Shown: positions 1-64,000 of the stretch, piece by piece
Numbering within the stretch: the first letter of the stretch is position 1
Layout of the letters: each line of letters starts with the position of its first letter
Assembly (NCBI GenBank): GCA_020846135.1
Contig: JADLEK010000036.1
Location: 1-64,000, forward strand
DNA from: Gammaproteobacteria bacterium
GTDB lineage: Bacteria > Pseudomonadota > Gammaproteobacteria > Competibacterales > Competibacteraceae
DNA length: 64,000 bases
Direction of reading: 5' to 3'
Position numbers and translations under genes: made by a program
Notes under the pieces: generated by a model
Seen by the model: only the letters and a program-made list of their open reading frames with translations
Told to the model about the DNA's origin: nothing
Databases searched by the model: none

Positions 1-2075
1 TCGCCACTGCCGGGTTAACGCTGGCCCTCTACGAACCCTCCACCCTGTTCACTGGTTTTGGCTATCTGTTGTGGGGCTATGGTCTGGGTACGCTCGCTCT
101 GGTGGCGCTGACCCTGGCGCTGGCGCGGCGATTGGCGTACCGGTTGGCCGAACCCTTGCTGACCCTGAATCATACCGTCCGCCGGATCACTGTTGAAGGT
201 CCAAACGCTGGATTAGCACGCATTGATCGTAGCGATGAGGTCGGCGAACTAGCGAATTCGTTTAACCATATGGTCGCGGCCCTGCGGCAGGCTCAGGAAG
301 GGTTGGAGGCACAGGTTCAAGCACGAACGGAAGAACTCCAGCAGGCGCTTGTCAGGATCGAACAAAGCGAGGAACAGACCCGCGCCATTCTGGATTCAGT
401 GTCCTACCACATTGCGGTGCTGGACCGCGACGGCGTGATCGTGGCAGTCAACGAACCTTGGCGGCGCATCGCGCTGGCGAACGAGACCGAGTCCATTCAA
501 CCGGCGCGGGGCGTCGCCATCGGCGCCAGCTATCGGGAGGTCTGTCGAGTAAGCATCGGTGAGGCGGCGGCCTGGGACGGCATTCAAGCCGTGCTGACCG
601 GACAACGGTCATTCTTTAGCCTTGACTATCCTCGTCATTCGCCACAGGAGCAGCGCTGGTTCGTGATGCGGGTGACGCCCCTGAGTGCAAAGGAGGGTGG
701 CGCGGTCATCGCCCACGCGGACACCACCCACCGGAAGCAGCTGGAAATGACGCTAGAACAGGAGCGCGTTTTCCTCAAAACGCTGGTTCAAACCATACCT
801 GATCTGATCTGGCTGAAAGACCCGAAGGGCGTCTACCTGGCCTGTAACCCCCGTTTCGAGCAGCTTTATGGAGTCAAGGAGGCGGATATTCTGGGCAAGA
901 CCGACGACGATTTCGTAGATCGGACGTTGGCCGAGTTTTTCCGTGCAAAGGACCGTAAGGCTATCGCCACTGGCCAGCCCTGCACCAACGAAGAAGAATT
1001 AACCTTTCGCGCAGATGGTCATCGGGAGTTGGTGGAGACCATCAAGACCCCGATGTTGAACGCCGATGGACAGCTCATCGGGGTGCTGGGCGTCGCTCGC
1101 AACATCACCGTTGCCCGCCAAACCGAAGCGGCGCTGCGAGAAAGCGAGTCCCGCTTCCACACTCTGGTGGATTTGTTGCCCTGCGGGGCGCTGGAAACCG
1201 ACCTAACCGGCCGGGTGATTTTTGCCAACCCAGTGCTGGAGCGCCTGTACGGCTACGAGGAAACGGGGTCCGTGGTCGGGCGGTTCATCTGGGATTTTCT
1301 AGCGGACGAGACCAAACAGGGGTTCCTTCGCAACTACCTGCAATCCCTGGTGCGCGACCAGCCACCGCCTATGCCCTACTTCGCGAAAAATCGCCGCGCC
1401 GATGGCAACATTATCGATACGCAGGCGGATTGGAGCTATCGCCGTAACCAGTACGGTCAGCTGCAAGGCTTCATCGCGGTAGTAACCGACATCACCGAAC
1501 GCAAACGGCTCCAAGCGGCTTTACAGGAGCAGGCAATCCGCGATCCGCTCACCGGGTTATTCAACCGCCGCTATCTCGACGAAACCCTGCCACGCGAATT
1601 GAGCCGCTGCCAGCGCAATGGTGAGCCACTGGTCGTCGCCATGCTCGATCTGGATCACTTCAAGCGCTTCAACGACACCTATGGCCACGAAGCCGGCGAC
1701 ACCGTACTGCGGACCATTGGCGAGTTGCTGGGTAAAACCCTGCGGGCAGGCGATCTTCCTTGCCGCTACGGCGGCGAGGAACTCACCCTGATCCTGCATG
1801 GCTCCACTCTGGAAGATGCGCGACTGCGGCTTGATGAGCTGCGGCAAGCCCTCCGGAAAACCCGCATGGTTTATCGGGGCGGCGAGTTGCCGGCGATTAC
1901 CGTTTCCATCGGAGTGACGGCAGCGGAAGCGGCGGAAACGGATGCAACAACGCTATTGAACCGGGCCGATGCGGCTCTGTACCAAGCCAAGGCGCAGGGC
2001 CGCGATCGGGTCGTGGCGGCGACCGGCGGGCAGCTCTCGAGTCAGCCGATCGGCAACAGCTCGGAAAAATGGTGA
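1..2075 (+). CDS. Membrane sensor diguanylate cyclase (HAMP, three PAS, GGDEF), 5' end cut by window
   Basis: The open frame runs in from the window edge, so the N-terminal sensor part is missing. What remains starts with the end of a membrane segment, then a HAMP region (about bases 120-290) and a short coiled linker. Three PAS-like segments follow (about 380-735, 765-1120 and 1140-1510), then a C-terminal GGDEF domain (about 1530-2030). The catalytic loop reads RYGGEEL, so it should make cyclic di-GMP from GTP. An RAGD motif five residues upstream matches the product-inhibition I-site RxxD. No EAL domain follows. The 3' end overlaps the tail of the convergent nucleotidase gene by 34 bases. 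The signal sensed cannot be read from the sequence. Confidence 0.9.
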   Translation, partial: ATAGLTLALYEPSTLFTGFGYLLWGYGLGTLALVALTLALARRLAYRLAEPLLTLNHTVRRITVEGPNAGLARIDRSDEVGELANSFNHMVAALRQAQEGLEAQVQARTEELQQALVRIEQSEEQTRAILDSVSYHIAVLDRDGVIVAVNEPWRRIALANETESIQPARGVAIGASYREVCRVSIGEAAAWDGIQAVLTGQRSFFSLDYPRHSPQEQRWFVMRVTPLSAKEGGAVIAHADTTHRKQLEMTLEQERVFLKTLVQTIPDLIWLKDPKGVYLACNPRFEQLYGVKEADILGKTDDDFVDRTLAEFFRAKDRKAIATGQPCTNEEELTFRADGHRELVETIKTPMLNADGQLIGVLGVARNITVARQTEAALRESESRFHTLVDLLPCGALETDLTGRVIFANPVLERLYGYEETGSVVGRFIWDFLADETKQGFLRNYLQSLVRDQPPPMPYFAKNRRADGNIIDTQADWSYRRNQYGQLQGFIAVVTDITERKRLQAALQEQAIRDPLTGLFNRRYLDETLPRELSRCQRNGEPLVVAMLDLDHFKRFNDTYGHEAGDTVLRTIGELLGKTLRAGDLPCRYGGEELTLILHGSTLEDARLRLDELRQALRKTRMVYRGGELPAITVSIGVTAAEAAETDATTLLNRADAALYQAKAQGRDRVVAATGGQLSSQPIGNSSEKW

Positions 2076-2707
2076 ATCGCCGCAAACTCACCGGGCGGGT
2101 GAGGTGGCGCACTGGAATCGGGCTGCAAAACGGTGACTAGATAGGCAATCCCATAGGTCAGCGCCGTGTGCAAAATCGCCGGATTGTCGTCCACCAGCAG
2201 AGTGGTGACTGGATCGAACGACTCAATCTCCTGCAAGCGCGGCCAGAATTCCGGCTGTTCCTTGACCAGCCCCAGATCGTGGGCGCAGATCAGCGCGTCA
2301 AAATGGCCGGCCAGCTCGGTTTTTTCCATCTTCAGCGCCAGACTGTGCGGGTGGGCATTGGTGACGAGAACGATGCGCTTGCCGGCGTCGCCCAGCGCAT
2401 CGAGAAAAGTCAGGACATGGGGATGGACCGCGATCAGATGGGCGATTTCACGCTTGATCGCCATAATGTCCAAGGCCAGTTCCTGACCCCAGTGATCGAG
2501 GCAATACCAGTTGAGCGTCCCTTCAATCGCCTGGGTACGGGCTTTGACCTCAGCTTGAGCCTCGGTCAGCGGCAGACCATGCCGTTCGGCGTAGCGCCGC
2601 GGGATCAGTTCCCGCCAGAAGTAGTTGTCAAATCGCAAATCCAGCAGGGTGCCGTCCATATCCAGCAGCACGGTCTCAATCTGCGTCCAGGGTAACTGCA
2701 AGGTCAT
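2042..2707 (-). CDS. yrfG: HAD-family GMP/IMP 5'-nucleotidase (YrfG type)
   Basis: This 221-aa HAD hydrolase has the motif I DMDGTLLDL near its N-terminus, motif II in VLVTNAHPHS and motif IV in LLVDDNPAIL. The sequence around FDNYFWRELIPRRYA is typical of the YrfG subgroup, which in E. coli dephosphorylates GMP and IMP. The length fits the family. It lies convergent to the upstream cyclase and overlaps its last 34 bases. It is divergent from cysQ, with about 110 bases between the two starts, so both promoters probably lie there. The family assignment is firm; the exact substrate is inferred from homology. Confidence 0.85.
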   Translation of the reverse strand: MTLQLPWTQIETVLLDMDGTLLDLRFDNYFWRELIPRRYAERHGLPLTEAQAEVKARTQAIEGTLNWYCLDHWGQELALDIMAIKREIAHLIAVHPHVLTFLDALGDAGKRIVLVTNAHPHSLALKMEKTELAGHFDALICAHDLGLVKEQPEFWPRLQEIESFDPVTTLLVDDNPAILHTALTYGIAYLVTVLQPDSSAPPHPPGEFAAIHHFSELLPIG

Positions 2708-2815
2708 GATCGGAACTCCGCCGGCAACCGGCCCGGGTTTGAATTGTGTAGAATTAAACCAGACTGCAATGCAGCATTCCCATCCCTAACTCCCTTTTTC
2801 GAGGTTCCCCGCGTC

Positions 2816-3658
2816 ATGAGCGACGCCCCCCCTCTGGATTTATCCGCGCTGGTCGAGCCGGTTCAGGCCATCGCCCGGGAAGCGGGGCGGCGCATTATGG
2901 AGGTGTACGCCGGCGGGTTCAGCGTCACCGCCAAGGCCGATCAAAGCCCGGTGACTGAAGCTGATATGGCTGCCCATCGCTGCATTCTGCGCGGCCTGGC
3001 CGAGCTGAATCCCGACATCCCGATCCTGTCCGAAGAAGCCTCCGAGGTCAGCTTTGCCGAGCGCAGCCGCTGGGATTGGCTATGGCTGGTCGATCCGCTG
3101 GACGGCACCCGCGAGTTTATCCGCCACAGCGATCATTTTTCGGTCAACATCGCCCTGATTCACCAACACGAAGCAGTGTTGGGGCTGATTGTGGCGCCGG
3201 TTGAGGGTTCCTGCTATTACGCCTGGCGCGGCGGCGGCGCCTGGAAGCAGTTACGCGGTCATTCAGCCCGCCGGATTTACGCCAGCACGGTCTGTCAGCA
3301 GCCGATCCGGGTCGCCAGTAGCCAGGCCTCCTACCGCAGCCGCCGCTTGCAGGAGTATCTGCAGCAACTCGGCGACTACCGGCATCTGTTTATGGGCAGC
3401 GCCCTGAAATCCTGCCTGATCGCCGAGGGCGAAGCCGATCTCTATCCCCGTTTTGGCCCGACCGGCGAATGGGATACCGCCGCCGCGCAAATCATTGTCG
3501 AGGAAGCCGGTGGCCAGTTGACCGATATGCAATTGCGGCCGTTGCGCTACAACGCCCGGCCGGTGCTGATTAACCCGGATTTTTTCGCCTTTGGCGACGC
3601 CCGCTGCGACTGGTCCCAATATCTATCGCCACGGGTGCCATCCCTGTCCAACCTCTAG
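2816..3658 (+). CDS. cysQ: 3'(2'),5'-bisphosphate nucleotidase CysQ
   Basis: This 280-aa member of the inositol monophosphatase superfamily probably hydrolyses adenosine 3',5'-bisphosphate (PAP), the by-product of sulfate assimilation. The metal-binding signatures are visible: SEEASE, then DPLDGTREFI, and WDTAAAQIIVEEAGG near the C-terminus. The GTREF form is typical of CysQ rather than of SuhB. I chose the ATG at 2816 because a GAGG stands about 10 bases upstream and CysQ homology begins just after it; an in-frame upstream ATG at 2744 adds residues without homology. A TAGAAT at 2749-2754 could be a -10 box, which would put the transcript start before this ATG. Confidence 0.88.
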   Translation: MSDAPPLDLSALVEPVQAIAREAGRRIMEVYAGGFSVTAKADQSPVTEADMAAHRCILRGLAELNPDIPILSEEASEVSFAERSRWDWLWLVDPLDGTREFIRHSDHFSVNIALIHQHEAVLGLIVAPVEGSCYYAWRGGGAWKQLRGHSARRIYASTVCQQPIRVASSQASYRSRRLQEYLQQLGDYRHLFMGSALKSCLIAEGEADLYPRFGPTGEWDTAAAQIIVEEAGGQLTDMQLRPLRYNARPVLINPDFFAFGDARCDWSQYLSPRVPSLSNL

Positions 3659-3688
3659 TTCAGCCCTCACGCGCTTGCGAGTTTCGCC

Positions 3689-4801
3689 ATGCCCTACGAA
3701 CGCTATCGCCGCGATTTGCAACAGGAAGGTTTTCAACACGATCCCGCTCAGGAACGGGCGGTTCAAGCTCTGCAAAAAGTTTACGATCAACTGCTGGCTC
3801 AGCCACAACCGGCTGCCGCCAAGAAGCCGGGCTTGCTGGCCCGTCTGACCGGACGAGGTCAACCGGCGGCTGCCGAACAAGCTCCGGTGCGTGGGCTGTA
3901 TCTGTGGGGCGGAGTGGGCCGGGGCAAAACCTATCTGGTTGATACCTTTGTGGACGCTCTGCCGTTGCAGCATAAGCAGCGCATTCACTTTCACAGCTTC
4001 ATGCGCTCGGTTCACGCTGAATTGAAACAACTTAAAAATCAGCAGGACCCGCTGCGGATCGTCGCCCGCCATTTTGCGGAAAAGGCGCGAGTGATTTGTC
4101 TGGACGAGTTCTTTGTCGCTGACATCACCGACGCCATGCTGCTGTATGGATTGCTGAAAGAATTATTCGCCAATGGCGTCACCTTGATCACCACCTCCAA
4201 CATTCCGCCGGATGATTTGTACCGGGGCGGTTTGCAATGGGCGCGGTTTCTGCCGGCGATTGAGTTGATCAAACAGAATCTCGACGTGCTGAATGTCGAT
4301 GGCGGGGTGGATTACCGGTTGCGCTATCTGGAAAAGGCCGAGATTTATCACTGGCCGCTGGATGACCGGGCTGATCGGGTGCTGGAAGACGCTTTCAACC
4401 ATTTGGCCCCGGAACCGGGTCATCGTGGTGGCGATCTGGAGATTGAAGGCCGGTTTATTCCCACGCTCGGCGAGGCGGATGGCGTGGTCTGGTTCAACTT
4501 CCGGGCGATTTGCGACGGGCCGCGCGGCACCAATGACTACATCGAAATCGCCCGCTGTTTCCATACGGTATTGATTTCCAACCTGCCGGTGATGGACTGG
4601 CAGATGGAGAATCAGGCGCGGCGCTTAATTAATCTGGTGGACGAATTTTATGACCGGGGAGTGAAACTGATCCTGTCGGCTGCCGCTCCGCCGCTGGAGT
4701 TGTACCGGGGCGAGCGGCTGAAGTTCGAGTTCCAGCGCACCGTCAGCCGCTTGCAGGAAATGCAGTCGCACGAGTATCTGGAACGGCCGCATTTGCCGTA
4801 G
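3689..4801 (+). CDS. zapE: Cell division ATPase ZapE (AFG1 family)
   Basis: This 370-aa AFG1-type P-loop ATPase has a Walker A GGVGRGKTYL and a Walker B ICLDEFFVADI, followed by the family's ITTSN segment. ZapE in E. coli associates with the FtsZ ring and helps division under low oxygen or heat. The length and the MPYERYRRDL start are usual. It begins 30 bases after cysQ on the same strand, so the two may be cotranscribed. A 20-residue Ala/Pro/Lys-rich insertion before the Walker A is a mild local expansion. Confidence 0.9.
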   Translation: MPYERYRRDLQQEGFQHDPAQERAVQALQKVYDQLLAQPQPAAAKKPGLLARLTGRGQPAAAEQAPVRGLYLWGGVGRGKTYLVDTFVDALPLQHKQRIHFHSFMRSVHAELKQLKNQQDPLRIVARHFAEKARVICLDEFFVADITDAMLLYGLLKELFANGVTLITTSNIPPDDLYRGGLQWARFLPAIELIKQNLDVLNVDGGVDYRLRYLEKAEIYHWPLDDRADRVLEDAFNHLAPEPGHRGGDLEIEGRFIPTLGEADGVVWFNFRAICDGPRGTNDYIEIARCFHTVLISNLPVMDWQMENQARRLINLVDEFYDRGVKLILSAAAPPLELYRGERLKFEFQRTVSRLQEMQSHEYLERPHLP

Positions 4802-4926
4802 TAGCGGCATCCGCCAAACTCTCTCCTCCCTGATTTCTGGTTATCCCTGAATGTCCATGTGGCGCGATCAATGCACTTCGGCTGACGCTTTCAATTTGGA
4901 TACTTTCAATTCCTGGAGAGAACCGC

Positions 4927-7900
4927 ATGAAACCGCAGCAGACGAGATCGGCGGGATGGCGCAGAACAATCTTATGGAGCGGCCTGTTGGCCATCGTGGC
5001 GTTAGCGGTTGGGCTGCCCCTGGCCGAGAAAATGGCGGGTTGGTCAGCAACAGCGCCCGTCGTTTCCTTGACGCCCCCGGCAGCGGCAACGTCGCCCGAG
5101 CCGGCGGTGGAACGAACGCGGGTTAACGCCGCCTTTGCCAAGCTGCCGCTGATCTTCGAAGCCAATCAGGGCCAAACCGATCCGCAGGTGCGGTTTCTCT
5201 CCCGTGGGCCTGGCTATACCCTGTTCCTGACCCCTGACGAGGCGGTTTTCAACTTCCGCGCCCAGTCCGTTGCCGGGCAGGAACCGGTAGCCGTCAAACT
5301 TTCGACACTGCGGATGCGGTTGCTGGACGCCAATCCCCAACCGGAAATCAGCGGTCTGGACCCCGTATCGACCCGGATCAATGACTACCGGGGGAATGAT
5401 TCTCAGCAATGGCAAATTGGCGTCCCCACTTACGCCAAGACGCAACTACAAAGCGTTTATCCCGGCATTGATTTGATTTATTACGGCAATCAACGGCAGC
5501 TGGAATATGACTTTGTCGTTGCGCCCGGCGCTGATCCGGCACGAATCCGCTTGGCTCTGTCCGGACTGGACGAGGTGGTGCAAGCCACGCTGGCCGATAA
5601 TGGCGATTTAGTGTTGAACATGGCGGTTGGCGAGATGCGCTGGCATAAGCCGGTGGTTTATCAGAACATCGCCGGACAGCGGCAACCGGTGGATGGGCAA
5701 TTTGTCCTGCATCCCACGGAACAGGATCAGGCCATTGCGCTTGGTTTCGCCATTGCCGCTTATGATCGTAGCCAACCCTTGATCATTGATCCGGTGCTGG
5801 CGTATTCGACTTTTCTGGGCGGTATGCTGGATGATTATGCAACCGGGGTTGCCGTAGATATAGACGGGAATATTTATGTCACCGGCGCTACCGCTTCGGT
5901 CAATTTTCCTGGTAGCACTCGCATTCCATCATTCACCAAAATGGATGTTTTCGTTGCCAGATTCAACGTAATAGCCGTTGATGCATACGCTATGGCATGT
6001 TCCAGTGTGCTATCCGGCGCCGGGAAAGCCGATGCCCCTGAGGACAAGGACGATATTGCCTCAGCAATTACGCTCGACTTCAAACGCGAGGGCACTGCGC
6101 TTTATATCATCGGAACTACGGCTTCTTCTGTTTTCCCCGGGTGTGCATTAAAATTTCCTTCCAAACTTCCCGTAACATCACTTAATGGTTCAACGGACGC
6201 CTTTGTCGCTAAAATTGCTCCGGCCACCTGTAAGTTAGTGTCCACCGCTTGTCTGGGAGGAAGCAAGGATGAGAGTGGTACGGGTATTACTGTAGATGCG
6301 CTTGGCAATATCTATGTGACCGGCTACACCAGTTCTGCCTATTCCAGCACCGATGAACTTGCCGCTTTTCCAACAACAGCGGGTGCCTATCAACCATTGC
6401 TGGCCGGGGGCTTCGACGCTTTTGTCACTAAATACAGCCCTGCTTGGAAAGTGGAATATTCGACTTACTTTGGTGGAACCAAAGATGATAAAGGCGCTGG
6501 AATTGCAGTAGACCCTGCTCCCACTGCCCTGGACCCTGATATCAATGTCTATATCACAGGCTCTACCTCATCCACTAATATCAATACCGCAGGCGCTTTC
6601 GACCAAACCCTGGATGGCGGTAGCGACGCTTTTGTCGCTAAATTCAATCCTAATTTGCCATCCACTGACCCCCCAGATTTATCGCTGATCTATTCCACCT
6701 ACCTTGGAGGAACCAGTTCTGACAGTGGCGCTGGAATTGCAGTTACGGTAGAAAAAGACAGCACAACAGGTGGCCTTTATCCTTATGCTTATGTGACCGG
6801 GACCACGGCTTCCATCAATTTTCCAATAACCCTGGATTCCTTTGGTACGGTATACGCCGGCAATGGAGATGCCTTCGTCACCAAAATCAATCCGTTCGGC
6901 AGTATGCTGGACTATTCCACTTATCTGGGGGGTAGTAGCGCGGATAGCGGGGCCGCCATTGCTCTGGAGAATAGTCCAACGACCGGTGCAACTAAATATA
7001 TTTACATGACTGGATCCACTGCTTCCAACAATTTCCCGGTCGTTTCCGGCGCTTTTGATACGATGCTGGGTGGGACTCGGGATGCGTTCATGGCTCAAAT
7101 CGATATGAATGCTGGACAACAACTGGTTTATTCGACCTACCTGGGAGGAAGCAATAATACTGATGGCGGGGCGGCTATCGCCATTAATCCTGCCACAGTT
7201 GGCGCTGGTATTAATTATGGTATTTATGTAGTCGGAATCACCTCTGCCTCCGATTTTCCGGTAACCTCCAATGCCTATGACTACACGATTAATGGCAGCA
7301 GCAAGGATGCATTTATCGCTAAATTTTGGAGTGATGCCGGCCAAGATGCCGAATATACCTATACGGTGACTTTAACCACAGCAGGTCCGGAAAAAACGCT
7401 GTGTAAGACCAATAGCAGCGGCGGTAATTATGATGCCGGAGATATCGTTCAATTGACTCCTCCAACCGTTGCTGTAGGCGGCCTCTTTGTCGGTTGGAGT
7501 CCAGCGCCATGCGGTAAAGAATTCGCCATGCCGGCTAATAATCTTAGTTGCATCGCCAATTGCATCAACAAGAGCGGTCCTGAGGGAAAATCTACCGCGG
7601 TTGAATATCACCATGCCGGGAAAGATCATTACTTCAATACCGCCAACCTCGACGATATTACTTTTCTCGCCGATAACGCCCAATCGGGATGGAATCCGAC
7701 GGGCTACATTTTCGATACCTATCCACTGGATGCCGCGCCTGCCGGAACAGTCCCCGTTGCGCGTTATTACGGCGGTCAGCAGAGTGATGGCGCTTATAAG
7801 CCGGATAGTCATTTCTACACTGGTCTGACTGAAGAACGCCGGCTTCTCGATAATGGCTATTCGCAAATATGCCCAGCAGGCGAGGGATCATGCACGGGCG

Positions 7901-8130
7901 AAGCCTGGCATTACGAAAAAGACGAGTACCGGGTTTATCTCCCCAACGGCTCCACCTGCCCTAGTGGATCGCATCCGGTCTATCGCCTCTACAATAATGG
8001 CTACCCTGCCAAGGACAGCAATCATCGCTACACAACCGACGCCAGCGTAGCGGCGGCTATGAAAGCCCAGGGCTGGACCGATGAAGGGGTGAAAATGTGC
8101 GTTCCCGGAGCCGGCCAGCATTTTGAATAA
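4927..8130 (+). CDS. Large secreted SBBP-repeat (beta-propeller-like) protein with C-terminal DUF5648-type domain
   Basis: This 1067-aa protein starts with a short basic stretch and one hydrophobic segment (about residues 15-35), a signal peptide or anchor. Residues about 65-290 form the conserved domain that precedes SBBP repeats (LIFEANQGQTD, then LIYYGNQRQLEYDFVV). From about 290 to 820, repeats of the form YSTYLGG...D.GAGIAVD...YVTG.T.S..FP recur at least seven times, as in beta-propeller proteins. The last 180 residues, rich in aromatic residues (KDHYFNTA, SHFYTG, HRYTTD), match the DUF5648 type. It is probably exported; the role is unknown. AGGAG-like bases (TGGAGAG) precede the ATG by about 8 bases. 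Confidence 0.85.
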   Translation: MKPQQTRSAGWRRTILWSGLLAIVALAVGLPLAEKMAGWSATAPVVSLTPPAAATSPEPAVERTRVNAAFAKLPLIFEANQGQTDPQVRFLSRGPGYTLFLTPDEAVFNFRAQSVAGQEPVAVKLSTLRMRLLDANPQPEISGLDPVSTRINDYRGNDSQQWQIGVPTYAKTQLQSVYPGIDLIYYGNQRQLEYDFVVAPGADPARIRLALSGLDEVVQATLADNGDLVLNMAVGEMRWHKPVVYQNIAGQRQPVDGQFVLHPTEQDQAIALGFAIAAYDRSQPLIIDPVLAYSTFLGGMLDDYATGVAVDIDGNIYVTGATASVNFPGSTRIPSFTKMDVFVARFNVIAVDAYAMACSSVLSGAGKADAPEDKDDIASAITLDFKREGTALYIIGTTASSVFPGCALKFPSKLPVTSLNGSTDAFVAKIAPATCKLVSTACLGGSKDESGTGITVDALGNIYVTGYTSSAYSSTDELAAFPTTAGAYQPLLAGGFDAFVTKYSPAWKVEYSTYFGGTKDDKGAGIAVDPAPTALDPDINVYITGSTSSTNINTAGAFDQTLDGGSDAFVAKFNPNLPSTDPPDLSLIYSTYLGGTSSDSGAGIAVTVEKDSTTGGLYPYAYVTGTTASINFPITLDSFGTVYAGNGDAFVTKINPFGSMLDYSTYLGGSSADSGAAIALENSPTTGATKYIYMTGSTASNNFPVVSGAFDTMLGGTRDAFMAQIDMNAGQQLVYSTYLGGSNNTDGGAAIAINPATVGAGINYGIYVVGITSASDFPVTSNAYDYTINGSSKDAFIAKFWSDAGQDAEYTYTVTLTTAGPEKTLCKTNSSGGNYDAGDIVQLTPPTVAVGGLFVGWSPAPCGKEFAMPANNLSCIANCINKSGPEGKSTAVEYHHAGKDHYFNTANLDDITFLADNAQSGWNPTGYIFDTYPLDAAPAGTVPVARYYGGQQSDGAYKPDSHFYTGLTEERRLLDNGYSQICPAGEGSCTGEAWHYEKDEYRVYLPNGSTCPSGSHPVYRLYNNGYPAKDSNHRYTTDASVAAAMKAQGWTDEGVKMCVPGAGQHFE

Positions 8131-8146
8131 CAGGGCTTTCGCTTTT

Positions 8147-8172
8147 CGTCATACCCGCAAGCGGGTATGACG
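8147..8172. repeat. 26-bp perfect palindrome of the CGTCATACCCGC family
   Basis: Two 12-base arms (CGTCATACCCGC and its complement) flank AA. It lies 16 bases after the SBBP gene stop and could end transcription or stabilise the mRNA, though no T-run follows. The same arm sequence begins and ends two longer elements near 25.9 kb and 49.3 kb. Confidence 0.85.
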
Positions 8173-8297
8173 ATCGCGTCCTCCGGGGGAAACCAGGCTC
8201 CCTCGCAACCTAGCGACAAAACCTGCGGGCCAGGCTGATCAGGAATGCTAAACTGAGTAGACTCCTGTGAACCTTAACCAAAGACGAGTGGCTGTCC

Positions 8298-8831
8298 ATG
8301 AACAAACGAGTTTTTCTGTTGCTGGCGGGCAGTGTGCTGAGCATGACCCTGGCCTGGGCTGATGGCGAATGGGATCAGGCCAGGAACGCCCATGAGCGCG
8401 GCGATTACGCTGCCGAACTCGCGATGATCCGACCCTTGGCCGAAAAGGGCTATGCCTTCGCCCAATTCAATCTCGGCGTGCTTTACGACGAGGGTAAAGG
8501 CGTCCCGCAGGACAACGCCCAGGCGATGGCCTGGTATCAGAAGGCGGCGGAACAGGGTTTGCCGCAGGCCCAGGTCAACCTGGGCATCATGTACGAGCAG
8601 GGTCAGGGCATGAAACCGGACTATGTGCAGGCCTATTTCTGGTATGCGCTGGCGGACTCGCAAGGCGATGGCCAGGCGCCGCAGGCCAAGAAAGAGCTTG
8701 CGGAAAAAATGACCCCGGCGCAGATTGAAGAGGCGGAACGGCAGGCCAAGGATTATCAGGTCAAGCACCCCTTCCGTATTCCGCCGACGCCTGCACCTAC
8801 TGATTCCGGCGCGGCGCACGGCAATGGTTGA
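8298..8831 (+). CDS. Exported Sel1-repeat (TPR-like) protein
   Basis: This 177-aa protein begins with a signal peptide (KRVFLLLAGSVLSMTLAWA, cleavage near residue 21). Three Sel1-type helical repeats follow, each with the A..G...A..NLG.+YE.G.G...D..+A..WY..AAEQG pattern (about residues 45-130). Such repeats mediate protein-protein contacts, usually in the periplasm. The C-terminus is a Pro/Ala-rich tail. It stands alone, in a single-gene unit between two unrelated genes. Partners cannot be predicted. Confidence 0.85.
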   Translation: MNKRVFLLLAGSVLSMTLAWADGEWDQARNAHERGDYAAELAMIRPLAEKGYAFAQFNLGVLYDEGKGVPQDNAQAMAWYQKAAEQGLPQAQVNLGIMYEQGQGMKPDYVQAYFWYALADSQGDGQAPQAKKELAEKMTPAQIEEAERQAKDYQVKHPFRIPPTPAPTDSGAAHGNG

Positions 8832-8948
8832 ACCTTTAGGGCAATCCGCGCGCCTGAGTGATGGCTACAGCCTTGGCGATGGCTGCCGATAATGCTGGAT
8901 AAGGCTGACGCATCAATGTCAGGTCCACCGGTTTCAAGGGAGACAGCG

Positions 8949-9185
8949 ATGAACGGCGACACCATTCAATGCAAGGCGCTGGACAAAGCCAGCAATACCA
9001 TGGCGCTGGCTGATCGGGTGGGATTGCGCGGCTATTCGGTGTTGTCCTATGCCATTTTCAGCCAGAGACGCGCCCATGGCTGGACGTTTACCCGCAAAGG
9101 CAGCATTGAAGTGATCCGGGTCGAACCGGAAACGCTGGATCGGCTGTATCCCTATCAACCGGACGCACCAAGCAAGGTTGAGTAA
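8949..9185 (+). CDS. Small hypothetical protein (78 aa)
   Basis: I do not recognise this short protein. The start at 8949 is supported by AGGGAGA about 6 bases upstream; an in-frame ATG at 8892 lacks such a site. It contains the segment YAIFSQRRAHGWTFTRKGS and a charged C-terminus, with no signal peptide or membrane segment. Its codon use is like the neighbours, which supports it as a real gene. Confidence 0.6.
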   Translation: MNGDTIQCKALDKASNTMALADRVGLRGYSVLSYAIFSQRRAHGWTFTRKGSIEVIRVEPETLDRLYPYQPDAPSKVE

Positions 9186-9295
9186 CAGGCACTGAATCGG
9201 CTCAGTCCAGCGGAGCCATTCCGCTGGCGCTTAATTTAGTCATCAAGATTCAGTCATCAACAATTCCCGCTATTTCAGTCCTGCCAGGCTGTGTC

Positions 9296-10564
9296 GTGCC
9301 TCTTCCGAACCTGCTGCGTCCCCTGATTTTGCTGCTGCTACTGATCGTTGCGCCCCTGGCTGGAGCAGGCAACGACGGCAATCGTTATCCGCTGGCGCTG
9401 GTTCACGGCTTCATGGGCTGGGGCCGGGATGAACTGCTCGGCTTCAAGTACTGGGGCGGCTTCGGCGATGTGCAGGAGACGCTCAATCGGAATGGCTATC
9501 GCGCTTACACCGGAGTGGTTGGCCCTTTCGCCAGCAACTGGGATCGGGCCTGTGAGCTGTATGCGCAACTGAAAGGCGGAACCGTCGACTATGGTCAAGC
9601 CCACGCTGCAGCTCACGGTCATGCTCGCTACGGGCGAACCTTCCCCGGCCTGTACCCCGACTGGGGAACACTGGATGAGCGCGGCCAGTTGCGGAAAGTT
9701 CACCTGATCGGCCACAGCCAGGGTGGCCAGACCGTCCGGGTGTTGACGACGCTGCTGGAACAGGGCGATCCGGCGGAAATCGCCGCCACGCCCACCGCGG
9801 AACGGTCGTCGCTGTTCGGCGGTGGTCAGCCCTGGGTACACAGCGTCACGACCTTGGCCACCCCGCATGACGGAACCAGCCTCGCGACCGGAATTGACCA
9901 GTTATTGCCGTTCGCCCGGGCTACCCTACTGGGCCTGGCTGCGATCACTGGCATCCAGCCCGACCAGTTGCCCTATGATTTCAAGCTGGAGCAATGGGGT
10001 TTGCGCCGCGCCCCCGATGAGTCGTTCACCGCTTACCTGAGCCGGGTGGAGCGCAGTCCAATCTGGCGCTCCCGCGATATTAGCGCCTGGGATCTCAGCC
10101 CCGACGGAGCGCAGGAACTGAACCGGCGGTTTCCGGCCCAGCCGGATGTGTACTATTTTTCCTGGGCGGCGGCAGCGACGACGCCCTTTGGCCCATCCGG
10201 CCATCAACTGCCTTTGCCGACCATGCTGCCGCAGTTGTGGGGAACAGCCTTGTTCATCGGCGCCTACCGCCGCGACGAGCCGGGGCGGGTCGTGATTGAC
10301 GCCACCTGGTGGGAGAATGACGGCGTGGTCAATACCCGGTCGATGGCCGGCCCGACGCTGGATACCCGGTCGATGGCCGGCCCGACGCTGGATTCGCCGG
10401 ACCGTAAGGTCGTCCCGGCCAGCCCGCCGCAACCGGGGGTCTGGAATGATCGGGGCGTACTGGCCGGCTGGGATCATCTGGATATCGTTGGCATCGGCAC
10501 GATCCGCGACATCAACGGCTGGTATCTGCGGCTGGCGAAATCGCTGGCCGAGTTACCGCCTTAA
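9296..10564 (+). CDS. Secreted triacylglycerol lipase (alpha/beta hydrolase, family I.5/I.6-like)
   Basis: This 422-aa protein has a GTG start and a signal peptide ending near AGA-GNDG. It has the oxyanion segment LVHGFMGWGRDE, the nucleophile elbow IGHSQGG, and a histidine in GWDHLDIVG near the C-terminus. FKYWGG and YYFSWAA are typical of the Geobacillus/Staphylococcus-type lipases rather than Pseudomonas lipases. The likely reaction is hydrolysis of long-chain triacylglycerol outside the cytoplasm. No lipase chaperone gene is adjacent. A 10-residue tandem duplication (TRSMAGPTLD twice) sits just before the C-terminal histidine region and keeps the frame. Confidence 0.88.
   Translation: MPLPNLLRPLILLLLLIVAPLAGAGNDGNRYPLALVHGFMGWGRDELLGFKYWGGFGDVQETLNRNGYRAYTGVVGPFASNWDRACELYAQLKGGTVDYGQAHAAAHGHARYGRTFPGLYPDWGTLDERGQLRKVHLIGHSQGGQTVRVLTTLLEQGDPAEIAATPTAERSSLFGGGQPWVHSVTTLATPHDGTSLATGIDQLLPFARATLLGLAAITGIQPDQLPYDFKLEQWGLRRAPDESFTAYLSRVERSPIWRSRDISAWDLSPDGAQELNRRFPAQPDVYYFSWAAAATTPFGPSGHQLPLPTMLPQLWGTALFIGAYRRDEPGRVVIDATWWENDGVVNTRSMAGPTLDTRSMAGPTLDSPDRKVVPASPPQPGVWNDRGVLAGWDHLDIVGIGTIRDINGWYLRLAKSLAELPP
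10334..10393 (+). repeat. Exact 30-bp tandem duplication inside the lipase gene
   Basis: Two identical 30-base copies (10334-10363 and 10364-10393) encode TRSMAGPTLD twice, without changing the reading frame. The lack of any difference between copies suggests a recent slippage event, or an assembly artefact. Confidence 0.9.
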
Positions 10565-10582
10565 AGACCTGAGGCAGCAAAA

Positions 10583-10879
10583 ATGTCCCATATTGTCGTG
10601 CAGCGCGATCACGATCTGACCCTCGACCAGTCCCGACACGCCGCCGAAACTCTGGCGGAAGAACTGGCCGAGCGTTACGACATCAGCAGCCACTGGCAGG
10701 ATGACTCTCTGCATTTTGAACGCTCCGGGGTCAGCGGCCAGATTGATCTGGAGCCGGGCCGGCTGCGGATTAGCGTGCGGTTGGGGTTCCTGCTGGTTCC
10801 GCTGAAACAGCGGCTGGAACAGGAGATTCACCGGCAACTGGATGATCTGTTTCCAGTGGCGGCTGACTCGGTGGAATAG
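10583..10879 (+). CDS. Polyhydroxyalkanoic acid system family protein
   Basis: This 98-aa protein has the pattern of the PHA_gran_rgn family: an N-terminal helix after H+L, the segment AAETLAEELAERYDI, a central W.DD.L.F.R.G..G.I.., and LGFLLVPLKQRLEQEI near the end. Members are found with polyhydroxyalkanoate granule genes, but their biochemical role is not established. It follows the lipase by 18 bases on the same strand, so it may be cotranscribed with it. The phasin gene at 53.1 kb supports PHA storage in this organism. Confidence 0.75.
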   Translation: MSHIVVQRDHDLTLDQSRHAAETLAEELAERYDISSHWQDDSLHFERSGVSGQIDLEPGRLRISVRLGFLLVPLKQRLEQEIHRQLDDLFPVAADSVE

Positions 10880-10899
10880 TCCGCTACGTCTTCCAGTAA

Positions 10900-10913
10900 G
10901 TAGGCCGGCCTAC
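10900..10913. repeat. 14-bp perfect palindrome GTAGGCCGGCCTAC
   Basis: This short palindrome stands between the converging PHA-system and FFLEELY-type genes. Its GTAGGCCGG half is the same as the start of the larger palindromic element at 16.0 kb. It may be a minimal copy of that element. Confidence 0.5.
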
Positions 10914-10918
10914 CTGTT

Positions 10919-11683
10919 CTAACGCCCAATTGAAGGTTGGTCAGAGTAATAGCCCGCTGCGTCTTCCAGATGCAGCGGGTGCGGATGACCCGACGCGATC
11001 CGCTCCAGAATGGCGCGTTCACGTTCAGTGATCGTGGTCACGAAGGTTCCCGCCTCAGCGCCCAAGTGATGGAAAGCGCGGAATCCCGCGTCCAGAAACC
11101 GGTGCAACTCTCCAACTCCGGCCAGTCGCGCCGGGCCTTTCGCCATTTTCAGCGCCGTGTGAATGAAGCGTTTAGGGACAATTCGCTGCAAATCCCGCCC
11201 AAGTTTTTCCACCAGATCAATCTGATGCCGGCGTTGCTCATAGTCGCCATCGACGCGATAGGCGGCAATATAGGTGGCCTCGTCCAATTCGTCGCCAAAC
11301 CCGAATTCCGCCATCAGCCGCCGCGTCAGCCGGGCATCCAGTTCATGGGACAAAGCATTCAGCTCCAGCGCCAGCGCGGTGGTATACAGCACCGGTTCTG
11401 GCAGGACGCGGGCCATAATCGGAACCACGCGGGCCAGATCCTGCTCGCGCTGCCGGAAGTCCCGATCGCCGTACAGCTCATCGAGAAAGAACTCGGCGGC
11501 GGGTCGGTAGCGCGGGTTATGCAGCACATCGGCGTGGGTTCGAGCCAGTCGCGTTGACTGCCAACGCCGCAATCGGCTGAGTTCGTACTCGATGTCGGCA
11601 ACGCCTTCGTTGTGCAACGCCTGACTGCGCTGCAATTGCGCCAGCAGATGGGCGGCGCCAGGGGTGTGGTGGATAGAAGTCAT
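10919..11683 (-). CDS. FFLEELY-motif helical protein of unknown function
   Basis: This roughly 254-aa, mostly helical protein carries FFLDELYGDRDF about a quarter of the way in, the signature of the so-called FFLEELY family found in proteobacteria, whose function is not known. No signal peptide or membrane segment is visible. I place the start at the ATG at 11683 (MTSIHHTPG); an ATG at 11707 is also possible, and neither has a strong ribosome binding site. It is convergent with the PHA-system gene and divergent from the IS remnant. Confidence 0.7.
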   Translation of the reverse strand: MTSIHHTPGAAHLLAQLQRSQALHNEGVADIEYELSRLRRWQSTRLARTHADVLHNPRYRPAAEFFLDELYGDRDFRQREQDLARVVPIMARVLPEPVLYTTALALELNALSHELDARLTRRLMAEFGFGDELDEATYIAAYRVDGDYEQRRHQIDLVEKLGRDLQRIVPKRFIHTALKMAKGPARLAGVGELHRFLDAGFRAFHHLGAEAGTFVTTITERERAILERIASGHPHPLHLEDAAGYYSDQPSIGR

Positions 11684-11840
11684 GCAGAAATGACGGTTGA
11701 ATCCCATTGATGAACACAGATGAACACGGATAGATCTCCATTATTAAACCTGATTAGCAAGATACTTCAGCCGGCCCTGCTTGGTGCCGAAAAACAGGCG
11801 TAAGCTGGCGCAGCTTTCATTCTGGAATCAGGTCATACCG

Positions 11841-12636
11841 ATGAATCGCCTCCAATTTCAACCCGGTTTGTCGCTGCCGGCATTTCTGGAGCAGTTTGGG
11901 ACTGAGACCCAGTGCGAAGCGGGGCTGGAAAGCGCCCGCTGGCCGGAGGGGTTTCGCTGCCCCCACCATGGGGAGGTGGATCATTATGTGCTGCGTAAGC
12001 GAGGGCGTAAGACCTTTCAGTGCCAACCCTGCCGGACGCAGACCACCCTGATCGCGGGGAGCGTCTTCCAGAGCGCTCATCTGGCGCTCACTCTGTGGTT
12101 TTTAGCCATCTATCTGATCAGCCAGGCGAAAACCGGGTTATCGACGCTGGCCCTGAAACGCTACTTAGGCGTCAGCTATCCGATGGCCTGGCTGATTCAG
12201 CACAAACTCATGCAGACCATGACCGAGCGCGATGCTCACCCTATGCGGCGAGGTGCTGGTCGATGATGCCTACCTGGGCGGTGAACGGGTGGGCGGCAAA
12301 GCCGGGCGGGGTTCCGAAAACTAAGGTGCCGTTTGTCGTTGCGGTTTCTCTTAATTCCGAGGGGCATCCGCTCTACACCCAAATGATCCCCGTCCCAGGA
12401 TTTACCTGCGCGACCCTCTGACCGACTGGGCCAAAGCCGCCCTGGCCCCGGGCAGCCTAGTCCTTGCCGATGGGTTGGCCTGCTTTACCGGGGTGATAGC
12501 GGCGGGGTGTAGCCACCAGGCCCTCATCATCGGCCTGCGCAAACCCAATGAGGTTCCCGAGTTCGGTTGGGTCAATACGATTCTAGGCAATCTCAAAACC
12601 AGCTTCAGCGGGGCTTACCACTCCTTTTCGGTATGA
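11841..12636 (+). pseudogene. Decayed IS1595-family (ISXO2-like) transposase
   Basis: The N-terminal part (11841 to about 12240) has the zinc-ribbon form CPHH...QC.PCR.QTTLIAGSVF typical of IS1595 transposases. The gene then changes frame three times: a segment with VDDAYLGGE (12241-12324, ending in TAA), a segment with KVPFVVAVSLN (12323-12421, ending in TGA), and a segment with LADGLACF and FGWVNTILGNLKTSFSGAYH (12412-12636). The usual last 30 or so residues after YH.F are missing. It cannot make a full transposase. I did not find clear terminal inverted repeats, so the element's edges are unknown. Confidence 0.88.
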
Positions 12637-12692
12637 GCGATGGGGAAATAACCGCTCTTGGAACCAGTCACCCGGCGCAATTTTCCGACCCA

Positions 12693-14705
12693 TCAATCCG
12701 GCATTCCCAACCCCAACCGGCGAATCCGCTGAATCTCATCGCGCAGTTTCGCCGCTTCCTCGAATTCCAGATCGCGGGCATGGCGGTGCATGGCCTGCTC
12801 CAGTTGCTTGATCTTTTTCGCCAGCGCCGCCGGTGATTCGCGGGCATAGGCCACGGTTTCTTCAGCCACCAGCGCGGCTTCGGCCATCGCTTCGGGATAT
12901 GCGCCTTCCAGAATATCGGCCACCGCTTTTTGAATGCCGCGCGGGGTAATCCCATGAGTCTGATTGAACTCCCGCTGCTTGGTGCGACGGCGGTCGGTTT
13001 CCTCCAAAGCTCGGCGCATGGAACCGGTGATCCGGTCGGCATATAAAATCGCCTTGCCGCGCAAATGGCGGGCGGCCCGGCCAATAGTCTGAATCAGCGA
13101 CCGGTCCGAGCGCAGAAAGCCTTCCTTGTCAGCGTCGAGAATGGCGACCAGTGACACTTCCGGTAAATCTAGCCCCTCCCGCAGCAGATTAATTCCAACC
13201 AGCACATCAAATTTTCCCAGCCGCAGATCGCGAATAATTTCGACCCGCTCCACCGTATCAATATCAGCGTGCAGATAGCGCACCTTGACCCCGTTTTCCG
13301 CCAGATAACCGGTTAAATCTTCGGCCATCCGTTTGGTCAGGGTCGTCACCAGCACCCGCTCCCGCCGTTCGACCCGATCACGGATTTCGCCGAGTAAATC
13401 ATCGACCTGATGCAACGCCGGACGCACCTCGGTTTCCGGATCGACCAGTCCGGTCGGGCGCACCACCTGTTCCACTACCGCCTCGCCGGAGCGTTCCAGC
13501 TCAAAGGGACCGGGCGTCGCGGAAATAAAAATGGTCTGGCCACTGAGTCGTTCAAACTCGTCAAAACGCAATGGCCGGTTATCCAGCGCACACGGCAGCC
13601 GGAAACCGTATTCAACCAGCGTCTCCTTGCGCGAACGGTCGCCTTTGTACATCGCGCCCAGTTGCGGAACCGTCACATGGCTTTCGTCAATAAAAATCAG
13701 CGCATCCTGCGGCAGATAATCAAACAGGGTCGGTGGCGCTTCGCCGGGTTCGCGTCCGGACAGATAACGGGAATAGTTTTCGATGCCGCTGCAATAACCC
13801 AGCTCCAGAATCATTTCGAGATCAAAACGGGTGCGCTGCTCCAGGCGTTGCGCCTCCAGCAATTTACCGGCGGCATGGAGATCATTCAGCCGATCCCGCA
13901 ATTCATCCTTGATCAACTCGACGGCTTTCATCAACTGTTCGCGGGGCGTGGCGTAATGAGTTTTGGGATAGACGGTATAACGGGGAACCTTGCGCGATAC
14001 CTTGCCGGTGAGTGGATCAAACAGGCTCAGCGATTCAATCTCATCGTCGAATAATTCCACCCGCAGCGCCTCTTGATTCGACTCGGCGGGATAAATATCA
14101 AGGATCTCGCCCCGCACCCGGAACGTCCCTCGCGCCAGCTCCAAATCATTGCGGGTATATTGCAGATCCGCCAGTCGGCGGAGCATGGCGCGTTGATCCA
14201 CTTTCTCGCCGCGCACCAGATGCAGCAGCATTTTCATATACCAGTTCGGATCGCCCAGCCCGTAAATCGCCGACACGGTCGCGATAATAATGGTATCGGG
14301 CCGCTCCAGGATCGCCTTGGTCGCCGACAGCCGCATCTGCTCAATATGCTCGTTAATCGAGGCGTCCTTTTCGATATAAGTATCGGACGATGGCACATAG
14401 GCTTCGGGCTGGTAATAGTCGTAATAGGAAACAAAATACTCCACCGCGTTATCGGGAAAAAACTCCTTCATTTCGCCATAGAGTTGCGCGGCCAGGGTTT
14501 TATTCGGAGCCAACACCAGCGCCGGACGCTGCACCGCAGCGATGACATTGGCGACGGCGAAGGTTTTGCCGCTGCCGGTGACGCCCAGCAGGGTTTGATG
14601 CGCCAGCCCGTGGCTCAGTCCGGCAACGAGGGCGCGAATCGCCTCCGGCTGATCGCCGGCGGGCTGGAAACGGGAATGGAGGGTGAAGGGTTGGGTCGTC
14701 AGCAT
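12693..14705 (-). CDS. uvrB: Excinuclease ABC subunit UvrB
   Basis: This 670-aa DNA-repair helicase-like subunit loads UvrC at lesions found by UvrA. It has Walker A GVTGSGKT near the N-terminus, the beta-hairpin [19 protein letters not shown], the FISATPG segment and the QTIGRAARH motif VI. A C-terminal UVR coiled-coil domain follows ([18 protein letters not shown]). I chose the ATG at 14705 ([11 protein letters not shown]), where family homology starts; the frame stays open to 14978 but that part overlaps the divergent aminotransferase. The length is normal and the motifs are intact. Confidence 0.96.
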
Positions 14706-14805
14706 GGAATTTTGGCCGGGGCGGGAATTTTCAGTATTATCCGACCGATTCATCAACCCGTTGTTCATCCCGTGCCTTCCACTAGAACCATCCCCAGGAG
14801 TCCCC

Positions 14806-15987
14806 GTGACCACTCCGCTTTCTGAACGTGTACAGCGCATCAAGCCCTCCCCCACCTTGGCCGTCACCGCCAAGGCCAACGAACTCAAAGCCGCCGGCAA
14901 GGACGTGATCGGTCTGGGCGCGGGCGAGCCGGATTTCGACACCCCGGATTTCATCAAGGAAGCGGCGATCAAGGCCATTCAATCCGGCTTCACCAAGTAC
15001 ACTCCGGTCGACGGCACTGCCGGCCTGAAGAAAGCAATCATCGCCAAGTTCCAGCGCGACAACGGCTTAAGTTACGAACCCAAGCAGATTCTGGTGTCCT
15101 GCGGCGGCAAGCAGAGCTTCTACAACCTGGCGCAGGCGCTGCTGAACGCAGGCGACGAGGTGATCATTCCCGCCCCGTACTGGGTATCGTATCCCGACAT
15201 GGTCCTGCTGGCTGACGGCGCTCCGGTCATTGTCGCCGCCGGCATTGAGCAGCAGTTCAAGATCACCCCGACGCAACTGGAAGCGGCCATCACTCCCCGC
15301 ACCAAACTGGTGGTGATCAACAGCCCGTCCAACCCGACCGGGGTGGCCTACAGCGCTGCGGAATTGGCCGGGCTGGGCGAGGTGCTGCGCCGCCATCCGC
15401 AGGTCTACATCGCCACCGACGATATTTACGAACATATCCTATGGGCCGAAGAGAAGTTCCATAATCTCCTCAACGTCTGCCCGGACTTGTACGACCGCAC
15501 TATCGTGTTGAACGGCGTCTCCAAGGCCTATTCGATGACCGGCTGGCGGATTGGCTACTGCGGCGGGCCGAAAGACCTGATCAACGCCATGACCAACATC
15601 CAGTCGCAAAGCACCTCGAACCCGACCTCGATTTCCCAGGTCGCGGCGGAAGCCGGATTAAATGGCGATCAATCCTTCGTGGCGATGATGACCCAGGCAT
15701 TTCGGGAGCGGCACGACGTCGTTTACAAGACGCTGAAGGCGATGCCTGGCGTCGAAGTGGCTCCGGCGGACGGAGCGTTCTACATTTTCCCGAACTTTCA
15801 GCAGGCGATGAACCGGCTGGGGCTGGCCAATGACATCGCCTTTGCCGAGCGGCTGCTCAATGAAGTCGGGGTTGCGGTCGTACCCGGATCGGCGTTCGGC
15901 GCGGAAGGCTGCGCCCGGATTTCCTTCGCCACCAGCATGGATAATTTGACCAAAGCGCTGGAGCGGATTGGCCGGGTCATCGGCTAA
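14806..15987 (+). CDS. Pyridoxal-phosphate aspartate aminotransferase (class I, subgroup Ib)
   Basis: This 393-aa enzyme probably transfers the amino group between aspartate and 2-oxoglutarate. Signatures include [12 protein letters not shown] near the N-terminus, NSPSNPTG in the cofactor site, DDIYEH, and [13 protein letters not shown] with the Schiff-base lysine. The start is GTG at 14806, with AGGAG 6 bases before it. It is divergent from uvrB with 100 bases between starts. Some members of the subgroup also act on prephenate; this cannot be told from sequence alone. Confidence 0.92.
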
Positions 15988-16019
15988 GAAACTGTATTAG
16001 CGGCTTTTGCCGGCAAGGG

Positions 16020-16104
16020 GTAGGCCGGATAAGCGTAGCGCATCCGGCATCTCGGCATCTCGGCGTCTCGCCAGATGCGGCGCGATGCGCCTTATCCGAC
16101 CTAC
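16020..16104. repeat. REP-like palindromic element (GTAGGCCGGATAAGCG type)
   Basis: The left arm GTAGGCCGGATAAGCG pairs imperfectly with the right arm CGCCTTATCCGACCTAC across about 50 bases, with a CATC...GATGCG inner pair and a small tandem CTCGG(C/T)(A/G)TCT stretch in between. It sits between two converging genes, the usual place for REP elements. It resembles enterobacterial REP sequences in motif but no REP transposase gene was seen nearby. Confidence 0.75.
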
Positions 16105-16128
16105 CTATATGGGTCGATTCAGTCCGGT

Positions 16129-17334
16129 TCAAGTACCCGCAGCCCTTCGTCCAAACAGCAGGCTGCAATTGGTGCCGCCGAAGCCGAATGAGTTACTGAG
16201 TGCGGTTCGTAGCGGGCCTTCCTGGTTGTCGAGAATCACCCCCGCCCCCAGCGCCGGATCAAGCTGGCGGGTGTTGAGCGTCCCCGGCATGAAGCCATGC
16301 TCCAGCGCCAGCCACGCAAACACCGCTTCCGTAATCCCCGCCGCCCCCAGGGTATGACCGGTCCAGCCCTTGGTTGAACTGCAAGGCGTCCCTGGCCCGA
16401 ACACCCGCAGCACCGCCCGATCTTCGGCGGCGTCATTCAAGGGTGTCGCGGTGCCATGCAGGTTGATGTAATCCACCTGTTCCGGCGTCACTCCGCCCCG
16501 CGCCAGCGCCTGTTGCATCGCCAGTGCCGCCCCCGCGCCTTCGGGATGCGCGGCGGTCATGTGATACGCATCGCTGCTTTCACCATAGCCGAGCAGCAGC
16601 ACCCGGTCATCATCCGGTTCAGCCCGTTCCAGCAGCGTGAGTCCGGCCCCTTCGCCAATGCTCAACCCATCCCGCCCCACTCCCCACGGCTGGCACGGTT
16701 CAGTCGAAGCCAGTCTCAGCGCATTAAACCCGTACAAAGTTGTTAGGCATAGGCTGTCCACGCCACCCACTACTGCGGCGTCGCAGAATCCGGCCTGAAT
16801 CTGGCGATGGGCAACGGCAAAAGCCTTGGCGCTGGATGAGCAGGCGGTGGACACGGTGAGCGCCGGTCCCGTCACACCCAGCCAGCGCCGGATCAGATCA
16901 GTGGCCGAAAACAGGTTGTGGGTGTGCTGATAGTCAAAACTGACGGGCAGGCTGCCGGTCACGGGATCGCGCTCGCAGTAGGCGATTTCGGTGGCGCGGA
17001 TTCCCGAGGTGCTGGAGCCGAGAAACACCCCAATCCGCTCCGATCCATAGCGGGCGCGGGCCTGCCGCACCGCCGCGCTGAAGCCATCCTGTTCCAGCGC
17101 CACCCGCGCCAGACGGTTATTGCGGCAGTCGAAAGCAGCGAACGGGCCGCCGGTCAGGGCTTCCTGTTCCAGTCCGGCGACCGGCCCGATCCAGGTGTTG
17201 AGCGTCGCATCCTCGAAGTCGCAACGGCGCAGTCCGCTAACCCCACTCTCCAGCGCCGCGAGTGAGGCGGCGAGACCTCGACCCAAGGCGTTGGTGACCG
17301 TACAGGCGCTGATGGCCAAGGGCTGGATCGGCAT
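16129..17334 (-). CDS. Beta-ketoacyl-ACP synthase, aryl-polyene/FabF-like
   Basis: This 401-aa condensing enzyme has the full catalytic triad: Cys in TVSTACSSSAKAF, His in NLHGTATPLNDAAE and His in KGWTGHTLGAAG, plus the C-terminal NSFGFGGTN loop. It should extend an acyl-ACP with malonyl-ACP. The sequence style (ISACTVTNALGRG; DYQHTHNLFSAT) is closer to synthases of aryl-polyene-like clusters than to housekeeping FabF. It stands alone between an aminotransferase and a TrpB2-type gene, with no ACP, dehydratase or reductase beside it. A possible set of partners lies 33 kb away at 50.7-52.9 kb. Confidence 0.88.
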   Translation of the reverse strand: MPIQPLAISACTVTNALGRGLAASLAALESGVSGLRRCDFEDATLNTWIGPVAGLEQEALTGGPFAAFDCRNNRLARVALEQDGFSAAVRQARARYGSERIGVFLGSSTSGIRATEIAYCERDPVTGSLPVSFDYQHTHNLFSATDLIRRWLGVTGPALTVSTACSSSAKAFAVAHRQIQAGFCDAAVVGGVDSLCLTTLYGFNALRLASTEPCQPWGVGRDGLSIGEGAGLTLLERAEPDDDRVLLLGYGESSDAYHMTAAHPEGAGAALAMQQALARGGVTPEQVDYINLHGTATPLNDAAEDRAVLRVFGPGTPCSSTKGWTGHTLGAAGITEAVFAWLALEHGFMPGTLNTRQLDPALGAGVILDNQEGPLRTALSNSFGFGGTNCSLLFGRRAAGT

Positions 17335-17367
17335 GATCGGTTTCTGCCTCCATGATTGAGAACTTGT

Positions 17368-17487
17368 AACTACTCAGCACCTCTTTGGGCAATTCCAACC
17401 GGGTAGGGTGGGCACCGCCCACCTTATGATTAGACGATTGGGGGAAGGTGGGCGGTGCCCACCCTACAACTGGTTATCTGAGTAGTT
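17368..17487. repeat. Nested inverted-repeat element with two 23-bp perfect arms
   Basis: The inner arms at 17403-17425 and 17445-17467 are exact complements (GTAGGGTGGGCACCGCCCACC and so on), separated by 19 bases. Ten-base outer arms at 17368-17377 (AACTACTCAG) and 17478-17487 are also complementary. Each inner arm itself contains a smaller palindrome (GGTGGGC...GCCCACC). It lies upstream of the ketoacyl synthase and downstream of the TrpB2-type gene, both on the minus strand. It looks like a non-coding mobile palindrome, but no matching transposase is present. Confidence 0.85.
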
Positions 17488-17516
17488 GTCTTGTGATGCT
17501 TTAACAGTGGGGTCGG

Positions 17517-18884
17517 TCAGGCCGCCGGCACCGACGGCAGTCCGGCCAGAGCCATCGCCAGTTCGGCCTCGTCATACGCCTGATCCGTCAACTTATTGGC
17601 GAAATAGTCCATGTACGCCTGCATGTCGAAATGGCCATGCCCGCACAGATTGAACAGGATCGCCCGACTCACTCCCTCCTCCTTGCAGCGCAACGCCTCG
17701 TCAATCGCGCCGCGAATGGCGTGATTGGCTTCCGGGGCCGGCAGAATGCCCTCGGTGCGGGCCAGCAGCACCCCCGCTTCAAAGCAGGCAATCTGGTGAT
17801 AGGCGCGGGCTTCGATCAAGCCCAGTTCCTTAACGTGGCTGACCAGCGGGGCCATGCCGTGATAGCGCAGGCCGCCGGCATGGAAACCAGGGGGAGTAAA
17901 GGTGGATCCCAGCGTGTGCATCTTGGTCAGCGGAGTCAGATGGGCGGTGTCGCCGAAGTCGTAGGCATAGGGACCACGGGTCAGGGTGGGACAGGCTGCC
18001 GGTTCGACGGCGATGATCCGCGTCTTGCGCCCGCCGCGCAGTTGCGCGCCCAGAAACGGGAAGGCGATGCCGGCGAAGTTGGAGCCGCCGCCCGTGCAGC
18101 CCACAATAACGTCGGGATAGTCATCGGCCATTTCCAGTTGCGCCAGCGCCTCCACCCCGACCACGGTCTGATGCAGCAGGACGTGATTCAGCACCGAGCC
18201 GAGCGCATAGTTGGTGTCGGCGCGCTGGGCGGCGACTTCCACCGCTTCGGAAATGGCGATGCCGAGGCTGCCCGGATGATCCGGACGCTGGGCGAGGATG
18301 GCCCGGCCAGCGGCGGTCTGTTCCGAGGGCGATGCGGTGCAGGTCGCGCCCCAGGTTTCCATCAGCGCCCGGCGATAGGGTTTCTGGTTGTAGGAAACCC
18401 GCACCATGAAAATTTCCACTTCGATCCCGAACAGCGCCCCGGCGAAAGCCAGCGAGGATCCCCATTGCCCGGCCCCGGTTTCGGTGGCAATGCGCTTAAT
18501 GCCCGCTTCCCGGTTGTAGAACGCCTGGGGTACTGCGGTGTTAGGCTTGTGGCTGCCGGCGGGACTGACCCCTTCGTATTTGTAGTAAATCCGCGCCGGG
18601 GTATCGAGCGCCTGTTCCAGCCGGCGGGCGCGATACAGCGGACTGGGCCGCCATTGCCGGTAAATCTCCCGCACCGGTTTGGGAATCTCGATCTCGCGCT
18701 CGGTAGAGACTTCCTGCTGGATCAGGCTCATCGGAAACAGCGGGGCCAGGTCGTCCGGACCCAGCGGTTGCAGGGTGCCCGGATGCAGCGGCGGCGGCGG
18801 CGGAACCGGCAGATCGGCGACCAGGTTGTACCAGAACTTGGGAATCCGGCTCTCGTCGAGCAGGTATTTGACGGTTTGAGGCAT
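17517..18884 (-). CDS. TrpB2-type pyridoxal-phosphate tryptophan synthase beta chain-like enzyme
   Basis: This 455-aa enzyme belongs to the TrpB2 group. The cofactor lysine is in GSHKPNTA, the phosphate-binding loop is GCTGGGSNF, and the ETGAGQWG segment carries the catalytic glutamate region. An N-terminal extension ([16 protein letters not shown]) is diagnostic of TrpB2. These enzymes can join indole and serine, and many work without TrpA. No trpA or other tryptophan gene lies in this window. The physiological role of a lone TrpB2 is uncertain. Confidence 0.9.
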
Positions 18885-19022
18885 GTCGGCTCCTGAGGAA
18901 AGGTCCGCCCCGCCGGCTGGATAGGTGATGGAAAGAGAAGCTGAGGATATTGAAGCGCGCCGCCGGGGAGCAAGCCGGCATTTTAGCGCAAGTTCGCGGC
19001 TAATCCTCCCCGGAGATCGTGG

Positions 19023-19730
19023 TCATGGTCCGACTTCAACACGCTGATTACCGGTGACTGTCCCTTCAACCACCCGCTTTGACGCTTCATTGCGAACCCG
19101 CACCCGTTCGCCGATGCCGGCGTCGCTCAGGGCGATGCCGCTGGAGCTGATTTCCATGCCACCCCGGCGGATGATGATCGTGACGACAGCGCCCTGACGG
19201 ATGGCCGGGATGATCTTGACCATTTGCGGGGAAATCACCGCCCCAGCGGTCAGCGCCCGCCGTAATTGTTTGCCGATCAGGGATTCATCAGCCGTTTCAT
19301 AGCCGCCTGACAGCTGCGAAAGATCGCGCCGTTCCCGCCGCAAATCAGCAGCGGTCAGAATGGTTCCCCTGTCCAAGAAGCGGCCCGCCACCAGCACCTG
19401 ATCGAAGACCCGGACATTGGCGCGCTGATAAACCGTCCACGGCTGAGGCCCAGGGCAACGCACGCCGATGGAGGTATTACCGACTGTTTTTGCCCCGCCC
19501 GGCAGGAAGGCTTCCAGCGCCGCGCCGCATTTCGCCAGGCGCAAGCGTGGGTCGAGCGCGCCCAACTGGATTTGCGGCGGTTCAGCGCGGTTGCGGTGTT
19601 GCGCTGCCAGAAAGGCATAAACCTGTTGCTGAATCGTCTCCAGCGGCTGAATCGTTTCATCGGCCGGCGTCAGCGCCGCCAGTCCGAGCCATACCACTCC
19701 TGTTTTCAGCATCCAGCCGCCTGTCGCCAT
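19023..19730 (-). CDS. flgA: Flagellar P-ring assembly chaperone FlgA
   Basis: This roughly 235-aa periplasmic chaperone helps FlgI form the P ring. It has an N-terminal hydrophobic signal region, a short AFP-like N-terminal domain, and the C-terminal SAF domain (DRGTILTAADLRRERRDLSQL through RVRVRNEASKRVVEG). I chose the ATG at 19730 because GAGG lies 8 bases upstream; an ATG at 19712 is also possible. It is divergent from the flgB operon, as in many proteobacteria. No flgM or flgN follows within the window. Confidence 0.9.
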   Translation of the reverse strand: MATGGWMLKTGVVWLGLAALTPADETIQPLETIQQQVYAFLAAQHRNRAEPPQIQLGALDPRLRLAKCGAALEAFLPGGAKTVGNTSIGVRCPGPQPWTVYQRANVRVFDQVLVAGRFLDRGTILTAADLRRERRDLSQLSGGYETADESLIGKQLRRALTAGAVISPQMVKIIPAIRQGAVVTIIIRRGGMEISSSGIALSDAGIGERVRVRNEASKRVVEGTVTGNQRVEVGP

Positions 19731-19789
19731 CAGTTTTACCTCATTAAAAATTGGATCGTCCACCCCAAAATACCGCATTGCTGATTAAT

Positions 19790-19805
19790 CGGCACAGCCT
19801 TTGCT
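19790..19805 (+). promoter_or_regulatory. Probable sigma-54 (RpoN) promoter of the flg operon
   Basis: The sequence CGGCACAGCCTTTGCT matches the -24/-12 consensus TGGCACGNNNNTTGCA closely, with GG and GC separated by exactly 10 bases. It lies 99 bases before the flgB start. This fits the RpoN/FleQ scheme for class II flagellar genes known in Pseudomonas and Vibrio. The activator and its gene are not in this window. Confidence 0.75.
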
Positions 19806-19903
19806 TTTTAGTCATTCAACAGACCGGGCGCGTCAATTTTCTGACAACCTCCCGGGTGACAAAAATCCGTCAGCGCTGATCAGCAACCGCAGGAGTCGCA
19901 GCG

Positions 19904-20293
19904 ATGGCTATTAATTTTGACCGCGCCCTGAGCGTTCATACCCAAGCGCTCCAACTGCGCTCGCAGCGCACCGAAATTCTGGCGGCGAATCTGGCCAACG
20001 TGGACACGCCGAATTATCTGGCCCGCGACCTGGATTTCAAAGCCACCATGGCCAGTTTGCAGGGTCAGAGTAATCCGCTCCAGGCGACGCACGCCGTCCA
20101 TTTTCCGGCTCGCAGTCATACGCCCGGCGATTTGCTCTACCGGAGACCGACCCAGATGGCGATTGACGGCAATACGGTGGAAGAGGAACAGGAGAAGGCG
20201 GATTTTTCCGACAACGCCCTGCATTACCAGACCAGCTTGCGGCTGATGGGTAATCGGATTCAGGGCTTGCTCACTGCGATTCGGGGAGAATGA
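19904..20293 (+). CDS. flgB: Flagellar basal-body rod protein FlgB
   Basis: This 129-aa proximal rod protein has the N-terminal family motif ILAANLANVDTPNYLARDLDF and a C-terminal helical region (LRLMGNRIQGLLTAIRGE) that packs in the rod core. The length is normal. CAGGAG stands 8 bases before the ATG. It opens the flg operon, behind the sigma-54-type promoter, and its stop is followed 2 bases later by flgC. Confidence 0.95.
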   Translation: MAINFDRALSVHTQALQLRSQRTEILAANLANVDTPNYLARDLDFKATMASLQGQSNPLQATHAVHFPARSHTPGDLLYRRPTQMAIDGNTVEEEQEKADFSDNALHYQTSLRLMGNRIQGLLTAIRGE

Positions 20294-20295
20294 TC

Positions 20296-20700
20296 ATGTC
20301 GCTGTTTAGAGTTTTCGACATTTCCGGGTCGGCGCTGCACGCCCAAACGGTCCGTCTCAACGCCACCGCCAGCAATATGGCGAACGCCGAGAGCGCCAGC
20401 AGCAGCACCCAGTCCACTTATCGGGCGCGGCACCCGGTGTTTGCTACCCAGTTGGCCGCGGCGGATGAAGCAGCCGGAGTGGATGTTTTGGGCATCGTTG
20501 AGAGTCAGGAACCGCTGCGGCGCACCTATCGCCCTGAGCATCCGATGGCGGATCAGGATGGCTATATCAATATGCCCAACGTCAATCCGGTGGAAGAAAT
20601 GGCCAACATGATTTCCGCGTCGCGTTCCTATCAGAGCAACGTGGAAGTCATGAATACCTCCAAGCAGATGCTGATGCGCACTCTCGCTTTGGGCGAATAA
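20296..20700 (+). CDS. flgC: Flagellar basal-body rod protein FlgC
   Basis: This 134-aa rod protein starts MSLFRVFDISGSALHAQ, as is typical for FlgC, and ends with the conserved SRSYQSNVEVMNTSKQMLMRTL region. The ATG at 20296 fits the ribosome site GGGGAGA seven bases upstream better than the overlapping ATG at 20290. The middle has the usual NPV-EEMA segment. It lies directly after flgB and before flgD. Confidence 0.95.
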   Translation: MSLFRVFDISGSALHAQTVRLNATASNMANAESASSSTQSTYRARHPVFATQLAAADEAAGVDVLGIVESQEPLRRTYRPEHPMADQDGYINMPNVNPVEEMANMISASRSYQSNVEVMNTSKQMLMRTLALGE

Positions 20701-20724
20701 CTGCAACCTCATAAGGTAATCACC

Positions 20725-20997
20725 ATGACCGCGATCTCCAGTACCGGGAACAACGCCACGTTGTTTGCCGCTGACTCAACGCCCTCAACGACGACGGCCA
20801 AGAAAGGTAATGATGACTTGGATCAGGCTGATTTTCTGATGCTGATGACGACTCAGCTCAAGAATCAGGATCCGACCAAGCCGCTCGATGGTCAGCAGTT
20901 CATGGCGCAACTGGCGCAATTCAGCACCCTGAACGGGATTATGGATATGAAAGCGTCTCTGGATAGCCTGGTAACCTTGCTCACTCCCAAAGAGTAG
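20725..20997 (+). CDS. flgD: Hook-assembly cap protein FlgD, unusually short
   Basis: This gene encodes only 90 residues. The recognised N-terminal FlgD region is present: DQADFLMLMTTQLKNQDPTKPLDGQQFMAQLAQFST. The usual C-terminal half (tudor-like and Ig-like FLG domains, bringing most FlgD proteins above 200 aa) is absent, and only 112 bases separate the stop from flgE. Those bases hold no recognisable FlgD remainder in any frame. A ribosome site (AAGG) precedes the ATG. It may be a functional minimal cap or a degraded gene whose loss is compensated elsewhere. Confidence 0.9.
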   Translation: MTAISSTGNNATLFAADSTPSTTTAKKGNDDLDQADFLMLMTTQLKNQDPTKPLDGQQFMAQLAQFSTLNGIMDMKASLDSLVTLLTPKE

Positions 20998-21109
20998 TTG
21001 TCATTGCCGTCGCTTTGCCAATGACGTCTTAAATGATCATTGTTCAATCATTGCTGGTGGCTAAAAGCCCTGGCGTTTACTGAATCAAAATCCATGAGGA
21101 GATTAACCC

Positions 21110-22660
21110 ATGTCGTTCCGTACTGCTCTTACCGGATTGAATGCCGCCAGCGCCGATCTGGGCGTCATCAGCAATAATATCGCCAATAACAACACTACGG
21201 CATTTAAGATGTCCCGTGCAGAATTTGGCGACATTTACTCCCTCAGTGATTTGGGAACTTCAACTCGCCGCAGCATCGGCACCGGCGTTAAACTGAATGC
21301 GGTTACCCAGATTTTCAAACAGGGTAACCTTGAAACAACCGGCAATCCCCTGGATTTGGCGATTGATGGCGAGGGTTTTTTTGAAGTGAAACAAGTGGCA
21401 TCCGGTGCTGTGAAGAACGCGGAAGGCCAGTTGATTTATAGCCGTGCTGGTGGTTTTACTATCGATAACCAGGGTTTTATTGTCAACTCGCGCAGCGAGA
21501 GATTACAGGGGTTCGGGACAAAGGAAATCAATGGCGAAATTAGTATTGATATCGGTAAGCCATCTGATTTGCAGACTGATCTTAGTCAAAACACTCCCAA
21601 AGAGACAACAATAGGGTCATTCGGCCTTAATCTTAATGCAAGTTTATCACTGCCGGAAGTACCCATAGATGAGTTCAACGTCAACGATATTCGTTCCTAC
21701 GGCTTTGTTTCGGCAATGCCCATCTATGACAGTTTAGGCAGTAGCTACAGTGCGACTGTCTATTTTGCCAAAGCGACCCTTCCGTCGATTAGTGATTCGA
21801 CTGTTGCTCCTCCCGTTGTCGGTGTTGCTCCCGAGGGTACTACTTCTGCCTGGTATACCTACTTCACGGTAGATGGCAAGAATCTGGACGGCACTGATTT
21901 ACCGACTTCCGGAGCTATGGTGCCATCCGCTATGTTGTTTTTTGATACTACTGGCAACATGATTGGTACTGCACAGGGCAGTATTCCTGCCGCGAGTGCT
22001 GGTCCTGCTGTCATTGACGACACCGTTGCCGGGCAAAGAACCGTCACTGTTCAGACGATCCCTGCTGACCCGAGTGTCCCGACCCCAGCCACCTTCAGCA
22101 CCACTACATTCACGAACTCTAACTCCACATCGGTCGTGTTGAGGAATATCAGGCCTACCAAGCCGGACCCTGATCCTAGTGGACTCCGCGCTGCTAACGA
22201 TCCTATCAACGGCGCCAATGGTGGCGTCATCATTAAATTCGACCAGACCACTCAATTCGGTGGTTCCTCCAGCACTAATACCGTTACCCAAGATGGTTTT
22301 TCTACCGGACGGTTAGTGGGCGTCGATATTGGTGAAGATGGCACGATCAGTGGCCGCTACAGCAATGGTCAAGCTAAAATTTTTGGGCAGGTATTCTTAT
22401 CCAATTTCCTGAGTACCTCGGGACTCAGCCCGATTGGCGACACCAGTTGGGCGCAAACCTCTGCTTCGGGATCAGTGGTTAGAAACCCACCCGGCACCAG
22501 CAATGTAGGCTTGGTGCGAGCCGGCGCATTAGAATTATCCAATGTCGAACTTTCCGAGCAACTGGTGAAAATGATCAGCGCTCAGCGTAATTTCCAGGCC
22601 AATGCGCAGGTGGTTAGCACGTCCGATCAGATGACCCAAACGCTGCTGAACATGCGCTAA
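21110..22660 (+). CDS. flgE: Flagellar hook protein FlgE
   Basis: This 516-aa hook subunit has the conserved N-terminus (FRTALTGLNAASADLGVISNNIANNNTTAFK) and C-terminus (VELSEQLVKMISAQRNFQANAQVVSTSDQM) that form the coiled-coil D0 core. A variable middle of about 350 residues, rich in Ser, Thr and Pro, makes the outer domains. GAGGAG stands before the ATG. It follows the short flgD by 112 bases and precedes an extra short hook-type gene. Confidence 0.95.
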   Translation: MSFRTALTGLNAASADLGVISNNIANNNTTAFKMSRAEFGDIYSLSDLGTSTRRSIGTGVKLNAVTQIFKQGNLETTGNPLDLAIDGEGFFEVKQVASGAVKNAEGQLIYSRAGGFTIDNQGFIVNSRSERLQGFGTKEINGEISIDIGKPSDLQTDLSQNTPKETTIGSFGLNLNASLSLPEVPIDEFNVNDIRSYGFVSAMPIYDSLGSSYSATVYFAKATLPSISDSTVAPPVVGVAPEGTTSAWYTYFTVDGKNLDGTDLPTSGAMVPSAMLFFDTTGNMIGTAQGSIPAASAGPAVIDDTVAGQRTVTVQTIPADPSVPTPATFSTTTFTNSNSTSVVLRNIRPTKPDPDPSGLRAANDPINGANGGVIIKFDQTTQFGGSSSTNTVTQDGFSTGRLVGVDIGEDGTISGRYSNGQAKIFGQVFLSNFLSTSGLSPIGDTSWAQTSASGSVVRNPPGTSNVGLVRAGALELSNVELSEQLVKMISAQRNFQANAQVVSTSDQMTQTLLNMR

Positions 22661-22746
22661 TCGCAAGGTCATGACTGAAAAGCCATGATTCAGCAGCATT
22701 GCAGTTTTAAGCGTGATCCGGGAACTCCGGCAAAGAGGATTAGACC

Positions 22747-23511
22747 ATGTCCATGAGCATCGGTTTGGCGGGCGTTAACGCCGCTACCAATGATTTAAAT
22801 ACCACCGCCAACAATATTGCCAATGTCAGCACCTATGGCTTCAAATATTCCCGGGCGGAATTTGGTGACCTAGTCAATGGTGGTTGTGGCGCTGGTGCCG
22901 GTATTGGCGTGTATACCCAAGATGTTAATCAATTGTTCGGGCAGGGCGGTATTACTACCACTGATAACGCACTGGACTTTGCGATTACTGGCTGTGGGTT
23001 CTTCCAAGTAAAGGATCTGACTGATAGTGGAACTTACTACACTCGCAATGGCAGTTTCCATGTTGATAAAGATGGATTCATCGTCAACAACCTGGGCCAG
23101 CAACTGATGGGCGGAGACGATGGGACTACGCCACTACAGTTCCCTGCTGACCAGCTCCCCGTGGCTAATATCACCTTGGGCAAAGACGGGACTATCACTG
23201 CTAAAGGTAAAGACGGCGCTGATGTTTCCATTGAGGCCAAGTTGACGCTAGCCAATTTCCCAAGTGTGTCTGGTCTTCAACCGGCTGGCGACACCAACTG
23301 GATCGCAACGCCTGCTGCGGGTACTGTGGTTATCGGCGCACCTGGCACCGGCAACCTCGGTAATGTCATGAATGGCGCTCTGGAGTCCTCCAATGTCAAT
23401 CTCACCGGGCAATTGGTCAATATGATCATTGCCCAGCGCAATTTTGGCGCGAACGCCAAAACGATTACCGCCAATAGCGAAATGGCGCAAACCATCATCG
23501 CAATTCGCTAA
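22747..23511 (+). CDS. Extra short FlgE-like hook/basal-body protein
   Basis: This 254-aa protein has the flagellar axial signatures at both ends: ANNIANVSTYGFKYSRAEFGDL near the start and SSNVNLTGQLVNMIIAQRNF near the end. The layout matches FlgE without its outer domains and is close in length to FlgF or FlgG, but both of those follow separately. A run of Gly with Cys (NGGCGAGAG) and a Cys in AITGCGFF replace residues that are usually Gly or Arg there. An AGAGGA site precedes the ATG. It probably forms part of the rod-hook axis, but its exact place is unknown. Confidence 0.88.
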   Translation: MSMSIGLAGVNAATNDLNTTANNIANVSTYGFKYSRAEFGDLVNGGCGAGAGIGVYTQDVNQLFGQGGITTTDNALDFAITGCGFFQVKDLTDSGTYYTRNGSFHVDKDGFIVNNLGQQLMGGDDGTTPLQFPADQLPVANITLGKDGTITAKGKDGADVSIEAKLTLANFPSVSGLQPAGDTNWIATPAAGTVVIGAPGTGNLGNVMNGALESSNVNLTGQLVNMIIAQRNFGANAKTITANSEMAQTIIAIR

Positions 23512-23529
23512 ACCCAGGGCATTTGAATC

Positions 23530-24270
23530 ATGGACCGCCTGCTGTATGTCGCAATGACTGGCGCCCATCAAACCCTGCGGGCGCAGGCCATCGTCAGCCA
23601 CAATCTGGCCAATGCCAACACCAATGGCTTTCGGCAAGACCTGGCCGACTTCCGCAGCATGCCTGTCTTTGGCGAAGGATTGCCGACCCGCGTTTACTCC
23701 ATGGCCGAACGGACCGGCACCGATTTACGGCTTGGCCGGGTGATGACCACCGGTCGGGATTTGGATGTTGCGGTCCAGGGTGAGGGCTGGCTGACCGTGC
23801 AGGCTCCCGATAGCACCGTCGCCTACACCCGGGCGGGCGATTTGCAACTGGATGCCAATGGGCTGCTGACTACGGCTGATGGCAATCCCGTGCTGGGCAG
23901 CGCTGGCCCGATTTCCATCCCGCCGGCTGAAAAAATCGAAATCGGCGCTGACGGCGCTATCTCCATCCGCCCACTCGGCGAAACCTCGAGCAACCTGGTG
24001 GAAGTGGATCGCCTCCAACTGGTCAAACTGCCTGAAAACAACATTTACAAGGACGCCAATGGCCTGATGCGCACCAACGATGGCCAGCCAGCTCCACTGG
24101 ATGCGTCGGTGCGGGTGGTGGGCGGCGCACTGGAAAGCAGCAACGTCAATCCTGCCGAGGCGCTGGTCAGCATGATCGAATCAGCCCGCCGCTTTGAAAT
24201 ACAAGTCAAGATGATGAAAACCGCAGAAGAGACTTCCAACGCGACTAATCAATTACTGCGTCTGGAATAG
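23530..24270 (+). CDS. flgF: Flagellar basal-body rod protein FlgF
   Basis: This 246-aa proximal rod protein begins MDRLLYVAMTGAHQTLRAQ, typical of FlgF, with SHNLANANTNGFR as the axial motif and SSNVNPAEALVSMIESARRFEIQVKMM at the C-terminus. The length is usual. It begins 18 bases after the extra hook-type gene and is followed 12 bases later by flgG, clearly in one operon. No oddity was seen. Confidence 0.93.
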   Translation: MDRLLYVAMTGAHQTLRAQAIVSHNLANANTNGFRQDLADFRSMPVFGEGLPTRVYSMAERTGTDLRLGRVMTTGRDLDVAVQGEGWLTVQAPDSTVAYTRAGDLQLDANGLLTTADGNPVLGSAGPISIPPAEKIEIGADGAISIRPLGETSSNLVEVDRLQLVKLPENNIYKDANGLMRTNDGQPAPLDASVRVVGGALESSNVNPAEALVSMIESARRFEIQVKMMKTAEETSNATNQLLRLE

Positions 24271-24282
24271 GAGTAAACCGCC

Positions 24283-25068
24283 ATGACTTCCGCACTCTGG
24301 ATTGCCAAAACCGGCCTCGACGCCCAACAGACCCGCATGTCGGTCATTACCAACAACCTGGCCAACGTCAGCACCACCGGTTTCAAGCGCGGGCGGGCGC
24401 AGTTCGAGGATTTGATGTATCAGAACGTGCGCCAGACCGGCGGCCAGAGTTCGCAGAACACCACTTTGCCCTCAGGATTGATGCTGGGAACCGGGGTGCG
24501 CAACGTCTCCACCGCCAAGGTTTTCACCCAGGGGAATATTATCCAGACCGGCAACAATCTGGATCTGGCCATCAATGGCCGGGGCTTTTTCCAGATTCTG
24601 ATGCCCGACGGCAGCACCGCCTACACCCGTGATGGCGCGTTCCAGGTGAATTCCGAGGGTCAGGTGGTCACCTCCAACGGCTACTTGCTGCAACCTGAAA
24701 TCACTGTTCCCGCCAATACCCAGAGCATCACCATTGGCCGGGACGGCACGATCAGCGCCCAGACTGCCGGACAGGCCGCAGCGCAACAGATCGGCACTCT
24801 CCAGCTTGCTGACTTCATCAACCCCGCCGGATTGCAGCCCATCGGTCAAAACCTGTTTATGGAATCGACTGCCAGCGGCGCGCCGCAAGCCGGCAATCCC
24901 GATGCCAATGGTCTTGGCTCCATCATGCAATGTGCGCTGGAGACCTCCAACGTCAATGTGGTGCAGGAAATGGTGGACATGATCGAAACCCAGCGCGCCT
25001 ACGAAATGAATTCCAAAGCGATTGCCGCTACCGATCAAATGTTGCAGTACCTTAATAACAACGTATAG
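24283..25068 (+). CDS. flgG: Flagellar distal rod protein FlgG
   Basis: This 261-aa distal rod subunit starts [18 protein letters not shown] and contains the FlgG-specific segment [20 protein letters not shown]. That segment, absent in FlgE, stiffens the rod. The C-terminus [28 protein letters not shown] is highly conserved. AGGAG lies 8 bases upstream of the ATG. Length and motifs are entirely normal. Confidence 0.96.
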
Positions 25069-25077
25069 GTCGTCGCC

Positions 25078-25770
25078 ATGAACCGGATTGCCGCATTGGC
25101 CGTGATTCTTCTGCTATCGGGATGCAGCGGGTTGGCCCCGCAATATGACTTCAAACCGGTCACCCCGAAAGTGATGACGCTGAACGATCCCGCGGATCCT
25201 GGCCCGCGCAGTTCCGGCGCGATCTATCAGGCGGGCAACGATATGCGGCTGTTTGAGGATCGCACCGCCCGCCGGGTTGGCGACACGGTGGTGATCCGCC
25301 TGGTTGAAAATACCCAGGCCAGCAAATCCGCCAGCACCAGCGCCGACAAAAACAGCGACATTGATCTCGCAAACCCGATTATTTTTGGCGCATCCTTCGG
25401 AAATCCGGCGCTCGCCGCGGTTAAAAACGACTACGCCACCACCATCTCCGGCGAACGCAAACTCAGCGGCGAAGGGGCCAGCGATCAGAGCAACAGCCTG
25501 ACTGGCGATGTGTCCGCCGTGGTGGTTGGCGTCTATCCCAATGGCAACATGGCGATCCGCGGCGAAAAGATGCTGACCCTGAATCAAGGCGAAGAAGTCG
25601 TGCAAATCTCCGGCGTGATCCGTCCGGAAGATATTTCTTCCAACAACATCATTACCTCCAACCGGGTCGTCGACGCCAAAATTACCTATGCAGGCAATGG
25701 CGTACTGGCCGACGCCAATACCGCCGGCTGGCTGAGCCGCTTTTTCCTCAGTCCGTTGTGGCCGTTCTGA
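25078..25770 (+). CDS. flgH: Flagellar L-ring lipoprotein FlgH
   Basis: This 230-aa outer-membrane ring protein has a lipoprotein signal with lipobox LLSGCSG, so the mature protein should be lipid-anchored at Cys16. The family motifs GAIYQAGNDMRLFEDRTARRVGDTV and SNNIITSNRVVDAKITYAGNG are present. It begins 9 bases after flgG. The gap to flgI (283 bases) is much larger than elsewhere in the operon and holds a palindromic repeat element. Confidence 0.95.
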   Translation: MNRIAALAVILLLSGCSGLAPQYDFKPVTPKVMTLNDPADPGPRSSGAIYQAGNDMRLFEDRTARRVGDTVVIRLVENTQASKSASTSADKNSDIDLANPIIFGASFGNPALAAVKNDYATTISGERKLSGEGASDQSNSLTGDVSAVVVGVYPNGNMAIRGEKMLTLNQGEEVVQISGVIRPEDISSNNIITSNRVVDAKITYAGNGVLADANTAGWLSRFFLSPLWPF

Positions 25771-25884
25771 GCGACGGCACAAAAACTGCTTAACTCATGT
25801 AGAAACCTGTTCGCGAGTGAGAATCCGTCAAAATCGCCTGCAAGCGGGTGCTTACATAACCAGGCTTATTCGCTTTGATCGCTC

Positions 25885-25955
25885 CGTCATTCCGGGTAAG
25901 CGGGAATCCAGGCGCTCTCTGAAAACACTGGATACCCGCATTCGCGGGTATGACG
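25885..25955. repeat. Palindromic element of the CGTCAT(A/T)CCCGC family between flgH and flgI
   Basis: A left half beginning CGTCATTCCGGG...CGGGAATCCAG and a right half CTGGATACCCGC...GCGGGTATGACG form an imperfect hairpin-in-hairpin of about 70 bases. The same structure occurs at 49282-49351, and its core arm at 8147-8172. It splits the flg operon and could weaken or end transcription before flgI. Confidence 0.85.
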
Positions 25956-26053
25956 ACATAAGGCAGATCAGTGAATATCCTGATCACGAAGCTATCATTC
26001 CTTCCGCTCCCGGATGAGGGACGCTTCTGAACCCGTTTACCGAGGTTAAGTCC

Positions 26054-27151
26054 ATGTTCCGCCACACTCTGCTGATTTTGTTGCTTGCGCTGGCGACGCC
26101 GAGCGCCTGGGCCGAACGCATCAAGGATTTGGCCAATATCGCCGGCGTTCGTAACAACCAGCTTGTCGGTTATGGCCTGGTGGTCGGTTTAACTGGCACC
26201 GGCGATCAAACCACGCAGACGCCCTTCACCGTCAAGAGCCTGAAAAGCATGTTATCCAACCTCGGCGTCACCATTCCGCCGGAGGTCAATTTGCAACTGA
26301 AAAACGTCGCCGCGGTGACTATCCAGGCGGATCTGCCGCCCTTCGCCAAGCCGGGTCAAACCATTGACATCACCGTCGCCTCGATTGGCAATGCTAAAAG
26401 CCTGCGGGGGGGCAGTCTGCTGATGACGCCGCTCAAGGGCGCTGACGGTGCGGTCTATGCCATGGCGCAGGGCAACGTGGTAGTTGGCGGACTCGGCGCT
26501 GAAGCCGGCGGATCGAAAATCATCGTCAACGTCCCCAGCGCCGGGCGCATTCCCAATGGCGCCACGGTAGAGCGTCAAGTTGCTGACAGTTTTGGCAACA
26601 ACGGACCCATCGTCCTGAACCTGCGCCAGGCCGATTTTACGACCGCGGAACGGGTCGTCGAAGCCATTAACAAAACCTTTGGCGGCGATGTCGCCCAGGC
26701 GGTAGATGCCTCCTCGATTCAGGTGCGTGGACCCACCGAGCGCAGTCAGCGGGTCAGCCTGATCGCCGTGCTGGAAAATATCGAAGTGGTGCCGGGACAG
26801 GGCGCCGCGCGGGTAATCGTCAACTCCCGCACCGGCACTGTGGTGATCGGCCAGAATGTGCAGGTCGGTCCAGCGGCGGTTTCTCACGGCAATCTGACTG
26901 TGACTATTACCTCGAATCCCATCGTCAGCCAGCCCGCGCCGTTTTCGGGCGGACAAACCGTGGTGGTTCCGAATGCCGACATCAGCGTCAATCAGGAAAA
27001 GAAACCGATGTTCCTGTTCAATCCCGGCACTGCGCTGGATGACATCGTCCGGGCAGTGAACCAGGTCGGCGCTTCTCCCAGCGATCTAGTCGCTATTCTG
27101 GAAGCGCTCAAGGCTGCCGGCGCGCTTAAAGCCGAACTGATTGTGATTTGA
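26054..27151 (+). CDS. flgI: Flagellar P-ring protein FlgI
   Basis: This 365-aa periplasmic ring subunit has a signal peptide ([15 protein letters not shown], cut before ERIKDL). The family motifs [35 protein letters not shown] and [29 protein letters not shown] are all present. GAGGTTAAGTCC precedes the ATG. The length is normal. Translation starts after the palindromic element in the long flgH-flgI gap, so it may have its own promoter, though none is clear. Confidence 0.96.
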
Positions 27152-27166
27152 TTCGGGTGATTTGAC

Positions 27167-27994
27167 ATGAATGCGCTCTCCTGGAAATCGCTGTCGCTGC
27201 TGGTCATCACCCTGCTGGTCGCTCTCGGGCTACAGGCGGGATCGATCAAAATGATGATCAACCTGGGTCGGTCATCCGAACCGGCCATCGCAGCGGAGAC
27301 TCGCGCCACTCCGGCCAAACCCTCATTGCCGGCGCCAGTCCTCGAACCCGGCCCGCCACCGGCGTCTTTGCCCGCAGAACAGCCCAGCGCCAGCCCCGTA
27401 CCGACAGCGCGTGAACCGAATCCCGAAGCGCTGCTGGCCGATCCGCCGCCTCCGGCCTCAACGCCGAAACCGGCTGCGCCGCCTCAGCCGCCCAATCCCG
27501 AAGCCCGACAACTTCCCGTCACTGCACCGCCGCCAACTCCAGCGGTTGCCCCAAATCCGTCGCTAGCGACTCCATCGGCGGAAGCCCCTTCACCGCCGGC
27601 AGCCAGTAATCCCGCGCTGGTCGTCGCTGCTGCGCCAACAACATCGGCAGCCCCCCCGATTGCGCCGGCGCCAGAGGAGAATCCTGAGCCGGTCGCCAAC
27701 AGCTTTAAGGAAGCCGCCTGGCTGAAAGCGCGCGATCCCCGGCGCTACACGGTACAGATTTACAGCGGCAAGGATCTGAATAAGCTCAAAGAGATTGCGG
27801 CAGCGATCGGAGTCACCGATCCGGTAGCCTATTTCACCACGACCAGTCGCTCTGGCCCTTGGTACTCGCTGGTCGTTGGCGATTACGCTGATTCCGCCGC
27901 TGCCCAAGCCGCTGCCGCCAAAGTAACCGCCCGGTCGCCAGCGATCAAACCCTGGGTCCGCCGCTTTGACGAAGTTCAGGCCAAGCTGCGCTAG
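27167..27994 (+). CDS. SPOR-domain protein with membrane anchor and Pro/Ala-rich linker
   Basis: This 275-aa protein has an N-terminal transmembrane segment (about residues 5-25). A Pro/Ala-rich linker of about 130 residues follows, and then a C-terminal SPOR-like domain with YTVQIYSGKDLNKL and WYSLVVGDYADSAAAQAA. SPOR domains bind denuded glycan strands of peptidoglycan, usually at division sites. Here the gene lies between flgI and flgJ, 15 bases after the former and 11 before the latter. That suggests a link with peptidoglycan passage of the flagellar rod. This role is inferred from context only. Confidence 0.82.
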   Translation: MNALSWKSLSLLVITLLVALGLQAGSIKMMINLGRSSEPAIAAETRATPAKPSLPAPVLEPGPPPASLPAEQPSASPVPTAREPNPEALLADPPPPASTPKPAAPPQPPNPEARQLPVTAPPPTPAVAPNPSLATPSAEAPSPPAASNPALVVAAAPTTSAAPPIAPAPEENPEPVANSFKEAAWLKARDPRRYTVQIYSGKDLNKLKEIAAAIGVTDPVAYFTTTSRSGPWYSLVVGDYADSAAAQAAAAKVTARSPAIKPWVRRFDEVQAKLR

Positions 27995-28005
27995 GACCTG
28001 CCGCC

Positions 28006-29010
28006 ATGACTGCCGTTGCCGTCGATTCCGCCTTCGTCTACACCGATTTGCAGGGATTGGCCGGCTTGCGCAATCAGGCCCAGCAGAAAACGCCCGATGC
28101 CACTCGTAAAGCCGCCCAGCAGTTCGAAGCCGTCTTTATTCAGATGATGCTGAAAAGCATGCGCGCCGCCAGTCTGGGCGAGGGCGGGATCATGGATAAC
28201 GACCAGACCCGGCTGTACATGGACATGTTCGACCAGCAGATCGCCTTGACCATGGCGCAACAGGGGGGGCTGGGCATGGCCGATCAAATGGCCAAGCAGA
28301 TCGACGGCAATGTCGCCGCCCATCCGCCGACCCGCCCGATCTCGCCCACGATCAGCGGCGATCCCTTGGCGATGCTGCGCCAGGTGGAAAGAATTCGGGG
28401 CAGCGTGACGATGCCCACTGCAACAGCAATGGCCAAGCCAGCCGCCAATGATGCCCGGGTTGCTGAACCGGTCAGCGATGCGCCGTTTGAACCCTCCTCG
28501 CCGGCGGCGTTCGTGCGGCGGATGTGGCCACACGCCCAGCAGGCCGCGAGCCGGTTGGGCGTTGCGCCGGAAGTGCTGATCGCCCAGGCCGCCCACGAAA
28601 CCGGCTGGGGGAAATCCCTGCCGCAATTCAGCGATGGCCGCAGCAGCCATAATCTGTTCGGGATCAAGGCGAACCGCAGTTGGGAAGGCGAGCGGGTGGT
28701 CAACTCCACTTTAGAATTCGTCGGCGGAGTGCCGGTCCGGCAACGCGACGGCTTCCGGGCCTATGCCTCGTATGCCGATAGCTTCAACGACTACGCGGAT
28801 TTCCTGCAAAACAATCCGCGTTATGGCGAAGCGCTGAACCTGGTCAAGGACGGCGTGGCTTATCTGCGCGCCTTGCAGCAGGCCGGCTACGCCACCGATC
28901 CGAACTACGCGAAGAAAATTCAGGGATTGATCAACGGCCCGGCATTTGACGAGGCGCTCGATGCGCTCAAGTCGGCGCTGACACAGCCGATACCTCACGT
29001 AAGAGGGTAA
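28006..29010 (+). CDS. flgJ: Flagellar rod assembly protein / peptidoglycan hydrolase FlgJ
   Basis: This 334-aa two-domain protein has an N-terminal rod-binding domain (AAQQFEAVFIQMMLKSMRAA) and a C-terminal glucosaminidase-type hydrolase domain. The latter shows LIAQAAHETGWGKS with the catalytic glutamate, and SHNLFGIKA. It caps the growing rod and opens the peptidoglycan. The long form is typical of beta- and gammaproteobacteria. The SPOR protein gene just upstream could assist the same step. Confidence 0.94.
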   Translation: MTAVAVDSAFVYTDLQGLAGLRNQAQQKTPDATRKAAQQFEAVFIQMMLKSMRAASLGEGGIMDNDQTRLYMDMFDQQIALTMAQQGGLGMADQMAKQIDGNVAAHPPTRPISPTISGDPLAMLRQVERIRGSVTMPTATAMAKPAANDARVAEPVSDAPFEPSSPAAFVRRMWPHAQQAASRLGVAPEVLIAQAAHETGWGKSLPQFSDGRSSHNLFGIKANRSWEGERVVNSTLEFVGGVPVRQRDGFRAYASYADSFNDYADFLQNNPRYGEALNLVKDGVAYLRALQQAGYATDPNYAKKIQGLINGPAFDEALDALKSALTQPIPHVRG

Positions 29011-29071
29011 GGCAGCCTGTTCAAGGCTGCGCTCGAGATACGAGCAGCCTGACCGCTGGAGGAACCCAATC

Positions 29072-30727
29072 ATGGTCGATATCACCCGCACTGGTCTGTC
29101 AGGACTGATGGCTTCCCAGCGCTCGCTCGCCACCACCAGCCACAACATCACTAATGTTAATACGGCTGGCTACACCCGGCAGCGCGCCAATTTGATCAGT
29201 AGCCGCCCGGAATATATCAGCGGCGGCGCGGCTTATCCCCAATACATCGGTACAGGCGTTAGCGTTCAGTCGGTCACCCGGGTTTACGACCAGTTTTTGA
29301 CCCAGCAGGTCCGAAGCTACAGCTCCAATGTCGGGCAACTGGAAACTCAGGATCAGTGGATCAGTCAGTTGGACGGCATTCTGGGCGATGGCAGCACGGG
29401 ATTAACCCCAGCGCTCAACCAGTTTTTCGCTTCCGCGCAGGATGTCGCCAACAGTCCGGCATCGCTGCCGGTGCGACAGGCGTTGCTCGGTCAGGCTGAA
29501 ACCCTGGCTGGTCAGTTCAACGCGCTGGACAGCCAGATGAATACGCTGCGCGATGGCGTTAATCAGGAGTTGCGCGGCACGGTGACGACTATTAATGGGC
29601 TGGCGGAAAATATCGCCAAGGCTAATGCTGCGATTGTGGGTTCACCCGGCGGCGGTGCTGCCGCTTCACCCGATTTGCTCGATCAGCGGGATCAACTGGT
29701 GGCGGATCTGGCGCAGAAGGTGTCGGTCAATACCGCGATTCAGTCAGACGGTTCGATGAGCGTATTCATCGGCAAGGGCCAGAGTCTGGTGATGGGTGTT
29801 AATGCCAGTGTCCTGGAAACCAAACCTTCCTCCTCAGACTCGCGCAAGCTGGATATTCAATTCAAACAAACCGGCGCGGTGATTACCGATACCTTTAACA
29901 GCGGCGAGGTCGGTGGTCTGCTCACTTTTCAGAACCAGGTACTGGACCCGGCGCAAAACAAGCTGGGCTTGATGGCGGCAGGATTGGCGGAAACTTTTAA
30001 TGAGCAACATAAATTAGGGTTGGATCTGAATGGTGATGCTGGTGACGATTTCTTTAACATCGAAACTCCACAGGCCATACCCAATGCAAACAATAATAAA
30101 GCGACTAATGCAAATTTGGCGGTGACTATTACTGATATTAACCAGGTTAAACCTAGTGATTATGAAGTCAAGTATGATGGCGTCAATTACACGATGCGGC
30201 GTTTGTCTGACGATCAGGTTGTTTACAATAATACGGCTTTCCCTCCTGCTACGCCGGTAGAAGGTTTGACGATTAATCTGAACAGTGGATCAATAAGTCC
30301 TGGCGATGGCTTTCTAATTCAGCCCACCCGCCTGATGGCAACCAGCTTTGGCGTAAAAATCAAGGATCCTAGTTTGTTTGCCGCTGCCGATTCAGCAGGA
30401 GGTGTTGGAAATAATGCAAATGCCTTAAAACTGGCTGCTCTGCAAACTGAAAAAACACTGTTGAATGGCTCTAGTACTTATCAGGATTTATACAGCCAAA
30501 CAGTTTCCCAAGTTGGCACCCAAGGTAACCAAACCCACAGCACTCTTCTATCGCAACAAGCCCTGCTGGAACAAGCCACTCAAGCGCGGGATGGCGTTTC
30601 CGGCGTCAATCTCGACGAGGAAGCAGCCAATCTGATGCGTTACCAGCAAGCCTATGAAGCTTCTGCGAAGGTTATTCAGGTTGGCGACTCGATCATTCAG
30701 ACTTTGCTGGCTGCGGTTAGGGGATAA
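29072..30727 (+). CDS. flgK: Flagellar hook-filament junction protein FlgK (HAP1)
   Basis: This 551-aa junction protein has the conserved N-terminus (TSHNITNVNTAGYTRQRANL) and C-terminus (GVSGVNLDEEAANLMRYQQAYEASAKVI) of FlgK. The ATG is preceded by GGAGGA. The region 30000-30500 that encodes the variable outer domain is richer in A and T than the rest. flgL follows after 3 bases. The preceding 61-base gap contains a small GCAGCCTG...CAAGGCTGC inverted repeat. Confidence 0.95.
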   Translation: MVDITRTGLSGLMASQRSLATTSHNITNVNTAGYTRQRANLISSRPEYISGGAAYPQYIGTGVSVQSVTRVYDQFLTQQVRSYSSNVGQLETQDQWISQLDGILGDGSTGLTPALNQFFASAQDVANSPASLPVRQALLGQAETLAGQFNALDSQMNTLRDGVNQELRGTVTTINGLAENIAKANAAIVGSPGGGAAASPDLLDQRDQLVADLAQKVSVNTAIQSDGSMSVFIGKGQSLVMGVNASVLETKPSSSDSRKLDIQFKQTGAVITDTFNSGEVGGLLTFQNQVLDPAQNKLGLMAAGLAETFNEQHKLGLDLNGDAGDDFFNIETPQAIPNANNNKATNANLAVTITDINQVKPSDYEVKYDGVNYTMRRLSDDQVVYNNTAFPPATPVEGLTINLNSGSISPGDGFLIQPTRLMATSFGVKIKDPSLFAAADSAGGVGNNANALKLAALQTEKTLLNGSSTYQDLYSQTVSQVGTQGNQTHSTLLSQQALLEQATQARDGVSGVNLDEEAANLMRYQQAYEASAKVIQVGDSIIQTLLAAVRG

Positions 30728-30730
30728 GCC

Positions 30731-31648
30731 ATGTTGCGCATTGCTACTAATCAACTCTATTACCAGGCTGCTAAAACCATGGGTGAGCGTCAGACGGCGC
30801 TAGCTAAGGTTCAGCAACAGATGGCGACCGGCAATCGCCTGCTGACCAATTCGGACGATCCAGTGGGTAGCGCTCGGCTACTGGGATTAAATGAGGAACT
30901 GAGTCGTTATGATCAATATCAGCGTAATACCGATCTGGCGAATGGCCGGCTGAATCTGGAGGAGACAGTACTGGAAGGGACTGGCGAGGTGTTGCAGCGC
31001 GTCCGTGAACTGACCGTGCAAGCTAATAACGACACACTGAACGATAGCGACCGACGCGACATCGCTACGCAAATTCGGCAATTACATGGAGAGCTGGTAG
31101 GACTGGCGAATACCCAGGATGGTAATGGTGAATATCTGTTTGCCGGGTTTAAGAGTCACACCCAGCCGTTTGTGCTGGATGGAAACAACCAGGCGATTTA
31201 TCAGGGCGATCAAGGCCAGCGTTTGATTAAAGCGGGTCCCAATCTGGATGTTGCGGTCGGAGATTCAGGCATCGATGTTTTTCAGGTTGATTCCACTGAT
31301 CCTGCCAAGGGCCTGTTTGCAACTCTCGACAAACTGGCATCAGCGATGGAAACGCCATCAGCACAATTCCATCAGGCGATGGCGGATGGTTTAGCCGCAC
31401 TGGATGTAGGGTTTGACAACTTGTCCGGAATTCGCGCCAAGGTCGGGGCGCGGATGAATGCGCTGGAGGATCAGCAAAACACCAATGGCGATTTTGCGGT
31501 TCATCTCCAACAGATCATCGGCGAGATTGGCGATCTCGATTATGCCGAGGCGGCAACCCGGTTGAGTCGGGAAACGCTGGTTTTGCAGGCGGCGCAACAG
31601 TCGTTCGTGAAGATTCAAGGGCTGTCGCTGTTCAACTACATGCGCTAA
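30731..31648 (+). CDS. flgL: Flagellar hook-filament junction protein FlgL (HAP3)
   Basis: This 305-aa flagellin-like junction protein begins MLRIATNQLYYQAAKTM and carries LLTNSDDPVGSARLLGL near the start. It ends with LSRETLVLQAAQQSFVKIQGLSLFNYM, typical of FlgL. It closes the operon, and a clear terminator follows 20 bases after the stop. No flagellin gene lies beyond it in this window. Confidence 0.95.
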   Translation: MLRIATNQLYYQAAKTMGERQTALAKVQQQMATGNRLLTNSDDPVGSARLLGLNEELSRYDQYQRNTDLANGRLNLEETVLEGTGEVLQRVRELTVQANNDTLNDSDRRDIATQIRQLHGELVGLANTQDGNGEYLFAGFKSHTQPFVLDGNNQAIYQGDQGQRLIKAGPNLDVAVGDSGIDVFQVDSTDPAKGLFATLDKLASAMETPSAQFHQAMADGLAALDVGFDNLSGIRAKVGARMNALEDQQNTNGDFAVHLQQIIGEIGDLDYAEAATRLSRETLVLQAAQQSFVKIQGLSLFNYMR

Positions 31649-31668
31649 CCGTGATCAGCCAGGCAATG

Positions 31669-31692
31669 AACCCGCCCCGTGCGGGTTTTTTG
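31669..31692 (+). terminator. Rho-independent terminator after flgL
   Basis: AACCCGC and GCGGGTT pair across a five-base loop, followed directly by a T-run. It ends the flg operon and may also serve the converging spoT gene from the other side only weakly. Confidence 0.85.
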
Positions 31693-31727
31693 TTGCCGGT
31701 TTAGAAGGTAAATCCCGGTTGATCTAC

Positions 31728-33992
31728 TCAGCCGCGCCGAGCCAGCCGCAGCACTTCCGGCAAAGCGCGCAACTGGCGCATCACCCGGGCCAAATGAGCG
31801 CGGTCGCGGACATTGATCAGCAAATGCACCGTAGTAGCGTTGCCGTCGCGTTCCGAGGTGTTAATGGTTTCGATGTTGGTGTCGTCAGTCGCGGCGATGG
31901 CGGCGGCGATGGTCGCCAGTACGCCGCGCTTGTTGGCGACCTCCAGTCGCAGTTCGGCGCTGAAGTCTGCATTGAGCGACGGCGCCCACTCGACCTCGAT
32001 CCACTTTTCAGGATTTTTCTTGTAACTGCCGACGTTTTTGCAGGTATCCCGATGGATGACGATGCCGCGCCCGGTATTGAGATAACCAATAATCGGGTCG
32101 CCTGGCAATGGCCGACAGCACTTGCCAAAGCTGACGACCGTACCCTCAGCGCCCTTGATCAACAACGGTTTGACGCCAACATCCAGCGCCGCCTCATCCT
32201 CACCGCCTTCCGGTAGCAGCCGCTTGGCGATCAGCGCTGCAACCCGGTTGCCCAGGCCAATATCGGCCAGCACCTCGTCAAAACTGCTCAGGTTGAATTC
32301 CCGCACCAGATTTTTAATCCGCCGGGTCGGCAACTCGCCTAGCCCGCCAATCCGACCGGACAGCGCCTTTTCCAGCAACCGCTTGCCCAGCAGAATCGCT
32401 TCATCGCGTTGCAGATGCTTAAGGTAATGGCGGATGCTGGCCCGCGCCTTGGCGGTGACCACGAAATTCAGCCAGGCCGGGTTAGGGCGAGCGGTGGGGG
32501 TAATCACTACCTCGACGGTCTGACCGGTCGTCAGCGGGGTGCGCAGCGGGACCAACCGTCGATCGACCTTGGCCCCGACGCAGGTGTTGCCGACATCGGA
32601 GTGAATCGCGTAGGCGAAGTCCACTGCGGTTGCGCCGCGCGGCAACTCCACGATCTCGCCGCGCGGGGTGAAGACGTACACCTCGTCGGGGAACAGATCG
32701 ACCTTGACGCTTTCCAGAAACTCAACCGGATTGCCGGCGCGGCGCTGCATATCCAGCAGATTGCGCAGCCATTCGCGGGCGCGCTGCTGGGCATGGCCGC
32801 CCTGGCCTTCGCCGCCGGACTTGTAGCGCCAGTGCGCCGCAACCCCGACCTCGGCCATGATGTGCATATCCTCGGTGCGGATTTGCACTTCAATCGGAAC
32901 GCCATTGGGGCCGAACAGCACTGTGTGCAGCGACTGGTAGCCGTTGGCCTTGGGAATGGCGATATAGTCCTTGAACCGGCCCATGATCGGTTTGTACAGG
33001 CTGTGCATCGCCCCCAGCGCCCGGTAGCAGGCGTCTACCGTCTCGACGATGATCCGCACCGCATAGACATCGTGAACCTCCTTGTAGGGCAGATGCTTGT
33101 CGCGCATCTTGCGGTAGATGCCCCACAGGTGCTTGCTGCGCCCCGCGACTCGCGCCTTGATCCCTTCCTCGTCCAGCCGAGTTTGAATCCGGGCTTCCAG
33201 TTGGCTGACGATCTCATGGCGGTTGCCGCTCATCTTGCGCACCGCCTCCTGCAATACCCGATAGCGCATCGGGTACAGGTGGCTGAAACCGAGATTCTCC
33301 AGCTCCTGGCGCAGGTGGTTCATTCCGAGCCGCCCGGCGATCGGCGCGTAAATGTCGAGGGTTTCGTGAGCGATGCGGCGGCGCGACTCGGGGCGCATCG
33401 CTCCCAGGGTACGCATGTTGTGCAGGCGGTCGGCCAGCTTGATCATGATGATCCGCAGGTCGTGGGCCATGGCCAGAAACATCTTGCGGAAGTTCTCGGC
33501 CTGCGCTTCCAGCTTGGAATTGAACTTAATCTGGGTGAGTTTGCTGACCCCGTCCACCAGCTCAGCGACCTCCGGCCCGAACCGGCTGCTGAGTTGCTCC
33601 TTGCTGTAGTGGGTGTCCTCGATCACGTCGTGCAGCAGCGCGGCCTGCAGGGTTTCGTGATCAAACCGGACATTGGCGAGAATCCGGGCGACCGCTAGCG
33701 GGTGAAAAATGTAGGGTTCGCCGCTCTTGCGGTAGACCCCGGCGTGGGCCTCGGCGGCGAACTGACCGGCTTCACGCAAACGCTCAACCTGGGCCGGCTC
33801 CAGATATTCGCTGACGATGGCGCACAGATCGTCGATGCGCAAATGCAGGTCATCCAGCCACTCGTCGTCCACCGCCAGCTTGGGACGTTGTTGCGGCGTT
33901 CCATTCCGGGCTTCCCACACCGATCCGCTGAGCGCCTTATTGATCTCTCCTGTAGCAGTCGCTGCGCCAGGCGGTTGGTTTCGATCAGGCAA
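31728..33992 (-). CDS. spoT: Bifunctional (p)ppGpp synthetase/hydrolase SpoT
   Basis: This RelA/SpoT homologue makes and degrades the alarmone (p)ppGpp. The hydrolase domain is intact, with the HD motif in LLHDVIEDTHY and RLHNMRTLGAM. The synthetase domain has YAVRIIV and YIAIPKANGYQSLHT. TGS (EIVELPRGATAVDFAY) and C-terminal ACT domains follow. The start is uncertain: TTG at 33992 has GGAG eight bases upstream and follows the rpoZ stop closely, whereas GTG at 33920 has no good site. The frame stays open to 34166 over rpoZ, but homology does not. It forms a unit with gmk and rpoZ, as usual in this class. Confidence 0.92.
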   Translation of the reverse strand: MPDRNQPPGAATATGEINKALSGSVWEARNGTPQQRPKLAVDDEWLDDLHLRIDDLCAIVSEYLEPAQVERLREAGQFAAEAHAGVYRKSGEPYIFHPLAVARILANVRFDHETLQAALLHDVIEDTHYSKEQLSSRFGPEVAELVDGVSKLTQIKFNSKLEAQAENFRKMFLAMAHDLRIIMIKLADRLHNMRTLGAMRPESRRRIAHETLDIYAPIAGRLGMNHLRQELENLGFSHLYPMRYRVLQEAVRKMSGNRHEIVSQLEARIQTRLDEEGIKARVAGRSKHLWGIYRKMRDKHLPYKEVHDVYAVRIIVETVDACYRALGAMHSLYKPIMGRFKDYIAIPKANGYQSLHTVLFGPNGVPIEVQIRTEDMHIMAEVGVAAHWRYKSGGEGQGGHAQQRAREWLRNLLDMQRRAGNPVEFLESVKVDLFPDEVYVFTPRGEIVELPRGATAVDFAYAIHSDVGNTCVGAKVDRRLVPLRTPLTTGQTVEVVITPTARPNPAWLNFVVTAKARASIRHYLKHLQRDEAILLGKRLLEKALSGRIGGLGELPTRRIKNLVREFNLSSFDEVLADIGLGNRVAALIAKRLLPEGGEDEAALDVGVKPLLIKGAEGTVVSFGKCCRPLPGDPIIGYLNTGRGIVIHRDTCKNVGSYKKNPEKWIEVEWAPSLNADFSAELRLEVANKRGVLATIAAAIAATDDTNIETINTSERDGNATTVHLLINVRDRAHLARVMRQLRALPEVLRLARRG

Positions 33993-33997
33993 CTGGA

Positions 33998-34282
33998 TTA
34001 CTCCAGATCGTCGTCCAGTATTGCAGCGGCGACCGGCTCCGGTTCGACCACAACATCCACGGCTGACTTGCCGACGGGGCGACGATATTTTTCCTGAAGG
34101 AGCCGATCCAGCTTGCCTTCGGCCAGCTCGCGCAGGGCGACCACTGTGGGTTTGTCGTTTTCCCACGGCACCAGCGCCTCCCGGCCCAGCGCCAGTTCAC
34201 GCGCACGGCGGGAGGCGACCAGCACCAGTTCAAACCGGTTATCTACCCGGTCCAGACAGTCTTCAACGGTAATTCGAGCCAT
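33998..34282 (-). CDS. rpoZ: RNA polymerase omega subunit RpoZ
   Basis: This 94-aa subunit begins [20 protein letters not shown] and includes [13 protein letters not shown] and [13 protein letters not shown], all typical of omega. The acidic tail DDDLE is common. It lies between gmk and spoT on the minus strand. The spoT start overlaps the end region closely, so the two are probably translated from one message. Confidence 0.96.
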
Positions 34283-34348
34283 CAGGCGTTCTCCACATCC
34301 ACAGTCGGTGCTGAAAATAAGCCATGCAGTGTAATGACTTCTACCGAA

Positions 34349-35399
<1,051 letters not shown>

Positions 35400-35465
35400 T
35401 CATCCTCTCCTTTCAGGTTTTGATTTTGGGGTTGAAACGGCAATCTACGGCGCGGACGAACCTGG

Positions 35466-36896
35466 TCAGTCCCATAACTCGCGGGGATAATCGCGGTACA
35501 GATTCCGAAACGCCTGCTGATACTGCCGGTCGGCAACGACGATCCGGGCCAGTTCCCAGGGGCGCGTGAGGTGGCGCTGCACCCGCAATGGATGCCGCCG
35601 GCCGGCCTCAGCGATCTGGCGGGCGAATAATCCGCCAAACTCGCGCAAGGGCAAGGCAGTCGGCGTCAGCGGGTGCATACAGTCATGCAACTCGTAGGCG
35701 TCGCCGCACCAGAATCCGGGCCGCACCGCAGCATAATCAGCGGTGCCGGGCGAGGGGGTGCAGACCGTGAAGCTGCATTGCGCCGGCGGCATGGCGTTGA
35801 CGTAATCGCGCAGGCGCGCAAATTCAGCGTGACCGTATTCCGGGCGGATCATAAAAGCGGCATGGCAGGCAATTCCCAATTGGCGCAAGGTCTCATGGGC
35901 GCGTTCGTTATGCGCTACTGTGCCGCCTTTACACGCCGCTTTCAATTCCTGATTGGTGGCGAATTCAAAGCCAACAAAAACTCCATCCAGACCGATCTCC
36001 CGCCAGCGCCGCAGCAGTTCCGGCGAATGCAGTACGGTGGTCGCCCGGGTCCAGGCGAAATAGCGTTTTTTCACCCCGCGCCGCGCCAGAGCTTCCGCCA
36101 GTTCAAAGCCATAAGCCTCGTCGATGAAGTTCTCATCGTCGGAAAAATAGACATGATCGGCCTGGATCCGCGCCAGTTCCTCGGCCACGACTTCGGCGGG
36201 ACGCGGCTGATGAACGCCGCCGCACAGCAGTGGCACGATGCAGAACGAGCAGACCATTTTGCAGCCGTAGGAGGTGCGGGCCATCGCCACCGGGGGAAAC
36301 AGAACTTGCCAGTGGCGGGGATTTTCGCAGGCCCAGATGCAGGAATAGGCGCGGGCATTCCACAGATCGCGCCGGGGCAACGGCAAGGTTTCCGGGTCAG
36401 GATAGCGCGGCCATTCCGCCGCCGCCGCCGGGTCATAGCGGTCGCCGGCGAACAGCAGATGGGAAATGCCTTCCGGTTCTGCGCCTTTGGTCAGCGCTGC
36501 AATCAGGGCGCGGAACGGGGAGCAGCCTTCGCCACGCACGATGTAGTCAAGCGCCGGGATATTGCAATCATCCGGGGCCACCGTGGCGTGATGGCCGCCA
36601 ACCACGATCCGCGTTTTCGGCAGTAATCGCCGGACCAGTCCCGCCAGCCGCTTGAGGTGGCCCGATTCGTGGCTGTAGGCGGTAAATCCAACCAGATCAG
36701 GTTGAAAATGACCGAGTTCCCGTTTCAGCGTCCAGTCGGGAAAGCGGTGCAGCCGCAAATCCAGGACCCGCACTTCATGACCGGCGGGAACTACGGCGGC
36801 CAGATAGCCCAGTTCCAGCGGTTCCAGACATTGGAAGCCTTGCAACGCGAGTACGGTCGGCAAGGTCGCTTTGGGTTTAATCAGCAGAATACGCAT
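35466..36896 (-). CDS. B12-binding-domain radical SAM protein
   Basis: This 476-aa protein has an N-terminal cobalamin-binding fold (about residues 1-140; GLTAYSHE-like region and VVGGHHAT) and then a radical SAM core. The core carries CKMVCSFC, a CX3CX2C cluster motif. Downstream come YFSDDENF and GLDGVFVGFEF, typical of SAM-radical methylase-like enzymes. The ATG at 36896 has AAGGA seven bases upstream. The substrate cannot be told; family members methylate or rearrange lipids, bacteriochlorins and natural products. It stands alone, next to the defence-like island. Confidence 0.85.
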   Translation of the reverse strand: MRILLIKPKATLPTVLALQGFQCLEPLELGYLAAVVPAGHEVRVLDLRLHRFPDWTLKRELGHFQPDLVGFTAYSHESGHLKRLAGLVRRLLPKTRIVVGGHHATVAPDDCNIPALDYIVRGEGCSPFRALIAALTKGAEPEGISHLLFAGDRYDPAAAAEWPRYPDPETLPLPRRDLWNARAYSCIWACENPRHWQVLFPPVAMARTSYGCKMVCSFCIVPLLCGGVHQPRPAEVVAEELARIQADHVYFSDDENFIDEAYGFELAEALARRGVKKRYFAWTRATTVLHSPELLRRWREIGLDGVFVGFEFATNQELKAACKGGTVAHNERAHETLRQLGIACHAAFMIRPEYGHAEFARLRDYVNAMPPAQCSFTVCTPSPGTADYAAVRPGFWCGDAYELHDCMHPLTPTALPLREFGGLFARQIAEAGRRHPLRVQRHLTRPWELARIVVADRQYQQAFRNLYRDYPRELWD

Positions 36897-37069
36897 GAAG
36901 GGGTCCTTATCTTTCACCATTCATTCGGATCAGCAAGCCTGTCGAACCGTCGAAATAATCCAGGAAGGGGAAATTTTAACCACTGAGGACTCTTTTGCAA
37001 ATAACCCATGCGTCTACTAAATTGCAAGTGTTTGTATTTCAAGATTAATGCAATTAAGTTTTGATTAGG

Positions 37070-37272
37070 TTATTTCCGTACAGCCCCTGAGGGCTGAAAC
37101 TTAGTAAAAACCTCGTCAACTTTAATTAGCTTTAATCTTTGAGTTACTAAATCGTGGGCAAGTTCATAAACAAACCATCCGATTTCACCCTCTTCTTTTT
37201 AAACAGCATCTAAACCGGAAATTGGCAGCGTTTCATAAAATCCCTTATTTAACGCAACTGCGATCTTGCTTT
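37070..37272 (-). pseudogene. C-terminal remnant of a NotI-like restriction endonuclease
   Basis: A reading frame with one internal TAA encodes QSKIAVALNKGFYETLPI, then stop, then GEIGWFVYELAHDL and EVFTKFQPSGAV, ending with TAA at 37070-37072. The pattern recalls the end of NotI-family enzymes (a K-AVA...FY-TLP segment, then W-IYDL, then VYT-F). No start or N-terminal part remains: it begins about 13 bases after the stop of the large helicase on the same strand. I recognise the family by eye only. The rest of the gap, 36897-37069, holds nothing I can support. Confidence 0.5.
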
Positions 37273-37284
37273 GGTATGTTCATA

Positions 37285-40200
37285 TCAGTTTACTCTGGAA
37301 GATAACAGTAAATCACGCCGGTTCTTCCATAGCCGGCGGGCCAGTTCAAAGGTATCCACAGTTGAGATATTCGATCCCAACTCATTCAAGGCGTCTTTAA
37401 GAATTCCAAACGGTTGATCAACATCCCATAGTGGGTGAACGATGAGTACCCAGGAATGGCGTGGGGATAGCCGAAAAGCTGACAATCCCGAATCCAAGAC
37501 GCGGCTTTCTGATTCATCACCCAAGTGCGCCATAGCGACGGCATAGTGATTGGCAAGCAACAACCAATCAGTCAGTGCTGGACTAGCGTTGAATCGGCCA
37601 TCAAGGCCACAAACAAAGGTTGCATCCAGACATTGATGGAGAAAGGTCAAACCGAGTCGCCAATCCAACAGACCATGCCAAGCACGATTGCCGTATCGCT
37701 GCAAGCAGCGATAACAGGCTTGATCGCAGCTTGCAGCATGATCAGCCAATAGAAAATCAGCAAGTGGATAACAGTCGTGGTCATAAACAATGGAGTGAAT
37801 AATCCCGACAATGAGTGGTTGTCCGATTGAATTTGATTGCGCTAATCGTTCGCAGAATCCAGCGCCGTTCACCAGTTGATCTGCAATTTGTAGCATGGGA
37901 ACTTCATCGCCTTGCGGATTGCGAGTACGACGTGGTTCCAGAACATCGAGTTCTTCCGGGTCAATGTCGAGTTCCAGCGCCGCACGCTGGGCTAATAGAA
38001 AAGCTGCAGAAATAGCGGCCGCCCGAACGGAAAGAATCCCATTTTTACCCACATGATGAATCCGTGATCCCAAGGGACGATGCACCGGGGCAACAAATAG
38101 CGAATCCGTAGTCTTGCGTGCTGCCAACCAGAATGATCCAGTTGGAGGCGAGATCTCAACCCGCTTGCCTAAATAAGCAAAACGAGGATCATCAGCGACA
38201 TACTGGTTAAGTAAATAAACCTGATTTGGCCGATGACGATCCCGATTGGGCAAAGAGCAAGGAATTCGCCGTTCACTGACCTGAAATCCCCTAAAAGCTC
38301 CCTCTTGGTCTAATACGCCTCGATTCAACTGGAAAATCTGGGAACGAGGTTTGAGATGAAAAGCAAGATTACTATCGCTGATCGCGGCCAATACGACTTC
38401 ACAACCTTCTGCAGCAACGGTGCGATGACGACCGGACAGCAGTTCGTCTTCGCCCACCGAATTTGGTTTGAAATCCGTGCGAAATGCACTGGGGGTGCGG
38501 CATTCGTGAATGGCGAGCATGGGTATTTCATGGCGACAGGCTTGACATTCAGAATCTTGCGTCGCTTGCGTCATCACGCGCCAAGCCCCACAATAGTCGC
38601 ATTCCGCCATGTAGAAAGTATCTGAGAACGGCTCAGGGTCTTGCGGTTTGGAGTCGTGGGGTTTGATTTCCCGATTATTGGGAATGCGGTAAATATCCGG
38701 TAGGGAGCCGGTAAAACCGACGCAAAGATGTCGGCGTTTATCGCGCACCAGAGTTGCGCCAGGGGCAAATTCGTAAATCGCCAGTTCGATGTCCCGATCC
38801 AGCGTGTCCCACGTCCATCCAGGTTGTTCGCCTAATTTTCGTAGTGATCCCAAGTAAAGGTTACGCACTCGAGTAGGCATTCCGTACATCGGTAATAAGC
38901 CCGCTTCAGCGAGCAGATGCGCCAATCCATGTTCAGACAACAGGGAGCGATCAATGCCTTGCATGTCCTGCAACAATGAGTCAATCGAAAGATCGCTGAT
39001 TAGTTTTTGAACCGATATATCTGAATCAGCACCCAGATTAACGGCGATCGCGTCCCGATAGACAATCCGGGCCTGAAGCGCTTGCCGTAAGCGATTTTTC
39101 CAGACGTCATCCTGAAAATAGGTGGTGGATAGTAGAAATTCGCCGTGAATATCTGGCGGATTAATATCGTCGCCCGGATAGGATTCTCCACGGCTTTGAC
39201 ATTCAGTTCGCAAATCCGCAAATGCCGCACAAAGCCACGCCTTGCGTAAAAACCGCTGGGCAATAGTGTCCTGGTTTTTGGTCAAAAATGGCGGTGGTGG
39301 TGCATCGCCGGTAATCCGTTCGGGATGACGGAAATAATGCAGGTCGTGACTTCGACCCCGGCAGACGGTGAGTACGGCGGAATAAGCTTGCCGCCGCCGA
39401 CCCGCGCGACCGACCCGTTGCTGATAATTGAAACGCTGGGGCGGCATATTGCCTTGATAAACTGCTTGCAGTGGACCAATATCGATGCCTACTTCCATGG
39501 TCGTGGTGACTGACAACATATCGACCAACCGGGCGCGGCGATACAGCGCATCGTTGCTCTGTTCCGAAAGCACGATGCCCCGGAACAATCGCAAGCGTTC
39601 AGCGCCATCGTGGGTTTGGCCGGTCAATTCCTCGCAACGCAACCGGAACGGTTCATGCTCATCATGTCGTTCAATTCGTTTGGCAAAGTGGTGGCTTTGA
39701 CGTAATTCGGCGGCAGAGCTATTGGCGATTTTGGGCAGGGATTTATAACAGCGAGTGCAATAACCAGCCCCATAATGCAGATGAACACGCCCACAACCTT
39801 CGCAACGCCAGGCACCAGCGTTTAGATCAACCAAGCGGAGACGGACGTTGGGAATCGAAATCAAACCATTGGCATGACCTGTTGCTTTGAAGGCTTGAAG
39901 AACTTCGTTGAGACGTTGATTCAATTCGTTTTGTGGCCACACCTTTTGGGCAAATTGATAAACTCGATGGCTTTTAGAAATGTCCTTGGCTTCATTCCAC
40001 GGTTTTTTGTCATTATTGGGATCAGCCCAACGATCATAGTCATGATAAAGACGATAGCCGTCGCTGAATACCCGCAGAAATGCGTCGAGAATACCCATCC
40101 GCCCATTCCAACCTGGTGTGCCGGCCAAGCAGGGATAAGCGAGTCCGGTTTCTTCCAGTGAAAAATAAGTTCGGCTGAAAATAGTTTGCACCAGAGAAAT

Positions 40201-43200
40201 GAGGATATTGGTAATAACCTCAGTACGCGCTTCATTCAGATCTTTTTGCTCGTCGCCGCTCGAATCGCGCCAATCGATGATGCCATTGATTTCATCGAAC
40301 AAGTTGTACCATGAGAAACCCTTGATTTCAGCGACACCGGCTGGATCTGAAGGGTGTAAGCCGATCCGCACAAACTCCCGGATTAATTGTGGCAGGACCA
40401 TGCGGTTTTCAGCCCGCCCCATATAGTTCGGTTCGGAAGGATCGCCGACCAGATCACGAATGGCAATGGAGTCATCGCCTGATGAGCCAGCAATTTTCAG
40501 GCGTTGATTGATGATATTCAATTCGTTTTCGAGGTTATCGTCAGAAACATCCGCTAATGCGTAAATCGCTCTTTTCCGCGCCATAAGCGCTGCCCGATCG
40601 ATACGCGGTATTGCCCGTAATGCCTTAATCAGCAATTCGCGTCGGGTGTCATCATGGTGGCGGCTTTCAATATCCAGAGCAGCACGGGCGGCATCCTGGC
40701 GACTGTCAGAAAAAGCGACGATTTTTGGATCGGCGCGATCAAGACGGAGCAGGTCAAAGAGTTCGGTAGCTAATAACTGACTGGTTTTGGCAAAACCGGT
40801 GCGGAAACTGCGAATAGGCGAAAGTAAAAAATCCCGCCGGCGTTTGGAATAGTCGGTATTGCAAGCCGGACACGCATAAGGAACAGCAGTGCCATTAGCG
40901 GCATTCGTGCGTTTATGGCGATCTTCAACCCCAGTAGCGCGTATGTAGAGATAACCAGAAAGCCAACCATCCAGGTTTGCCCTGGCTTTCGCATTGATTC
41001 CCACTTTACTCAATTGAATGAGTGCATGGGTCGGATTCAACCAGGCCGGACGCCAATCATCAGGTTCCACTTTGAACGGAGTTGGTGTTTCTGTTCTGGT
41101 CGGTATCCAGAATAAGGCATATCGGTCGTGAGACAGGTTCTCAAACATCTGCAAAGTTGCAGTGTCGGGTAATCCCTCCAGTTCCGGGTCTGCCGGTGAT
41201 AATTCAATACCTTTTTCAATATCATCGCCGCTGCGCATTCCACCAAAAAACAGTTCGCCACAGCACTCACAACGAAGCAATTCCAGTAGCCGTCGCGGTT
41301 GACCCGTACTGGCGTCATGGCTCTGTCCTGGTTCAATATGCAGGGGACCGGCGTAACGGCGGCGATCAATCGCAATCTCTGCTGAATGTTCCTGGGGAAT
41401 GAGCGGCGCGAATAATCCTTCCAGGCCACGAAAGAACAGGTGCAGTCGGAAAGTTGGTAAATCCGCCGCTGATTGGAGCCATGACCATGGCAATCCGTCA
41501 GTCATGCCTCGAATAATCAGCAATCCACGCAGCGCCAGTAGGGCAGTGTCATTGGGTTGACTAAACAGCCGCTTGGCCAGCACCGTCAATGGTGTTGCCC
41601 GCACCCGGCCATCGGTTTCTGACCAACAAGCGTCAGCTAACCGCCAGGCGGCTTCAGTGACGGCTTCATTAACGAGGACAGGCAACTCAATAGAGCGACT
41701 GTCCGGCAGCAAGGCCCGATGGACAGCCCGCCACTCTTCAATCAAGTCGCTGGGGTGGCGATACCGGGCCGGATGTTCGGGTGAGCCGTCCCAAAATACC
41801 TGAAGAGCATGAATAAACGGCGCTGTATCCAGTGGATGATGGTTTTCTGGAGTGAGATGAATGGTTACGCCGGGGATAATGGCGTCGCGCCACTGGCTCT
41901 TCTCGGTAAACCCGACATGACCGGGTTGTCGGTGTGTACCCATGCGCCCGAACATATCCCACAGATAAGTCAAACTGTCCTCACCTTCAGTGCCTTCAGT
42001 AGGTAAAGAAGCGCTGGAGGCCAGAATCCGCAGCTTGTGGCGATGTTCATGGGCTTGCAATCCCAATCGCTCAATCAGCAGGCGCAGCAAATAGCAAACT
42101 TCAGTGCCGGACGAGCCGCGTTGGAGGTGCAATTCATCAAGAATCAGGAAAAAGTAGGCGTCCTCATGCGTAGTCAACCAGTGCCGGGTTTGATCAAAAA
42201 TCGGCCCGTCAACTTCACGGGCCAGCATGGCGTTCAACATCGAGATATTGGTGATGAGGATGTCCGGTGGCGTCGCCTGCATGTCCCACCGTGAGCAAAG
42301 TTCGCTTCCGTCAACCGAAGGGAATAGATAACAGATTTCGTCTTCCATGCTGAAATCGGGTTTTTCATCGCGGGATTGTTGATCCTGGCGACGGGCCGCT
42401 TCTTGAGTCTTCTGGAATTCCGTGAATGCTTTAAAAAGTTCTTCTTGTTTGCGTTTCTGGCGTTCGCGTTCCTTTTTTTCATTCTGTGGACGGGGGTGTT
42501 CGAGAAAGCTGGTAACTGGCGTGGCGCTGGTATAGCGACCGAAGAACAGGCGGTTGCCTTTAAAATGTCGGTTCAGGGTGTCGCGGGCCTGGTCTGAATC
42601 CAGCGCCCGCCGCAAGCGAACCAGTTGATCCTCAACCAAGGCGTTCATTGGATAGAGAATTAAGGCGCGTACTGCGGCTGGACGTTTTTCACCTTGGCGA
42701 TGTGGTCGAAACGGTTGCAGGCTTTTCGCATTTTTGAGTGCTGACCAGGATTCGTAAGGTTGCCCGGTTTCATCCTGCCACCAGCGTCGCCCCAAATAAT
42801 TCTTGGCTGGCGCTGACCATTGAATGGCTTCTTGCGATAGGCAGGCGAATACTGGCAATAGAAAAGCTTCGGTTTTACCGGAACCCGTGCCTGACGTTAC
42901 AACGCCGGGCTGGCCGTTACGAACTCCATGCGCCAGCATTTCGGCCTGATGCGTATAAAGCGGGTATTTAGCCTGGAAGCGGCAATCTGACTGATATGTA
43001 GCAAGTTCACTTTCAAACAGCCCTGATAATGTTAATTCGGCAAAAGCCTGACGCGCCTTGACGGGCATATTGCCAAGTGGGTCATCAGGGGTATTTAGTT
43101 CAGCAAGAGTATGTAGATAATGACTACTCGCTTGATAGCGTGGCACTGGTTCCAGTAAAGGATCGGTGCAGATTGCATTATTTTTTTCAAGTAAATTCCG

Positions 43201-43302
43201 ACGTTCTTTAGTGATTATCGGGTCGCGGATTCGGAAAGCAGTATCCAGATAATCCAGAAATAGGGTTCTGATGCGTAGAAAACCACCGATGGGATCCAAC
43301 AT
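37285..43302 (-). CDS. Very large DEAD/DEAH helicase with C-terminal DUF1998/MZB-like zinc region (DruE-like)
   Basis: This 2005-aa superfamily 2 helicase has Walker A TSGTGSGKTEAF at residues 136-147, then LILYPMNALVEDQ near 214. A charged insertion (about 275-315) precedes DELH at 389-392 and ASSASL near 428. The second RecA lobe shows VAFSDSRQDAARAALD, then TTTMEVGIDIGPL and QQRVGRAGRR. A CDYC...CQAC pair and a CDQACYRC cluster near the C-terminus match the four-cysteine DUF1998/MZB type. This size and layout are those of DruE, the hallmark of Druantia anti-phage systems, though other defence helicases share the parts. It is the last of three genes with 51 bases to the next; the ATG at 43302 is fine. 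Confidence 0.85.
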   Translation of the reverse strand: MLDPIGGFLRIRTLFLDYLDTAFRIRDPIITKERRNLLEKNNAICTDPLLEPVPRYQASSHYLHTLAELNTPDDPLGNMPVKARQAFAELTLSGLFESELATYQSDCRFQAKYPLYTHQAEMLAHGVRNGQPGVVTSGTGSGKTEAFLLPVFACLSQEAIQWSAPAKNYLGRRWWQDETGQPYESWSALKNAKSLQPFRPHRQGEKRPAAVRALILYPMNALVEDQLVRLRRALDSDQARDTLNRHFKGNRLFFGRYTSATPVTSFLEHPRPQNEKKERERQKRKQEELFKAFTEFQKTQEAARRQDQQSRDEKPDFSMEDEICYLFPSVDGSELCSRWDMQATPPDILITNISMLNAMLAREVDGPIFDQTRHWLTTHEDAYFFLILDELHLQRGSSGTEVCYLLRLLIERLGLQAHEHRHKLRILASSASLPTEGTEGEDSLTYLWDMFGRMGTHRQPGHVGFTEKSQWRDAIIPGVTIHLTPENHHPLDTAPFIHALQVFWDGSPEHPARYRHPSDLIEEWRAVHRALLPDSRSIELPVLVNEAVTEAAWRLADACWSETDGRVRATPLTVLAKRLFSQPNDTALLALRGLLIIRGMTDGLPWSWLQSAADLPTFRLHLFFRGLEGLFAPLIPQEHSAEIAIDRRRYAGPLHIEPGQSHDASTGQPRRLLELLRCECCGELFFGGMRSGDDIEKGIELSPADPELEGLPDTATLQMFENLSHDRYALFWIPTRTETPTPFKVEPDDWRPAWLNPTHALIQLSKVGINAKARANLDGWLSGYLYIRATGVEDRHKRTNAANGTAVPYACPACNTDYSKRRRDFLLSPIRSFRTGFAKTSQLLATELFDLLRLDRADPKIVAFSDSRQDAARAALDIESRHHDDTRRELLIKALRAIPRIDRAALMARKRAIYALADVSDDNLENELNIINQRLKIAGSSGDDSIAIRDLVGDPSEPNYMGRAENRMVLPQLIREFVRIGLHPSDPAGVAEIKGFSWYNLFDEINGIIDWRDSSGDEQKDLNEARTEVITNILISLVQTIFSRTYFSLEETGLAYPCLAGTPGWNGRMGILDAFLRVFSDGYRLYHDYDRWADPNNDKKPWNEAKDISKSHRVYQFAQKVWPQNELNQRLNEVLQAFKATGHANGLISIPNVRLRLVDLNAGAWRCEGCGRVHLHYGAGYCTRCYKSLPKIANSSAAELRQSHHFAKRIERHDEHEPFRLRCEELTGQTHDGAERLRLFRGIVLSEQSNDALYRRARLVDMLSVTTTMEVGIDIGPLQAVYQGNMPPQRFNYQQRVGRAGRRRQAYSAVLTVCRGRSHDLHYFRHPERITGDAPPPPFLTKNQDTIAQRFLRKAWLCAAFADLRTECQSRGESYPGDDINPPDIHGEFLLSTTYFQDDVWKNRLRQALQARIVYRDAIAVNLGADSDISVQKLISDLSIDSLLQDMQGIDRSLLSEHGLAHLLAEAGLLPMYGMPTRVRNLYLGSLRKLGEQPGWTWDTLDRDIELAIYEFAPGATLVRDKRRHLCVGFTGSLPDIYRIPNNREIKPHDSKPQDPEPFSDTFYMAECDYCGAWRVMTQATQDSECQACRHEIPMLAIHECRTPSAFRTDFKPNSVGEDELLSGRHRTVAAEGCEVVLAAISDSNLAFHLKPRSQIFQLNRGVLDQEGAFRGFQVSERRIPCSLPNRDRHRPNQVYLLNQYVADDPRFAYLGKRVEISPPTGSFWLAARKTTDSLFVAPVHRPLGSRIHHVGKNGILSVRAAAISAAFLLAQRAALELDIDPEELDVLEPRRTRNPQGDEVPMLQIADQLVNGAGFCERLAQSNSIGQPLIVGIIHSIVYDHDCYPLADFLLADHAASCDQACYRCLQRYGNRAWHGLLDWRLGLTFLHQCLDATFVCGLDGRFNASPALTDWLLLANHYAVAMAHLGDESESRVLDSGLSAFRLSPRHSWVLIVHPLWDVDQPFGILKDALNELGSNISTVDTFELARRLWKNRRDLLLSSRVN

Positions 43303-43353
43303 GATGCCATTCCTTGTTTAATGGGGGATAGTTTGTAGCAGACAGCGACGGTT

Positions 43354-45825
43354 TCAGACGGATTTCAGCAAATATTGCTGGATAATTTTAAGCGCATCAT
43401 CCTGAGATTGATCAAGAGCGCATAAGGCAGCAAAAACGCGCAGGGCGGCTTCCTGTTTTGCTTTATCAGGCTGTTGATCTTTGGGAAGGGAAGTGATGGC
43501 ATTAGCCATAAAGCTGACATCTTGGTTCTGGGCTTTTGCCCGCCATTCGTTCCATTGCTTGACGGTAATTTCCCCAGCCAATTTACGCGCGTTTTGGTCT
43601 ATCCATGCCGGATGAATATCCAGATGTTTTCCTTGAGATTCCGCATTGACTTCAATGAGTTGTCCTTGCATTGCACCAGAAATCTGGAAGCCATCAGCAA
43701 GACCGCTAATCGTTGCTGTCAGTAATAAATTAGGTGGCCATCCCAATACATCATCAGCCAAGCTTTGCTGCTCCCATACATGATGTTGTGTCCATAATTT
43801 TTCGAGATGCCGGGATAAGAAAGCATCACCAGGTACGTCCAACAACCCGCGTCCATACCAATCCAGTAGAGTGTCTAAAAAATACTGACTCGGCGCTCGA
43901 TCTAAACCGCCTAATACCAGAAAAAATAGTACCTCACGATGGGTGGCCGCATACAGAATAGCGGTATCAAGAATACCTGAATTTGATGGGCTATCTGATT
44001 GACCGATAGTGAACAGGCGTTCTATGCTGATGATTTCTGGGGATAGTGGTAAATCAAAGCAACGACCAAAAGTCAAATGATTGGTCAATACATTTAGCGC
44101 CCGACGCAATGCATGACCTTTGAAAACTGGGATATGACCCGATAGAGAAATGGCGAGTGTCCAAGCAGCGAGTGATTTGTCAAGGTCAACTCTTTCCAGA
44201 TGACTACAATATTTGGTAATTAGGGCTTCGATATTTTTAAAAAAGGCACCTTTCTTTATTTCAAAGACTGGCATATTGCTGGATGACTGTATGGATGAAG
44301 TTGATTCTAATAGTCGCTGTTTCTTACCAAAAATAAGTTGTAAAAATGCATCATTTGCTAATGCTTCTGCTAACATACTGGTTGGTTCTACTGCAAGTCG
44401 GTCAAGACAATTATTTAGGGATTGCTCAAATTTTTCTAATGTCTGATTCATACCAATACGTTGAAATTCAAGACTTGTCTCGAGCTTAGTAAACTCGTTT
44501 TTGGTGTCTAAAATTTTGTCATCTAAACAAATTTTTTCAAGTTTTTTTGATTCAATTTCTGCTTCATTATTAATAATAATTTGACCTAAATTTTCGATTT
44601 TTTTCTCCATGTTTTCAATTTGGAGTTCTAAATCGGTTTTTTGCTCAAAAATCTGGGAAATTTCTTGCTCAATCTGCTTTTTTATTATAGCAAGTTCTAT
44701 CTCAGTTTGTTTTTTAGCTTCAGCATATTCTTGCTCAAGCAGTTCCAGATTTTGGCGGCGAATTTCAGTAAGATCCTTTGTAAGGTGTACCTCAATATTG
44801 GCTTTTTCCTGACATAAATCAGAAAGTTTTTTTTCAGCTTGCGCCACGATATTAGTTTCTTGCACAGCTTCTTTATTTATCGTATTAAACATATTTTTGA
44901 GGCCATCCATATTCATGATGGTTTTTGCAATAATTTCTATATCACGTTTTTGTGCTAATTTTAGATCTTTAAGTTCTTTTAGACGATGGCGACAAGCCTT
45001 ATTTTTATTACGTTCAATGATAATGTCTTTTTCAGGCAAGTTAGAGTAATCGACTTGTTCTAAATACTGATAAAAATTTTGCAAATTTAGATCAAATATT
45101 TTGAATGATTTATGATCAATTTTTCGCAAAATATCGGTCAATCCACTAAAAAATAAATCATCTGGTTGCCAATTTCGGTAGTCAATGATCTCACCAAAGT
45201 CTTCGTTTGGATCGATGAAAAAACGTCCTCTAAGAATTTTTGGTATTATTCTTAGGTCAGACGGAATACGGTAAACTGGTATAGCTTTTAAATACGAATC
45301 ATCAACTATCATACAAAGACGATTATTATGTTGATTTGTTATAAACTCTAGTGGGCCAAGCCATGAGTAATCATTAATAGAAACAAAAACTTGAGAGTTA
45401 CAAAAAGGTTTAGATGGTAAACCTTCTTTTATTAAATCTGACCTTATTTTAGACTCATTTTCCGTCGAATTTGTAGCTTTCATCTCAAAAAGTTCACATA
45501 CAGAATGAGCGGATGAGACAACGAATTTTCTATTCTGTTTCGATCCAGCTTTTGTTGTTGAAAGACTAGGACGAAAATCTTCGTTTTCAGAAATACTGAA
45601 TTTTAATACTTGGCCTTCTAAAATTTGATCTGGAATATTTGACCACCAAACATCCAGCTTAATTTGAAACATTTCGTTTAATTCTTTTTGTTCAATATTA
45701 TGCCAAAACCAGTTACCGTTTTCAATACTCCATTTCATAAGTGGTGTAATTAGAGCTGTGCTATCAGCTTGGTTTTCACAATGAACTGTCTTAACAATTC
45801 CGATATAAGAATTTTCTTCCGACAT
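43354..45825 (-). CDS. Coiled-coil protein of the helicase operon, function unknown (823 aa)
   Basis: I do not recognise a catalytic motif. Residues about 1-280 form a mixed globular domain. Residues about 285-470 are a long charged coiled coil rich in Glu, Lys, Gln and Ile. Residues about 540-740 form a helical domain with PVFKGHALRRALNVL and EVLFFLVLGGLDRA, followed by an Asp/Gln-rich end. The N-terminal and coiled-coil parts are clearly AT-rich compared with the surrounding genes, while the C-terminal third is nearer the host average. It lies 28 bases after the 968-aa gene and 51 before the helicase. The layout suggests a structural partner of the helicase. Confidence 0.75.
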   Translation of the reverse strand: MSEENSYIGIVKTVHCENQADSTALITPLMKWSIENGNWFWHNIEQKELNEMFQIKLDVWWSNIPDQILEGQVLKFSISENEDFRPSLSTTKAGSKQNRKFVVSSAHSVCELFEMKATNSTENESKIRSDLIKEGLPSKPFCNSQVFVSINDYSWLGPLEFITNQHNNRLCMIVDDSYLKAIPVYRIPSDLRIIPKILRGRFFIDPNEDFGEIIDYRNWQPDDLFFSGLTDILRKIDHKSFKIFDLNLQNFYQYLEQVDYSNLPEKDIIIERNKNKACRHRLKELKDLKLAQKRDIEIIAKTIMNMDGLKNMFNTINKEAVQETNIVAQAEKKLSDLCQEKANIEVHLTKDLTEIRRQNLELLEQEYAEAKKQTEIELAIIKKQIEQEISQIFEQKTDLELQIENMEKKIENLGQIIINNEAEIESKKLEKICLDDKILDTKNEFTKLETSLEFQRIGMNQTLEKFEQSLNNCLDRLAVEPTSMLAEALANDAFLQLIFGKKQRLLESTSSIQSSSNMPVFEIKKGAFFKNIEALITKYCSHLERVDLDKSLAAWTLAISLSGHIPVFKGHALRRALNVLTNHLTFGRCFDLPLSPEIISIERLFTIGQSDSPSNSGILDTAILYAATHREVLFFLVLGGLDRAPSQYFLDTLLDWYGRGLLDVPGDAFLSRHLEKLWTQHHVWEQQSLADDVLGWPPNLLLTATISGLADGFQISGAMQGQLIEVNAESQGKHLDIHPAWIDQNARKLAGEITVKQWNEWRAKAQNQDVSFMANAITSLPKDQQPDKAKQEAALRVFAALCALDQSQDDALKIIQQYLLKSV

Positions 45826-45853
45826 GATATGTTCCTTTAGTTAAGCGCGTTTA

Positions 45854-48760
45854 CTAAGGCTTGATAAATTTCGAGTACAATGGCAACAAATTTACAGAAA
45901 TAGGAATTGCTAACCTGCTATCACTTATTGGTAAAGCCGAGCATGGTTCACCGGGTAACCGCGCAAACGCTAACGCCTGTAACCACTCAGGAATCTGCGG
46001 CTTTTGCTGATCCCGATGTACCCAACCCAACAACTGAGTGTTTACCCATTGAACTTGAGGATATTCAAACAGTGGGTAGCAATAAGTCATGCTGCCATCC
46101 GCATTTCTGACTGGCCCTGGCGCACTACCAGACAACGCAAAGGCTAACCGTCCAACCACAATTGGCAAGTGAATCCCACCCGCCACTGACCGTATTAAAC
46201 CCTTGCCCGGTTGATACAAATAGGTTTCCCGCCCCAGGAAATGAGCGCCTGCCAGCAAACCCCACACTCGCGAATAACTCCACAACATTTGTCCATCTTC
46301 CGCACGCGCTACAAAATAGTCGCGCCGGTCGCCTCGTTCCCGGCGATGCCAAAACACGCCGGGCTTATCCATAACCGGATTAGCATCAGTCAATTTCTGA
46401 AAATAGCCGCGTTCCCAATTCCAGATCGCATGACATGAGTAATTGCCCGAAGGATCATCATTGTGCAGGGTTTGGTTTAATGGAGCCAGGGTATCGACCA
46501 GAGAACGGGCGACGACTATCTCCAAACGATGGCTTCTGGCAAAGCCGTGCAATGCCTCGGCAGTAGTTGCCGTTAAAATCAATCCCGGCGGCAACCAAGG
46601 CGAAATACTCGTCACCCATTGCGCTTCAATTCTCCAATTCTTTGCCGTATTGGTCAGATAATCACCGGGTACTGTCGGGATTAGCCCAACAACCACACCA
46701 CGCCAGATTTTATCCGCTGTCCGGGATACGCACAGACGCGGAATTTGCGGCAGATAACGCACGGAGCGCCAATGACGGTCACTGACTCGTTGCAATAGAC
46801 CGGTCTCAGTCCAAGCGCGAGCAATGTCCCAGATCAGACGGTAATCTTTCTCGCCGATGTGCAAAAAACGCCGCAATAAATCAAGAAACTCCATTTCCGC
46901 TAAGCCCAGCGTTCGAGTGTTGCCAATCACCGCCAGCGCTTCGATAAAATCGCCTAGTGCTGTGCGACGCCAAGCCGGGTCAGCTTTACTGGTAGGCAAT
47001 GGCGCAGTGGTTTCGATGCAATACTCTGGCTCCCACTCCGCACCAATATCCCAAAGCGGACGATCATCCGCCGCTAGAGAAGCAGTATCTCGTTGCCCTG
47101 CTTCGATTTCCCAAGCAGTGGGATCGGAAGGTATTCCATAGTCCCAAGTTACCACATCCCGTTGAAAACGAATGCGGCGGGCGCTGATTCGTATTCCTGC
47201 CCGATTCTCCGCGATAACCTCAAATTCGCCCTCAAGTCCAGCCCGCGTTTCAGGGCTATCCAACAATCGCCAGCCCGTATTATCCTGATACAGCGGCAGT
47301 ATTTTTACGTTAGCGGGAGTCGTTGATAAGCTATTCAGTCGCAGTCGCTGACTGCCCTCCAACCGGAACTCTGGCAAAGCTCCGAATCGGCTTAAATAAT
47401 GGCCTTCCTTAAAACGAATCCCATCATGGATGCCGATAACAGCCGACCGAACGACTTTCTCCAGACAGCGAACGCCGGGTAATGGGGGGATTTTCTGGCT
47501 ATTCAAGCCATCAACCCAAAACCAGGCCGTATTAGGGTATGGTTTCAGTGGATATGTTTCTGCCAATGAACCGAGCGCATTTACGAAGAGATTTTTAAGG
47601 TCTTGGCGAATTAAGATGGTAGTAGAGCCGGACTGAGGCGGGCGAGTTGTGGCGACACAATAGCCATCCTGCTTTTGAAAAATTAGTAATCCGTCCTGAA
47701 CCACTTCTAATAGAGAACAACGAATATCTGAGCGGGACAAGCTACCTCTCAGCAGGCGACGCACCGGTTCTCCAGAATCCTCGTCAGCCATCAATAGGCG
47801 GCCATAACCAGCAATTTCAAAGTCCAAATTCTGACTATCAATTCCAACCCAAGGTAAATAGATTTTGCCTAACAGAGATAAAACGGGTTCGTTTAATTCG
47901 TCAAATTCCATCAGCAGAAGCAAGTCAACTGTTTTGTGCTTAGCCGTGGTGACGCTTTGATTCTGAACCGTTCGCCATACACCAAGGACTGCTGACCAAA
48001 ACGGATGCGCGGTGGTTTCTTGTCCAGACCTTCTCAGGCGATAAAAATCGTCAAATTCCTGCTGAAATGCCGATCCAAAGCTCCATCGATGGCTTGTAAC
48101 TATTTGGAGTACTGAGTTAGGAGGTGGTTCATCGATCCATTTTTTCTTATCTACTTGGCGGAGAAATTCAGCAAGTTTTTCTTGATCTTGGCGTGATGGA
48201 AACGCCAGCCGTTTGGAATAGCCAATGCGTACTTCAATACCAGGATTAGGTAAAATTAACTCACGCCAAGGGCGGTATTGACAGCGCCCTGCTATAATCA
48301 GTTCTGTCAATTTTTTCCAAATTCGGCCCAATCCATCGAACGGCAAAGGACTATCACCTTGCATCCCTAACAATTCATACAAGCGAATTGGAAACTGGCC
48401 TGCCTCAGCATCTTCCTCGCTGGCTGCTGCAACCAAACACGTTAGGATCAAATAAGGGAAGAAATCGTGCAGAGGAAGTTGATACCAAATGACTTGGCTG
48501 GAAAGATGGTGGTTTAGTTCACGACGTGTTCTAGGAAATCGACTTAGAAAGACTTGCCGGATTTTATCTGGTGGGGTGCTAGCATCCCCAGTTACTGCCG
48601 ACCAAGTTGCATCAGTGATCACCAGTCGGGTGACGGGGGTGTCCTCATCTTCATACTCAAAGAAATGGCGGAAGAGAGCCTCGCTCCACTGGCGTAGCGT
48701 CCAAAGCCGCCACGAAGACGGGTTATCAGGCGGTGGAGCAGTTTTTGAGGGGATTTCCAT
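45854..48760 (-). CDS. First gene of the helicase operon, 968-aa protein of unknown function
   Basis: I do not recognise this protein. The N-terminal 250 residues contain ITDATWSAVTGD and then LPLHDFFPYLILTCLVAAASEE, followed by PIRLYELLGM and LGRIWKKLTELI. The rest is a mix of beta-rich and helical segments without P-loop, nuclease or methylase motifs that I can see. Near residue 540-560 the WDYGIPSDPTAWEI region and several Trp-rich stretches stand out. The ATG at 48760 is chosen; a TTG at 48784 is in frame, and neither has a strong ribosome site. Its position matches an accessory subunit of a Druantia-like system (DruF or DruG in type II), an assignment not tested. Confidence 0.7.
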   Translation of the reverse strand: MEIPSKTAPPPDNPSSWRLWTLRQWSEALFRHFFEYEDEDTPVTRLVITDATWSAVTGDASTPPDKIRQVFLSRFPRTRRELNHHLSSQVIWYQLPLHDFFPYLILTCLVAAASEEDAEAGQFPIRLYELLGMQGDSPLPFDGLGRIWKKLTELIIAGRCQYRPWRELILPNPGIEVRIGYSKRLAFPSRQDQEKLAEFLRQVDKKKWIDEPPPNSVLQIVTSHRWSFGSAFQQEFDDFYRLRRSGQETTAHPFWSAVLGVWRTVQNQSVTTAKHKTVDLLLLMEFDELNEPVLSLLGKIYLPWVGIDSQNLDFEIAGYGRLLMADEDSGEPVRRLLRGSLSRSDIRCSLLEVVQDGLLIFQKQDGYCVATTRPPQSGSTTILIRQDLKNLFVNALGSLAETYPLKPYPNTAWFWVDGLNSQKIPPLPGVRCLEKVVRSAVIGIHDGIRFKEGHYLSRFGALPEFRLEGSQRLRLNSLSTTPANVKILPLYQDNTGWRLLDSPETRAGLEGEFEVIAENRAGIRISARRIRFQRDVVTWDYGIPSDPTAWEIEAGQRDTASLAADDRPLWDIGAEWEPEYCIETTAPLPTSKADPAWRRTALGDFIEALAVIGNTRTLGLAEMEFLDLLRRFLHIGEKDYRLIWDIARAWTETGLLQRVSDRHWRSVRYLPQIPRLCVSRTADKIWRGVVVGLIPTVPGDYLTNTAKNWRIEAQWVTSISPWLPPGLILTATTAEALHGFARSHRLEIVVARSLVDTLAPLNQTLHNDDPSGNYSCHAIWNWERGYFQKLTDANPVMDKPGVFWHRRERGDRRDYFVARAEDGQMLWSYSRVWGLLAGAHFLGRETYLYQPGKGLIRSVAGGIHLPIVVGRLAFALSGSAPGPVRNADGSMTYCYPLFEYPQVQWVNTQLLGWVHRDQQKPQIPEWLQALAFARLPGEPCSALPISDSRLAIPISVNLLPLYSKFIKP

Positions 48761-48939
48761 GGGTTGTGCAATAGCGATCCACAATTTTGAGGCACAATGG
48801 CACTAAAGTTAGCTTTGTCACTTCTTCAAAGCATGGACCAAAATTACACTATCTGCAAGGATCGTTTGCATCAACTCATATCCGACGTGGAACTACCTAC
48901 AGTCGTGCCATGCTAACGATAGATAAAATAGTATCAAAA

Positions 48940-49257
48940 TCAAAGACTAACCAGTATTGTCCTGATCTCCGGGAAGACTACCCGCTCATAAATTTCCGCC
49001 AGCCGCAGTACGCAGCCGATCGTGGCAATTTCGATTTGAGCATCCAGCCCATCGGCAGCGGCATAGCGCTATGAGCCATCGCTTTGTCGAGCAAAGGGTT
49101 CGATGCGAGGTTGATTCTGGGCAACCAGCAGATAATCGGTGAGCGATTTCAGCGCCTGGTAATCGGTAACTTTATCACCCCGGTCATACTTTTCACTGCT
49201 GTCGGACAGCACCTCGATAATCACTTTGGGATTGATCAGACTGTCGATCTGGATATC
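48940..49257 (-). pseudogene. Broken Uma2-family (DUF820) putative nuclease gene
   Basis: On the minus strand, one frame reads NPKVIIEVLSDSSEKYDRGDK and then DYLLVAQNQPRIE, the core of Uma2-type PD-(D/E)XK proteins. It runs to a TAG at 49069-49071 and continues as DGLDAQIEIATIGCVLRLAEIY to a TGA at 48940-48942. The TAG sits where Trp (TGG) is expected, so a single base change could have made it. The N-terminal third is missing: upstream lie a stop and a palindromic repeat element. The stretch 48785-48939 and the part 49352-49469 hold nothing I can support. Confidence 0.8.
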
Positions 49258-49281
49258 TTATACCTATTCTGAATAGGTTTT

Positions 49282-49351
49282 CGTCATACCCGCGAATGCG
49301 GGAATCCAGGCAACCGCTAAAAACTGGATACCCGCTTTCGCGGGTATGACG
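49282..49351. repeat. Palindromic element of the CGTCATACCCGC family next to the Uma2 remnant
   Basis: A left half CGTCATACCCGCGAATGCGGGAATCCAG pattern and a right half CTGGATACCCGCTTTCGCGGGTATGACG form two nested hairpins of about 70 bases. It is nearly the same as the element at 25885-25955. It marks the broken N-terminal side of the Uma2 gene. Confidence 0.88.
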
Positions 49352-49469
49352 AACAGGGTGGTTTTTGGCCTTTGAAAAGGACAAAACCTATCGGGAAACG
49401 GTATTAAAACTAGGGTTCACCACAAACAACCACGACATCGGGTGATGAATTTTTCAGCAGGTTGTGACT

Positions 49470-50594
49470 TTACCAAAAAGCTCTTTTAAAATCATTTCTG
49501 AAATTGCGAAACCCTCGCTTGAAAGCGTTTCCTTCTGGTGGTGGTGGATTCCTGGCGGTTTGATCACGATTTGTCGATACTGCATTTTTGCGTGGCCGGT
49601 TATTCTTAGTCGATGAATTTTGAGTTGTCACAGTGGCGGTTTTTTGTGGTTCGAGACTCAGCACCATATTTAGATCGGCATCCAAAATTGTGACGTTCTT
49701 GCGTATGGTTTGATAGCCGGGATACGCGACTTCGATTTGATAGACTCCAGTCCCGAGTTTCATCCCGGGTTGATAAAGTTTTTTCAGATTCAGGATACTG
49801 ATCCGGGCTTGAGGCGGCTCGACTTCAATCGTCAGCGTATAGAGCCTCTTTTCAAGACTGACCAGTAAGTTCACATCATTATCACCCAGCGTTGCATTGA
49901 CTTTTTGCGTGACATAACTGGGGTGGCTAACTTCAACTTCATAAATTCCGGAAGCCAACCGGATTCCCGCCTGATAGGGTTGACTGACATTCAGCAACTG
50001 GACAGTGGCGCCGACTGGCTCCGTCTTCACGGTCAGGGAACGCAAGGGTGGATGAGCAGGTTGCGTGATCGTGGCGGGGGCGGTAGTAATTGACATCGCC
50101 AGTTGATCCAGCTTGACCTGCACTGCATCGATATCCTGAGCCTGAATCTCGCCGCTGCGGGCGACAGTGCCAGTTCGGGTGTCGATCAACCGCGCTGTGA
50201 CCATAACCCGATCCCCGAGTTTGCTAACGGTACCGGTCACTACGCCATGAATTCCATAGATCGTTCCCAACTGGATGGCCGTTTCAGAGTCTACCGGGCC
50301 AATTGAACCCAGTGGATTTTTTTTAGCCAGTTTCGCGATGGCGTTTAAAGAGATTCGATCCTTGAGTGCAAAATTTCCCATGTTGGCAATCGCCGAAGTC
50401 AGGGAATCGGCAATAATGGCCCCGGCATGTGGATCAAGGCTATTGCCTCTGACTGCAAATTCAATAACAGCAATAGTTTTTTTGGATCGCGGCAACTCGG
50501 CAGCCGAAGCCCGCCCAGTCAGGCTACCGCCAACCATCAGAGCGATCATTAAAACTATCGCGCTCATCTTTTTTAGAAAATCCAGTCGTTGCAT
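49470..50594 (-). CDS. Exported TolB-like protein with two PEGA domains
   Basis: This 374-aa protein has a signal peptide (residues about 8-32), then a TolB/CsgG-like N-terminal domain with KTIAVIEFAVRGN and IYGIHGVVTGTVSKLGDRV, which often senses or assembles surface structures. Two PEGA beta-sandwich domains follow, each with V-L-N--QPYQ-G--L-SG-YEVEV--P-Y pattern (about 185-255 and 256-325). The tail is basic and Asn-rich (RGFRNFRNDFKRAF). It may bind an envelope polymer; the partner is unknown. It stands alone between the island and the aryl-polyene-like genes. Confidence 0.82.
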   Translation of the reverse strand: MQRLDFLKKMSAIVLMIALMVGGSLTGRASAAELPRSKKTIAVIEFAVRGNSLDPHAGAIIADSLTSAIANMGNFALKDRISLNAIAKLAKKNPLGSIGPVDSETAIQLGTIYGIHGVVTGTVSKLGDRVMVTARLIDTRTGTVARSGEIQAQDIDAVQVKLDQLAMSITTAPATITQPAHPPLRSLTVKTEPVGATVQLLNVSQPYQAGIRLASGIYEVEVSHPSYVTQKVNATLGDNDVNLLVSLEKRLYTLTIEVEPPQARISILNLKKLYQPGMKLGTGVYQIEVAYPGYQTIRKNVTILDADLNMVLSLEPQKTATVTTQNSSTKNNRPRKNAVSTNRDQTARNPPPPEGNAFKRGFRNFRNDFKRAFW

Positions 50595-50653
50595 AAAACC
50601 GCCTCAGCCAGATTTGAGTAAGCGTTAGCATCGTGATCATTCGATGATCAAAG

Positions 50654-51412
50654 CTAATCGCTCTGCTTTTCGGATAAACGCAGCAAACCGAGCGACCGCA
50701 ACAATCCCAGCGGATACAGCCCGCGTTTGAGTAGCTCCTTGGCGACCATGACCGTAATCCGCCAGGTATCCCGCCACGGTCGGTAATGACTCTGTCGACT
50801 CTGGGGCAAATACAGAGCTTCGATCACCACGGCTGTCGGTAAATAACCGCAATGTGTTGCTTGAATCAGCAGGGCGCTTTCAAATACAAACCCGCAACCC
50901 GCACTGGGTGGATGTGGCAATTTCTGCAGGAGCGCGGTGGGATAAAGCCGGAACCCGGACTGGGTATCGCGGATCGGATAGCCGGCGGCCCACGACACCC
51001 AGAAATCAGCCATCCCATTGGCAAAGCGCCGCAACCGGGGCGCAGACTCGCGGCGTTCCAGCCGGGCGGCGATGATCAGCCGATCCGGCCGGCATCGCCA
51101 GGCGTCCAGCAGCTTCGGAATGTCCTCCGGGCGGTGCTGACCGTCGGCATCCAGCGTGATGACGGCCTCCGCGCCCAACGCCAGCGCCGCCTGCATTCCC
51201 CGCCACAATGCCGCCCCTTTGCCCTGATTATCCGGCTGGCGCAAGACCGTCGCCCCGGCGTTTTCCGCCTGCGCGGCCGTGTCATCGCTGGAGCCGTCAT
51301 CGATCACCAGTACGGTTTCGATCTGTTGCCGGGCGCGGTGGACAATGCCGGCGATAGTCGCGGCTTCGTTATAGGCGGGAATAACGACGATCATCGTCAT
51401 CAGCGGCGTCAC
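50654..51412 (-). CDS. Family 2 glycosyltransferase
   Basis: This 252-aa enzyme has the GT2 N-terminal domain: VVIPAYNEAATI, the IDDGSSDDT nucleotide-binding loop, and LDADGQHRPEDI with the metal-binding DXD-type acidic pair. There is a hydrophobic C-terminal region but no clear transmembrane helix. It is translationally coupled to the preceding ketoreductase through a 4-base overlap (ATGA). In aryl-polyene gene clusters a glycosyltransferase of this type is often present, which suits the two genes before it. The acceptor is unknown. Confidence 0.88.
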   Translation of the reverse strand: MTPLMTMIVVIPAYNEAATIAGIVHRARQQIETVLVIDDGSSDDTAAQAENAGATVLRQPDNQGKGAALWRGMQAALALGAEAVITLDADGQHRPEDIPKLLDAWRCRPDRLIIAARLERRESAPRLRRFANGMADFWVSWAAGYPIRDTQSGFRLYPTALLQKLPHPPSAGCGFVFESALLIQATHCGYLPTAVVIEALYLPQSRQSHYRPWRDTWRITVMVAKELLKRGLYPLGLLRSLGLLRLSEKQSD

Positions 51413-52128
51413 GCCATGCCGCCATTGATGTTGATAATCTGTCCGGTCAGATAAGCCGTCGACTCCGAGGCCAGAAATCCGGCCAGGGCGGCCACTTCTT
51501 CCGGGGTTCCCGCCCGTTTCATCGGCACCATCCGTTTAATGGCGTCGGCATCAAAGACGGCGGCGGTGTCTCCACCGGCGATGAGGCCCGGCGCAATGGC
51601 GTTGACCGTAATTCCCCGCGAGGCCAGTTCCAGCGCCAGCGCTCTGGTCGCGCCATGCAGACCGGCCTTGGCGGCGGCGTAGTTGGTTTGCCCCCGGTTG
51701 CCGATCACTCCGGTCAACGAGGAAATGGTAATAATCCGGCCCCAGCGCGTACTGATCATCGGCAGCAGCAGCGGTTGAGTCACATTGAAAAAACCATGCA
51801 GGCCCACCTCAATCGGCAAGCGCCATTGTTCCACGGTCATCCCCGCCATCGGCGCATCGGCATGAACCCCGGCATTGTTGACCAGCACCTGAATCGGCCC
51901 GGCCTCCAGCAGGTGAGTCAGAACACGGCGGGTTTGTGTGGCATCAGCGACATCGAACACCGCAGTTTCCGCCGAACCACCCGCCGCATGAATCGCTGCG
52001 ACAACCGCTTCCGCCTGCTCTGGATGACGGCAGCCGTGGGCAATGACATGCAGACCATCATTCGCCAACTGCCGACAAATCGCCTGGCCCAGATCGCCGC
52101 TGCCGCCAGTCACCAACGCCCGTTTCAT
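51409..52128 (-). CDS. 3-ketoacyl-ACP reductase, FabG-like (aryl-polyene type)
   Basis: This 239-aa short-chain dehydrogenase has the cofactor motif TGGSGDLG, NNAG, and the catalytic YAAAK with the preceding Ser in ISSLTG. It should reduce a 3-ketoacyl-ACP with NADPH. It overlaps both neighbours by 4 bases, so the three genes are coupled. The housekeeping fabG normally sits with fabD and acpP, which are absent here, so this is a specialised copy. Confidence 0.9.
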   Translation of the reverse strand: MKRALVTGGSGDLGQAICRQLANDGLHVIAHGCRHPEQAEAVVAAIHAAGGSAETAVFDVADATQTRRVLTHLLEAGPIQVLVNNAGVHADAPMAGMTVEQWRLPIEVGLHGFFNVTQPLLLPMISTRWGRIITISSLTGVIGNRGQTNYAAAKAGLHGATRALALELASRGITVNAIAPGLIAGGDTAAVFDADAIKRMVPMKRAGTPEEVAALAGFLASESTAYLTGQIININGGMA

Positions 52129-52919
52129 GGCCTCACCTCCACACTTAACCCCATTCCGCCATCATCGGCCAGCATCGTCTGCTGACCGATGGGCCGGGCG
52201 ATGGCCTGCAACAGGGGCAAACAGCGGGCGGCGGGATTACCGATCCGCAGTCGCTCCAGTTCCGGATCGGCGCTAGTTGTCGCCGTGGGAGCGGCAGTCG
52301 GTGTCAGATGGAGGGTCGCCAGCCGCTGTTCACCCGGTTCGGGACTCAGCAACAAGGCCACGCCGAACGGGGCGATGATGACGCGCTGCTCGGACAGCGG
52401 GAATGGCTGCGGAACATCGTAGGCCACCAGCAAAACTAGCGCAGCTTCCGCCCACGCCAGGGTCGCAGCTTCCAGCAGGCCGGACATGAAGCTGCTGTCA
52501 TAGGCGGACAGGCTGAGTGAAGGCTGAGGACAACGGGTGGCGATGGACCAGTAACCGGTGGTGGCGTTATGCACCGATTGATGAAAATGGGTCGGCGAAA
52601 CGGGCCGGTCAGGCAAGGTCAGCGCCGTGCAAATCTTATCCAGCACTTCGCTGTCGCCGCCCGATGAGGCGAACACGGAGCAGACGGTTTGCGGATCAGC
52701 GCTGGCCTGGGTGATGGCTTCCTGGGCGACATGCAGCGCCAGTTTGACCAGGCCGGTGACGCGCCGCCGCTCATTAGGCGGCAATAGCGCAGTGGATGGC
52801 GCAGGCATGGGACTGGCGAGGTAGGGTTGTTCGCCGGTCAGGATCGCCCGACTGGCCAACCAGCCAATTAAACCCGGCGCCAGCAGGCCCACGCTTTCAA
52901 CCGACAGGGAGTGGTTCAT
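52125..52919 (-). CDS. Ketoacyl-synthase-like chain-length-factor protein, without catalytic cysteine
   Basis: This 264-aa protein corresponds to the N-terminal half of a ketoacyl synthase (Ketoacyl-synt_2 type). The position of the active-site Cys reads AYDSSFMSGLLEA, with Ser instead, so it should not condense by itself. The SVHNATTGYWSIAT segment is typical of the chain-length-factor subunits seen in aryl-polyene clusters (ApeC-like), which pair with an active synthase. A candidate partner is the synthase at 16.1-17.3 kb. It is the first of three coupled genes, divergent from the phasin gene. Confidence 0.8.
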   Translation of the reverse strand: MNHSLSVESVGLLAPGLIGWLASRAILTGEQPYLASPMPAPSTALLPPNERRRVTGLVKLALHVAQEAITQASADPQTVCSVFASSGGDSEVLDKICTALTLPDRPVSPTHFHQSVHNATTGYWSIATRCPQPSLSLSAYDSSFMSGLLEAATLAWAEAALVLLVAYDVPQPFPLSEQRVIIAPFGVALLLSPEPGEQRLATLHLTPTAAPTATTSADPELERLRIGNPAARCLPLLQAIARPIGQQTMLADDGGMGLSVEVRP

Positions 52920-53057
52920 CAGGATTCTCCACGGGCAATTCCAGCCTTCGATGATTTCAAAACTGGCGCTTGCTGATCATTCATTAGATTTATGTCGCAA
53001 CGCAACATTTTTTGCTATGATGACGTTTGTCCCCAATGCCCTTGTCGGGAGAGTGTG

Positions 53058-53405
53058 ATGAACGAAAAATCTGCTGTATTTGCCAAACCGATCCAGCCCC
53101 TGCTGACCTCGATGACCCGTGCTAATCAGATGGCGGTCGGCCAGGCTGAAAAGTGGGTTGCGCTCCAAATGGACAGCCTGAGATCTTATGTTGATCTGGC
53201 TGTCGCTCAGGTCAAGGTTGCGCTCAAAGTCACCGGCCCGCACAGTTTGCATGAATTCGCCGACAGCCAGTTTGCCGTACTGAGCTTTGTGGGTCACCGG
53301 ATGTTCGACGATAGCCGGGGGTTGAAAGAGTGGAGCGCCGATTGCCAGAAACAGACCCTGGGCTTGTCCAGGGCAAACCTGTTGACCGTGCTATTCAAGG
53401 ATTAA
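53058..53405 (+). CDS. Phasin family protein
   Basis: This 115-aa helical protein resembles phasins, which coat polyhydroxyalkanoate granules: KPIQPLLTSMTRANQMAVGQ, then a helical stretch (MDSLRSYVDLAVAQVKVALKV), then EFADSQFAVLSFVGHRM and LGLSRANLLTV. It has no signal peptide. The ATG at 53058 is preceded by GGGAGAG; an upstream in-frame ATG at 52992 gives a Cys-rich extension unlike phasins. A strong terminator follows. A TATGAT at about 53014 could be a -10 box. No PHA synthase is present in the window. Confidence 0.75.
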   Translation: MNEKSAVFAKPIQPLLTSMTRANQMAVGQAEKWVALQMDSLRSYVDLAVAQVKVALKVTGPHSLHEFADSQFAVLSFVGHRMFDDSRGLKEWSADCQKQTLGLSRANLLTVLFKD

Positions 53406-53433
53406 CCGGCCCGTGTTCCCAAGCCTGCATGTT

Positions 53434-53464
53434 AAGACGCCGCCCTCGAGGCGGCGTTTTATTG
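53434..53464 (+). terminator. Rho-independent terminator after the phasin gene
   Basis: ACGCCGCC (53437-53444) pairs with GGCGGCGT (53450-53457) across a five-base loop, followed by TTTTATT. It ends the single-gene phasin transcript. Confidence 0.88.
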
Positions 53465-53602
53465 TCTCCCGTTCTGGTTCTGCTATCTCATATATACTCG
53501 TCGATCGTAACTTCTCGGTCTGATTGTCGAATAAGACAAGTCCCTGACTGAGGGTTAATCAGCCAGAAACACGTTATTTAACCGAGTGATTTGGGCAAGG
53601 AT

Positions 53603-53880
53603 TCAGACGACCGAGGGCGGGTCGGCCGGTTCCTCCTCCTGGGCGCCGTGGAACAGGGTTCGGATCTGCGCGATGAGGCTGTTTTTGGAGAGATCGAGGA
53701 GTTGTTTGAGGATGAGCGCGGCCAGGACTTGGCGGACGGTTTTCTCCGAGGGCAGGTCGCGGGAACGGGTGTACAGATAGAGATGATGCTGTTGCCAGAC
53801 CTCGACCCCAAAGCACAAGGCGATCAGTTGCAATAACCCATGAGCGACTAGGGCGCAAAAGACGAAGACTTCATATGACC
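53603..53880 (-). pseudogene. C-terminal remnant of an IS4-like DDE transposase
   Basis: The minus strand encodes KRSYEVFVFCALVAHGLLQL, then LYTRSRDLPSEKTVRQVLAAL, then HGAQEEEPADPP and a stop at 53603. This is the pattern of the tail of IS4-type transposases: a hydrophobic helix, then a W/Y-RT....PSE--V---L segment. The DDE core is absent, so nothing functional can be made. It ends or is cut where the following plus-strand gene begins. Confidence 0.6.
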
Positions 53881-53882
53881 TT

Positions 53883-54389
53883 TTGGAGCCGCGGGCGGCG
53901 AAGGGCGTACCGCGGCGGGGAGTGGCTTTGAATTCAACCTGGCATGATTTGCTGGCCGTCCAGCATGCCCTGAACGCCATTGGCGACCAGGCGGCGGCGG
54001 ATGCGCCGATCCGGGCAACGCTCGCTGATTTAGCCATGGCGATGGATGCCTTGATCGCCGAGCAGTCCCTCATCATCGCCCGACTCATGCATGCCAATGA
54101 TCGCCTGTATTCTGTGGCGCGCCAGATGGCCGATAATGATCCGCGGAGCGAGTCCTTGCTGGAGGCGTTGAACAGCGTCCGCTGGGCGCTGTATCCGGAA
54201 TTGGCGGAAGAGTTGCTAGCAGCGCAGGGTATTGCCGCCCTGCCGAGCGCCAGACTTGAACGGAAATCCGCCGCCGGCAACCCGCCCAGCGCTCCGGTTG
54301 CGGAGAGTCATGCGGACCCCTTTCAAAGGGATGCGCTCGATCTAGCCAACCGGGTCCGGTTGGCCAAGTTGCGGTACCGTGAAGACTAA
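53883..54389 (+). CDS. Hypothetical helical protein, possibly 5'-truncated
   Basis: I do not recognise this protein of up to 168 aa. From about residue 18 it is strongly helical (HDLLAVQHALNAIGDQAA, then ALIAEQSLIIARLMHAND), ending in a polar tail. The first 15 residues coincide with the edge of a transposase remnant on the other strand. The true start may therefore be the GTG at 53922, the TTG at 53928 (GGGGAG upstream) or the ATG at 54036, or the original 5' end may be lost. It lies 51 bases before pta on the same strand. Confidence 0.5.
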   Translation: MEPRAAKGVPRRGVALNSTWHDLLAVQHALNAIGDQAAADAPIRATLADLAMAMDALIAEQSLIIARLMHANDRLYSVARQMADNDPRSESLLEALNSVRWALYPELAEELLAAQGIAALPSARLERKSAAGNPPSAPVAESHADPFQRDALDLANRVRLAKLRYRED

Positions 54390-54440
54390 GTGGTATTCTA
54401 CGCTGCATCGCAACATCGCGCGCCGCATCAAGGAACCGTC

Positions 54441-56597
54441 ATGGCTACCGCCATTCTTGTCGTCCCCACCGAGCAGCGGGTCGGGCTGACCACTGTCGCG
54501 CTCGGTCTGGTTCATGCCCTCGACCGTGAGGGCATTCCAGTCGGATTCTGCAAGCCTATCAGCCAGCCCCATGCCTCCGACACCGGCCCGGAACGCTCCA
54601 CCCGACTGGCCCGCATCGTCACCAGCATCAATCCACCCGAGCCGATTCTCGTCGCCGAAGCGGAAAGCCTGCTCGGTCACGATAAGGAAAATGTGCTGCT
54701 GGAAGAAATCATCAGTCGCTATGAACAGGCCGCCCAGAACGCCAGCGTGGTCATTGTCGAAGGTCTGGTCGATACCGAAGAGCAGCCCTACGGCACCCAT
54801 CTCAACGCCAAAATGGCGCAGGGTCTGGATGCCAAAATTATCATTGTGGCCGCGCCAGGCCGAGATACGCCCCGCCAGGTCGCCGATACCGTGGAAGTCG
54901 TGGCGCAGGCTTACGGCGGTATCCGCCATGAACGGATGCTCGGCTGTATTCTCAACCTGCTGGATGCGCCGGTCGATCCCACCGGCCATATTCGCTTCGA
55001 TTTCAGCCGCGCCGAAAATGGCTATAACCCCGACCATGAGACGCAAATTATCAAGGAATGCAAGCGTCGCTGGCCGGAGACCTTCAAACTGGTGGGTTGT
55101 ATTCCCTGGCAGCGCGAACTGATCGCACCGCGCGTCGGGGACATTATGCAGATGATTGGCGCCCAGATCCTCAACGAAGGACAACTCAACCGGCGGGTCA
55201 CGCATGTCGCGTTGGGCGCACCGACCCTGCTGAATCTCTGCCAGGAATTGCGCGCCGGGGCCATGATGATCATCCCGGGCGATCGCGATGATCTGTTGCT
55301 AGCGGTCTGCATGGCGGCAATGAGCGGCACTCAGGTCGCCGGTATTTTGCTAACAGGCGGTTTCAAACCCGATCCCCGGGTCTGGAAGCTGTGCGGCCCG
55401 GCGCTGGACACCGGTCTGCCGGTCCTGACCATCAACTACAGTACCCTGCAATCGGTGCTGTATCTGCCCTACATGAATCTGGAAGTTCCGCTCGATGATC
55501 GCGACCGCATCTTGCAGGCGGTCGAGGCAGTCGCCTCGCATACGACGCTGGACTGGCAACCGCTGTTGACCAACCTCGAGGAACGGCGACTCAGCCCGCC
55601 CGCCTTCCGGCATATGCTGGTGGACCGCGCCCACAGGGCCAATAAGCGCATTGTCCTGCCTGAAGGCAACGAGCCGCGCACCATCGAGGCGGCCATCATC
55701 TGCCATCAGCGCGGCATCGCCCGCTGTGTGTTGCTGGGTGATGCCGGACGGATGCGCCGGCTGTCAGCGCGGCGCGGGATGGTGATTCCCCCCGAGATCG
55801 AGATCATCGATCCCACCCAAATCCATCCGCGCTATATCGAGGCGATGGTCGAATTGCGCGGGGATAAGGGTCTGAACGCCGGGCTGGCCGAGGAGCAACT
55901 GCATGATCCGGTGGTCCTCGGCACCATGATGCTGCAACTGGGCGAGGTCGATGGGTTGGTGTCCGGGGCGGTGCATACCACCGCCAACACCATCCGCCCG
56001 GCCCTGCAACTGATCAAGACTGCGCCCGGCGTACATCTGGTGTCATCGATCTTCTTTATGTGTCTGCCGGAACAGGTGCTGGTCTACGGCGATTGCGCCA
56101 TTAACATTGAACCCACTCCCGAGGAATTGGCGGATATCGCCATTCAGAGCGCCGAATCGGCCCAGGCTTTCGGGATTACGCCTCGGGTCGCCATGTTGAG
56201 CTATAGCACTGGCACTTCGGGCAGCGGCAGCGATGTGGACAAGGTCAAGAACGCCACCCGGATCGCCCGCGAGCGGCGGCCTGATCTGCTGATTGACGGG
56301 CCGTTGCAGTATGACGCGGCGGCGATTAAGGATGTGGCGCAGAGCAAAGCCCCGGACAGTCGGGTGGCGGGACGGGCGACGGTATTCGTGTTTCCCGATT
56401 TGAACACCGGCAACACCACTTACAAGGCGGTGCAGCGCAGCGCGGATGTGATCAGCATCGGCCCGATGTTGCAAGGCTTGCGCAAGCCGGTGAATGACCT
56501 GTCACGGGGGGCGCTGGTCGAGGACATCGTGTTCACCATCGCCCTGACCGCGATTCAGGCCGAACAGGCCAAGGCGCGGGAGCAGGGCCAGGGCTGA
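54441..56597 (+). CDS. pta: Phosphate acetyltransferase, long form with N-terminal DRTGG domain
   Basis: This 718-aa enzyme interconverts acetyl-CoA and acetyl phosphate. It has an N-terminal P-loop-like dethiobiotin-synthetase-type domain (ILVVPTEQRVGLTTVALGL), a DRTGG middle domain, and the C-terminal catalytic domain with LPEGNEPRTIEAA and MLSYSTGTSGSG. The long form is typical of gammaproteobacteria. The ATG at 54441 has AAGGA eight bases upstream. An ackA gene is not adjacent. In PHA-storing organisms the enzyme may help balance acetate uptake, an inference only. Confidence 0.95.
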   Translation: MATAILVVPTEQRVGLTTVALGLVHALDREGIPVGFCKPISQPHASDTGPERSTRLARIVTSINPPEPILVAEAESLLGHDKENVLLEEIISRYEQAAQNASVVIVEGLVDTEEQPYGTHLNAKMAQGLDAKIIIVAAPGRDTPRQVADTVEVVAQAYGGIRHERMLGCILNLLDAPVDPTGHIRFDFSRAENGYNPDHETQIIKECKRRWPETFKLVGCIPWQRELIAPRVGDIMQMIGAQILNEGQLNRRVTHVALGAPTLLNLCQELRAGAMMIIPGDRDDLLLAVCMAAMSGTQVAGILLTGGFKPDPRVWKLCGPALDTGLPVLTINYSTLQSVLYLPYMNLEVPLDDRDRILQAVEAVASHTTLDWQPLLTNLEERRLSPPAFRHMLVDRAHRANKRIVLPEGNEPRTIEAAIICHQRGIARCVLLGDAGRMRRLSARRGMVIPPEIEIIDPTQIHPRYIEAMVELRGDKGLNAGLAEEQLHDPVVLGTMMLQLGEVDGLVSGAVHTTANTIRPALQLIKTAPGVHLVSSIFFMCLPEQVLVYGDCAINIEPTPEELADIAIQSAESAQAFGITPRVAMLSYSTGTSGSGSDVDKVKNATRIARERRPDLLIDGPLQYDAAAIKDVAQSKAPDSRVAGRATVFVFPDLNTGNTTYKAVQRSADVISIGPMLQGLRKPVNDLSRGALVEDIVFTIALTAIQAEQAKAREQGQG

Positions 56598-56598
56598 A

Positions 56599-57195
56599 TC
56601 ATTCCCGCTCGAACGCCTCAACCCGCGCCGGCGGCAGGTTGCTCCAGACGATCTTGCTGGACACCCGCCGGAAGCGCGGCAGCAACCGGTGGCGAGCGCC
56701 GCGCAGATCGTAGGTGAATTGCACCAGCAGACCGCCAGGTTCGAGCAGGATTTCAAACTGGTGGCTGATGGCGCGGGTTACAGCCGGTTGCAGCGAGCGC
56801 AACGGCAGACTGGACACGATGCTGCCAATCCCCCGCGCCCGGTCGTGGTGAAGCAGTTGCGCCAGGTGAGCAGCATCGCCTTGGACGATCCGCACATGAG
56901 GAAAACGCTGGTGCAGGTGGCAGGCCAGAGTCGGCGAGCGTTCGACCACCACCAGCTTCCACGGCGGGATTCCGTGCCGGAGCAGGGCGGCAGTGACTGC
57001 GCCGGTTCCGCCGCCCAGTTCCACGACCAGCCCCTCTTGATTCAGCGGGACGCGGGAGGCCATACAACTGGCCAGCGCAGGCATACTGGGGCAGGCAGCC
57101 CCCATAGCGCGCGGGTTCGCCAGGATCTCCCGGGCGAACAGCGCTAGTGAGGCCGCGCCGGGATTTTGCAGCAGAACCTTAACAAGACGTTTCAT
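56599..57195 (-). CDS. SAM-dependent methyltransferase, phospholipid N-methyltransferase-like
   Basis: This 198-aa protein has the SAM-binding motif VVELGGGTGAVTAALL, then VVVERSPTLACHL with the acidic residue of motif II, and DAAHL. It resembles PmtA-type enzymes that methylate phosphatidylethanolamine, but rRNA and small-molecule methylases share the fold. The sequence SSLPLRSLQPAV matches the catalytic-loop style of the PmtA group. It converges on pta, with stops one base apart. The function is therefore probable but not certain. Confidence 0.75.
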   Translation of the reverse strand: MKRLVKVLLQNPGAASLALFAREILANPRAMGAACPSMPALASCMASRVPLNQEGLVVELGGGTGAVTAALLRHGIPPWKLVVVERSPTLACHLHQRFPHVRIVQGDAAHLAQLLHHDRARGIGSIVSSLPLRSLQPAVTRAISHQFEILLEPGGLLVQFTYDLRGARHRLLPRFRRVSSKIVWSNLPPARVEAFERE

Positions 57196-57226
57196 GTGCG
57201 GGTTGTCCAGTAGCCGATGCCGGCGG

Positions 57227-57625
57227 TCAGGCCGGGGAACGCAATTGTTCCTGTTCGGCCTCGAACAGCGCCGAAGCTAACTGATGCAACCCTTCTGCCT
57301 CGGCCAACTCGGAAATCTCCTCCCAGGTCGCCCCGCGATCAATCGCCGCCGCCGTTTTGCTGCTGTCCGGCAACTCCTGGCGAATGATCTGAATAAATTC
57401 ATCCGTCGCTACCGCCTGGTCTTCCACAGCGGCGGAACCTTCGCGCAAGGCTTCCTGCTCGGCTTCAAACAGCACCGACGCCAGTTGGTGAAAACCCTCT
57501 TCCTCGGCCAGTTCCGAGATCTCCTCCAAACGAGCGCCCCGGTCGAGGGCGGCGGCAGTCCGGCTGCCATCGGGCAGGTCGCCCCGGAACGAACGGAGCA
57601 GATGATCAATGTTCTTCATTTCCAC
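57227..57625 (-). CDS. Small acidic protein made of two homologous 55-residue repeats
   Basis: This 132-aa protein consists of two repeats. The first has GDLPDGSRTAAALDRGARLEEISELAEEEGFHQLASVLFEAEQE, the second the same with small changes, about 70 percent alike by eye. No signal peptide or membrane segment is visible, and there are no Cys residues. The start is GTG at 57625 with AGGAG eight bases upstream (an ATG two codons on is possible). I know no function for this motif. It stands 31 bases upstream of the methyltransferase on the same strand and may be cotranscribed. Confidence 0.8.
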   Translation of the reverse strand: MEMKNIDHLLRSFRGDLPDGSRTAAALDRGARLEEISELAEEEGFHQLASVLFEAEQEALREGSAAVEDQAVATDEFIQIIRQELPDSSKTAAAIDRGATWEEISELAEAEGLHQLASALFEAEQEQLRSPA

Positions 57626-57736
57626 GAGAAAATCTCCTGATCAGGGTGGGTATGAGGGGCGCAAAGTCTAAAGTGGCGGTGCGAAAATGCCAATGGCAAG
57701 CGTTGATCCTTGGATCATTATCAATCTGCGGTCCTT

Positions 57737-58411
57737 TCAATCCGGGGAGATCGCTCTCATGCGCTTGAGCAGAGCCGGCAATTCGCCCAACGCAGCAATC
57801 CGGGCCGCGACTGGACAGCTTGCTTGCTGGGCGGCATCGCCATAACCGTAAGCTGCGGCGATGAACGGCAGGCCATGAGCGGCGGCGGCGGCGGCGTCTT
57901 CGCCGGAATCGCCGATGAACCAGCAGCGTCGCGCGTCAAGGCCCTGCTCGGTCAGCAGTCGTCCGACTAGATCGGTTTTATCGGCGGCGGGCGGCAGTTG
58001 GCGATCCAGGGTCTTGACGCCGGCGAAATAGCGATTCAAATCCAGATGGTCGAGAATCCGCCGGGTCGGTTCAAAACGCTTGTTGGTGGCGATGAATAGC
58101 CGCCAGTCGGCCCGGATCAGGGCATCCAGGGTTGCCGCCAGACCCGGATAAGGCTGGGTGGCCCGATAACCTTCGCTGTCATATAAAGTTTTAAAGGCAG
58201 CAGCGAGTTCAGCGAGCCGGTCAGCGTCATCCAGACCGGTCAGCCGGGCCAGGGTTTGCAATAATGGCGGGCCGATCAGCCGCTGATCCAGGGGCGCGGC
58301 GGGTTCAAGGCCATGAGTCTCCAGTACCTGCTGGAAGCTGGACAGGATACCGGGGGAGGAGTCAATCAGTGTGCCGTCGAGATCGAAGAGTATCGCGTCA
58401 GGATTGCGCAT
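57737..58411 (-). CDS. HAD hydrolase, phosphoglycolate phosphatase-like
   Basis: This 224-aa protein has the HAD motif I ILFDLDGTLIDSSPGI, motif II in FIATNKRFEP, and motif III/IV in FIGDSGEDAAAAAAHGLP. The cap domain is a type C1 helical cap. The closest group is the Gph/PGP-like phosphatases that remove 2-phosphoglycolate, but related enzymes act on pyrophosphate or 5'-nucleotides. It is divergent from rsmG, with 193 bases between the starts that hold no further gene I can support. Confidence 0.85.
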   Translation of the reverse strand: MRNPDAILFDLDGTLIDSSPGILSSFQQVLETHGLEPAAPLDQRLIGPPLLQTLARLTGLDDADRLAELAAAFKTLYDSEGYRATQPYPGLAATLDALIRADWRLFIATNKRFEPTRRILDHLDLNRYFAGVKTLDRQLPPAADKTDLVGRLLTEQGLDARRCWFIGDSGEDAAAAAAHGLPFIAAAYGYGDAAQQASCPVAARIAALGELPALLKRMRAISPD

Positions 58412-58604
58412 AATGGCATGATGTTCCGGGAACCGTGGTTGCCGTCAGTCAGATCGTTGGGCGACTCTGGCGAGCCATCGCCAAAATCAATAAGAATTGC
58501 CGGGTTCGGTTTGAACCGACGCGCTGGGTTGCCCCGGTCATTGCCGAACGGCATGTTACAATATCGACTGTATTTCAGAAACGGTTCCGAATCTGCAACG
58601 GCTT

Positions 58605-59237
58605 ATGAGCATCGAGCAATCCATTATTGAGGGCTGCGAACGGCTGAACCTGCCCTTGCCGGCGGGAGCCGGGGCGCAGATGGCTGATTATCTGAACCTG
58701 CTGGAACGCTGGAACCGCGCCTATAACCTGACCGCAGTGCGTGATCCCGAAGCGATGGTGATCCGGCATCTGCTGGACAGCCTGTCCATTTTGCCGTGGT
58801 TACAAGGGCCGCAGGTGCTGGATGTCGGCAGCGGCGCGGGCTTGCCGGGGATTCCGCTGGCGATTGCCCGGCCGGACTGCGAATTTTGCCTCTTGGACAG
58901 CAACGGCAAACGCACCCGCTTCCTGATTCAGGCGGTGGCCGAACTGCCATTGACCAACATCAGTGTGGTTCGCAGCCGGGTCGAGGATTACCAGCCGGTG
59001 ACGCTGTTTAACAGCGTGGTATCGCGGGCCTTTGCGACCCTGGCGGAGATGGCGGCTGACGCCGGGCGACTGTGCGCCCCGAATGGCCGGTTGCTGGCGA
59101 TGAAAGGGGTCTTTCCCGATGATGAGCTGGCCCGCCTGTCGCCCGACTATGCCGTGGTTGGCGTCTACCCGCTGCACGTTCCGCATCTGGAGGCCGAGCG
59201 CCATCTGGTGCATCTGGCCCCCGCGCCGGTTTCCTGA
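58605..59237 (+). CDS. rsmG: 16S rRNA (guanine-527-N7) methyltransferase RsmG
   Basis: This 210-aa methylase (formerly GidB) has the SAM motif VLDVGSGAGLPGIPLAIARP and then LLDSNGKRTRFL. NLTAVRDPEAMVIRHLLDSL before it is typical of RsmG. It methylates G527 of 16S rRNA at N7. It opens the conserved rsmG-parA-parB-atp block of gammaproteobacteria. Length and motifs are normal. No mnmG lies upstream in this window, where a HAD gene takes that place. Confidence 0.95.
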   Translation: MSIEQSIIEGCERLNLPLPAGAGAQMADYLNLLERWNRAYNLTAVRDPEAMVIRHLLDSLSILPWLQGPQVLDVGSGAGLPGIPLAIARPDCEFCLLDSNGKRTRFLIQAVAELPLTNISVVRSRVEDYQPVTLFNSVVSRAFATLAEMAADAGRLCAPNGRLLAMKGVFPDDELARLSPDYAVVGVYPLHVPHLEAERHLVHLAPAPVS

Positions 59238-59254
59238 ACCCGAGTTTCGAGCTT

Positions 59255-60055
59255 ATGGCTGCCATTATTGCAATCACCAACCAGAAGGGCGGGGTCGGCA
59301 AGACCACCACCGCCGTCAATTTGGCCGCCTGTCTGGCGGCGCTGCGGCAGAATGTGCTGCTGATCGATCTTGATCCGCAGGGCAACGCCACCATGGGCTG
59401 CGGGGTGGACAAGCACACCGTTTCCGCTACCAGTTACGATGTACTGCTGGGCGACGCCAACTTGACTGAGGCGCTGCAATGGGTGGAGAAGGCGCAGATG
59501 CAACTGCTGCCGGCCAATGGCGACCTGACCGCCGCCGAGGTCAATCTGCTGGAAAAGGACAATGCCCCTGACCGGCTCCGCATTGCCCTGGCCCCGGTGG
59601 CCTGGAACTTCGACGTGATCCTGATCGATTGCCCACCGGCGCTAAACATGTTGACCGTCAATGCCCTGACCGCCGCCCAGTCGGTGATCATTCCGGTGCA
59701 GTGCGAGTATTACGCCCTGGAAGGGTTGTCGGCGCTGCTCGACACTATTGAAAAGGTGCGCAAATCAACCAATCCCGGCCTGCGGATCGAGGGTCTGGTG
59801 CGGACCATGTTCGATCCGCGCAACCGTCTGGCCAACGATGTGTCCAGCCAGATTCTGGAACACTTCGGCGAGGCGGTGTTTGAGACCCTGATTCCGCGCA
59901 ATGTGCGATTGGCGGAAGCGCCCAGTTATGGCTTACCCATTATTTATTACGACGACAGCTCCCGCGGGGCGCAAAGCTATCGGGAACTGGCCAAGGAAGT
60001 GCGGAAACGGCTGCGGCGGCCAGCGGCGAAAGCCAGCGATGGAGCCAGTGCATGA
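59255..60055 (+). CDS. parA: Chromosome-partitioning ATPase ParA (Soj)
   Basis: This 266-aa ATPase has the deviant Walker A NQKGGVGKTTTAVNL, DLDPQGNATMGCGV, IIDCPPALNML-type Walker B, and PVQCEYYALEGL. It moves chromosome origins by interacting with ParB. The lack of an N-terminal DNA-binding domain marks it as the chromosomal Soj type. It overlaps parB by 4 bases (ATGA). Start and length are typical. Confidence 0.96.
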   Translation: MAAIIAITNQKGGVGKTTTAVNLAACLAALRQNVLLIDLDPQGNATMGCGVDKHTVSATSYDVLLGDANLTEALQWVEKAQMQLLPANGDLTAAEVNLLEKDNAPDRLRIALAPVAWNFDVILIDCPPALNMLTVNALTAAQSVIIPVQCEYYALEGLSALLDTIEKVRKSTNPGLRIEGLVRTMFDPRNRLANDVSSQILEHFGEAVFETLIPRNVRLAEAPSYGLPIIYYDDSSRGAQSYRELAKEVRKRLRRPAAKASDGASA

Positions 60056-60924
60056 TTCCTAAGAAAGGCGGGCTGGGACGGGGACTGGATGCGCTACTGG
60101 GGGCGGCGACGCGGGGTCAACTGGCTGCGGAATCCAGCGTTGTCACTGAAACCCTGCGGCAGCTGCCGGTGGAGTGGATCGAGCGAGGCCGTTATCAGCC
60201 GCGCCAGGATTTGCGCGAGGACACCTTGCAGGAGTTGGCCGAATCGATCCGCGCCCAAGGCGTGGTGCAGCCGGTACTGGTGCGGCCTTTGGGCGTGGAT
60301 CGCTATGAACTGATCGCCGGCGAACGGCGCTGGCGGGCGGCGCAACTGGCCGGTTTGCGCGAGATCCCGGCCGTGATCCGCGATCTTCCGGATCGGGCGG
60401 CGATGGCGGTAGCGTTGATTGAAAATATCCAGCGCGAAGACCTGAACCCGCTGGAAGAAGCCGCCGCCCTGCAGCGGTTGATCGCCGAATTTGAACTGAC
60501 CCACCAGCAGGCTGCCGAGGCGGTAGGCCGGTCGCGGGCGACGATCAGTAATTTGTTGAGATTGCTGGATTTAACCGAAGACGTGCAGCGCCTGGTGCGG
60601 GAACGCAAGCTGGAGATGGGCCATGCCCGCGCCCTGTTATCACTGCCGCCGGCCTTGCAACGGGAAGCGGCCCATCAGGTGCAATTACGCGGATTGTCGA
60701 CGCGGGAAACCGAGCAACTGGCCCGGCGCCTCCAGCAGGATGGGCTGGTTGAACCGTTGCCCGCCAAGTTGCCGGATCCCGATATTCGCCAGTTCGAGAA
60801 CGACCTGGCGGAACGACTAGGCGCACGGGTGCGGGTGCGGCATGGGGCCTCCGGCAAGGGCAGCGTGGTCATCCACTACAACACCCTGGATGAACTGGAC
60901 GGTATTATTTCGCGGGTCAAATGA
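60052..60924 (+). CDS. parB: Chromosome-partitioning protein ParB (Spo0J)
   Basis: This 290-aa DNA-binding CTPase has the N-terminal ParA-interacting KKGGLGRGLDALLG, the CTP/catalytic box GERRWRAAQ, and a helix-turn-helix in EVAGRSRATISNLLRLL. A C-terminal dimer domain follows. It binds parS sites near the origin. I did not find an evident parS sequence in this window, though I could not search it exhaustively. Its stop is followed by the atp promoter. Confidence 0.96.
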   Translation: MIPKKGGLGRGLDALLGAATRGQLAAESSVVTETLRQLPVEWIERGRYQPRQDLREDTLQELAESIRAQGVVQPVLVRPLGVDRYELIAGERRWRAAQLAGLREIPAVIRDLPDRAAMAVALIENIQREDLNPLEEAAALQRLIAEFELTHQQAAEAVGRSRATISNLLRLLDLTEDVQRLVRERKLEMGHARALLSLPPALQREAAHQVQLRGLSTRETEQLARRLQQDGLVEPLPAKLPDPDIRQFENDLAERLGARVRVRHGASGKGSVVIHYNTLDELDGIISRVK

Positions 60925-60938
60925 AGTGGTAATTTTCG

Positions 60939-60968
60939 TTGACCCGCTTACGCCAAATTCCCTATAAT
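60939..60968 (+). promoter_or_regulatory. Strong sigma-70-type promoter of the atp operon
   Basis: TTGACC (60939-60944) and TATAAT (60963-60968) are separated by 18 bases, close to the consensus. It lies 120 bases before the atpI start, so the transcript should have a leader of roughly 110 bases. Confidence 0.85.
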
Positions 60969-61088
60969 TCGTGGACACTCTGGACAACGGCAGCGAAGAG
61001 GGAACAGCGCATTTCAGGACGAAATGCAAGCGCCGCAGAGTCAAAAATAATGATGATAAAACCCGAATAGACTATAACTAGACCTCAC

Positions 61089-62698
<1,610 letters not shown>

Positions 62699-62741
62699 GC
62701 AGTTTCGTGCGCCACCACCGCGTATCTAAGGAGGTAACCGC

Positions 62742-63212
62742 GTGAACTTCAATGCCACCCTCATCGGGCAGATGATCACGTTCGGTCTTCTGGTGCTGTT
62801 TACCATGAAGTATGTATGGCCGCCGATTATTCAGGCCATGCAGGACCGCCAGAAGCGAATCGCCGACGGCTTGGCGTCTGCAGAGCGCGGGATGCGCGAG
62901 CAGGAACTGGCCAAGACTAAGGCCGCCCAAATGCTGAAAGAAGCCAAGCAGCAGGCTGCCGAGATCGTCGCTCAAGCCCATAAACGCGCCAATGAAGTGG
63001 TCGAGCAATCAAAGCTGGATGCCCGCACCGAAGGCGATCGCCAGTTAGCCGTCGCCAAGGCTGAAATCGAGCAGGAAGCCAACCGCGCCCGCGAGCAACT
63101 TCGTCATCAGGTCGTCAGTTTGGCCATCGCCGGCGCCGGCAAGATTCTTCGGCGCGAGGTCGATGAAGCGGCCAATGTGTCGCTGCTGGATGACCTGGTC
63201 GCGCAACTCTAA
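62742..63212 (+). CDS. atpF: ATP synthase subunit b (AtpF)
   Basis: This 156-aa peripheral-stalk subunit has one N-terminal transmembrane helix (MITFGLLVLFTMKYVW) and a long Ala/Glu/Lys-rich helical stalk with RANEVVEQSKLDARTEGDRQ. The start is GTG at 62742 with GGAGG eight bases upstream. Length and position between atpE and atpH are usual. Confidence 0.95.
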   Translation: MNFNATLIGQMITFGLLVLFTMKYVWPPIIQAMQDRQKRIADGLASAERGMREQELAKTKAAQMLKEAKQQAAEIVAQAHKRANEVVEQSKLDARTEGDRQLAVAKAEIEQEANRAREQLRHQVVSLAIAGAGKILRREVDEAANVSLLDDLVAQL

Positions 63213-63229
63213 CCACCCGGACCACGCCC

Positions 63230-63805
63230 ATGGCTGAAACCACACCCGTTGTCCGACCCGCCGCTGCCGCCCGGCCTTACGCCCGCGCCGCGTTCGAGGA
63301 TGCCCAGGACGCCCAGGCTTTACCGCTCTGGTCGGACCTGTTGCAAGCCGCTGCCGCCATTGCCACTGATCCGGCCATGCGTCATTTGTTGGGGCCATGG
63401 AATCCCCAGTTGCGCGGCGAACAGAAAGCCGATCTGGTCGCCGGGCTGTGCCGCGATGTGCGCGGCGGCGCGGAAACCCCGGACGTGTTCGTCGCTTTTC
63501 TAAAGATGCTCGCTGAGTTTCACCGGCTGCACCAGCTTCCGGGCATTGCTGTTTTGTTCGAGCGGTTGCGGGCGGAAGCTGAAAGCGTTCTTCATGCCCA
63601 ACTGATCACGGCTGCTGCGGTGACCGATGCGCAGCGCGGGCGGGTGAGCGAGGCGCTTAAAGCCAAGTTCAAGCGCAGCGTCGAATTGGATTGTAAGACG
63701 GATACATCGCTCATTGCGGGCGCGGTGATCCGGATCGGGGATCGGGTAATCGACGGTTCGGCCCGCGGTCGGCTGGACAAACTCGCCATGGCCTTGAGCC
63801 AGTAA
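63230..63805 (+). CDS. atpH: ATP synthase subunit delta (AtpH)
   Basis: This 191-aa F1 subunit joins the stalk to the top of the alpha-beta ring. It has the N-terminal RPYARAAFEDAQD and the C-terminal family end TSLIAGAVIRIGDRVIDGSARGRLDKL. The length is slightly above the usual 175-180 aa through an extended N-terminus. It follows atpF by 17 bases. Confidence 0.93.
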   Translation: MAETTPVVRPAAAARPYARAAFEDAQDAQALPLWSDLLQAAAAIATDPAMRHLLGPWNPQLRGEQKADLVAGLCRDVRGGAETPDVFVAFLKMLAEFHRLHQLPGIAVLFERLRAEAESVLHAQLITAAAVTDAQRGRVSEALKAKFKRSVELDCKTDTSLIAGAVIRIGDRVIDGSARGRLDKLAMALSQ

Positions 63806-63820
63806 GGGGAATACCGTTCT

Positions 63821-64000
63821 ATGCAACTTAAACCATCCGAAATCAGCGATCTGATTCGGCAGCGCCTCCAAGGTTATGAGGCGACTGCTGAAGCCCGCAC
63901 TGAAGGCACCATTGTTAGTTTGGCCGACGGCATTGCCCGGATTTACGGCCTCGACAATGCGATGCAGGGCGAAATGATCGAGTTCCCGTCTCCTCGGGAA
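63821..64000 (+). CDS. atpA: ATP synthase subunit alpha (AtpA), 3' end cut by window
   Basis: The first 60 residues are visible: [16 protein letters not shown], then [19 protein letters not shown], the beta-barrel start of the alpha subunit. GGGG lies upstream of the ATG. The gene continues past the window edge, where the rest of the atp operon is expected. Confidence 0.96.

Follow-up and report, generated by a model that had tools for sequence, protein, structure and literature searches.

Among the Druantia types, type II is the one that a methylase defines; it comprises DruM, DruF, DruG, and DruE (PMC8565338, PMC10273834), and PADLOC treats DruM as requisite for it (PMC8565338). Types I and II have been described as CoCoNuT-like, with an inactivated, McrB-like CnuB carrying a coiled coil as the partner protein, and the C-terminal Vsr-like nuclease of their DruE as inactive (PMC12458937). 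In type III (DruH-DruE), which has no methylase, DruE is a helicase-nuclease that engages ssDNA-containing intermediates and DruH is the likely sensor (PMC13192584). Type IV as modeled in PADLOC (DruF-DruL-DruE) does not require DruM either. Our literature search found no paper showing what DruM does in type II systems. A natural three-gene type II locus devoid of DruM would offer a ready test of whether this protein marks self DNA, joins in defence, or is dispensable.

A candidate for such a locus lies in the window analyzed here, a stretch of 64,000 nucleotides (positions 1 to 64,000 of contig JADLEK010000036.1) from a gammaproteobacterium of the Competibacteraceae. With a probability of roughly 0.8, we read it as a Druantia type II core (DruF-DruG-DruE; type IV CoCoNuT) that was gained by horizontal transfer and has no DruM in the locus. 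Three closely spaced ORFs on the minus strand span positions 37285-48784, flanked as follows:

35466-36920, radical-SAM/B12 gene, one flank of the druFGE island
37285-43302, minus strand, druE, 2005 aa
43354-45825, minus strand, druG, 823 aa
45854-48784, minus strand, druF, 976 aa from a TTG start or 968 aa from the ATG at 48760
49470-50594, PEGA/FlgO-like gene, the other flank

The gaps of 28 and 51 bases reported in a preliminary description of this DNA are as stated there, and the 968-aa length it gave for the first product corresponds to the ATG start. No internal stop interrupts druF, druG, or druE, which together keep about 3,800 codons open. Purine-rich Shine-Dalgarno-like stretches precede the start codons of druG (AAAGGAACATATC-ATG) and druE (AAGGAATGGCATC-ATG), and no fourth operon gene lies between the flanking genes. 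An uninterrupted operon of 11.5 kb, with full-length matches to defence-protein profiles, excludes a chance arrangement.

The wider neighbourhood is mostly housekeeping (flagellar genes, RelA/SpoT, guanylate kinase, an acyl-synthase cluster, Pta, GidB, ParA, and ParB), and no further defence genes were recognised in the flanks scanned. GC3 is 0.48 in druE, 0.29 in druG, and 0.46 in druF, against 0.69-0.79 in most neighbours, the exceptions being the PEGA gene (0.50) and one flagellar gene (0.56). These low values point to acquisition of druFGE from elsewhere. Neither boundary direct repeats nor a tRNA target were found at the island, and three congeners, in which the order of the flanking genes is rearranged, provided no clean empty site. 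A REP-like inverted repeat with 30-nt arms (TTCGTCATACCCGCGAATGCGGGAATCCAG) occupies window positions 49280-49353, in the interval that separates the island from the PEGA gene. The radical-SAM/B12 flank gene, intact here, is broken up in congener G003 (L076:11595-12416).

The helicase matches the PADLOC DruE2 model end to end (2056.7 bits, residues 1-1993), far ahead of the DruE4 (1270 bits), DruE1 (508 bits), and DruE3 (159-256 bits) models of the same library. In a search against models of other defence systems, the helicases of Dpd, BREX, and DISARM were rejected as candidates, with DpdJ at 65.8, BrxH at 39.6, and DrmA at 32.8 bits, all below 70, against 2056.7 for DruE2. Pfam recognises DEAD and Helicase_C domains, and the product has the features of a YprA-family SF2 helicase, with zinc-cysteine clusters, an MZB-like region, and a C-terminal extension. 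Its motifs are intact (GTGSGKT at 138-144, DELH at 389, SSAS at 429, QRVGRAGR at 1295), and the protein also has seven CxxC pairs; the preliminary description placed cysteine clusters toward the C terminus. Aligned end to end, it shares 40-45% identity with eight plasmid-borne type II DruE proteins. In a tree that also holds type IV sequences, the helicase falls within the type II clade with 100/100 support. Its initial identification as DruE holds. The nearest DruE by tree path, about 46-48% identical, belongs to an IMG/VR locus, L087 (IMGVR_UViG_3300037046_000297). A solved homologue exists in PDB 9WAE ('Helicase', 1970 aa; 1400 bits over residues 1-1992) and six related entries, which cover DruE at full length and have no DruF or DruG counterparts found in the PDB; the literature search returned no publication naming 9WAE. 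A six-sequence profile did not recover the Vsr relationship of the DruE C terminus.

The 976-aa protein is, on profile evidence, DruF. PADLOC DruF2 models match only its N-terminal ~260 aa (1.5e-30). A profile of eight plasmid DruFs, taken from loci with the DruF-DruG-DruE order, aligns over residues 30-925 (profile positions 5-823 of 858) at E=6.9e-77, with an hhalign probability of 100%. For small comparisons of this kind, all HMMER E-values given here refer to a search space of 10,000 sequences. L087, a complete type II locus, has a DruF that is 28.7% identical over 952 aa. No motifs were found in DruF and no relatives of DruF or DruG in the PDB, and a DruF model run across 385 genomes of another class returned a single match, at a contig edge.

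The 823-aa protein has no significant match in PADLOC (including the DruG2 model), Pfam, or NCBIfam, no tblastn relative among plasmids, and none in the genome collection. These negative results, with no curated library naming the protein, would favor the earlier suggestion of a possible novel partner set that makes the locus a new Druantia subtype. We now consider this suggestion very improbable, as family profiles identify both proteins. A profile of eight DruGs detects the 823-aa sequence at E=5.1e-8, and the same profile with the L087 DruG added does so at E=4.7e-16; hhalign gives a global probability of 99.0% over residues 2-823, and direct phmmer comparison with the L087 DruG gives E=9.2e-9. 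Scored separately, the N-terminal part reaches 44.0 and the C-terminal part 59.9, whereas 60 shuffles of each peak at ~21, so the match holds at both ends as well as across the length. Failure of tblastn is normal for this family: searched against 72,556 plasmids, a PADLOC-recognised DruG (that of L039) retrieves no sequence but its own, and it is no surprise that the models miss the 823-aa protein. Single-sequence DruG or DruE seeds found no relatives in 84,980 species genomes because such seeds are too divergent, and the DruG2 model returned only weak matches at coiled-coil level across 399 genomes of the phylum.

By these comparisons, the middle gene encodes a very divergent DruG that is colinear with the family over its whole length, even though its identity to other DruGs in the alignment is only about 15-18%. 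It comprises an N-terminal domain, a long coiled coil (approximately residues 270-490, judged by eye), and a C-terminal region that aligns to DruG and lacks a Walker A motif. Such motifs are absent from all ten DruG proteins. A PDB search with the DruG alignment retrieved only coiled-coil and unrelated chains and did not recover the McrB relationship; single-sequence structure prediction of the C terminus reached a pLDDT of 41 and was not used. In the comparison with type IV CoCoNuTs, which have an inactivated McrB-like GTPase with a coiled coil, the coiled coil and DruG homology are seen here, and the McrB link is taken from PMC12458937. Fast evolution of DruG makes current models overlook the protein, so the number of type II systems is probably underestimated, or some are recorded as incomplete. 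GC3 of druG stays at or below 0.36 over the first 600 codons, next to 0.48 and 0.46 in its operon neighbours, and AT-richness of this kind was not seen in four other druG genes examined. This gene may have moved by modular exchange.

Set against the described systems, the locus shares most with type II, and most closely with L087. There, a complete methylase-DruF-DruG-DruE set occupies positions 3134-16108 of a 67-kb IMG/VR contig classed as viral. Both loci have DruF, DruG, and DruE in this order on one strand with short gaps, in keeping with the initial remark on a type II-like order, and DruE identity to type II proteins including that of L087 is 40-48% end to end. The present locus differs in having no adjoining C5-methyltransferase, an unusually AT-rich druG, and a divergent DruG. 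Type III also pairs a large YprA-family DruE with no methylase, but it has DruH, which is missing here, and the DruE3 models score poorly against our helicase. Type IV resembles the locus in its DruE and DruF homologues; however, its third protein is DruL instead of DruG, DruF is a single full-length gene here, and our DruE (2057 bits for DruE2 versus 1270 for DruE4) groups outside the type IV sequences. A DruL was tried and rejected for both partners, since neither has a DruL4 match, hhalign of our DruF and its parts to a DruL alignment gave at most 0.9% probability, and the middle gene matches DruG. The locus is type II by its parts, order, and phylogeny; under a strict definition that includes DruM, a C5-cytosine methyltransferase, one defining feature is missing. 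It is a modest, DruM-less variant of type II, neither a new system nor a subtype with new partners.

Across related loci, DruL proteins match the C-terminal end of PADLOC DruF2 models (L033:7459-8463, the partner genes of L040-L043, and L085). In L085, the N-terminal half of a 1024-aa product (7932-11006) matches DruF models, and its final ~170 residues match DruL4 models. The DruL of type IV systems thus resembles a C-terminal portion of DruF, and type IV may be a type II that has no DruG and in which DruF is split.

The absence of DruM, as stated in the preliminary description, extends beyond the operon. The contig carries no C5-methyltransferase (PF00145), and the two copies in this 99.9% complete genome are on contigs 60 and 64. 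Such an absence is exceptional. All ten related loci (nine plasmid loci with DruE identities of ~39% or more, among them Rubrobacter L036, plus L087) have a C5-methyltransferase no more than 10 kb from druE; it is mostly upstream, but L037 has it downstream and L038 on the opposite strand. Since PADLOC regards DruM as requisite, the locus may lack an essential part and be non-functional. In one reading, the type II system is decaying, having lost DruM, and its other genes have ceased to act in defence; the variation in gene order around the locus between congeners also speaks for this. We judge decay unlikely, as all three ORFs remain open over ~3,800 codons, druE keeps its motifs with no stop over 2005 codons, and a methylase is not part of types I, III, and IV as they function or have been described.

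DruM has either been lost from the locus or is supplied in trans. The methylase on contig 64 scores 518 bits with the PADLOC DruM2 model PDLC00028, above every other family in the library, and shares 45% identity along its length with DruM of an Agrobacterium type II locus. This DruM-like C5-methyltransferase might protect the chromosome from the druFGE system, the more so as DruMs of type II loci are highly diverse (mostly 24-53% identity), as if recruited from unrelated restriction-modification systems. Yet, on a contig other than that of druFGE, it adjoins a GIY-YIG nuclease-like gene and looks more simply like the methylase of a restriction-modification pair of its own, and nothing connects it to the Druantia locus, so we regard protection in trans as an improbable arrangement. 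The dissimilarity among DruMs also suggests that DruM may not be inherited as part of the core but recruited and exchanged from locus to locus.

The DruM-less type II core would be expected, from its homologies, to act in anti-phage defence. By analogy with type III, DruE would work as a DNA helicase or translocase on phage DNA intermediates with exposed single strands, and DruF and DruG might detect infection and either assemble DruE or control it. If DruG follows its described homologues, it would combine a coiled coil with a McrB-like nucleotidase domain that is dead (PMC12458937). With DruM missing, self DNA could be spared through DNA structure and an infection trigger, with no methyl mark made in cis, or alternatively be marked by a host methylase encoded elsewhere. 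The boldest reading, which we put at somewhat less than even odds, is a DruFGE that works without any cognate methylase, in which DruM would be an accessory add-on and discrimination between self and nonself would come from DruF/DruG sensing and DNA structure rather than from a methyl mark.

No vsr-type nuclease gene was recognised near the druFGE operon. Separate genes of this type recur near DruE2 or type II loci (L035, L036, L038, L039, L048, and L084), consistent with C5-methylation in those systems. In L036, a plasmid locus of Rubrobacter marinus, DruF is split into two ORFs (5833-8989), DruG is not recognisable, and an adjoining methylase and a vsr-type nuclease lie upstream of DruE.
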